DNA of 33,309 nucleotides from Solirubrobacteraceae bacterium. Lineage in GTDB: Bacteria; Actinomycetota; Thermoleophilia; Solirubrobacterales; Solirubrobacteraceae. Where the stretch lies: positions 1-33,309 of the forward strand of contig JASHQV010000193.1 of assembly GCA_030038955.1 (NCBI GenBank), read 5' to 3'. A model generated the notes under the pieces. The model was not told where the DNA came from and made no database searches. It saw only the letters and a program-made list of their open reading frames with translations. Made by a program: the position numbers and the translations under genes. This document shows positions 1 to 33,309 of this stretch, one piece after another (within the stretch, counting starts at the first letter, position 1; every line of letters starts with the position of its first letter).

Positions 1-227
1 AAGTGGATGCGGCGCAACTCGCCGTCAACGACGACGGGCAGCCCCCGGCGCTCCTGCTCGGCGACCACCGCACGCACGGCATCGTCCTGGACGCCGAGAA
101 GGGTCGCTTCGTCCAGCTCGCCGGCGCGGAAGCGTGCGAACGCGTCGAGCAGGGGCGGCGGCCGTAGGAGACTGCCCACCTGGTCGACATGGAGCGATCG
201 CAGGTCCGTGTCGACCTCAGGCGTCAT
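1..227 (-). CDS. MetE-like (core methionine synthase family) protein, N-terminal part
   Basis: This gene is absent from the ORF track because its stop lies beyond the window edge. Reading leftward from the ATG at 227 gives an open frame of 75 complete codons with the motifs VGSLLRPPPLL and VVVDGELRR. The same two motifs open the other two MetE-like proteins here (leftward at 12540, rightward at 20356). The family is the UroD/MetE-like zinc methyltransferase fold; the zinc-binding half would lie outside the window. The start overlaps the stop of the upstream Fe-S gene as ATGA, so translation is probably coupled. It is the fourth gene of a leftward operon beginning with the VOC gene. Substrate unknown. 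It could be a short methionine synthase or a paralogue using another thiol or methyl donor. Confidence 0.85.
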   Translation of the reverse strand, partial: MTPEVDTDLRSLHVDQVGSLLRPPPLLDAFARFRAGELDEATLLGVQDDAVRAVVAEQERRGLPVVVDGELRRIH

Positions 228-1516
228 CCGCTGTGACCGTGCACCGGCGCGGATGGAGAGACATCCGCTTCCGAGGGCTTGAAGTACTTGGGTGGGTCGA
301 ATCGAAGCTCTGGCGGTCGGGTGAAGCCGGGCGGGATCGGTGGCTTCTCTCGGGAGCCGTAGCGCCGGCCGTCGATCGGCCACACGTATCCCTCCAGCTC
401 GTCGGTTCCCTTCCCCAGGATCCTGCCGGTGCGCTCAAACTCCTCCGTCACGGCCGCCAAGCCGTAGCGCTGGACGGGGCAAACCTTCATGCAGATCGCG
501 CAGCCGTAGGCTTGACCCATCACGGGCAGGCAGCGTGAGACGTTGATCTTCGCCTTCTCGACCCCGCGCGTCATCCATCGCCGAGCCGGGATGGCGCCTG
601 TGGGGCAGCGCTGCACGCACACCTGGCAGGCTTCGCAGATGCGCGTCACGCCGAAGTCACGCGGGGAATCGAACTCGAGCGGCGCATTAGTAGTGAGCAA
701 AGTAGGACGGCAACGGGAACCAGCTTGCGGAGTCAGCAGCTGGCCGTTCTGCCCGAGCTGTCCTAGGCCAGCCTCAACGGCGTAGTGGATCACGATCCCG
801 TGCGCGTCGCCGGCCTCGGCGGCGGCGGCGTAGCCGCAGGCGTGCAGCCAGCGCGCCAGGTTGGTCATCAGCTCGTGCACCTTGGTGAATGCCTCGAAGG
901 TCGCCCGCTCGCTGAGCGCAGATGGCGCCTCCTGGACGGCCTCCCAGCTCTGCTCTACGAAGCCCACGACCACCCGGTCCCCCTTCTCCTGCCCGTGGTA
1001 GTCGACGAAGTGGTAGCGAGGGTCATACCGTGCCACCCCCACAGCGGAGAGGCCGATCGCGGCCGCGTGGCGACGAAACGCTGCGGTCAGCTCGGCGGCG
1101 TCAATTGGGTCTGCGGTCGCCGTCGGCGTCACGCAGGCCGTGGCCCGCTCGGCCAGCGCCACCCGGGTCATGCGCGGCAACCGCGGAGCGAGCACGTGCC
1201 AGTGCTGCCTCAGAATCCAGGTTATCGCCGGTCCGTGATCGGTGTGAAAGTCACGCAGAGGAGCGCGCTCGTAGGCCTCATCCTCCGCAGCCCGGTCACG
1301 CCGGATTCCTGGGACGCCGCGCAACTCTGCCGGCACGCTGCGGTCGTAGCTCGCCCACGCTCCCAGGATTGGTTTCGTGCCGGATCTGGCAGGAGCGGCG
1401 GGCAGGCACCTGAGCAGCTGCTCGGCGCGCGCCGACAACAGCCACTCACCGAGCCGACCCGGCCATCCTTGCATCAGTCGCCGACGGATGCGGTAGCGCA
1501 AGCAGGTGGAACTCAC
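224..1516 (-). CDS. Double 4Fe-4S protein, QueG / reductive dehalogenase-like
   Basis: A 430-residue protein. At about residues 293-304 lies CEACQVCVQRCP, followed near 325-345 by CLPVMGQAYGCAICMKVCP, the two ferredoxin-type 4Fe-4S ligand sets of epoxyqueuosine reductase and reductive dehalogenases. The preceding stretch AGLGQLGQNGQLLTP plus DFGVTRICE resembles the cobalamin-binding/Fe-S junction of those families and looks closer to dehalogenases than to QueG. There is no Tat signal and no fused reductase domain, so a soluble cytoplasmic protein is expected. I chose the GTG at 1516 rather than the longer track ORF because it overlaps the upstream stop as GTGA; the longer N-terminus only shadows the upstream gene. 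Its stop overlaps the next start as ATGA. Function in this catabolic operon is unknown. Confidence 0.82.
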   Translation of the reverse strand: MSSTCLRYRIRRRLMQGWPGRLGEWLLSARAEQLLRCLPAAPARSGTKPILGAWASYDRSVPAELRGVPGIRRDRAAEDEAYERAPLRDFHTDHGPAITWILRQHWHVLAPRLPRMTRVALAERATACVTPTATADPIDAAELTAAFRRHAAAIGLSAVGVARYDPRYHFVDYHGQEKGDRVVVGFVEQSWEAVQEAPSALSERATFEAFTKVHELMTNLARWLHACGYAAAAEAGDAHGIVIHYAVEAGLGQLGQNGQLLTPQAGSRCRPTLLTTNAPLEFDSPRDFGVTRICEACQVCVQRCPTGAIPARRWMTRGVEKAKINVSRCLPVMGQAYGCAICMKVCPVQRYGLAAVTEEFERTGRILGKGTDELEGYVWPIDGRRYGSREKPPIPPGFTRPPELRFDPPKYFKPSEADVSPSAPVHGHSG

Positions 1517-2145
1517 CAGGCCACGGTAAAGCGGCGGCCCCGGAAGCGCGGAGACTCCAGCTCGTCTAGCACTGCCACGGAGTAGTCCGCGGTCGAGATC
1601 CGGCTCTCCCCTGAGATGTCTGTCAGGAGCGTGTCTTCGCCGGTGCGGTAACGGCCAGTTCGCTCCCCGGGTTCGAGCAGGTGAGCCGGGCTCAGGTAGG
1701 TCCAATCGCGTCCTTCTCCCTCTGTACGGTAAATCTCCAGCGCACGAGCCTGGGCGTCGGAGCTGGGCTTCCAGTCGTCGGGGAAGTCGGGCTGGGAGGA
1801 GACCGTGCCACCGGCGGGGTGGTTGAGGCTGCCGGCGCCGCCGACCGCAAAGATCCTCGTCTCGCCGGCCGCCGCAAGTAGCGTGCGTGCCGCCTCGACG
1901 ACCACGTCTGGGTTCCCCTCCGCGGCGCCCCCGACCGCGGTTATCGCGGCATCTGCGTCGCGCGCCAAGAGCGCGACGCAGGCCGGATCCGTGACATCGC
2001 CGGAGATCACAGTCAGGCTCGGATCCTGCTGGTCAAGCTGCGAGGGGTTACGGCTGACCGCGGTCACCTGGTGACCCCGCTCAAGTGCTTCGACGAGGAT
2101 GGCGCCGCCGACCATTCCGGTGGCTCCGAACAGCACGAGCTTCAA
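1513..2145 (-). CDS. NAD(P)-binding epimerase/NmrA-like protein (atypical SDR)
   Basis: The 210-residue product starts KLVLFGATGMVGG, a Rossmann dinucleotide-binding loop (GxxGxxG) typical of atypical short-chain dehydrogenases. This is followed by VSRNP, suggesting NADP preference, and by TYLSPAHLLEPGERTGRYR, seen in the NAD(P)H-binding/NmrA-like group. The track ORF extends further upstream, but that part overlaps the VOC gene. The TTG at 2145 overlaps the VOC stop as TTGA and places the Rossmann strand right at the N-terminus. It probably reduces or epimerises an intermediate of the pathway; the substrate cannot be read from sequence. Confidence 0.82.
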   Translation of the reverse strand: MKLVLFGATGMVGGAILVEALERGHQVTAVSRNPSQLDQQDPSLTVISGDVTDPACVALLARDADAAITAVGGAAEGNPDVVVEAARTLLAAAGETRIFAVGGAGSLNHPAGGTVSSQPDFPDDWKPSSDAQARALEIYRTEGEGRDWTYLSPAHLLEPGERTGRYRTGEDTLLTDISGESRISTADYSVAVLDELESPRFRGRRFTVAW

Positions 2146-2717
2146 GAGGAGATCCGGGTCGGCTCGGAGTTGCTCAGGCGGGCGTCGCTCTCGCGCCGGC
2201 GCTCGAACTCGTCGAAGTCGAATCGCTCCAGGTCGATCTCCTCGATGGGGCCGTACTCCCTGGGCCGGCCGTCCCAGCCGATACTGTCGATTCCCCAATA
2301 GAACTCAAGCAGGTTGCCGTCGGGATCCCGCACGTAGAACCGTGGCTGGTTGCCGGGGCCGCCCTGGCGCGCATTGACGATCGCGATGTCTTCCCGTTGG
2401 AACTCCCTGTACTTCTCGAGCAGCTGCTCCGGCGTGGCCATTTCGAAGGCGAGATGGTGCAGCCCGAGTGGCAGACGGCCATTGGACGTGACCAGCAACT
2501 CGTCTCTCGGGACAAAGAAGGAGATGCAGTGATGGGCGCCGTCACAGCGAACGAATGCGCCAGCCTTGACCGTTACACCATGACCGACCTCCTGGTCGGG
2601 GTACTCAAAGCGCTCCGTGAGACGTAGGCCCACCCAGCGCTCATAGAACTCGAGCGTCTTGTCGAGGTCGCGCACGGCAATCCCGATGTGTCCGATGCGT
2701 GTGGCTTTTACTTGCAC
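2142..2717 (-). CDS. VOC-family protein (extradiol dioxygenase / glyoxalase fold)
   Basis: About 191 residues with the vicinal-oxygen-chelate pattern: HIGIAVRDLDKTLEFYE near the start, GLHHLAFEM in the middle and DPDGNLLEFYW toward the end. This supplies the His, His, Glu metal ligands used by type I extradiol dioxygenases and related isomerases. The GTG at 2717 is preferred over ATG 2744 because AAGGAAGGA sits at a suitable distance before it, whereas the ATG lies right behind the operator with no ribosome site. It is the first gene of the leftward operon and is transcribed from a TTGACT-18-TAAGAT promoter followed by an operator dyad. A C-C cleaving dioxygenase role is plausible but an isomerase or epimerase is equally possible. 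Confidence 0.85.
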   Translation of the reverse strand: MQVKATRIGHIGIAVRDLDKTLEFYERWVGLRLTERFEYPDQEVGHGVTVKAGAFVRCDGAHHCISFFVPRDELLVTSNGRLPLGLHHLAFEMATPEQLLEKYREFQREDIAIVNARQGGPGNQPRFYVRDPDGNLLEFYWGIDSIGWDGRPREYGPIEEIDLERFDFDEFERRRESDARLSNSEPTRISS

Positions 2718-2755
2718 CGAGTGATCCTTCCTTCTAGCGGGCATGGTGCTCGATA

Positions 2756-2775
2756 ATCGTGAAGCATATTCCGAT
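2756..2775. promoter_or_regulatory. Operator dyad A (PcaR/PcaU-like IclR site)
   Basis: ATCG-N12-CGAT dyad within CGATAATCGTG...CCGATAATCT. Two CGATAATC(G/T) cores start exactly 21 bases apart, two helical turns. It lies just downstream of the VOC promoter -10 box. Its geometry matches six other sites in the window, and the core matches the known PcaR-type operator core as I remember it. Confidence 0.65.
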
Positions 2776-2776
2776 A

Positions 2777-2806
2777 ATCTTAGGACCGCCCCGGCCTTCG
2801 AGTCAA
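2777..2806 (-). promoter_or_regulatory. Promoter of VOC operon
   Basis: On the minus strand, TTGACT (2806-2801), an 18-base spacer and TAAGAT (2782-2777) form a sigma-70-type promoter. The operator dyad at 2756-2775 begins directly after the -10 box, a position expected for repression. Confidence 0.6.
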
Positions 2807-2852
2807 GCCGATCGCGAGTTGGCAAGCGGGACTTGCGAGCGCGTGAATTCGC

Positions 2853-2882
2853 TTGACAAGCCCTAAAGACGCACCCTACTCT
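2853..2882 (+). promoter_or_regulatory. Promoter of methyltransferase-LLM operon
   Basis: TTGACA (2853-2858), an 18-base spacer and TACTCT (2877-2882), with an alternative TAATAT at 2882-2887. Transcription would start inside or just before operator B, giving a leader of roughly 30 bases before ATG 2922. Confidence 0.6.
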
Positions 2883-2888
2883 AATATG

Positions 2889-2908
2889 ATCGGTAATCAG
2901 GGTTCGAT
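2889..2908. promoter_or_regulatory. Operator dyad B
   Basis: ATCGGTA-N6-GTTCGAT followed by AATCGG. The right half, GTTCGATAATCGG, is one of the two best matches in the window to the PcaR-type core. It lies between the -10 box and the start codon of the methyltransferase gene, so bound regulator should block transcription. Confidence 0.65.
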
Positions 2909-2921
2909 AATCGGAGTATAG

Positions 2922-3785
2922 ATGGTGGCCGACGCCATGGCGCTGAAGGCTGACCAAGCGGCGCAGTGGGGCTCCGGCGCGGGCGTTCGGCTGCAGCGAG
3001 CTGAGCTGATTGAGAAGCACTGGGGGCCGATCTCCAGGGAGCTGCTGGCACAGGCACAGGTCTCACTCGGGCAGCGGCTGCTCGACATCGGCACTGGCCA
3101 TGGAGAGCCGGCGCTGACCGGCGCACGCCTTGTGGGTCCCGAAGGTCACGTCACCGGAGTGGACCTTTCCCTGGAGATGCTACAGGCCGCCCAGGCGCGT
3201 GCGGACGCGGCCGCATTGGACAACGTCACCTGGATCGCTCGCGACGCCGAGGAGCTGGACCTTCCGCCGAGCAGCTTTGACGCCGGTCTGTCGCGCAACA
3301 GCCTGATGTTCCTTCCACGGCCGCAGCGAGCGGCCAGCGGTGTGCTGAGGGCGTTGCGCCCAGGAGGCTGCTTCTGCGTTGCTGTGGTCGGACCAGAGGA
3401 GACACAGGAGCAGTGGACGATGACCGTTGATGCGATCAGCTCCTCGCTGGGGCTACCCACACTGCCACGGGGCAAGATTGGTGAGCCCGGGGTCTACTCG
3501 ATCTCGAACGCGACCGTGCTCAGAACGTTGCTGGACGACGCCGGCTTCGTCGACGTACGGGTTGAGTCCAAGCAGCTTGTATACGACTTCGCCGACGCGG
3601 ACGAGGTTGTCGCTTGGCACGAGATCAACCCAACGATCTGCGGCCTGTTCGAAGGACGATCCCCCGAGCAGGTGCAGGCCGCGTGGGATGCGGTGATCGA
3701 TGCCGCCCGCCGTCGTGCCGGCGCCGACGGTCACGTGCGAATCTCCAGCGAGATTCTCTACGCGATCGGCTACCGCCCCAATTGA
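2922..3785 (+). CDS. Class I SAM-dependent methyltransferase (UbiE/COQ5-like)
   Basis: 287 residues. SAM-binding motif I, LLDIGTGHGEPAL, lies at about residues 50-62; an acidic GVDLS end of strand 2 and a LRPGGCFCVAVVG motif follow, the normal layout of a Rossmann methyltransferase. The ATG at 2922 has GGAG five bases upstream; an internal ATG at 2937 is possible. It is first in a two-gene rightward operon with an LLM oxidoreductase and is divergent from the VOC operon across operators A and B. The acceptor is unknown; O-, N- or C-methylation of a small molecule is expected. Confidence 0.87.
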   Translation: MVADAMALKADQAAQWGSGAGVRLQRAELIEKHWGPISRELLAQAQVSLGQRLLDIGTGHGEPALTGARLVGPEGHVTGVDLSLEMLQAAQARADAAALDNVTWIARDAEELDLPPSSFDAGLSRNSLMFLPRPQRAASGVLRALRPGGCFCVAVVGPEETQEQWTMTVDAISSSLGLPTLPRGKIGEPGVYSISNATVLRTLLDDAGFVDVRVESKQLVYDFADADEVVAWHEINPTICGLFEGRSPEQVQAAWDAVIDAARRRAGADGHVRISSEILYAIGYRPN

Positions 3786-3787
3786 TC

Positions 3788-4879
3788 GTGCGCTACGGCC
3801 TCGCTATCCCACCGTGCGGCGATGTACGCGCCATTGGTGCCCTGGCCGCACATGCGGAGGAGTTGGGCTACGACGCTGTGTGGATCCCTGACGCGCAGCT
3901 GCTGTGGCGGGACGTGTTCATCACGATGGCGCTGGCGGCCAGCCGCACCTCGCGAATCCGGATCGCCTCGGGCGTCAGCAGCACCGAGACCCGTCATCCG
4001 ACTGTGGTCGCCTCGGCCGCCAACACGCTCAACGAGATCGCCCCGGGTCGGATCATCCTAGGCTTGGGGACAGGGGCTGGGCTCGGCCACCTCATCGGCA
4101 TGTCTCCCACTACCCGCGCCGTGTTCCGGCGCGACATCACACAGGTTCGAGCGCTGCTGAACGGCGACTGGTGGGACTACGACGAGCGCAAGGCACGACT
4201 GATCGGCGCGCACGGAACCGTGCCCGTGTACATGACCGCCGGTGGGCCGAAGATGGCGGCGCTCGCGGGCGAGGTAGCCGACGGCGTGATCTTCTCCGTC
4301 GGGGTCACGCCCGAGGTGATGCAGGCTGCGATTGCCCTGCTCAAGCCGGGACTGCAGGCTGCGGGACGCACGCGGCAAGACATCGAGGTCGTCTGCACAT
4401 CGTTCTTCCACCTGACCGACGATCTCGAACGCGACGCCGCCCTGTTCAAGCCTGTGTGCTGCCTGCTGGCCAAGGCCGGCGCCGGTCAGCGGGTCATGGC
4501 CGAGGCGGACATCAAGATCGGCGACCTCTCCTCGCTGCCCCCGGTGTACCCCTCGATCGGGCAAGCCGAAGACTGGGACGAGGCAGTCCGAATCGCCTCA
4601 CGGGTAATCTCCGACGAGGCGGCGATGCTGTTTGCACAGAAGTTCGGCCTGTTCGGCACGATTGACGAGATCGCGGCCAAGCTGGCGACGATCAGAACCG
4701 CCGGAATCGACCATCTGTTTGTCCGCCCGATGGCGCCTTACGAACTGCCCTACGAGGCGATGGAGGCGTTCGCCGAAGCGGCGTTCCGCCAGCCGGCGGA
4801 GGCAGTACAGGGGAACGCGACGCACGCCGTTCGCGCGCAGCCGGATCCCACCACAGCCAGGGGTGATTCCCAGGGGTGA
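3788..4879 (+). CDS. LLM-class flavin/F420-dependent oxidoreductase (MER-like)
   Basis: About 363 residues with the luciferase-like TIM-barrel pattern: N-terminal RYGLAIPP, HAEELGYDAVWIPD, RIASGVSSTETRHPTVVASAANTLNEIAPGRIILGLGTG and a MTAGGPKMAALAGEVADG cofactor region. This subgroup is often labelled methylenetetrahydromethanopterin reductase-like and uses F420 or FMN. The start is uncertain: GTG 3788 gives MRYGL, while TTG 3782 would overlap the methyltransferase stop as TTGA, a pattern also used at 2145 and 18606. It probably oxidises or reduces a pathway intermediate. The C-terminus is altered by a 13-base tandem duplication that includes the stop codon. Confidence 0.85.
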   Translation: MRYGLAIPPCGDVRAIGALAAHAEELGYDAVWIPDAQLLWRDVFITMALAASRTSRIRIASGVSSTETRHPTVVASAANTLNEIAPGRIILGLGTGAGLGHLIGMSPTTRAVFRRDITQVRALLNGDWWDYDERKARLIGAHGTVPVYMTAGGPKMAALAGEVADGVIFSVGVTPEVMQAAIALLKPGLQAAGRTRQDIEVVCTSFFHLTDDLERDAALFKPVCCLLAKAGAGQRVMAEADIKIGDLSSLPPVYPSIGQAEDWDEAVRIASRVISDEAAMLFAQKFGLFGTIDEIAAKLATIRTAGIDHLFVRPMAPYELPYEAMEAFAEAAFRQPAEAVQGNATHAVRAQPDPTTARGDSQG

Positions 4880-4883
4880 TTCC
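4858..4883 (+). repeat. 13-bp perfect tandem duplication
   Basis: CAGGGGTGATTCC occurs twice back to back (4858-4870 and 4871-4883). The second copy contains the in-frame TGA that ends the LLM gene, so the duplication shifts frame and sets the protein's C-terminus. Probably a recent slippage event. Confidence 0.8.
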
Positions 4884-4916
4884 GGACCGGATGTCGTTGG
4901 ACCCAGCGGACGTGCC

Positions 4917-4938
4917 AGCGGCGATCCGGCGAGCCGCT
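4917..4938. terminator. Possible hairpin between convergent genes
   Basis: AGCGGC (4917-4922) can pair with GCCGCT (4933-4938) around a 10-base loop in the 77-base gap between the convergent LLM and FAD oxidoreductase genes. There is no U-tract, so this is only a weak terminator candidate. Confidence 0.3.
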
Positions 4939-4956
4939 AGTAAGGGGCAGCAGGGA

Positions 4957-6195
4957 TCAGAACCGTGCAGGCGAGAATGGGGCGAGCTTGTCCGGCGCGC
5001 CTCCGTCGAGGATCGTGCGGGCGAGCAGCGCTCCGCTGGCAGGCGCCAGGGTGAGCCCAACCATGCCGTGGCCGGTAGCCAGATACGCGCCCGGACGTCC
5101 CGGAATCTCGCCGATGATCGGTAGACCATCGGGCGGCAGCGGTCGCAGGCCCGCCCACGGCTCGCCTTGCTCTCCGGGGTCCCACCCCCGCAGGTAGGCT
5201 CGGGCGGCGCTGCGCAGTAGCCCGATGCGCCGCTCGTGCGGGCGCGGATCCATCCCGGCCAGCTCGAGCATGCCCGCCAGTCGCACAGTGCCCTCATAAG
5301 GTGCAGCGCCCACCATTGCCTCGACGAAGAACAGCGCGTGCCGTGGCCGGGCGCCCTCACCGTCCGTGGTCAGGCTATAGCCCTTTCCCGGCTGCATGTC
5401 GATCCGGATCCCGAGCTGCCGGCATAGCTGAAGCGACCAGATTCCGGCGGCGACAATCACCTTGTGACAGCGGATCTCCCGAGTGCCGGCCGTCAGGATC
5501 CATCCCGCCCCGTCACGCCGGAGCTGGCGCACCGGGGTGTGCTCGAGCACTTCCACTCCCCGCGTGAGCAGCGCCTGATGCAGCCCGCGGGTCAGGGTTT
5601 CCGGCCGGACCACTCGCTCAGGCTTGATATGCAACGCTCCGCGTACCGCAGGCCCCACGCTCGGCTCCAGTTGCCTAGCTTGCGTGCCGTCCAGTCGTTC
5701 GATCTCGCCGGAATAGCCGAGTGCAGCGAAGCGCTGCTCGGCTGCGTCTGCTGCGCCCGGCGAGAGGCATAGGAAGACGATTCCACCCTGATGCATCTCG
5801 AAGGAGACGCCGTCTTCGCGCAGCTGGTCGAACAGCTCGAGCGTGTGCTCGTTCAGCGCCAAGATTGCCTCGGCGCCGGCCTTGAAGCGGTCCGGTCGTG
5901 CACTGCGGATGAATGCCGCTAACCACCGCGCCAAGCTCGGGCTCGGCCTCGGCTTGATTCGAAATGGGTTGTCGCGGTGAAACAACATCTGCGTTCCCTG
6001 CCGCACACTTCCAGGCGCCGCCACCGGCGCCGACAGCGCAGGCACCACCCACCCGGTGTTGCCGCTGGAGGTCTCGCCTCCCACGACGCCGCGGTCGACA
6101 ACCGTCACCGATGCACCCGAGCGGGCCAAGTACCAGGCCGAACACAGCCCGATCAAGCCTGCACCAACCACTGCGATACGTTCGTCCTGAACCAC
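4957..6195 (-). CDS. FAD-dependent oxidoreductase, DadA/glycine-oxidase-like
   Basis: 412 residues. An N-terminal FAD-binding motif RIAVVGAGLIGLCSAWYLARSGASVTVVDR is followed by GGETSSGNTGW, and the C-terminal GLRPLPPDGLPIIGEIPG...GHGMVGLTLAPASG closes the FAD site, as in D-amino-acid dehydrogenases and related amine oxidases. The GTG at 6195 is chosen because GCGAGGA lies seven bases upstream; the track start at 6213 has no ribosome site. It likely deaminates or N-dealkylates an amino compound. It is a single leftward gene, divergent from the ABC transporter operon, with operator C covering its promoter. Confidence 0.87.
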   Translation of the reverse strand: MVQDERIAVVGAGLIGLCSAWYLARSGASVTVVDRGVVGGETSSGNTGWVVPALSAPVAAPGSVRQGTQMLFHRDNPFRIKPRPSPSLARWLAAFIRSARPDRFKAGAEAILALNEHTLELFDQLREDGVSFEMHQGGIVFLCLSPGAADAAEQRFAALGYSGEIERLDGTQARQLEPSVGPAVRGALHIKPERVVRPETLTRGLHQALLTRGVEVLEHTPVRQLRRDGAGWILTAGTREIRCHKVIVAAGIWSLQLCRQLGIRIDMQPGKGYSLTTDGEGARPRHALFFVEAMVGAAPYEGTVRLAGMLELAGMDPRPHERRIGLLRSAARAYLRGWDPGEQGEPWAGLRPLPPDGLPIIGEIPGRPGAYLATGHGMVGLTLAPASGALLARTILDGGAPDKLAPFSPARF

Positions 6196-6219
6196 GAAGT
6201 CGTCCTCGCACAATCGTTT

Positions 6220-6239
6220 ATCGGGCTATGATATCCGAT
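6220..6239. promoter_or_regulatory. Operator dyad C
   Basis: ATCG-N12-CGAT within CGTTTATCG...CCGATTATAG; the two 9-base cores start at 6215 and 6236, again 21 bases apart. The right half overlaps the minus-strand TATAAT (6243-6238), the -10 box of the FAD oxidoreductase gene, which fits repression. Confidence 0.6.
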
Positions 6240-6243
6240 TATA
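6238..6243 (-). promoter_or_regulatory. -10 box of FAD oxidoreductase gene
   Basis: A perfect TATAAT on the minus strand, about 40 bases before GTG 6195. No convincing -35 hexamer is visible at 17-18 bases, so an activator may be needed or the promoter may be weak. Confidence 0.5.
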
Positions 6244-6301
6244 GTTCATTAGGGGCTTGTTATTCCTGGGTCGAGCGAGCCCGGACAGAGGATCCAAACA
6301 C

Positions 6302-6331
6302 TTGACAGCCAGCCGGGGCAAAAATTAGACT
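6302..6331 (+). promoter_or_regulatory. Promoter of ABC transporter operon
   Basis: TTGACA (6302-6307), 18 bases, TAGACT (6326-6331). The spacing and following operator repeat the arrangement at 2853-2908. Confidence 0.6.
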
Positions 6332-6341
6332 GCTGTTGTTT

Positions 6342-6361
6342 CTCGAACGATAAGGTTCGAT
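6342..6361. promoter_or_regulatory. Operator dyad D
   Basis: TCGAAC-GATAAG-GTTCGA is a perfect inverted repeat and is followed by TAATCGG, so the right arm reads GTTCGATAATCGG, identical to operator B. It starts 10 bases after the -10 box of the transporter promoter. Confidence 0.7.
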
Positions 6362-6367
6362 AATCGG

Positions 6368-6661
6368 CAGTCCCGCCTAGCCGAGGGTGGGATGGCTTTG
6401 GCGGATCACGCTCTCGTACAGGAAAGCCTCTGGATGACGACATCCTTGATCTCGATTCGGGGCGGAGTGCCCTTCCTGCTCAGCTGCACCGAAAGCGGCA
6501 CTCATCTGAAGACGTGGAGCCTTCCGCAGGCAAACGATCGGGGACCCCAACGGCGGGCCAGCCTTCGCACAGACGTTTCTGCAAGGGCCGGCCGCCGTGC
6601 TCAGGATGAAGCCGCTTTGGCACCTCACCCTTTGGCGCGTGGGCGCTTCGCATAGCACTGA
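6368..6661 (+). other. Long untranslated leader before the transporter operon
   Basis: About 290 bases lie between operator D and the first plausible start of the ATPase gene. Track ORFs here (for example 6392-6655) show no recognisable motifs, and I see no terminator or known RNA. It may be a plain leader or a decayed remnant. Confidence 0.4.
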
Positions 6662-6667
6662 TTGCTC

Positions 6668-8227
6668 GTGCCGATTGCAGCTTCCAACAACGGCGACCTC
6701 ACAAGGACGCCAGCTGCCACTCGAAGCGTCGAGGTACAACACGCGAGCAAGGGGTTTGCTGGCGCCCAGGCTCTAATCGACGTCAGCCTGAAGATTGCCT
6801 CCGGGCACATTCATGCGCTGGTGGGCGAGAACGGCGCCGGCAAGTCGACACTGGGACGGATCATCGGCGGCGCACTCGCTCCCGACGAAGGGACGATACT
6901 CGTGGATGGCAAGGAGGTGTCCTTCCGTCACCCGCGGGACGCCCTGACCCGCGGGATCGCGCTCGTCCACCAGGAGATCATGGTGGTGCCTTCGCTGTCG
7001 GTGCTCGACAACGTTTTCCTCGGCACCGAGACGACAACGGCAGGGTGGGTGCAGCTGCGATCGTTGCGCCAGCGCTTCCGTACTCTGGTCGGGGAAACGG
7101 GGTTTGATCTCGATCCTGACGTCAAGGTCTCGACGCTGGGTGTCGGTGAGCAACAGAAGGTCGAGATCCTGCGAGCGATTGTGCGTAACGCTTGGCTGAT
7201 CGTGATGGACGAGCCGACGGCCGCGCTCACCGACGAGGAGTCTGTGCGACTGATCGCATTCGTTCGCCATCTGCGAGATCGCGGCCTCGGCTTCCTCTAC
7301 ATCACGCATAAGCTCGAGGAGGCCTTGGCGGTGGCGGAGACCGTGACCGTTCTCAAGAACGCCTGCCATGTCTCAACTGCGCCTGCAGCGGAGGAGGATG
7401 TCGACTCGCTCGTGACGAAGATGGTCGGACGTCCACTGAGCGCGATGTTCCCAGCCAAGCGCCAGCGTAGCTTTAGCGGAGCCCCGGCGGTCCTGAGCGT
7501 GAGCGGCCTGACGCAGGGACGTGTGTTCCAAGACGTGTCCTTCGAAATACACGCGGGCGAGATCGTGGGGATGGCCGGTCTGGTCGGCAGCGGACGCAGC
7601 GAGGTGGCACAGGCGATCTTCGGCGCCGGTAGCCTGGACGAGGGTACCGTCCAGCTGCTTGGCGAGCCTGTCCGGATCAGGTCCCCACGTCATGCTGCAA
7701 AGCACGGGATTGTGCTCGTGCCCGAAAGCCGGAAGGACCAGGGGCTGATCATGAGCGCCTCGGTCAGAGCGAATCTCATGCTGCCATCGATGGCGATCCG
7801 CGGCTTCTGCCGCCCGATCCGCCCGAGCCGCGAGACCGTCACGGCGAACAGCGTCGCGAAGAGCGTCGACGTGCGGATGGAGAGCGTGGAGATCGGAGTC
7901 TCGATGCTGTCGGGTGGCAACCAACAGAAAGTCGCGATTGGGAAGTGGCTAGTCCATCGCCCATTACTGCTTATTGCCGATCAACCCACCCGCGGAGTTG
8001 ACGTGGGAGCAAGGCTGACCATCTATGAGCTCCTACATCGGCTGGCCGACGAAGGGCTGGGTGTTCTGCTGATCTCTAACGAACTCGAGGAGGTGATGGG
8101 TATGGCGGACCGTATCCTAGTTATGCACCGTGGGCGGATGGTAGCTGAGCTGCCAGGGCATGCCGAGGAGAACGACATTCTGAATGCAGCTTTTGGTCGC
8201 TATCAGGGTGGCAACGCGCTCTCATGA
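6668..8227 (+). CDS. Sugar-type ABC transporter ATPase, RbsA/MglA-like (two ABC domains)
   Basis: About 519 residues with two fused ATPase domains. The first has Walker A GENGAGKST, signature LGVGEQQKVEILRA and Walker B LIVMDEPTAAL. The second has the degenerate Walker A GLVGSGRSE usual in this family, signature LSGGNQQKVAIGKWL and Walker B LLIADQPTRGVD. Length and domain pair match RbsA/XylG/MglA of the CUT2 class. The start is GTG 6668 or TTG 6662; neither has a clear ribosome site. It is first in the rightward import operon, overlapping the permease start by ATGA. The solute is unknown; CUT2 systems carry pentoses, autoinducer-2, nucleosides and other polyols. Confidence 0.93.
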   Translation: MPIAASNNGDLTRTPAATRSVEVQHASKGFAGAQALIDVSLKIASGHIHALVGENGAGKSTLGRIIGGALAPDEGTILVDGKEVSFRHPRDALTRGIALVHQEIMVVPSLSVLDNVFLGTETTTAGWVQLRSLRQRFRTLVGETGFDLDPDVKVSTLGVGEQQKVEILRAIVRNAWLIVMDEPTAALTDEESVRLIAFVRHLRDRGLGFLYITHKLEEALAVAETVTVLKNACHVSTAPAAEEDVDSLVTKMVGRPLSAMFPAKRQRSFSGAPAVLSVSGLTQGRVFQDVSFEIHAGEIVGMAGLVGSGRSEVAQAIFGAGSLDEGTVQLLGEPVRIRSPRHAAKHGIVLVPESRKDQGLIMSASVRANLMLPSMAIRGFCRPIRPSRETVTANSVAKSVDVRMESVEIGVSMLSGGNQQKVAIGKWLVHRPLLLIADQPTRGVDVGARLTIYELLHRLADEGLGVLLISNELEEVMGMADRILVMHRGRMVAELPGHAEENDILNAAFGRYQGGNALS

Positions 8228-9240
8228 CTACTCCCGAGCACGTCACCCCGACAGTAGCCAGGCGAGAAGAGCTTGATGCCGAGCAGGCGCCCCAAGCCGT
8301 CACGCGACGGCGTTACGTGGGCCGAACTGCGGATTTCGCGATCCTGCTGGGACTCGTCGCACTGTTCATTGTGCTGTCCGTCACCTCGAGTGCGTTCCTG
8401 ACCAGCGGCAACCTGTTGAACATCCTCAGCCAGTGGACGCCCGTCTGCTTCATGGCGTTGGGCGGAACTCTCGTGCTGATAGCTGGTGGTTTCGATCTCT
8501 CGATCGGCGCGATCTTTGCAATGGCCGGAATCGTCTCGGTCATGGTGGCGAATGCGACCACCCCAGCGATCGGCATGCTCGCTGGGGTGGCAGTCGGTGG
8601 GAGCCTTGGTCTCGCCAACGGCTTTCTCGTCTCGGTGCTTCGGATGAACGTGTTCGTCGCGACGATCGGCAGCTCGATTGTCCTCACTGGGCTCGCAACG
8701 GTGATATCGAAGGGCAACATCATCACCGCCAACAGTCCCGGGTTCGGGTTCTTCGGTACGGCGCAGTTCATCGGAGTGAATGTTGACATCTGGCTGATGC
8801 TCGCTGGGATCATCGTCTGCTCGCTCGTGATGAGTCGACTGTCGTTGGGTCGATACATACGTGCGATTGGCGGCAACATCGAGGCTGCACGACTGTCTGG
8901 GGTGCGAACCGAGATGGTCCGGTCACTCACCTTTCTTGCATCTGGCCTCGGTGGCGGAGTCGCTGGCGTGATCGTGGCGAGCCAAGGCGTGAGCGCTAAC
9001 GCCAACGCATTCTCCACCTCTCAGTACTCGGTATGGACAGCACTGCTGATCGGCGGAAACTCGATGTACGGAGGCGAGGGGGCGATATGGAGAACGGTCG
9101 TCGGAGTCGCGCTGCTGGCACTGATCGGCGATGGCTTTGATCTGGTCAACGTCAACCCGCTCTATCAGCAAATGGTCACCGGCGCGATCCTGCTGATCGC
9201 GGTCGCGGTGGACATGCTGATCCGACATCGGAGGAGATGA
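8224..9240 (+). CDS. ABC transporter permease, RbsC-like
   Basis: 338 residues with repeated hydrophobic spans after a charged N-terminal tail of about 35 residues. GGTLVLIAGGFDLSIGAIFAMAG is the conserved segment of BPD_transp_2 permeases such as RbsC, and LSGVRTEMVRSLTFLASGLGGGVAGVIVASQ resembles the cytoplasmic loop contacting the ATPase. The ATG at 8224 overlaps the ATPase stop as ATGA. It forms the membrane channel of the importer, presumably as a dimer. Confidence 0.92.
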   Translation: MTTPEHVTPTVARREELDAEQAPQAVTRRRYVGRTADFAILLGLVALFIVLSVTSSAFLTSGNLLNILSQWTPVCFMALGGTLVLIAGGFDLSIGAIFAMAGIVSVMVANATTPAIGMLAGVAVGGSLGLANGFLVSVLRMNVFVATIGSSIVLTGLATVISKGNIITANSPGFGFFGTAQFIGVNVDIWLMLAGIIVCSLVMSRLSLGRYIRAIGGNIEAARLSGVRTEMVRSLTFLASGLGGGVAGVIVASQGVSANANAFSTSQYSVWTALLIGGNSMYGGEGAIWRTVVGVALLALIGDGFDLVNVNPLYQQMVTGAILLIAVAVDMLIRHRRR

Positions 9241-9324
9241 GTGTCGCGTCGAACAGGGTCCTCGGCATCACAACCACCCGCTCGTGGCAGTGCAGTGAGT
9301 AAGCACGTATAAGGAGAAGAAGCA

Positions 9325-10380
9325 ATGAAACATCAGACGTGGTCCGCTCGATGGATGCTCGTCGCGGTCTTCTTGGTGACCGCGGCCGTGGCGATCACCG
9401 GATGCGGCAGCAGTGCGACCCACAAGACAACCTCGACGACGAGCTCTTCGTCGACGAGCTCGAGCACAGGCAAGCACGTCAGCGTGGCGTTCCTCAACGA
9501 GATCATTACGAGCTACACGATCCCGATGACCGACAGCATGGAGGCGGCTGCCAAGGCAGACAACGCCTCGGTCAAGATGTTCAATGGCAACGATGACCCC
9601 TCGACGCAGGAGGCGCAATGCGCGACCGCGATTACGAGCGGCACATATCAGGCCATTCTCGAGTACCCGGTGAACGGGGCGGCTGCGGCCGCCTGCGCGA
9701 GGCTGGCGGTCGCACACCACATCGCGTTTGTTCCGCTGGATTCTCCGGTCGGACCCGATCCGACCTCAACGGCGATCCAGGTGCCCGGAATCAAGGCACA
9801 GGTGCTCGGCTCGGCACTGTCGATCGACGCCAACGCGTCCGTCCAGCTTGTGAAGATGGCTTGCTCGCACTTCGCGCCGCCGTGTACGATCGTGCAGACC
9901 GAGGCGTTGCCGGCGTTCTTCTACTCGACCTACAAGGTGAGCCACGAACAGCCGCAGTTCAAGAAGCTTGGTTACAAGGTGCTCGCCACGCCGGTGATCG
10001 GCAACTTCGATGACCCGGCCGGGACGAAGTCGGCAGTTCAGGCAATCCTCGCCAAGGGTCAGAAGATTGACGTGATCATCAGCGACGACGACTCGTCCGT
10101 TCAGGGCGCAGTGCAGCTAAAGAAAGAGGGAAAGCTCCCGAAGACCCTGATCATCGGTGACGGCGGCAGCTCCTTGGGGCTAAAGTCGATCGCCGAGGGA
10201 TACGAGTTCGGAACCGTGTATGACGTCCCGCGGACCGAAGCCGCCGTGGCCCTCCAAGAGGCAGCCGATCTTGTTCGGGGTCAGCCGGTCCCGCCGCCAG
10301 CGACGAAGACCCAGCTGAACCTGACGAAGTACTACATCATCACCAAGGCGAACGTCAATAAGGTCACGCCACAGTGGTAA
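9325..10380 (+). CDS. Solute-binding lipoprotein, type 1 periplasmic-binding-protein fold (RbsB-like)
   Basis: 351 residues. The signal peptide MKHQTWSARWMLVAVFLVTAAVAITGC ends in a lipobox (AITGC), so the mature protein is lipid-anchored; a Ser/Thr-rich linker follows. Later segments such as VSVAFLNEI, QAILEYPVNGAAAAACARLAVAHHIAFVPLDSP and KIDVIISDDDSSVQGAVQ fit the two-lobed sugar-binding protein fold. An ideal AAGGAG ribosome site precedes ATG 9325. It sits after the permease with an 84-base gap and is followed by a strong hairpin, common behind binding-protein genes that need more product than the rest of the operon. Confidence 0.92.
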   Translation: MKHQTWSARWMLVAVFLVTAAVAITGCGSSATHKTTSTTSSSSTSSSTGKHVSVAFLNEIITSYTIPMTDSMEAAAKADNASVKMFNGNDDPSTQEAQCATAITSGTYQAILEYPVNGAAAAACARLAVAHHIAFVPLDSPVGPDPTSTAIQVPGIKAQVLGSALSIDANASVQLVKMACSHFAPPCTIVQTEALPAFFYSTYKVSHEQPQFKKLGYKVLATPVIGNFDDPAGTKSAVQAILAKGQKIDVIISDDDSSVQGAVQLKKEGKLPKTLIIGDGGSSLGLKSIAEGYEFGTVYDVPRTEAAVALQEAADLVRGQPVPPPATKTQLNLTKYYIITKANVNKVTPQW

Positions 10381-10394
10381 TTGAACGCTGAGGA

Positions 10395-10428
10395 GCGGGC
10401 GCCGCGCTGCGGTGGGCGCGGCGCCCGC
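10395..10428 (+). terminator. 13-bp perfect GC hairpin after the binding-protein gene
   Basis: GCGGGCGCCGCGC pairs perfectly with GCGCGGCGCCCGC around an 8-base loop. There is no U-tract, and the amidohydrolase starts only 18 bases later on the same strand. It is therefore likely an attenuator or mRNA-stabilising element rather than a full terminator. Confidence 0.7.
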
Positions 10429-10445
10429 CCAGCGAGCGAGCGCGT

Positions 10446-11420
10446 ATGCCTTCGATAGTCGACTACCAGGCCCACTGGTATCCACGTTCGTACGTGGACT
10501 CGCTCGTGGGTCGCCAGGAGTTCCCGCGGGCCCGGCGGGAGGGGAATGAGATCCTCTATGAGCCGCGGCCAGGCGAGCTCTGGCGAATGGGGACCGAGTA
10601 CGTCGACCTCGACGCCCATCTCGCCGACATGGATGCCAACGGAATTGACACCGCGGTGATCAGCGCCAACCTGCTTGGCGAGGTCAGTCGCTTGGAGCTA
10701 CCGGAGGCGGTGCGCATCACGCAGCTGTTGAACGAGCTGGTGGCAGAGGCGCAGCATGCGCATCCACAGCAGATCGTCGGGCTGTGCATGCTGCCGATGC
10801 AGGACTCCGGTGCGGCGCTGCAGGTGCTCAACCGCGCAATCTGCGAGCTGGGACTGCACGGTGTGTGCGTACTGTCAAATATAGGCGGACAGCCACTCGT
10901 CGCGCCCGACTTGCTTCCGGTGTACCGCCGGATCGAGGAGCTCGGGGTGCCGCTGTTCCTGCATCCGTCCCACACCTCCATTGCGGTCGAAGCGGTATTG
11001 GGGCCGACGATCGAGGTGGGGCTGGCTTGGATGTTCGACACGGCAGCAGCTGCACTAGCGCTGATCTATGGCGGTGTGCTTGACGCGTGCCCTTCGCTGA
11101 CCGTCGTGCACCCACATCTCGGGGGGACGCTTCCCTACGTTACCGGGCGCGTGATGGAGTGTGAGATCGGCGCATCGCCGCAGCACGACCTGCTCAGTTA
11201 CCTTCGCACGCGATTCTACGTTGATTGTGTGCAGAAGACGCCCGGCGCGCTGCGCCTCGCCATCGAGACCTACGGTGCCGAGCGGATCCTATATGGGACC
11301 GACTTCCCCTGGGTGACGCGCCCGAGCACGCGCGCCTACGTCGAGGACAATCTCGCGCCGGACGTGCTCCACCAGGTGCTCTACCACAACGCGCTGCCGG
11401 CGTTGCGGCTTCCTCGCTGA
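10446..11420 (+). CDS. Amidohydrolase family 2 protein (ACMSD-like decarboxylase/hydrolase)
   Basis: 324 residues with the TIM-barrel amidohydrolase-2 layout: N-terminal IVDYQAHWYP, LFLHPSH near the middle, VVHPHLGG and a final YGTDFPW carrying the catalytic Asp. The first metal motif, normally HxH, reads QAH, so the first His is replaced by Gln; related decarboxylases are known with Glu there. Members decarboxylate or hydrolyse ring-cleavage and aromatic acids, or hydrolyse lactones. No clear ribosome site precedes ATG 10446; the gene probably depends on the transporter transcript. It converges with the MetE-like gene with only 28 bases between stops. Confidence 0.87.
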   Translation: MPSIVDYQAHWYPRSYVDSLVGRQEFPRARREGNEILYEPRPGELWRMGTEYVDLDAHLADMDANGIDTAVISANLLGEVSRLELPEAVRITQLLNELVAEAQHAHPQQIVGLCMLPMQDSGAALQVLNRAICELGLHGVCVLSNIGGQPLVAPDLLPVYRRIEELGVPLFLHPSHTSIAVEAVLGPTIEVGLAWMFDTAAAALALIYGGVLDACPSLTVVHPHLGGTLPYVTGRVMECEIGASPQHDLLSYLRTRFYVDCVQKTPGALRLAIETYGAERILYGTDFPWVTRPSTRAYVEDNLAPDVLHQVLYHNALPALRLPR

Positions 11421-11448
11421 GGTCTATGCACCTTTCCGCTCGGCCTGG

Positions 11449-12540
11449 CTAACCCCACACTCGCCGCGCGACGGCCGCCACCAGCCGGAGCTTCTCCTCC
11501 TGCGTGCGCTCGGTTATCTCGTTGCCCATTGCCACCGAGGCAAAGCCGCACTGGGTCGCGACCGCCATCGTCTCCTTGGGATGGAACTTAGACGCATCCT
11601 CCACGCGGGCGATCAGATGATCGAACGACTCCAGCTCGTTGGTCTTGGTCGATACCAGCCCGAGCACGGCGGTCTTCTCCTCGGGCATGTCCGCGAGCGC
11701 CTCAAACGTTCCCGCTCGCTCATCGTCGTACTCGAGCACGAAACGGTCGAAGTTTGACGCTTTGGCGAACAGCTGCTTGGAGATGCTCTCGTATCCCCCG
11801 CCGGCGATCCATCGGCTCTGGTAGTTGCCGCGGCACAGGTGCAGCGCGAAGTCGACACCGTCAGCGTCGGCCACGCTGTTGATGATCTCGATGCCCTCGC
11901 CGAGGACGCGGTCGGGCTCGATGCCAAGCGAGGCCCAATGCTCGCGCATTACGGGATCGACCATCTCGCAGAGGTCGGGCGCGTCGATCTGGATGTAGCG
12001 GCAGCCGTGAGAGGCGAGAACGTGCGCCTCCTCGCGGACCAGATCGGCCGCGTCGCGGAACATGTCGAACGGGTCGGGATAGACCTCGCCGCTGCGCTCT
12101 GGCGTGTACATGGCATATGTCATCAGCGGACTGGGCAGGGTGACCTTCAGCGGCTTGAAGGCACGCGCGCGCGAGTACGCGAACTCAGGCGGGGTGAGCA
12201 TCTGCTTGCGCGTTAGCTTCCCGGTCACCGACTCGGGGCTCTGGAAATCGATGTCGTTGCCATCGGCGGCGTGAAATGGGACCGGTTTGGCCGGGACCTC
12301 GGAGAGACCCTCGACCGCGGTGATGAGCTGATCGAAGAATGTGAAGCGACGCATCTCGCCGTCGGTCACGACGTCCATGCCCACACCCTCCTGGAGCGCG
12401 ATCGCCTGGTCGACCGCCCGATCCTCAACGCGCCTGAACTCGGCCGGCTCAAGCCGACCGACCTCGAACGCCTCCCGCGCCTCACTAAGGTAACGCGGGC
12501 GTAGGAGTGACCCAACGACGTCTGCTCGATAAGTGCCCAT
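11449..12540 (-). CDS. MetE-like core methionine synthase family protein (copy 2)
   Basis: 363 residues, only the catalytic UroD/MetE barrel without the N-terminal duplicated domain of full MetE. The zinc ligands are all present: HLC at about residues 233-235, the Glu of LEYDDE near 270 and the Cys of TQCGF near 329. QIDAPDL corresponds to the substrate-binding QIDEP of MetE. GAGGAG lies just before ATG 12540. It is transcribed alone from a TTGACG-17-TAGGGT promoter with an operator directly upstream. Short MetE-family proteins include corrinoid-dependent methionine synthases and epoxyalkane:CoM transferases; the regulon context favours a pathway-specific methyl or thiol transfer, but ordinary methionine synthesis is not excluded. 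Confidence 0.9.
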   Translation of the reverse strand: MGTYRADVVGSLLRPRYLSEAREAFEVGRLEPAEFRRVEDRAVDQAIALQEGVGMDVVTDGEMRRFTFFDQLITAVEGLSEVPAKPVPFHAADGNDIDFQSPESVTGKLTRKQMLTPPEFAYSRARAFKPLKVTLPSPLMTYAMYTPERSGEVYPDPFDMFRDAADLVREEAHVLASHGCRYIQIDAPDLCEMVDPVMREHWASLGIEPDRVLGEGIEIINSVADADGVDFALHLCRGNYQSRWIAGGGYESISKQLFAKASNFDRFVLEYDDERAGTFEALADMPEEKTAVLGLVSTKTNELESFDHLIARVEDASKFHPKETMAVATQCGFASVAMGNEITERTQEEKLRLVAAVARRVWG

Positions 12541-12569
12541 GATCTCCTCGGGTCTCGTGTGTTTCGGCG

Positions 12570-12598
12570 ACCCTACAGCGGTATTTCGGGCTCGTCAA
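12570..12598 (-). promoter_or_regulatory. Promoter of MetE-like copy 2
   Basis: Minus strand TTGACG (12598-12593), 17-base spacer, TAGGGT (12575-12570), about 30 bases before ATG 12540. The -35 box abuts operator E. Confidence 0.55.
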
Positions 12599-12602
12599 TA
12601 AA

Positions 12603-12622
12603 ATCGAACCTCACTGTTCGAT
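12603..12622. promoter_or_regulatory. Operator dyad E
   Basis: AATCGAAC-CTCACT-GTTCGATT is a perfect 8-bp inverted repeat with 6-base spacer, the cleanest dyad in the window. It lies immediately upstream of the -35 box of the leftward MetE-like gene, the position expected for activation rather than repression. Confidence 0.7.
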
Positions 12623-12659
12623 TAGCGGACGATAGCGTCGCGATCGGGAGCGATCGAAG

Positions 12660-14132
12660 TCAGGAGAAGCCCGGCAGGACTCGCCTCCGGACCGCGCAGA
12701 GCACGAACACCGCACCTGCCAAGCCGAGGCCGCAAGCCACGAGCGCGGCATCCCGATAGCCGCTGATCACAACCGCCTGCCCATGGCCGGCTGTCGCATC
12801 GGCCATCACGGTGGCCAGCACGGCTAAGCCGACGGCGCCGCCGACCTGCAAAGCCGTGCTCCACAGGCCGGACGCGAGGCCGGCAAGCTCGCCGTGTCCG
12901 AGGTCGTCGGTGCTGGTGATCATGCTCGCAACCTCAGTGCCGGCAATCCCAGCGCCGAAGAGGACGCCAGCGGGGACGAACGTGGCAACAATCGAGCCGC
13001 TGCCGCCAACCGCCGCCAGCGCGCCACAGCCGGCGCCGAGAACGCCCAATCCCGAGGCCAGCACGGCCCTCACGCCGAACCGGCCGACCAAGTGCGAGGC
13101 GTGAACCGAGAGCAGCAATGACATCGCTCCCGTCGGGAGCATCGCCAGTCCGCACGCGACGGGTGACAAGGCGCGACCATTCTGGAGGTAGACGGAGGTC
13201 AGCGCGAGCACGGCGAGCAGGATCGCGCCGAATACGAACGTGGCGACGCTCCCGGCGCCGACGTTGCCGGTGCGCAGCGCCGCGGGTGGGAGCATTGGCG
13301 CCGCCGCGCGCCGCTCCTGTGCTACGAACGCGAGACCCAGGACGAGCGAGGCCACGACTCCTGCGGTCACCGGGATCGAGCGCCAGCCGTATGTCGTCGA
13401 CTCGGCGACCCCGAACACGAGCGCGACGACCGTCCCGGTGCCGAGGAGGGCGCCGAGGACGTCGAGCGGGACGCTCCCGTGATCGCCGTGATAGGCCGGG
13501 ACGAGCCGGAGGCTCGCAACCAGCGCTAGCACGCTGAACGGCAGTAGTGACAGGAACACCGCGTTCCACCCGAGCCATTCGGTTAGCGTGCCGCCGAGCA
13601 ACAGCCCGACCGAGGCAGACAGGCCCGATACCAGTCCCCACGAGCCGAGCGCGACGTTGCGTTCGGGTCCCCGCGTGAACGTGACCGTGATGATCGACAG
13701 CGCGGCCGCTGACGCGAACGCGGAGGCCACGCCCTGCAGCGCCCGGCCGGCGACTAGGACAGCGGGCGAGGCCGCCAATCCGCATAATGCCGAAGCCGCC
13801 GTGAACAGGGCGAGTCCGCTGACGAGCATCAGACGGCGTCCGAAGATGTCTGCACAACGTCCAGCCAACAGCAGCGGACCCCCGAACGCGATCATGTAGG
13901 AGGTCTGAACCCACTGAAGGCTGCGGGCTGAAAATCCCACCTGTCGCTGGATCTCCGGGAGCGCAAGTACCGTGGAGGTATCAAGCAGAACGACGAGGAA
14001 CTGCGTTAGCAGCATCAGCCCAAGCAGCCAGCGCCGCCCCGCCAGACCGTTACCACATCTTGGACTGGCGCTGGAAGAACCAGCCAGCAGTGGGCCCGTC
14101 TTGGTCGAGCGTGGCAAGGTAGATCGAGACAT
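12660..14132 (-). CDS. MFS transporter, DHA2 (EmrB/QacA-like) family
   Basis: About 490 residues, almost wholly hydrophobic. LLDTSTVLALPEIQ in the first membrane segment, GRCADIFGRRLMLV in the first cytoplasmic loop and GRALQGVASAFASAAALSII near segment 4 are the DHA2 signatures; the length fits 14 membrane spans. The start is uncertain: ATG 14132 (or TTG 14117) overlaps the SDR gene by about 80 bases and no closer standard start is in frame before the first membrane span. It is last in the leftward ALDH-SDR-MFS operon. It probably exports or imports a pathway compound by proton antiport. Confidence 0.87.
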   Translation of the reverse strand: MSRSTLPRSTKTGPLLAGSSSASPRCGNGLAGRRWLLGLMLLTQFLVVLLDTSTVLALPEIQRQVGFSARSLQWVQTSYMIAFGGPLLLAGRCADIFGRRLMLVSGLALFTAASALCGLAASPAVLVAGRALQGVASAFASAAALSIITVTFTRGPERNVALGSWGLVSGLSASVGLLLGGTLTEWLGWNAVFLSLLPFSVLALVASLRLVPAYHGDHGSVPLDVLGALLGTGTVVALVFGVAESTTYGWRSIPVTAGVVASLVLGLAFVAQERRAAAPMLPPAALRTGNVGAGSVATFVFGAILLAVLALTSVYLQNGRALSPVACGLAMLPTGAMSLLLSVHASHLVGRFGVRAVLASGLGVLGAGCGALAAVGGSGSIVATFVPAGVLFGAGIAGTEVASMITSTDDLGHGELAGLASGLWSTALQVGGAVGLAVLATVMADATAGHGQAVVISGYRDAALVACGLGLAGAVFVLCAVRRRVLPGFS

Positions 14133-14793
14133 CGGCGCCTTCGGCCGCGGACAAAGGCGCGAACGGCGCCCCCATGTCGGTGCGGCAGTAGCCGGGGTCG
14201 GAAGCGTTCACCAGCACGCCGGCCTCCCGCAGCTCGCCGCCCATCAGCGCCGTGAGCGCGTTGAGGGACGCCTTGGTGACGCGGTAGCCGCCGTGTCCGG
14301 GGTAGTGGTCCTCGCGGCGTGAGTCAGCCATGCGCTCGAACTGGCACAGCCCGGTCGTCACGTTGACGATCCGGCCGTAGCCGTTGGCGACCATCGCCGG
14401 CACGACGAGCTGGATCAGCCGCCAGGCCGCAATCACATTGATCTCGAACATCGTTCGGAGATCGTCGAGATCGGCCTCCAGCGCCCCGTGCTCTTCGTCG
14501 AGCTCCGCCGCAGCGTTGTTGACGAGGACGTCCAGCCGCCCGTGCCGGTCCTGGATTTCCCGCACGAGCGCTTGTGCCCCCTTCGCATCAGTCAGTTCGA
14601 GGGCATCGCCGAGCACGGTGGCGCCGGTCTCCTGGATCAGTGTCGCCGCGACGCTCGAGGCAAGCTCGCCGTCGCGGCCGGTCATGTGAACGACGAGCCC
14701 AGCCTTGGCTAAGCCCCGAACGATCTCCGTGCCGATCCCGCGGGTTGCCCCCGTGACCAGCGCAATTCGCTGAGCGTCGGACCCGACGTTCAT
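14050..14793 (-). CDS. Short-chain dehydrogenase/reductase
   Basis: 247 residues of classical SDR layout: cofactor motif TGATRGIG near residue 14, NNAA in strand 4 and catalytic YRVTK near residues 168-172; the usual catalytic Ser position appears as Thr (NVTTG). HMTGRDGE after strand 2 suggests NADP(H). The DPGYCRTDMG segment matches SDRs. The start overlaps the aldehyde dehydrogenase stop as ATGA. It probably interconverts an alcohol and a ketone or aldehyde feeding the neighbouring aldehyde dehydrogenase. Confidence 0.92.
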   Translation of the reverse strand: MNVGSDAQRIALVTGATRGIGTEIVRGLAKAGLVVHMTGRDGELASSVAATLIQETGATVLGDALELTDAKGAQALVREIQDRHGRLDVLVNNAAAELDEEHGALEADLDDLRTMFEINVIAAWRLIQLVVPAMVANGYGRIVNVTTGLCQFERMADSRREDHYPGHGGYRVTKASLNALTALMGGELREAGVLVNASDPGYCRTDMGAPFAPLSAAEGADVSIYLATLDQDGPTAGWFFQRQSKMW

Positions 14794-16274
14794 AGGACTA
14801 CGTTCACCACCTTCTCCTCGGTGTGGGCCCGAATCGCCGCCTCGCCCAGCTCACGGCCGACGCCGCTGGTCTTCATGCCCCCCCAGGGCAGCCGGGGATC
14901 GGGCGCGCCCCAAGCGTTAACCCACACGGCGCCGGCACGGATGCGGGCCGCGATCGTGTGCGCCTTGGTCACATCCTGCGTCCACACGACCGCGGTCAGG
15001 CCGTAGCGGGTGTCGTTGGCCAGAGCCACGGCCTCATCGGGATCGTCGAACGGGATCACGGTACCCACAGGACCGAAGATCTCCTCGCGGGCGATCGTCA
15101 TGTCGTTGGTGCCCGCGAAGATCGTCGGCTCGACGAAATAGCCCCGTCGCTCCAGCCGCTTACCGCCGGTCACCAGCTGCGCGCCCTCCTCCTCGCCGGA
15201 ACGGACGTAGCCCAGCACCCGGTCCAGCTGTGCCTGGTTGATCAGCGCTCCCATCGTCGTCCCTTCGGCAAACGGATCACCGACCACGATGTCTCGTGCA
15301 AATGCCTCCAGCCCCTCGACGACCTGGTCCTGCACCTGGCGCTGGACGAAGATCCGACTGCCAGCCGCGCACACCTCGCCGGCGTTGGCGAACACCGAGA
15401 TCGCCGCCGTGGGGATCGCAACGTCCAGGTCCGCGTCGGCGAAGACGAGCTGAGGAGACTTCCCCCCGAGCTCCAGCGTCACGGGCTTGAATGCCGCCGA
15501 CGCGATCTCGGCGATCCCGCGCCCCACCTCGGGACTGCCGGTGAACGACACCTTGTCGATACCGGGGTGGCGCACGAGCGCCGCGCCCGTGCTGGAACCC
15601 GGTCCGGGCACGACGTTTACCACGCCATCGGGCAGACCGGCCTCGTCGAGCAGCGAGACGAGGTGAAGCGTCGAGAGCGGGGCATCCGCCGGCGGCTTGA
15701 CCACCAACGTGCAGCCGCAAGCTAGCGCCGGGGCGAGCTTCCAGGAGGAGATCATCACCGGCGCGTTCCAAGGCGTGATCGCGGCGACGACACCGATCGG
15801 CTCCCGGCGCGTGTAGCAATGCCGAGAGCGCCCCATGAAGTCCGGCACCGGAATCACCTGACCGCCGATCCGGTCCGCCCAGCCGGCAAAGTGACGAAAC
15901 GTCTCGGCCGCCATTGGCACGTCGATATTCCGCGGATCGCCGACCGGCTTGGCGATCTCCAGCGCCTCGAGCTGCGCCAGCCGATCGGCGTCACGCTCGA
16001 TCAAATCGGCGATGCGCCACAACAGCCGGGCGCGTTCGGTACCGGCCATTCGTCCCCACTCGTCGCTCTCGAGGGCAGCACGGGCGGCGGCCACGGCGCG
16101 GTCCACATCAGCCTCCGAGGCGCGCGCCACCTCCGCGATTTGCTCTTCCGTCGCGGGGTCAAAGACCGGAAAAGTTGCTCCTGCCTCGCCGTTTTGCCAG
16201 CTACCGCCGATGAACAGGCCCAGCTCGGGTAGTGCGATCTGGAACCTCCCGCGGGTGATGCTCAGGGCGCTCAT
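14790..16274 (-). CDS. NAD(P)-dependent aldehyde dehydrogenase
   Basis: 494 residues, the normal family length. ITPWNAPV, VVKPPADAPLS, VSFTGSPEVG, the general base Glu in LELGGKSP near residue 268 and the catalytic Cys in GEVCAAGSRIF near 301 are all intact. AAGGAG lies nine bases before ATG 16274. It is first in a leftward operon with SDR and MFS genes and divergent from the small ABM gene, sharing operator F. The related betaine-, hydroxymuconic-semialdehyde- and phenylacetaldehyde-dehydrogenase groups cannot be separated by eye. Confidence 0.94.
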   Translation of the reverse strand: MSALSITRGRFQIALPELGLFIGGSWQNGEAGATFPVFDPATEEQIAEVARASEADVDRAVAAARAALESDEWGRMAGTERARLLWRIADLIERDADRLAQLEALEIAKPVGDPRNIDVPMAAETFRHFAGWADRIGGQVIPVPDFMGRSRHCYTRREPIGVVAAITPWNAPVMISSWKLAPALACGCTLVVKPPADAPLSTLHLVSLLDEAGLPDGVVNVVPGPGSSTGAALVRHPGIDKVSFTGSPEVGRGIAEIASAAFKPVTLELGGKSPQLVFADADLDVAIPTAAISVFANAGEVCAAGSRIFVQRQVQDQVVEGLEAFARDIVVGDPFAEGTTMGALINQAQLDRVLGYVRSGEEEGAQLVTGGKRLERRGYFVEPTIFAGTNDMTIAREEIFGPVGTVIPFDDPDEAVALANDTRYGLTAVVWTQDVTKAHTIAARIRAGAVWVNAWGAPDPRLPWGGMKTSGVGRELGEAAIRAHTEEKVVNVVL

Positions 16275-16300
16275 GCCGACGCACTCCTTATTAGCCTGAT

Positions 16301-16320
16301 ATCGAACAGCTCTGCACGGT
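16301..16320. promoter_or_regulatory. Operator dyad F
   Basis: ATCGAAC-N6-GCACGGT followed by TATCGCAC. The left arm is perfect; the right arm is weaker, though GTTATCGCAC resembles the right end of the PcaR-type site. The two 9-base cores again start 21 bases apart (16296 and 16317). The site lies between the divergent ALDH and ABM genes and overlaps the likely -35 region of the ABM promoter. Confidence 0.55.
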
Positions 16321-16337
16321 TATCGCACAACACCTGC

Positions 16338-16343
16338 TACAAT
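16338..16343 (+). promoter_or_regulatory. -10 box of ABM-like gene
   Basis: TACAAT lies on the plus strand about 90 bases before ATG 16432. The region 17 bases upstream is not a good -35 hexamer and overlaps operator F, suggesting activation by the regulator. Confidence 0.4.
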
Positions 16344-16431
16344 ACCGCGCCCTGGCGCCCGATGCCACGTCTGCGTCAAGCGCTCAGGTTCAAGCCGCGC
16401 GACAAGCTCAGCCGAGAGGAGAGCCACGATC

Positions 16432-16740
16432 ATGCCCGACCACAAGCTGGCCGCTGAGATCGTCCGGATCCGTCCCAAGAACGCCGCTTGCGAGCAGCGG
16501 GCCCTGGAGATCCGCGATGAGATGGTGCAGTCCTATCGCGACCAGTTCGCAGGCTTCGTCAGCTGCCGCCTGCTACACACCGAGGACAGCGGCGAGTGGG
16601 TTGACCTTTGGTACTGGAAGACCAAGGGCGACGCCGAGGAGGCGCTCGCCAACGCCGACCGCACACCCCTGTTCCAGGAATGGACGACGCTCGTCGACAT
16701 GGTCAGCTTCGAGTGGGCAGAGGTCTTAGCCGACCACTGA
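16432..16740 (+). CDS. Small ABM-like protein (dimeric alpha/beta-barrel fold)
   Basis: 102 residues. The pattern EIVRIRPKNAACEQRALEIRDEM, FVSCRLLHTEDSGEWVDLWYWKTKGDAEEAL and TPLFQEWTTLVDM resembles antibiotic-biosynthesis-monooxygenase and related dimeric alpha/beta-barrel proteins, which act as cofactor-free monooxygenases, isomerases or heme-binding proteins. GAGAGGAGAG precedes ATG 16432. It is a single gene divergent from the aldehyde dehydrogenase and convergent with the IclR gene (17-base gap). Family membership is inferred from the fold pattern only; function unknown. Confidence 0.8.
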   Translation: MPDHKLAAEIVRIRPKNAACEQRALEIRDEMVQSYRDQFAGFVSCRLLHTEDSGEWVDLWYWKTKGDAEEALANADRTPLFQEWTTLVDMVSFEWAEVLADH

Positions 16741-16757
16741 GCCTTCGCCGTGATCGG

Positions 16758-17483
16758 CTAGGGAAGCACCGCCAGCTCGTCCCCGAACAATGAGCGAGCG
16801 ACGCTCTCGGCGAGGTCCAACAGCCTCGGCAGGTGCTCGGCGATCCCGGATGCTCTGGTGGTCGGGATCAGAATGGCGAGACTTGCCACCGCCTGCGATC
16901 CGTCGCGCACAGGAACCGCCAGCCCATACACCTCGTTCTGTAACTCGTCGTGCGAGATCGCGTACCCGAACTGGCGTACCGTGTCCAGCTGGCTGCCCAG
17001 CCGGTCATCTCCTCCAGCGGCCGAAAGGATCCGATCGATCGTACCCTGCTCCATGAACGCTAGCAGGGCCCGTCCGCTCGCCCCCAGCGTCAGCGAATGG
17101 CGCGATCCGATTCGGTGCTGCACCCGGACAACATGGGCAGTACCCACCACCTGCTCGAGCACCACCGCGTCGTCTCCGTCTGGCACGTGGAGCACGATCG
17201 TCTCGCCAATCTCGGAGGCCAGCGCCGCCATGTCACCGGCGGCCGCGGCACGCAGTTCGGGTTCAACGCGCGCGGCGAGCCTGACCAAGAGCGGCCCGGG
17301 CACATAGCCGCCCTGCTGGCGGATAATGAACCCGCGGCGATGCAGCGTGCTGAGCAGGCGGTGGATCACGGTCCGATTGAGACCAAGCGCGCGGGATAGC
17401 TCAGCGGCGGTCATCGGACCTGACTCGCTCAGCTCCACCAGAGCTGCCAGAGCCTCGTCGGCGGTCTTGGAGATCTCGGCCAT
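16758..17483 (-). CDS. IclR-family transcriptional regulator
   Basis: About 241 residues. An N-terminal winged helix (TADEALAALVELSESGPMTAAELSRALGLNRTVIHRLLSTLHRRGFI) is followed by the IclR effector domain with SLTLGASGRALLAFM, FGYAISHDELQNEVYGLAVPV and VASLAILIP. ATG 17483 gives the normal N-terminus; ATG 17510 is an alternative. No ribosome site is evident, and a TAATAT on the minus strand (17500-17495) lies only about 12 bases upstream, so the mRNA may be nearly leaderless. The gene is divergent from the FAH operon across operator G. It is the only IclR gene in view and so the best candidate to bind the seven PcaR-like dyads, perhaps with a pathway intermediate as effector. Confidence 0.93.
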   Translation of the reverse strand: MAEISKTADEALAALVELSESGPMTAAELSRALGLNRTVIHRLLSTLHRRGFIIRQQGGYVPGPLLVRLAARVEPELRAAAAGDMAALASEIGETIVLHVPDGDDAVVLEQVVGTAHVVRVQHRIGSRHSLTLGASGRALLAFMEQGTIDRILSAAGGDDRLGSQLDTVRQFGYAISHDELQNEVYGLAVPVRDGSQAVASLAILIPTTRASGIAEHLPRLLDLAESVARSLFGDELAVLP

Positions 17484-17618
17484 GCTGAGACAGGATATTA
17501 CGGGCGGCACCCGAAAGCCGGGCCCACCAGCACGATTCTGGGCATCTTACGACTCAGGTGGTTCCTTTGATTTTCGATGAGAAGAACTACAGTACATGCC
17601 GAGTCCGTTTGTGCTAGT

Positions 17619-17638
17619 TTCGATCAGTAGTGAACGAT
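17619..17638. promoter_or_regulatory. Operator dyad G
   Basis: TTCGATC-AGTAGT-GAACGAT followed by TACCGG: the ATCG-N12-CGAT geometry is kept with several mismatches in the arms. It lies 14 bases before ATG 17653 in the gap between the divergent iclR and FAH genes. It is the weakest of the seven sites. Confidence 0.45.
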
Positions 17639-17652
17639 TACCGGACGCTGCT

Positions 17653-18609
17653 ATGAAACTGGTTTCATACGAGCAGGGCGGCCGGCCTCGCCTTGGCGCA
17701 CTGGACGACCGCCTGGGAGTGATTGATCTCCGCCGCGCCTACGCGCTGCTTCTGCTTGCACAGGGCGAGTCGGCGCCGGTCGCCAGAGCCCTGGCACAGG
17801 CCCGGATTCCACTGGAGGCAGACGCGTTCCTCGTCACCGGGCAGAGCGGACGCGACGCCGCTCAAGCCGCAGTCCGGCACGCTGCCGGGCTCGACGACCG
17901 GACGGTCCGGCGTGAGGCGCTGGCGGTGCCGCCAGCCGACGCTCGACTGCTGCCGCCAGTCCCTCGGCCGCGGAAGGTCGTCTGCGTGGCGCGCAACTAC
18001 GCCGAGCATGCAAGAGAGGCAGGGCTGAAGCTCTCGGAGATCCCGATTCTGTTCGCGCGCTTTCCAGCCACGCTCGTCGCCCCCGGTGCCCCGGTGGTAG
18101 TGCCGACTGTGTCGCAGCAGGTCGACTGGGAGGGCGAGCTCGCGGTGGTCATCGGCAAGCACGGCCGCCACGTCCGTAAGGAGCAGGCAATGGACTACGT
18201 GGCGGGCTACTCGATCTTTAACGACGTTACCGTCCGCGACTACCAGTTTCGAACGACGCAGTACACGGAGGGCAAGAACTTTCACGCTTCGGGGCCGTTC
18301 GGGCCGTTCCTCGCTCTGACGGACGAGATCTCGGATCCCCACGAGCTCGAGATCGTTACGGAGGTCGACGGCGTCGAGAAGCAGCGGGCCAATACGGCGG
18401 ATCTGATCTTCGATATTCCGACTCTGGTGGAGCACATCTCGACCTTCATTGAGCTTGAGCCAGGGGACGTGATTCCCACGGGAACGCCGGCCGGCGTCGG
18501 GTTCAAACGTGAGCCGCCGGAGTTTCTGCGTCCCGGCCAGACGGTCACGGTACGCATCACCGGCTTGGGCGAGCTAGAGAACCCCGTAGTGGCGGAGAAG
18601 CAAAGTTGA
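17653..18609 (+). CDS. Fumarylacetoacetate hydrolase (FAH) family protein
   Basis: About 318 residues. VVCVARNYAEHAREAG begins the FAH domain, DWEGELAVVIGKHGR carries the metal-binding acidic residues, and GYSIFNDVTVRDYQ and GDVIPTGTPAGVGF complete the family pattern. Members hydrolyse or decarboxylate acylpyruvates and ring-cleavage products with Mg or Mn. The ATG at 17653 starts at the conserved MKLVSYEQ; the track's earlier ATG would extend through operator G. It is first in a six-gene rightward operon, followed by TTGA overlap with the PcaC-like gene. Confidence 0.92.
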   Translation: MKLVSYEQGGRPRLGALDDRLGVIDLRRAYALLLLAQGESAPVARALAQARIPLEADAFLVTGQSGRDAAQAAVRHAAGLDDRTVRREALAVPPADARLLPPVPRPRKVVCVARNYAEHAREAGLKLSEIPILFARFPATLVAPGAPVVVPTVSQQVDWEGELAVVIGKHGRHVRKEQAMDYVAGYSIFNDVTVRDYQFRTTQYTEGKNFHASGPFGPFLALTDEISDPHELEIVTEVDGVEKQRANTADLIFDIPTLVEHISTFIELEPGDVIPTGTPAGVGFKREPPEFLRPGQTVTVRITGLGELENPVVAEKQS

Positions 18610-19010
18610 GCTCGGAACGCTACAAGAAGGGGCTGGCGATCCGGCGCGAGGTCCTCGGTGCCGAGTATGTGGACGCCGCGCTGGCACGGGCGGACGACTT
18701 CAACCGCGAGTTTCAGGAGCTGGTGACCGAATACTGCTGGGGTGCCGCTTGGGGCGGCGAGACACTCAGCCGGCGAGACCGTAGCCTGCTCAATCTGGTG
18801 ATGATCGGCGCGCTCAATCGCGGCGAAGAGTTCAAGCTGCATCTCCGTGGCGCTCTCAACAACGGTTGCAGTCGAGCCGAGATAAAGGAGGCACTGATCC
18901 AGCTAGCGATCTACGCGGGCATTCCCGCCGGGATTGAGGCCTTTCGTCACGCGGGCGAGGTGTTCGCGTCGATAGATCGTGCTTCCTCGGACGAGGAGGG
19001 AATGCAATGA
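18606..19010 (+). CDS. Carboxymuconolactone decarboxylase-family protein (PcaC-like)
   Basis: 134 residues, close to PcaC in length. YCWGAAWGGETLSRRDRSLLNLVMIGALNRGEEFKLHLRGALNNGCSRAEIKEALIQLAIYAGIPAG follows the gamma-carboxymuconolactone decarboxylase pattern along its whole length and lacks the CxxC of the AhpD branch. The TTG at 18606 overlaps the FAH stop as TTGA and has GGAG upstream. The next gene overlaps its stop as ATGA. It suggests an aromatic or lactone intermediate, but the other protocatechuate genes are absent, so the substrate is probably different. Confidence 0.9.
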   Translation: MSSERYKKGLAIRREVLGAEYVDAALARADDFNREFQELVTEYCWGAAWGGETLSRRDRSLLNLVMIGALNRGEEFKLHLRGALNNGCSRAEIKEALIQLAIYAGIPAGIEAFRHAGEVFASIDRASSDEEGMQ

Positions 19011-20353
19011 GCACTGGGCGGAACCTCGAGTTCTACCTCTTCAATTTCGGTTCGTATCCGGATGTCCCACATGCCGACGACACGCCGCGTCGTTCGCTTT
19101 ACATCGATCTGCCGAACAGGTTCTACGACCCGCATAGAGGTCAATGGGTGCTCGACACCTACCTCGACACTCTGGCTTTTGGCGAGAAACTGGGCTTCGA
19201 TGGTATCTGTACTACAACGCAGATGGGTGGCCCGATTGGGATCACGCCGAGCTCTCTGCTACCCGCCGCATACTTGGCCGCCCGCACGGAGCGGATCAAG
19301 ATCGCTTGTCTTGGACCGATCCTCAACACGTACCTCTCGCCGATGCGGGCTGCCGAGGACATTGCGCTGCTCGATAACATGTCCGGTGGGCGTATCATCC
19401 TCGGGCTGCCAATGGGTCACGGGCAGAACTGGCACGCTGCCGGCGGCATGAACCCTGCGTACGCCCGGGAGCGCCATTGGGAGGCGCACGACCTGATGGT
19501 CAAGGCGTTCACCGAGCCGGGACCGTTTGAGTGGGTCGGAAAGCACTACCACGTCCCCTACGCCAATCTGTGGCCGAAGCCGATCCAGAAGCCCTACCCG
19601 GAGGTGTGGGTCCCGGCCGCCGGTTCTCGCATAACGTTTGAGCGGTGCGCTCAGCACCGATACACGTACCAGACGTTGTTCTCGCCACGCAAGGCACTCA
19701 AGCGCAACATCGAGGCGTTTCGTCGAGTGACCGAGGAGCATGGCTACACAGCGGAGGCGCGGCAGGTAGCTGTGGTGCTGTTCGTTCACGTCGCCGAGAC
19801 TGACAAGCAGGCGCGTCTTGAGGCAGAGCCACATATGCTGTGGGTGTTCCAGAACATGATTCGGGCCAACCGCTACGACGCGTTCCCGCCCGGCCACTTC
19901 AGCGTGGAATCGCTCCGCGGCTTCATGACCGCCGGCGGTTATCGCTCCCGCGACATCGGCGACATGACCTGGGAGGAGCTGGTCAACGAGGGCTGGGCCG
20001 TGATGGGCTCGCCCGACACCGTGATCGAGCAGCTGGAGGACGTCGTCGACGATCTCGGCGCCGGTCGCGTTGTGGTGATTGCCGATAACGGCGCCATGCC
20101 GAACTGGATGATCCGTAAGAGCATGACGCTGATGGCTGAACAGGTGATCCCGCGCTTCCGCCCGCCGGGCGGGGCGCCGATCTGGGCGCGCGAGGATCCG
20201 CGGCCCGTCCCCACGCATGCGCAGCTTGGTGCCGACCTGATTGACCGCGAGCTCCCCGCTCATCCGGTGGCGCAGATGCCCGATGGCCGCAAGATCGATG
20301 TTCGCACAAGCCACGTTCCCGACTTGCGCGACCAGTCGGGTGAGAGGAGCTGA
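19007..20353 (+). CDS. LLM-class flavin-dependent monooxygenase
   Basis: 448 residues, longer than the LLM protein at 3788. The N-terminal barrel contains DTLAFGEKLGFDGICTTTQ, RIKIACLGPILNTYLSPMRAAEDIALLDNMSGGRIILGLPMGHG and EVWVPAAGSRITFERCA, the bacterial luciferase-like pattern for FMN-dependent monooxygenases. A C-terminal tail of about 60 residues (from about PRFRPPGG) is extra. It overlaps the PcaC-like gene by ATGA and is followed after 2 bases by the MetE-like gene. It would need a flavin reductase, which is not visible in this window. Confidence 0.92.
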   Translation: MSTGRNLEFYLFNFGSYPDVPHADDTPRRSLYIDLPNRFYDPHRGQWVLDTYLDTLAFGEKLGFDGICTTTQMGGPIGITPSSLLPAAYLAARTERIKIACLGPILNTYLSPMRAAEDIALLDNMSGGRIILGLPMGHGQNWHAAGGMNPAYARERHWEAHDLMVKAFTEPGPFEWVGKHYHVPYANLWPKPIQKPYPEVWVPAAGSRITFERCAQHRYTYQTLFSPRKALKRNIEAFRRVTEEHGYTAEARQVAVVLFVHVAETDKQARLEAEPHMLWVFQNMIRANRYDAFPPGHFSVESLRGFMTAGGYRSRDIGDMTWEELVNEGWAVMGSPDTVIEQLEDVVDDLGAGRVVVIADNGAMPNWMIRKSMTLMAEQVIPRFRPPGGAPIWAREDPRPVPTHAQLGADLIDRELPAHPVAQMPDGRKIDVRTSHVPDLRDQSGERS

Positions 20354-20355
20354 CG

Positions 20356-21531
20356 ATGACGATCAGATCTACCCGCGTCCCGCGCGAGGTGGCGCGTGCC
20401 GAGGCGGTGGGGAGCCTACTGCGCAATCCTCGGATCAGTGAGCAGCTGAAGTACCTGTTCGAAGGCCAGACGACAGCTCTGCGCCCACTCGTACTGCGCG
20501 AGCGACCACAAGAGATCGCCACACTTAATCGGCTGGCCGACAAGACGATCGCCGGCCTTGTTCAGCATCAGATCGATGCTGGCCTAGATGTGGTCAGCGA
20601 TGGGGAAGTACGCCGGACGAGTTTCCTCAGTTCGTTCTACGATGCCGTGGAGGGGTTCCGGGCCCCACCGGAGCGGATGTCGGTCCACGACGATGAGGGC
20701 AACCTCATCTATGAGACGTTTAACGACCCGGTTGTCGCCAAACGCCTGCACAAGACGTACAGCCCGGCTGCCGAGGAGGCAACCTTCATGCGCTCGCTGA
20801 CCGATTACCCATTCAAGATCACGCTTCCGGCTCCCTCCTACTATTTCACGGACTTCGTCCCGATCGGCGAGTCGAGCTATAAGCACAAGCTCGAGTTCGT
20901 CGAGGATGTGTTGCACATCACCAAGCAGCTCGTAGCTGAGGCGATTGCCGCGGGCGCAACCTGGATTCAGTTCGACTTTCCGCTCTACCCGGCTTTGGTT
21001 GCCACCTCGATGAGCGAGTATGGATCGATGATCGAGCAGGTCGGTGAGAGCACGGACTGGCTGCTCGACAAGGCGCTTCAGGTCGACCGGGCCGTCACGG
21101 AGGACATCCCCGACGGCGTGATGGTCGCCCTTCATCTCTGTCGAGGCAACCTTCCAGGCGGCTTCTGGAGCGGATCGCTGGCACCAATCGCCGAGCGCAT
21201 GTTCAGCGAGCTCCCGCACAAGCGCTTCCTATTCGAGTGGGAGGACCTCTCCCGTGATGGCGACTACGAGCCGATCAAGTACGTGCCGCGCGACAGGATC
21301 ATGGCGATGGGCGTAGTCAGCACCAAGACCCCGAACGTCGAATCAGAGGACGAGATCGTGGGACGGATCGAAACGGCCAGCCAGTACCTCGACGCGGACC
21401 AGCTGGCGCTGTGCACGCAGTGCGGTTTCGCATCACTGTTCGCCGATCATCTAGTCGAAGCCGAAGACGCACAGTGGCGCAAGCTCGAGCTGATCGGGCG
21501 GGTAGCTGACCGGGTGTGGGGAAGCAGCTGA
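20356..21531 (+). CDS. MetE-like core methionine synthase family protein (copy 3)
   Basis: 391 residues, catalytic barrel only. The zinc-site motifs match copy 2: HLCRG near residue 259, the Glu of FEWED near 293 and TQCGF near 355; the substrate segment reads QFDFPLY instead of QIDEP, a divergence around the conserved Asp. GAGGAG lies before ATG 20356. It sits between an LLM monooxygenase and an alpha/beta hydrolase, unlike a housekeeping methionine synthase. The short MetE family includes corrinoid-linked methyltransferases and epoxide:thiol transferases; which applies here is open. Confidence 0.9.
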   Translation: MTIRSTRVPREVARAEAVGSLLRNPRISEQLKYLFEGQTTALRPLVLRERPQEIATLNRLADKTIAGLVQHQIDAGLDVVSDGEVRRTSFLSSFYDAVEGFRAPPERMSVHDDEGNLIYETFNDPVVAKRLHKTYSPAAEEATFMRSLTDYPFKITLPAPSYYFTDFVPIGESSYKHKLEFVEDVLHITKQLVAEAIAAGATWIQFDFPLYPALVATSMSEYGSMIEQVGESTDWLLDKALQVDRAVTEDIPDGVMVALHLCRGNLPGGFWSGSLAPIAERMFSELPHKRFLFEWEDLSRDGDYEPIKYVPRDRIMAMGVVSTKTPNVESEDEIVGRIETASQYLDADQLALCTQCGFASLFADHLVEAEDAQWRKLELIGRVADRVWGSS

Positions 21532-21556
21532 GGGTCGCGACGGAAGGGATGAGCGC

Positions 21557-22381
21557 ATGAGCGAGAGCGAGGTCGAAGAGCGGCGCTGGGTGCATTGGAC
21601 CGAGCCAGAATGGGTTGAGATTGATGGGGTCCAGACGGCTTACCGCCGGAAGGGTGCGGGACCGCCGTTGCTGTACCTTCATGGCGCCGGACTCACGCGC
21701 CAGTGGCTGCCACTCTACGAGTATCTGAGCGCCCATTTTGACGTGATCGTGCCTGAGCACCCCGGCTTCGGCGACACCAAGATGCCCGATTGGCTGCGCT
21801 CAGTTGACGACCTCGTTCTGCACTACGATGGTCTTATCGATACCCTCGGCGTCGACGGCGTGCATCTCGTTGGACATTCCGTCGGTGGGTGGATAGGCGC
21901 GTCGCTGGCGATCACCTACCCACATCGCTTCGCCAGCCTGGCGCTGATCACGCCCGTCGGGCTGCGCATGCCCGAGGCACCGATCGCCGATGTGTTCCGG
22001 ATCGGCCCGGAGCAAGCCTTTGACCTGCTTCTGAACGGGGCGCAGGCGGAGAAGTACCTCGAGTACTTCGAGCAGGCCGGAGAGCTCGAGGACACGATCC
22101 AGGCCTACAGCGAATCGATCACATTCGCGCGGCTTCTATGGAACCCACGCTACGACATCCGTCTCGACCACCGGCTGGAGCGCATCAGGATCCCCACGCT
22201 CGTGATCGGCGCCGATTCAGACCGTGTCGTCCCGAACGCCCACATCGCGCGCTGGGCTGAGCTGATTCCGGGAGCCGAGACAACCACGATCCGGGGTGAC
22301 TCGGAGCCCACCGGCCACCTACTGATCATCCAGCAGCCGAAGCCGTTGGCGGAGGCTGTAACCGCGCACGCGCTGGCATGA
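21557..22381 (+). CDS. Alpha/beta hydrolase (C-C bond or ester hydrolase type)
   Basis: 274 residues. LLYLHGAGLTRQW supplies the oxyanion loop, GHSVGG the nucleophile elbow with Ser near residue 107, GADSDRVVP the acid and PTGHLL the catalytic His. The layout resembles meta-cleavage product hydrolases such as those following extradiol dioxygenases, consistent with a VOC protein in the same regulon, but esterase or epoxide hydrolase activity is not excluded. It is fifth in the rightward operon and its stop overlaps the next start as ATGA. Confidence 0.92.
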   Translation: MSESEVEERRWVHWTEPEWVEIDGVQTAYRRKGAGPPLLYLHGAGLTRQWLPLYEYLSAHFDVIVPEHPGFGDTKMPDWLRSVDDLVLHYDGLIDTLGVDGVHLVGHSVGGWIGASLAITYPHRFASLALITPVGLRMPEAPIADVFRIGPEQAFDLLLNGAQAEKYLEYFEQAGELEDTIQAYSESITFARLLWNPRYDIRLDHRLERIRIPTLVIGADSDRVVPNAHIARWAELIPGAETTTIRGDSEPTGHLLIIQQPKPLAEAVTAHALA

Positions 22382-23805
22382 ACAGTAGGAACAGCGCTGC
22401 CATCAGCCGCCCGCAGGCCAGTGGAATCTCGCACTGGTTTGCGCAGCTCTACCCGGACGGATGCCCGCGTCGAACGACCCTATCGGGCCTGGTCGAGACC
22501 GACGTTTGCATCGTCGGGGCGGGCTACAGCGGCCTATGGACCGCCTACGAGCTGCGCCGGGCCGACCCAACACTTGACGTGGTCGTGGTGGAAGCGGAGG
22601 TCGCTGGCTTCGGCGCGTCTGGGCGCAATGGCGGTGCGGTCATCGCGCTCCTGCAGGGAACTCGTGAGCAGTGGGCACTACGAGGCGACGGACGCCGCGG
22701 TGCGATTGCGCTCGAACGTGAGATCATCCGTACAGTCGACGAGATTGGCGAGACAGTTCACCGCGAGGGTATCGACTGCGCTTTCTCCAAGAACGGGGTG
22801 CTTGAGGTAGCGCGCACCCAGACCGAGCTCCTTCACTTTCGCCACATGGTGCAGCGCGACCGCGAGTGGGGTTTTGGCCCCGACGACTACACGATGCTCG
22901 GCGCTGACGAAACTCGGCGACGCGTGGCGGTGGATGGCGCACTCGGTGCACGATTCAGCCCTCACTGCGCGAGCATCCATCCGGGCGCGCTGGTACGTGG
23001 ACTCGCTGACGCAACCGAGCGCGCGGGCGCCGTTATCTACGAAGGCTCGCCGGTACGATCGATTGAGCCAGGACGCGCTACCACTGTAGAGGGACAGGTG
23101 CGCGCTCGGTATGTGATTCGCGCGACTGAGGCGTACACCGAGAGTCTCGAATCCGATCACCGCCAAATCGTGCCGGTGCACACTTCGATGCTGGCGACGG
23201 CGCCGATCCCAGACGAGACCTGGGCACAGATCGGCTGGGCCGGGCGGGAGGCGCTACTTGCTGAGCACCCCTTCCTTCACCTTCAGCACACAGCCGATCA
23301 GCGGATCACGATCGGCGGCGACGACAACCGAATCCCTTACCGCTACGGCTCGCGACCCAGCCCTTTAGGCGGCGCGCCCAAGCGGGTCGTACACATGTAC
23401 CACTCAGAGCTACTGCGGCTGTTCCCTGCCCTGCGCGAGATACCCATCGAGCACACCTGGCAAGGTGTGTTTGGCGCACCGCGCAGTTGGATGCCGGGCG
23501 TCCATCTGGATCGCGACACAGGGCTTGGATGGGTCGGCGGCTACGTCGGCGAAGGGGTGGCACCGTCGAACCTTGCTGGGCGCACGATGCGCGACTTGGT
23601 GCTTGGACGCGACACCGAGCTCACCCGGCTGCCACTGGTGGAGCCGCCGATACGGCGCTGGGAGCCCGAGCCTCTTCGGTTCATCGGCGCTGCAGTGGTT
23701 GCGACGATGCGCAATGTCGGCACCCGCCGCGAGCTGCGAACAGACCGACCATCACGGTTGATCACGATGGGCAATCGTCTGGCGGGATACCAGGGTCATG
23801 GTTGA
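22378..23805 (+). CDS. FAD-dependent oxidoreductase (DAO superfamily, PuuB-like)
   Basis: 475 residues. After a 40-residue lead with HWFAQLYPDG, the FAD motif TDVCIVGAGYSGLWTAYELRR appears, followed by GFGASGRNGG, a loop shared by gamma-glutamylputrescine oxidase and other DAO-type amine oxidases. The C-terminal GLGWVGGYVGEGVAPSNLAGRTMRDLVLG closes the FAD site. It likely oxidises a C-N bond of a secondary amine or amino acid. It is last in the six-gene operon, overlapping the hydrolase stop by ATGA, and is followed by a hairpin. Confidence 0.92.
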   Translation: MNSRNSAAISRPQASGISHWFAQLYPDGCPRRTTLSGLVETDVCIVGAGYSGLWTAYELRRADPTLDVVVVEAEVAGFGASGRNGGAVIALLQGTREQWALRGDGRRGAIALEREIIRTVDEIGETVHREGIDCAFSKNGVLEVARTQTELLHFRHMVQRDREWGFGPDDYTMLGADETRRRVAVDGALGARFSPHCASIHPGALVRGLADATERAGAVIYEGSPVRSIEPGRATTVEGQVRARYVIRATEAYTESLESDHRQIVPVHTSMLATAPIPDETWAQIGWAGREALLAEHPFLHLQHTADQRITIGGDDNRIPYRYGSRPSPLGGAPKRVVHMYHSELLRLFPALREIPIEHTWQGVFGAPRSWMPGVHLDRDTGLGWVGGYVGEGVAPSNLAGRTMRDLVLGRDTELTRLPLVEPPIRRWEPEPLRFIGAAVVATMRNVGTRRELRTDRPSRLITMGNRLAGYQGHG

Positions 23806-24144
23806 CCCGTTCAACTGCAGGTTGCGGCTGAGTGCAGTTGTGCTGGCATTCTGCTCTGGCGGGACGGCTCGGACCGCGCGTGTCGAGTGGGTCAGCCATA
23901 CGCACAGGACGGGTCTGCGACAGCGAACTCCGAGTTCGTGACCGAGCCTACGCAGATAAACACCCGATCGAGCATCTCCCGTCACGCCAGGTCCTTTGCA
24001 CGCAGATCCACGCGAGCGCAGGGAAAGCATGATTGATCGACGCAACTATGGGTTCAGCTATGTGTCACGTACACAATTTGCTGAGCGGCTGCCGGCAGTC
24101 CGTCACGCTGGCGAGCGGGGTGGCGCGCGCACGTCACCCTGGGC
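23806..24144. other. Convergent intergenic region without a gene
   Basis: This 339-base gap separates the catabolic block from the methyl-cycle genes, whose ends face each other. Besides a hairpin at 23812-23840 it holds the inverted repeat TGTGT-cacgt-ACACA (24061-24075), of unknown meaning. No ORF here shows coding motifs. Confidence 0.6.
23812..23840 (+). terminator. Hairpin after the catabolic operon
   Basis: CAACTGCA pairs perfectly with TGCAGTTG around a 13-base loop, 7 bases after the FAD oxidoreductase stop. No U-tract follows, so termination efficiency is uncertain. Confidence 0.45.
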
Positions 24145-25074
24145 TCACATCAGCTCGACGGACTCGTGCTCGAAACGGCTGAACTCGCGCATCTCGGCGA
24201 CTCGGGCGTGAATCTCATCCATTGTCAGGTGTGCGACGCGGTCGGTGCCGAACTCCTCGACGTTGAACGACGCCACGGCCGTGCCGTAGGCCATCGCGCG
24301 ACGGAGAGCCTCGGCATCGTCGCGGGTGTCGGCGTGACGGGCGAGGTATCCCACGAACCCACCGGCGAACGTGTCGCCGGCGCCGGTGGGGTCGATCACG
24401 GTCTCCAGCGGGTAGGCGGGCAGCGCGAAGAAGGTTTCCTCCGTGATCAGCATCGCGCCATACTCGCCCTGCTTGGCCACGACCACCGACGGGCCCCATC
24501 CCAGCACCGTTCGCGCGGCCGCGACGGTGTTCGGCCGCTCGGTGAGTTGACGTAGCTCGGCGTCGTTGAGGATCAGGCAGTCGACCCGTTCGATCACCTC
24601 CAGCAGCGCCGGCCTCGCGCTCTCGATCCACAGGTTCATCGAGTCGAGCGCCACGAAGCCGGCGCGGCACTGATCGAGTACCTCGCGCTGCAGCTCCGGC
24701 TGGATGTTGGCCAGGAACAGCACATCGCTCTCGCGCGAGGCGGTCGACAGCTTGGGCTGGAAGTCCGCGAACACGCCGAGCTGGGTATCGAGCGTCTCCC
24801 GCGAGTTCAGGTCCCAGCCGTACTCGCCCGCCCAGGAGAACGTCTGCCCGTCCGGGCGGCGCTCGACGTCGCCGATGTCGGTGCCGCGGGTCGCGAGCAC
24901 CGCGAGCTCGCGCTCGCCGAAGTCGGTGCCGACCGGTCCAACGACCCGCACCCGGTCGAAGAACGACGCGGCGAGCGCGAAGTGCGTTGCCGCCCCGCCG
25001 AGCATCCGCTCCCGCTCACCGAACGGCGTCGTGACCGAGTCAAAAGCGATCGAGCCGACCACGGTGACGCTCAC
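24145..25074 (-). CDS. PfkB-family carbohydrate/nucleoside kinase
   Basis: About 309 residues. The N-terminus VTVVGSIAFDSV, the GGAATHFALAASFF substrate segment and the C-terminal IDPTGAGDTFAGGFVGYLA motif, with the catalytic Asp of GAGD, identify a ribokinase/PfkB kinase. The GTG at 25074 matches the start of the fold; the track start at 25224 runs into metK. It is third in a leftward set with metK and a homocysteine methyltransferase, 31 bases after metK. In that setting adenosine kinase, removing the adenosine from SAH hydrolysis, is an attractive but unproven role. Confidence 0.88.
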   Translation of the reverse strand: MSVTVVGSIAFDSVTTPFGERERMLGGAATHFALAASFFDRVRVVGPVGTDFGERELAVLATRGTDIGDVERRPDGQTFSWAGEYGWDLNSRETLDTQLGVFADFQPKLSTASRESDVLFLANIQPELQREVLDQCRAGFVALDSMNLWIESARPALLEVIERVDCLILNDAELRQLTERPNTVAAARTVLGWGPSVVVAKQGEYGAMLITEETFFALPAYPLETVIDPTGAGDTFAGGFVGYLARHADTRDDAEALRRAMAYGTAVASFNVEEFGTDRVAHLTMDEIHARVAEMREFSRFEHESVELM

Positions 25075-25105
25075 CGCGAGCCCCCTCCCGCCGGTCGCGC
25101 AGGGC

Positions 25106-26341
25106 TCACACCGGCACCTCCCCAGCCGACCGCGGGTCGTCCAGCCCGGCGGCGTTGCGGAGCTCCGTGGCCTTATCGGTCCGCTCCCACGTGAAGTCCG
25201 GCTCCTCACGCCCGAAATGGCCATACGCAGCGGTCTTCTGATAGATCGGCCGATGCAACTTCAGATACTCACGAATCGCCGCCGGACGCAAATCAAAATG
25301 CTGCTCAACCAACTCCAACAACCGCGCCCGCCCAACCCTCTCGGTCCCAAACGTCTCAACCATCACCGACAACGGACGCGCCACCCCAATCGCATACGCC
25401 ACCTGCAGCTCAACCCGCTCAGCCAACCCCGCCGCAACCAAGTTCTTCGCCACATACCGAGCCGCATACGAAGCCGAGCGATCAACCTTCGACGGATCCT
25501 TACCCGAGAACGCCCCACCACCATGTCGCGCCATCCCACCATACGTATCAACAATGATCTTCCGGCCCGTCATCCCACAATCCCCCATCGGCCCGCCAAT
25601 CACAAACCGACCCGTCGGATTCACCAGAAAACCGCGATACAGCCTCTGAGCATCAAACAGCCCCGCCGGCAGCACCGGCTCGACCACATGCTCCCACAAA
25701 TCCTCCTTGATCAACGCCTCCGACCCATCCCGATGCTGCGTCGAGACCAACAGCTTCACAACCTCCACCGGCCGACCATCGACATAACGAACCGTCACCT
25801 GCGTCTTACCATCCGGACGCAAATACGGAACGATCCCCTCCTTACGCACATCCGCGAGCCGCTTCGCCAACCGATGCGCCAACGAGATCGGCAACGGCAT
25901 CAACTCCTCCGTCTCACTCGTCGCATAGCCAAACATCATCCCCTGATCACCCGCGCCAACCAAATCCAGCGCGTCCTCGTCACCCGGATCAGTCCGCGAC
26001 TCAAACGCCCGCTCCACCCCCTGCGCGATATCCGGAGACTGCTTATCAATCGTGCTGACCACCGCACACGTATCGCAATCAAACCCGTACGTCGCATCGG
26101 TATAGCCAACCCGCCTGACCGTCTCCCGCGTCACCTCCTGGACATCCACATACGTATCAGTCGTGATCTCCCCCGAAACCACCACCAAACCCGTATTCAC
26201 CAACGTCTCACACGCCACATGCCCCAACGGATCATCCCGCAACACAGCATCCAACACACCATCAGAGATCTGATCAGCAATCTTATCCGGATGCCCCTCC
26301 GTAACCGACTCCGAGGTGAACAGGAACTCGTTATCAGCCAT
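25106..26341 (-). CDS. metK: S-adenosylmethionine synthetase
   Basis: 411 residues, full length. [31 protein letters not shown] and [17 protein letters not shown] are the ATP- and methionine-binding signatures. It makes SAM from ATP and methionine in the cytoplasm. It overlaps the upstream fusion methyltransferase stop by 8 bases, so the two are translationally linked. Codon use is odd: third positions are rich in T (GAT, GTT, GGT, TAT) and G, whereas neighbours prefer C. This also removes stops from the opposite strand and creates a spurious 620-residue antisense ORF. Confidence 0.97.
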
Positions 26342-28100
26342 CTCGTCTCATCTCCTGATCCTTATGAGTCACCTCCAACAGATACGCGACCACCACGTTC
26401 CGGTCACCGAGCGTCACGTGATATGCGTCCGAGAGCTCCTCGACCCGCGAGATCTGGGTCGCCTGCTCGTCGAACAGCTCGTGGAACGCGAAAAACCCAA
26501 AGTCCACAACCCGCGAGCCGAACCCCCGCACATCGAGCTGCTCGACCGTCCGTCGCTCCCCGATAATCGATAGTTGCAGTATATAGGCAATCCCATCATC
26601 AGCCAAAGCATCGGGTAGCAGCCCAATCAGATGGTCAATCAGGTTGCGTCCCCAGAAATCGAGCGGGCGGTGAGTCGGCGCGTGCTCGAACGGATCGACC
26701 GGGGTCTGGAACAGGCTGGCGACGATCACGTCGTAGCGCTCGTCGGGCCGCCACGGGAACAGATCGACGGCGTCCGCGCTCACGCGATCGGCGACACCGT
26801 TGCGGAAGGCGTTGGTAAGAGTGTTAGCCACCGCGGCGTGATCGATGTCGATCGCGTGCACGTGCGTGGCGCCGTTGAGTGCCATCTGCACAGTCAGCAG
26901 CCCGCTTCCGCAGCCGATGTCGAGGCAACGCTGGTGCGCACCGACGCCCTCGCGGAACAGGTACTTCCACACCAGGAAGCTGCCCTGCGTGGGAACGAAC
27001 ACCCCGGGTTCGATCGACACATCGGGGAAGTCGAGCGGGAACAGCTGCCTCCCGCGCCCGTCACGCCAGGGCTCGAACGCCGGCGGGGCGGCGTCCGCCG
27101 CGTCGCGTCCGGGGGTGACCAGCACCGCTTCCCGCCTGCTTCCCGGCTTGGTGCCGGCCAGCGCCGCTCGCGCCGCGGCAATGTGCTCGGGACCCACGCC
27201 GCAGCAGCCGCCTATGATCTGCGCCCCTTCCTCGCGCCAGCGAAGCGCGAGCTCGGCGTACTCGGCGCCGCCCGTGGCCAGCTCAGAGCGCCAACCGCCC
27301 ACCGACAGGTAGCCGAGGTTGGGATACGCGCCGAGTGGCAGATCGGTGAAGTCGCGCAGCCACGAGACCATGCCGGGCACATGATCGGGGGGCACACAGT
27401 TCACCAGCAACGCACCCACGCCCATCTCCTCGAAGCGCCTGGCCGCGCGTCCGAAGGCATCGCCCTCCGGGCCGCCCCAGTGCTCGCCGTACACGCCGCA
27501 CACACCGTGGCGGCAGCGACGGAAGCTCAGCCAGACTGGGAGCCCCGTAGCGAGCAGACGCTCAACGGTGACATAGGTCGAGCTGCGCACCAACGATAGG
27601 GTCTCGAGCAGGATCAAGTCCGGCGGCTCGTCTTCGAACGCGCGCGCCAACAGGCGAATCGTCTCGTGGCCATCCGGGGTGTCCACGTCTCCGTTGAGGC
27701 TGAAAGCCACCGCCGCCCCGTCGCCGCGTCCGACCTGATCGGCGGCGTCCCGCGCGAGCCGGACCCCCTGACGAGCCACGTCCATCCAATGCACCGGCTC
27801 GGTCGTGCGCCCGGCGAGCTGCAGATCGCCCTGGCGCACCGCCGTGGCCAGGCCCCAGGTGTCGGTCGTCAGCACGTCGCAGCCGGCGTCCGCGTACCGC
27901 CGGTGCACCGCCCTGACGCGCTCCGGGTCGGCCACGACCGCGGAGACGCCCCACAGGTGCTCCTCCACCTCAGGTCGCGATCCCGACACGCCGATCAGCT
28001 CGGTGCCGATCGCGCCGTCGAGCACCACGCAACGCTCGCTCGCGATCAGCTGCGCAATGCGCGCATATCCTCCCGCCGTTCTCGGTGCCGGTATCGCCAT
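26334..28100 (-). CDS. Homocysteine S-methyltransferase fused to class I SAM methyltransferase
   Basis: 588 residues in two parts. Residues about 20-325 are a homocysteine S-methyltransferase (BHMT/MHT) barrel: [10 protein letters not shown] at the start, LLVNCVPP with the first zinc Cys and [13 protein letters not shown] with the Cys-Cys pair. From about residue 350 follows a Rossmann methyltransferase with [26 protein letters not shown] and [13 protein letters not shown], resembling PrmA/HemK-type enzymes. The first domain should move a methyl group to homocysteine; the second should use SAM. GGAGGG lies about 8 bases before ATG 28100. It is first of the fusion-metK-kinase operon, behind a structured leader. 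Confidence 0.92.
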
Positions 28101-28193
28101 CTCCGCATCCCTCCGCTCAGCCGCTTGGCGAGTCCGCCCCTCAGCGACGGCGCCCGCATGGCACGAGTCGGACGGTAAGCCAATACCGAAGAG
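28101..28193 (-). promoter_or_regulatory. Structured leader of the methyl-cycle operon (candidate riboswitch)
   Basis: The leader predicted from the promoter is about 92 bases. On the minus strand CGGTA-TTGGCT-TACCG forms a small hairpin whose loop TTGGC can pair with GCCAA about 50 bases later (28129-28125), a possible pseudoknot; GTCCG and CGGAC add another stem between. SAM- and SAH-sensing pseudoknot RNAs exist upstream of such genes, but I cannot match this to a named class. Confidence 0.3.
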
Positions 28194-28199
28194 AGCGCC

Positions 28200-28229
28200 A
28201 CTATAGATTGGCTAGGGTAGGCCACTCAA
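28200..28229 (-). promoter_or_regulatory. Promoter of fusion methyltransferase-metK-kinase operon
   Basis: Minus strand TTGAGT (28229-28224), 18-base spacer, TATAGT (28205-28200). This is one of the best consensus promoters in the window. Confidence 0.6.
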
Positions 28230-28529
28230 TCGGGCTGGTTCTAGCTGCATGCTGGCCCCCAGCGGTGTCCGTCACACTCGTTGATCTGCCACCAGAGTGG
28301 GAGGTTCAGTCAACTAGACAGGGGTGCTATCGGCTGCGCGAGCTTAGTGTTTCGTTGCCGTGGACGCGACTGCCGGCCCGCTGGACGCCGTCTCGCGGCG
28401 CGTGGGCGTCGCGATTCTGGACGCCGCGATCGTCTTGCGCCCAGCCTCGTTGGCTGCACACCCGGCACCCGCGGAAGCCGCCGGCTGAGCGCTCGCCCCA
28501 CGTCGCGGTCGGGCGTATGCTCGCCGCGT
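28230..28529. other. Intergenic region before the GAF-LuxR pair
   Basis: 300 bases between the divergent methyl-cycle promoter and the first LuxR-type gene. The track ORF entering it (28281 onward) is composition-driven and lacks motifs. TATGCT at 28516-28521 is a possible -10 box about 9 bases before GTG 28530, which would give a leaderless mRNA. Confidence 0.4.
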
Positions 28530-29462
28530 GTGAGCCCCGTACAGGTGGACGACCTGCGGCAGATCCTGGCTGAGCTCCAGCAGCTTGAGCGCGAGCTCGT
28601 CGAGCAGCGCTACCTGCGCCGCTCGGACGGCATCGAACAGGTGCGAGAGGGACTTCGCCGGCTCGGCGAGATCGGATCGCCAGCCGGAATCATCTCCCGC
28701 TCGGCCGCGGAGCTCGCGACCAGCGGCAACTTCGCACTGGTGCTGGTCAGCCGCATTGCGCACGGCCGGATCTACCCCCAGGCCCTCTGGTCGCCCGACG
28801 ACGACGTGCGGCGCGAGGAGCTGCTCGCGATGCTCGCAGCGCGGACGATCCGACTCTCCTATCCGCTGATCGAGGCCGAGGTAGCTGAGCACCATCGACC
28901 GGCCGTGGTGTCAGTGACCGAGAGCGGTCCGCGCGCCTGCCGCGAACTCGTCGAGGCGTTCGCATGGAGGACGTACGCCGTCGGCCACCTCATGCTCGAG
29001 GGCCGCACGATCGGGCTGATTCACGCCTCATGTCCCCAACATGGAGAGGATGTCGACGAGCTCGACCTCGAGCTCGTCACGCTCTACGCCGACGGCCTGG
29101 GGCACGTGTTCGAGCGCGCGGTGCTGCGCGAGTATCTGCGGCACCAGCGACGGGTACTAGAGTCCGCCGGCCACTGGATCAGCGCGAACATGACCGAGCT
29201 GTCGGCGCTGATGGCCCCCGCAAAGATCGGCACGGCCAGCGATGGCGACCGCGAGCGCGACGTACTCACCCCGCGCGAGCTCCAGGTCATGCGGCTGATC
29301 GCTCAGGGTCGCTCCAATCGCGACATTGCCGGCTTGCTCGTCGTCGCCGAGGGCACGGTCAAGTACCACGTCAAGAACATCCTGCGCAAGCTCGATGCGC
29401 GCAGCCGGACCGAGGCGATCTCGCGCTATGTCCACCTCTACGGGGCTCCCGGCAGACCATGA
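28530..29462 (+). CDS. GAF-type sensor with LuxR HTH, transcriptional regulator (first of pair)
   Basis: About 310 residues. The N-terminal half has a heptad-like start (LRQILAELQQLERELVEQ) and a GAF-like region with FALVLVSRIAHGRIYPQALWSPDD and VGHLMLEGRTIGLIHASC. The C-terminal LTPRELQVMRLIAQGRSNRDIAGLLVVAEGTVKYHVKNILRKLDARSRTEAISRY is a textbook LuxR helix-turn-helix. GTG 28530 is preferred because upstream codons of the track ORF are arginine-rich noise. Its stop overlaps the second regulator as ATGA. Targets and ligand unknown. Confidence 0.86.
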   Translation: MSPVQVDDLRQILAELQQLERELVEQRYLRRSDGIEQVREGLRRLGEIGSPAGIISRSAAELATSGNFALVLVSRIAHGRIYPQALWSPDDDVRREELLAMLAARTIRLSYPLIEAEVAEHHRPAVVSVTESGPRACRELVEAFAWRTYAVGHLMLEGRTIGLIHASCPQHGEDVDELDLELVTLYADGLGHVFERAVLREYLRHQRRVLESAGHWISANMTELSALMAPAKIGTASDGDRERDVLTPRELQVMRLIAQGRSNRDIAGLLVVAEGTVKYHVKNILRKLDARSRTEAISRYVHLYGAPGRP

Positions 29463-30616
29463 CCGCGGACGGTCAGGTGGTCGACGATGCGATCGGGCGT
29501 CAGCTCAATCGCCGGATCGAGGAGGCGACGGGCAGGGCCCGCCGTGCACTCGGATGGGTCGACGACGACGGACGAGACAACGGTCGTGACGCGATCGCAA
29601 CGCTCATCGAAGCGCTCCACGCCGAGCTCTCGAAGGCCGGGGATGACGGTGCGGAGCGAGCCCAGGTCGAGGCGCACGACGGCGAGCTCAAGCGCCTGGA
29701 GCGGCGCTACCGGACGCGGTTCGACGCGCTCAGGGATGTGGACGTGGCCGTCGCCTCGCTGCGCCAGATCACCGTGCCCGACGCGATCCTTGCCCGCGCC
29801 CCGCTTGAGCTGTGCCAGCATTCGGGACTCGACCGGGTCGTCCTGAGCCTCGTCCGCGATCGGCACCTCGTGGCCGAGGCCGTCTACTTCCGCGGGGACC
29901 CAGTGGGAGCGGCCAAGGCGCTCGAGGCACTTCGTGATGCTCCGCCGCGCCTCGAGCATCCGCTGCTTGAGACCGATCTGCTGCGCCGCCGTCGCACCAC
30001 GATCGTGACCGACGTCCAGATCGATCGCCGTCGGCATGGGGCGATGGCGAAGATCATGGGTTGGCACGGTTATCTCGTCGCGCCGCTGCTGGTTGGGGGT
30101 GACTTGCTCGGGGCGATCCATGCCGACACCGGCCTCGACGGTCGCGCCATAGACGTGCTCGACGGCGACATCGTGTGGACCTTCGCACGCGGCCTCGCCG
30201 ATGCCTACGAGACCACCTCCCTGCGCCGCTCGCTGCGACGCCAGCGCGAGGAGATGGGCAGGTTCGTGGAGTGGCTCAGTGCGCGGGCAATCGAGCTCAG
30301 CAACACCTCGATCGAGCTGATCCCCGAGCAGACCTCGCCGCCCGATCCGCCCGGCAAGCTCGAGCTGGCCGCGGGCCAGGAGGGCACCGACGACCGCCTC
30401 GTGTTTTGGGACCTGCTGACTCGCCGGGAGCTCGACGTCCTGCGCCTAGTCGCACGCGGGAAGACGAACGGCGCGATCGCGGCGCAGCTGGTGATCTCGG
30501 AGGCGACAGTCAAGTTCCACGTGGTCAACACCCTCCGCAAGCTGCGCGTCTCCAGCCGGGCCGAGGCCGTTGCTCGCTACCACCGCCTGATGCGCGCCGG
30601 CCGCCGCCAGCCCTGA
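29459..30616 (+). CDS. GAF-type sensor with LuxR HTH, transcriptional regulator (second of pair)
   Basis: 385 residues, paralogous to the upstream gene. A charged, probably coiled N-terminal stretch (about residues 20-85, with EAHDGELKRLERRYRTRFDALRDVD) precedes a GAF-like domain (LCQHSGLDRVVLSLVRDRHLVAEAVYF, GWHGYLVAPLLVGGDLLGAIHAD). The C-terminus LTRRELDVLRLVARGKTNGAIAAQLVISEATVKFHVVNTLRKLRVSSRAEAVARY is the LuxR HTH. ATG 29459 overlaps the previous stop as ATGA; the 550-residue track ORF is an out-of-phase extension through the first gene. The pair may form heterodimers. Confidence 0.87.
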   Translation: MTADGQVVDDAIGRQLNRRIEEATGRARRALGWVDDDGRDNGRDAIATLIEALHAELSKAGDDGAERAQVEAHDGELKRLERRYRTRFDALRDVDVAVASLRQITVPDAILARAPLELCQHSGLDRVVLSLVRDRHLVAEAVYFRGDPVGAAKALEALRDAPPRLEHPLLETDLLRRRRTTIVTDVQIDRRRHGAMAKIMGWHGYLVAPLLVGGDLLGAIHADTGLDGRAIDVLDGDIVWTFARGLADAYETTSLRRSLRRQREEMGRFVEWLSARAIELSNTSIELIPEQTSPPDPPGKLELAAGQEGTDDRLVFWDLLTRRELDVLRLVARGKTNGAIAAQLVISEATVKFHVVNTLRKLRVSSRAEAVARYHRLMRAGRRQP

Positions 30617-30734
30617 GACCGCGGCCTGCACCCGGCTCCGTCCCGCCTCCGCGCCAACATCTGCTCGTCATGCCCAAGCTGTCTCCGGAGAGGAGATTCG
30701 CCGTAGACGAGAGACTGCCCTCGATTCAGCTGAG

Positions 30735-30779
30735 AGCCGACGCGGGGACTCGAGCCCCGGACCCCTTCATTACGAGCAG
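30735..30779 (-). pseudogene. Degenerate 3' half of a tRNA-Thr(CGT)-like gene
   Basis: On the minus strand the segment reads CTCGTAATGAAGGGGTC, a CGT anticodon loop plus the 3' anticodon-stem strand, then a T-arm of CGGGG-CTCGAGT-CCCCG (5-bp stem, 7-base loop) and CGTCGGC as acceptor strand. The D-arm and 5' acceptor are missing, T54 is C, and no CCA follows. Such 3' tRNA ends are typical attachment-site scars. Confidence 0.45.
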
Positions 30780-30788
30780 CGCCGGCCG

Positions 30789-30805
30789 CTTCATTCGGAG
30801 TGAAG
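30789..30805 (-). repeat. Second tRNA-Thr anticodon-arm-like copy
   Basis: The minus strand reads CTTCA-CTCCGAA-TGAAG, a perfect 5-bp stem with 7-base loop, followed by CGGCCGG. It resembles the anticodon arm expected for the fragment at 30735-30779, whose 3' strand is ATGAAGGGGTCCGG. Confidence 0.35.
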
Positions 30806-30990
30806 GATTAGCAGGCAATTTGAGCCCTCCCGGACCCCCGTGGGATCCGCTCTCAAACTGTCGGTATTTGCGGACTGATTACGGGGGTTTCGGCCCCAAA
30901 TCGGGATCTCGGGCCTTTTGGTCGGAGGCCGACGGGCCGACGTTGATGATCGGGAAGCTCGGGACCACCACGACGAGCGCATCCCTGTGT

Positions 30991-33309
30991 TCATTGGCAA
31001 GCCTCGCACTCACCGCCGGTGCGCATCGCCTCGATCGAGCAGGCGACGGCGTCGGAGAGAGGCACTGGAACCGGTGCTGTGCCGGGCGGCTGTGCGACGG
31101 TCTCGGTGGTAACAGTTGACTTCTCGATTGACGAGGCGCCCAGCGTCCGTAGGTAGTAGGTGGTCTTCAGCCCTTCGCGCCATGCACGCCGGTACATGTG
31201 GCTGATCGTCTTGAGGTCCGGGACGGCGAGGAACAGGTTCAGCGACTGAGACTGATCGATCCACTTCTGTCGCCGTGCCGCGGCGTCGATCAAGGCCGCA
31301 GGATCGAGCTGGAAGGCGGTCCGGTACCTGGTCTTCAGCTCGGAGGGGATTGCGTCGATCTCGGTAAGGTCGCCGTCACGGGCCTTGAGCTCGTGTGCCA
31401 GGGCCCCGCTCCACAGCCCGAGATCCTTCAGCTCGCGTACGAGGAACGGGTTCAGCACCGTGAAGTCGCCCGACAGATTGGACTTCGCGAACAGGTTCTT
31501 GTACATCGGCTCGATGCAGGGCGAGGTGCCGGTGATGTTGGCGATCGTCGCTGTCGGTGCGATCGCCAACACGTTCGAGTTGCGCATCCCCTGGTGGGCG
31601 ATCTTGTCGCGCAACGGCTGCCAGTCGAGCTCGCCGCCGCGCGACACCTCGATCGCCTCGCCGCGCTCAGCCTCGAGCAGCTCGAGCGTGTCGTGTGGAA
31701 GCAGGCCCCGGTCCCACTTGGAGCCGCCGTAGGACTGGTAGGTACCGCGTTCAGCCGCCAGGTCGCTCGAGGCCTCGTAGGCGTAGTAGGCGACCGCCTC
31801 CACGATCTCATCCCCGAACGCGATCGCCTCGGGCGCGTCGAACGCCAGCCGCTTGCGATACAGCGCGTACTGCAACCCCATCACTCCGAGCCCGACGGGC
31901 CGGTGACGGAAATTCGCCGTGCGCGCCGGCTCGGTCGGGTAGAAGTTGACGTCGATCACGTTGTCGAGCGCGCGCACGGCGATCCGCACGGTCTCGCGCA
32001 GCTTCGCGTGATCGAGCTCTCCCCCGGAGGTGAGGTGCTGGTCGATGACGATCGAGCCGAGGTTGCAGACGGCCGTCTCATCGGCGCCCGTATTCAGCGT
32101 GATCTCGGTGCAGAGGTTGGAGGAGTGGATCACGCCAGCGTGATCCTGAGGGCTGCGGACGTTGCAGGCGTCCTTGAAGGTCAGCCACGGGTGACCGGTC
32201 TCGAACAGCATCCGCAGCATCTGCTTCCACAGCTCGAGCGCCGGGATCGTCTCGCCGTGGATCTCGCCGGCCGCCGCGCGGCGCTCGTACTCCACGTAGC
32301 GGCACTCGAACTCGGCGCCATATGTCTCGTGCAGGTCCGGGACCTGGTTTGAGCGAAACAGCGTCCAGTCCTCGCGTGCCTCCACCCTTTTCATGAACAG
32401 GTCCGGTATCCAGCAGGCGGTGTTCATGTCGTGGGTGCGGCGGCGCTCGTCACCGGTGTTGCGGCGCAGCTCCAGGAACTCGCGGATGTCGTTGTGCCAG
32501 ACCTCGAGGTAGGCGCAGCCCGATCCCGCTCGCTTGCCACCCTGGTTGACCGCCACCAGCTGGTCGTTGTGGAGCTTTAGGAACGGGACGACGCCCTGAC
32601 TCTCGCCGTTGGTCGACTCGATGAACGAGCCGGTGCCGCGAACCGCGGTCCATGAGCCGCCGAGGCCGCCCGCCCACTTCGAGCACATCGCGTTCTCCGC
32701 GATGCCGCGACCGACGATCGAGGTGAGCGTGTCCTCGACCTTGTACAGGTAACAGGACGACAGCTGCGAGTGGAGCGTGCCAGCGTTGAACAGCGTCGGC
32801 GTCGACGAGCAGAAGCGCCGGCTCTTGTACATCCGGTAGAGATCGAGCACGCGCCGCTCGCGACCGCCGGCGTCGTCAGTCGCCGGCTCGGCGAGGCACA
32901 CGCCCATCGCCACGCGCATCCAGAACAGCTGGGGAGCCTCGATGCGGATCGGCTCGGCGCCGGTCTTGTCGACGATCAGGTAGCGGTCGTAGAGCGTCTG
33001 CAGACCGAGGAAATCGAAGTCGAGGTCGGCCGTCGGATCGAGCGCATCGGCGAGCAGCGTCAAGTCGTAGTCGAGCAGCGCCGGTGCGATCCGCTTGATC
33101 GCGACGCCGTGCTCGAGCTGCGTGAAGAACGCCCGTCGGTGCGCGTCGCGAAGGCCGGCGATGCCATCTCGGACGACATCCCAGCCGAGCGTCTCCTCGT
33201 AGATGTAGGTCAGCAACAGGCGACCCGCGAGCCGCGACAGCTCGGAGTCGCGCTCGACCAGCGCCTTCGCGTTCAGCAACACCAGCCGGCGCAGGTCGGC
33301 CCGACGCAC
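30991..33309 (-). CDS. nrdA: Ribonucleoside-diphosphate reductase large (alpha) subunit, N-terminus cut off
   Basis: At least 772 residues; the frame is still open at the window edge, so the leading GTG is not a true start. NLCTEITLNTGADETAVCNLGSI carries the radical-site Asn-Cys-Glu and a redox Cys; SSCYL holds the partner Cys. APTATIANITGTSPCIEPMYKNLF and TTYYLRTLGAS (the Tyr-Tyr radical relay) are intact, and the C-terminus GGECEACQ has the swinging redox Cys pair. It reduces ribonucleotides to deoxyribonucleotides with a small radical-generating subunit not seen here. The length suggests the class Ia-like type with an N-terminal regulatory cone rather than the shorter NrdE. Confidence 0.95.
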   Translation of the reverse strand: MRRADLRRLVLLNAKALVERDSELSRLAGRLLLTYIYEETLGWDVVRDGIAGLRDAHRRAFFTQLEHGVAIKRIAPALLDYDLTLLADALDPTADLDFDFLGLQTLYDRYLIVDKTGAEPIRIEAPQLFWMRVAMGVCLAEPATDDAGGRERRVLDLYRMYKSRRFCSSTPTLFNAGTLHSQLSSCYLYKVEDTLTSIVGRGIAENAMCSKWAGGLGGSWTAVRGTGSFIESTNGESQGVVPFLKLHNDQLVAVNQGGKRAGSGCAYLEVWHNDIREFLELRRNTGDERRRTHDMNTACWIPDLFMKRVEAREDWTLFRSNQVPDLHETYGAEFECRYVEYERRAAAGEIHGETIPALELWKQMLRMLFETGHPWLTFKDACNVRSPQDHAGVIHSSNLCTEITLNTGADETAVCNLGSIVIDQHLTSGGELDHAKLRETVRIAVRALDNVIDVNFYPTEPARTANFRHRPVGLGVMGLQYALYRKRLAFDAPEAIAFGDEIVEAVAYYAYEASSDLAAERGTYQSYGGSKWDRGLLPHDTLELLEAERGEAIEVSRGGELDWQPLRDKIAHQGMRNSNVLAIAPTATIANITGTSPCIEPMYKNLFAKSNLSGDFTVLNPFLVRELKDLGLWSGALAHELKARDGDLTEIDAIPSELKTRYRTAFQLDPAALIDAAARRQKWIDQSQSLNLFLAVPDLKTISHMYRRAWREGLKTTYYLRTLGASSIEKSTVTTETVAQPPGTAPVPVPLSDAVACSIEAMRTGGECEACQ

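What the first reader, a model, noticed from the sequence alone, without database searches (positions are those of the whole stretch)
20356..21531. Three MetE-core paralogues embedded in catabolic operons
Copies at <1-227, 11449-12540 and 20356-21531 lack the N-terminal domain of MetE; the two complete ones keep the full zinc site (HxC, Glu, Cys). A cell does not need three methionine synthases in one degradative regulon. The family contains enzymes with other activities, notably epoxyalkane:coenzyme M transferase and corrinoid-dependent methyl transfer. Copy 3 has a changed substrate motif (QFDFP for QIDEP). These may transfer a substrate methyl group, or add a thiol such as mycothiol to an electrophilic intermediate.
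Basis: partly seen in the sequence, partly recalled or inferred. Interest (0 to 1): 0.62.

Follow-up and report, generated by a model that had tools for sequence, protein, structure and literature searches.

The report
Methionine-synthase-like enzymes in aromatic-degradation operons
A soil bacterium carries several one-domain relatives of the methionine-making enzyme MetE inside gene clusters for breaking down ring compounds; they keep the parts that hold zinc and homocysteine, so they probably take a methyl group off a breakdown product rather than make methionine for the cell, which would be a new job for this family.

Summary
Copy 3 (20356-21531 +, 391 aa) and copy 2 (11449-12540, minus strand, 363 aa) are single-domain MetE-type proteins with an intact zinc site. 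Copy 1 is only the first 75 residues, cut by the contig end. The genome also has full-length MetE, MetH and MetF, plus three more MetE-like genes, so methionine supply does not explain them. Copy 3 belongs to a distinct, well-supported actinobacterial clade (signature D[FYW]P); copy 2 belongs to another clade. Neither groups with epoxyalkane:CoM transferase, which branches with MesD and has lost two of the three homocysteine-binding residues; copies 2 and 3 keep all three. So the acceptor is probably homocysteine, not coenzyme M or mycothiol. In 15 of 20 copy-3-clade loci there are monooxygenase or ring-cleavage genes within 7 kb (P450, HpaB, LLM, dioxygenases), against 0 of 28 in two control subfamilies; marker choice was partly circular. 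A copy-2 relative on a Rhodococcus opacus plasmid lies in a folate-dependent O-demethylation and ring-cleavage cluster. Best reading: zinc/homocysteine methyl acceptors recruited to aromatic catabolism, taking a methyl from a pathway intermediate. The donor is unknown and untested. Ordinary in fold; new in context.

The parts
20356..21531 (+). Copy 3: single-domain MetE-type (PF01717) zinc/homocysteine transferase, D[FYW]P clade
19007..20353 (+). LLM (luciferase-like) flavin/F420 monooxygenase, ends 2 nt before copy 3; 82% identical orthologue in G022
18606..19010 (+). Carboxymuconolactone-decarboxylase-family protein, overlaps both neighbours by 4 nt
17596..18609 (+). Fumarylacetoacetate-hydrolase-family protein
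21557..22381 (+). Alpha/beta hydrolase, 25 nt after copy 3
22378..23805 (+). FAD-dependent (DAO) oxidoreductase, overlaps the hydrolase by 4 nt
16758..17510 (-). IclR-family regulator, divergent from the copy 3 operon
11449..12540 (-). Copy 2: second single-domain MetE-type protein, D[AS]P[DE] clade
12660..14132 (-). MFS transporter (59% identical orthologue in the G022 island)
14050..14793 (-). SDR oxidoreductase
14790..16274 (-). Aldehyde dehydrogenase (StyD/BADH/HpaE-like)
10446..11420 (+). Amidohydro_2 family protein, convergent with copy 2
1..227 (-). Copy 1: N-terminal 75 residues of a third MetE-type protein, cut by the contig end; ATGA overlap with the RdhA-like gene upstream
224..1705 (-). 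Reductive-dehalogenase-like iron-sulfur protein, translationally coupled to copy 1

Best explanation
Copy 3 (and by extension copy 2) is a zinc-dependent S-methyltransferase whose acceptor is homocysteine. It works in a ring-degrading pathway as a methyl remover, not as the cell's methionine synthase. Proposed mechanism: zinc held by His260, Cys262, Glu294 and Cys356 binds and activates homocysteine as a thiolate, placed by Ser20, Glu84 and Asp207; the thiolate takes a methyl group from a pathway intermediate that a partner monooxygenase (here the LLM protein whose gene ends 2 nt upstream) has made into a good donor, giving demethylated intermediate plus methionine. Shown here: domain content, zinc and homocysteine residues, fold, clade, operon, and the clade's link with oxygenases. 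Inferred: zinc binding, the acceptor, methyl as the group moved, the oxidised donor, and the order of steps.
For: (1) Ser20, Glu84, Asp207 and the four zinc ligands are invariant in a 48-sequence alignment and nearly so in 132 relatives (S 127, E 131, D 131, H 132, C 131, E 131, C 130). They match the MetE/MesD residues listed by Price et al. (PMC7857596). (2) Three EaCoMTs keep the zinc ligands but have N and K/R at the Ser and Glu positions. (3) AlphaFold model pLDDT 91.6, pTM 0.92; best PDB folds are 3RPD (MesD with selenomethionine, 4e-20) and 1YPX. (4) The genome has full MetE (C71), a MetH-length frame with S-methyl_trans and B12-binding domains (C31) and MetF. (5) Copy 3 sits in a tight six-gene run FAH-CMD-LLM-copy 3-hydrolase-DAO with overlaps or gaps of at most 25 nt. 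(6) Oxygenase or ring-cleavage markers within 7 kb: 15/20 in the copy 3 clade versus 0/28 in the YxjG/H-type and DDPH controls (Fisher 1e-8). Examples: flavin reductase-HpaB-copy3-like-intradiol dioxygenase in L052; P450 directly beside the gene in L148, L154, L155 and L156. (7) Copy 2 relatives: a FAD ring hydroxylase overlaps the start in L088; the R. opacus plasmid relative lies with a LigM/DesA-type aminomethyltransferase, MetF, PurU, FolD and LigAB. (8) Precedent: MesD needs MesX and oxygen, with a flavin reductase nearby (PMC7857596).
Against: No substrate, donor or activity was tested. Marker genes were partly chosen from copy-3-clade neighbourhoods, so the enrichment is inflated; against other non-control subfamilies it is 15/20 versus 22/75 (p 5e-4). 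In G022 the orthologous LLM/hydrolase/FAH set has its MetE homologue about 14 kb away beside HpaB, so the LLM-copy 3 pairing is not fixed. Some clade members sit among housekeeping genes (L093/L150 near PrmA-like and radical-SAM genes). A P450 could demethylate an aryl ether alone, as formaldehyde. In R. opacus a LigM-type demethylase is already present, so the MetE-like protein there may only consume methyl-THF.
Confidence: 0.4

Rival explanations
1. A methionine synthase or methyl sink with a known donor: the enzyme moves the methyl of methyl-THF (or another ordinary donor) to homocysteine, to drain C1 units produced by a demethylation pathway.
For: All homocysteine and zinc residues kept; MetF is present; the R. 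opacus relative is clustered with FolD, PurU, MetF, FolE, FolP and a LigM/DesA-type enzyme that would produce methyl-THF; some clade members sit in housekeeping contexts.
Against: No N-terminal folate-side domain; MetE and MetH already present; no aminomethyltransferase, MetF or PurU genes near copies 2 or 3 or near the MetE-like genes of the other fetched loci.
Confidence: 0.25
2. A thiol-adding enzyme: zinc-activated homocysteine, cysteine or another small thiol attacks an electrophilic intermediate (quinone, epoxide, unsaturated acid) made by the monooxygenase, as EaCoMT does with coenzyme M, either to detoxify it or as a cis-trans isomerase ahead of the FAH-type hydrolase.
For: Oxygenase partners give electrophiles; FAH is in the same run and near several relatives; EaCoMT shows that the fold can open epoxides (established knowledge of that enzyme).
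Against: EaCoMT lies in a different branch with MesD and has a changed thiol site, while copies 2 and 3 keep the amino-acid site; consuming homocysteine as a conjugating thiol would be costly; no MshC above cut-off; the ComA-like gene on C493 is not in a CoM cluster.
Confidence: 0.2
3. A MesD-like aerobic methionine synthase whose methyl comes from central metabolism through a flavin monooxygenase that replaces MesX.
For: Oxygenase partnership and closest solved fold MesD; in MesD systems MesX and a flavin reductase are neighbours.
Against: Different clade from MesD; no MesX match in the genome, though the control rang nowhere so absence is not shown; the neighbours are catabolic hydrolases and dehydrogenases rather than biosynthetic genes.
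Confidence: 0.08

Closest known systems
YxjG/YxjH-type 'cobalamin-independent methionine synthase II' proteins (NCBIfam PRK06520/PRK06233; PDB 1YPX)
   Same: Same superfamily clade, single domain, zinc tetrad and homocysteine triad; A3 profile hits 1YPX at 2e-115
   Different: Copy 3 clade has D[FYW]P instead of DD[TCV]; below NCBIfam cut-offs; catabolic neighbours 15/20 versus 0/18
MesD (core methionine synthase, needs MesX and O2; PDB 3RPD)
   Same: Best structural match; core domain only; oxygenase or flavin reductase partner
   Different: Separate branch (MesD with EaCoMT 97/82); no MesX found (inconclusive)
Epoxyalkane:coenzyme M transferase (EaCoMT: EtnE, Xanthobacter 2-hydroxypropyl-CoM lyase)
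   Same: Zinc His-X-Cys...Cys core; partner of a monooxygenase in a catabolic operon
   Different: Different branch; Ser to Asn and Glu to Lys/Arg in the thiol site
MetE (full cobalamin-independent methionine synthase)
   Same: Catalytic half and active-site residues
   Different: No N-terminal half; the genome has its own MetE on C71
LigM/DesA/Dmt THF-dependent aryl O-demethylation clusters
   Same: One relative of copy 2 lies in such a cluster (R. opacus plasmid)
   Different: Unrelated enzyme fold; no such cluster in the window

Membership tests
PF01717 Meth_synt_2 (MetE catalytic domain superfamily) | Profile match above the gathering score | tested here: met
   46.8 and 57.9 bits vs cut-off 21
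PF01717 Meth_synt_2 (MetE catalytic domain superfamily) | Zinc tetrad His, Cys, Glu, Cys | tested here: met
   H260 C262 E294 C356
Full MetE | Two-domain protein of about 750 aa with N-terminal half | tested here: not met
   391 and 363 aa, C-terminal half only
EaCoMT | Groups with verified EaCoMTs | tested here: not met
   EaCoMTs form their own 100/99 branch next to MesD; copy 3 is in a 100/99 clade elsewhere
EaCoMT | EaCoMT thiol-site residues (Asn and Lys/Arg) | tested here: not met
   Copies 2 and 3 have Ser and Glu
EaCoMT | CoM biosynthesis genes alongside | tested here: not met
   None in the window; only an orphan ComA-like gene on C493
MesD | Groups with MesD | tested here: not met
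   (one MesD reference)
MesD | MesX partner | tested here: inconclusive
   No PF08908 match in the genome, but the control rang nowhere
MesB/MesC (corrinoid-dependent core synthases) | Corrinoid iron-sulfur protein as donor | tested here: inconclusive
   Only a MetH-length and a mutase-sized PF02310 frame in an 83%-complete genome; the CoFeSP family itself was not searched
Homocysteine methyltransferase (activity) | Homocysteine triad Ser, Glu, Asp | tested here: met
   S20 E84 D207 invariant in A3
Homocysteine methyltransferase (activity) | Makes methionine from homocysteine | not testable with these tools
   needs assay
YxjG/H-type equivalogs | NCBIfam PRK06520/PRK06233 score above cut-off | tested here: not met
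   153/313 and 136/576 bits for copy 3; 240/313 and 193/576 for copy 2

The most novel reading that the evidence does not exclude
Environmental MetE-II clades are demethylases of ring compounds that need neither corrinoid nor folate: a flavin or haem monooxygenase first turns a methoxylated (or N-methylated) ring into an activated methyl donor, for example a methoxyquinone, and the zinc-homocysteine enzyme removes the methyl as methionine.
Probability: 0.2. Interest if true: 0.78.

Novelty: new variant of a known kind. Interest (0 to 1): 0.5.

Why it matters
Public databases label these proteins 'cobalamin-independent methionine synthase II' or 'homocysteine methyltransferase', which hides a likely catabolic role. 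If the methyl-removal reading is right, soil actinobacteria have an aerobic route from methylated ring compounds straight to methionine, bearing on the turnover of lignin- and pollutant-derived methoxy groups. It also makes the open MesD/MesX question (where the methyl comes from when oxygen is needed) testable in a second system with an evident oxygenase partner.

Tried and rejected
EaCoMT membership: rejected by tree and residues. CoM as thiol: ComA-like gene found but orphan, with no CoM cluster. Mycothiol: no MshC over cut-off; the best hit may be a CysS-like homologue, not resolved. Corrinoid donor: nothing beyond a MetH-length and a mutase-sized frame. Link with the homocysteine-methyltransferase/SAM-methyltransferase fusion at 26334-28100: that fusion is sporadic (8 of 61 genomes) and in G022 lies far from the MetE genes, so not treated as part of the system. 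Link of the RdhA-like gene with MetE-like genes in general: its relatives in other genomes have no MetE neighbour. Literature for a MetE-like aromatic demethylase: ten searches of the held library found none; subscription journals are mostly missing. Promoter and terminator scan of the operon: no signal above shuffles.

Full report
What is there. Copy 3 (20356-21531 +) encodes 391 aa and copy 2 (11449-12540, minus strand) 363 aa; each contains only the catalytic domain of MetE, PF01717. Copy 1 (1-227, minus) is 75 residues cut off by the contig end. Elsewhere in the genome (G000, 3.6 Mb, 83% complete) are a full MetE on C71, two more MetE-like genes on C86 (one cut by the contig end) and a divergent one on C201, a MetH-length frame with homocysteine-methyltransferase and B12-binding domains on C31, and MetF. 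Methionine synthesis is therefore covered without these copies.

Operon. The run FAH (17596-18609), CMD (18606-19010), LLM monooxygenase (19007-20353), copy 3, alpha/beta hydrolase (21557-22381), DAO oxidoreductase (22378-23805) has overlaps of 4 nt or gaps of at most 25 nt, with a divergent IclR regulator. Copy 2 is downstream of an MFS transporter, SDR and aldehyde dehydrogenase on the other strand. A same-family genome, G022, has an island with the same gene set (LLM 82%, hydrolase 68%, aldehyde dehydrogenase 67%, MFS 59%, FAH 58%, an IclR) and a copy 3 homologue at 64%, but there the MetE-like gene is about 14 kb from the LLM gene, beside HpaB-type hydroxylases and a P450. So the pathway set is conserved; the exact pairing with LLM is not.

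Active site. In a 48-sequence alignment the zinc ligands (H260, C262, E294, C356) and the homocysteine triad (S20, E84, D207) are invariant; in 132 relatives they are nearly so. These correspond to the residues Price et al. give for MetE and MesD (PMC7857596). Three EaCoMT references (Nocardioides JS614 EtnE; Mycolicibacterium NBB4; Xanthobacter Py2 2-hydroxypropyl-CoM lyase) keep the zinc ligands but have Asn and Lys/Arg in place of Ser and Glu. A plausible reason is that CoM has no amino-acid head group. The same logic makes homocysteine, not CoM or mycothiol, the likely acceptor in copies 2 and 3. The AlphaFold model (pLDDT 91.6) matches MesD 3RPD (4e-20), 1YPX and full MetE structures.

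Phylogeny. The copy 3 clade is monophyletic (SH-aLRT 100; 100/99) and separate from MetE, MesD, EaCoMT and the Bacillus YxjG/H type. Copy 2 falls in another clade with Pseudonocardiaceae, Solirubrobacterales and R. opacus plasmid sequences. EaCoMT branches with MesD (97/82), outside both. Some deep branches rest on long end branches and are unsure.

Context across genomes. Within 7 kb of the gene, monooxygenase, ring-cleavage or related catabolic markers occur in 15/20 copy-3-clade loci, 5/20 copy-2-type, 5/12 DAPG, 5/10 DAPN, 3/10 DAPQ, and 0/18 YxjG/H-type and 0/10 DDPH (Fisher tests). The markers came partly from copy 3 neighbourhoods, so the size of the effect is inflated; the contrast with the two control groups was not built in but shares that bias. 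Striking single cases: flavin reductase-HpaB-MetE-like-intradiol dioxygenase in a Pseudonocardiaceae MAG, which also carries a copy-2-type gene beside a FAD ring hydroxylase (L052); a P450 beside the gene in several lineages, in L156 together with LigB, LLM, aldehyde dehydrogenase, FAH, a glutamine-synthetase-like protein and a PLP decarboxylase; and the R. opacus DSM 44186 plasmid, where a copy-2-type gene lies with a LigM/DesA-type aminomethyltransferase, MetF, PurU, FolD, LigAB, a 4-carboxy-4-hydroxy-2-oxoadipate aldolase and a PIG-L protein. The last is the clearest link to methyl groups, but it can also be read as a methyl-THF sink. Counter-examples exist: L093/L150 lie among DnaJ, PrmA and PhoH genes.

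How it probably works. Zinc-bound homocysteine thiolate attacks the methyl of a pathway intermediate; the partner oxygenase makes that methyl transferable. MesD/MesX is a precedent for an oxygen-dependent donor. The identity of the donor, and even that the moved group is methyl, is inference. I give this 0.4, a known-donor synthase or methyl sink 0.25, thiol conjugation or isomerisation 0.2, and a MesD-like general synthase 0.08.

Verdict. No prior report of such a role was found in the held library, which does not cover most subscription journals.

Noticed in passing
224-1705 (-): Reductive-dehalogenase-like protein (PDB 4RAS 8e-23, PceA-type 3e-22, with a 4Fe-4S double cluster) whose stop overlaps the start of copy 1 (ATGA). 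Relatives in other genomes have no MetE neighbour.
   Followed up: partly
24145-28100 (-): PfkB kinase, SAM synthetase, and a homocysteine S-methyltransferase fused to a class-I SAM methyltransferase: looks like a SAM-regenerating methylation cassette. The fusion is sporadic in the family (8 of 61 genomes) and often multi-copy.
   Followed up: partly
1-227 (-) and L038 7791-8571 (-): Contig C86 ends inside the 5' part of a MetE-like gene and this contig begins inside the 3' part of one, in compatible orientation; the two may be one gene, which would put C86 (HyuA/HyuB, another copy-3-type gene) next to the window. Not proven and not joined.
   Followed up: partly
L038 48-3871 (-): Hydantoinase/oxoprolinase A and B subunits directly after a copy-3-type gene in the same genome; a HyuA/HyuB pair also occurs in the G022 island.
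   Followed up: no
L039 (contig C201), PF01717 match at 3477-4004 (-): Divergent MetE-like gene with an EaCoMT-like HxCWGN motif but an intact homocysteine triad, beside an alcohol dehydrogenase-like frame.
   Followed up: partly
L177 (R. opacus DSM 44186 plasmid, 468-512 kb): Plasmid-borne cluster that looks like complete THF-dependent O-demethylation plus protocatechuate/gallate 4,5-cleavage, with its own folate synthesis genes (FolE, FolP, PabB, Mur-ligase-type).
   Followed up: partly
28281-30616 (+): Two LuxR-type regulator genes in tandem; the second has GAF-domain matches.
   Followed up: no
6662-10380 (+): Sugar-type ABC importer (ATPase, permease, binding protein) between the catabolic genes; similar transporters recur in the G022 island.
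   Followed up: no
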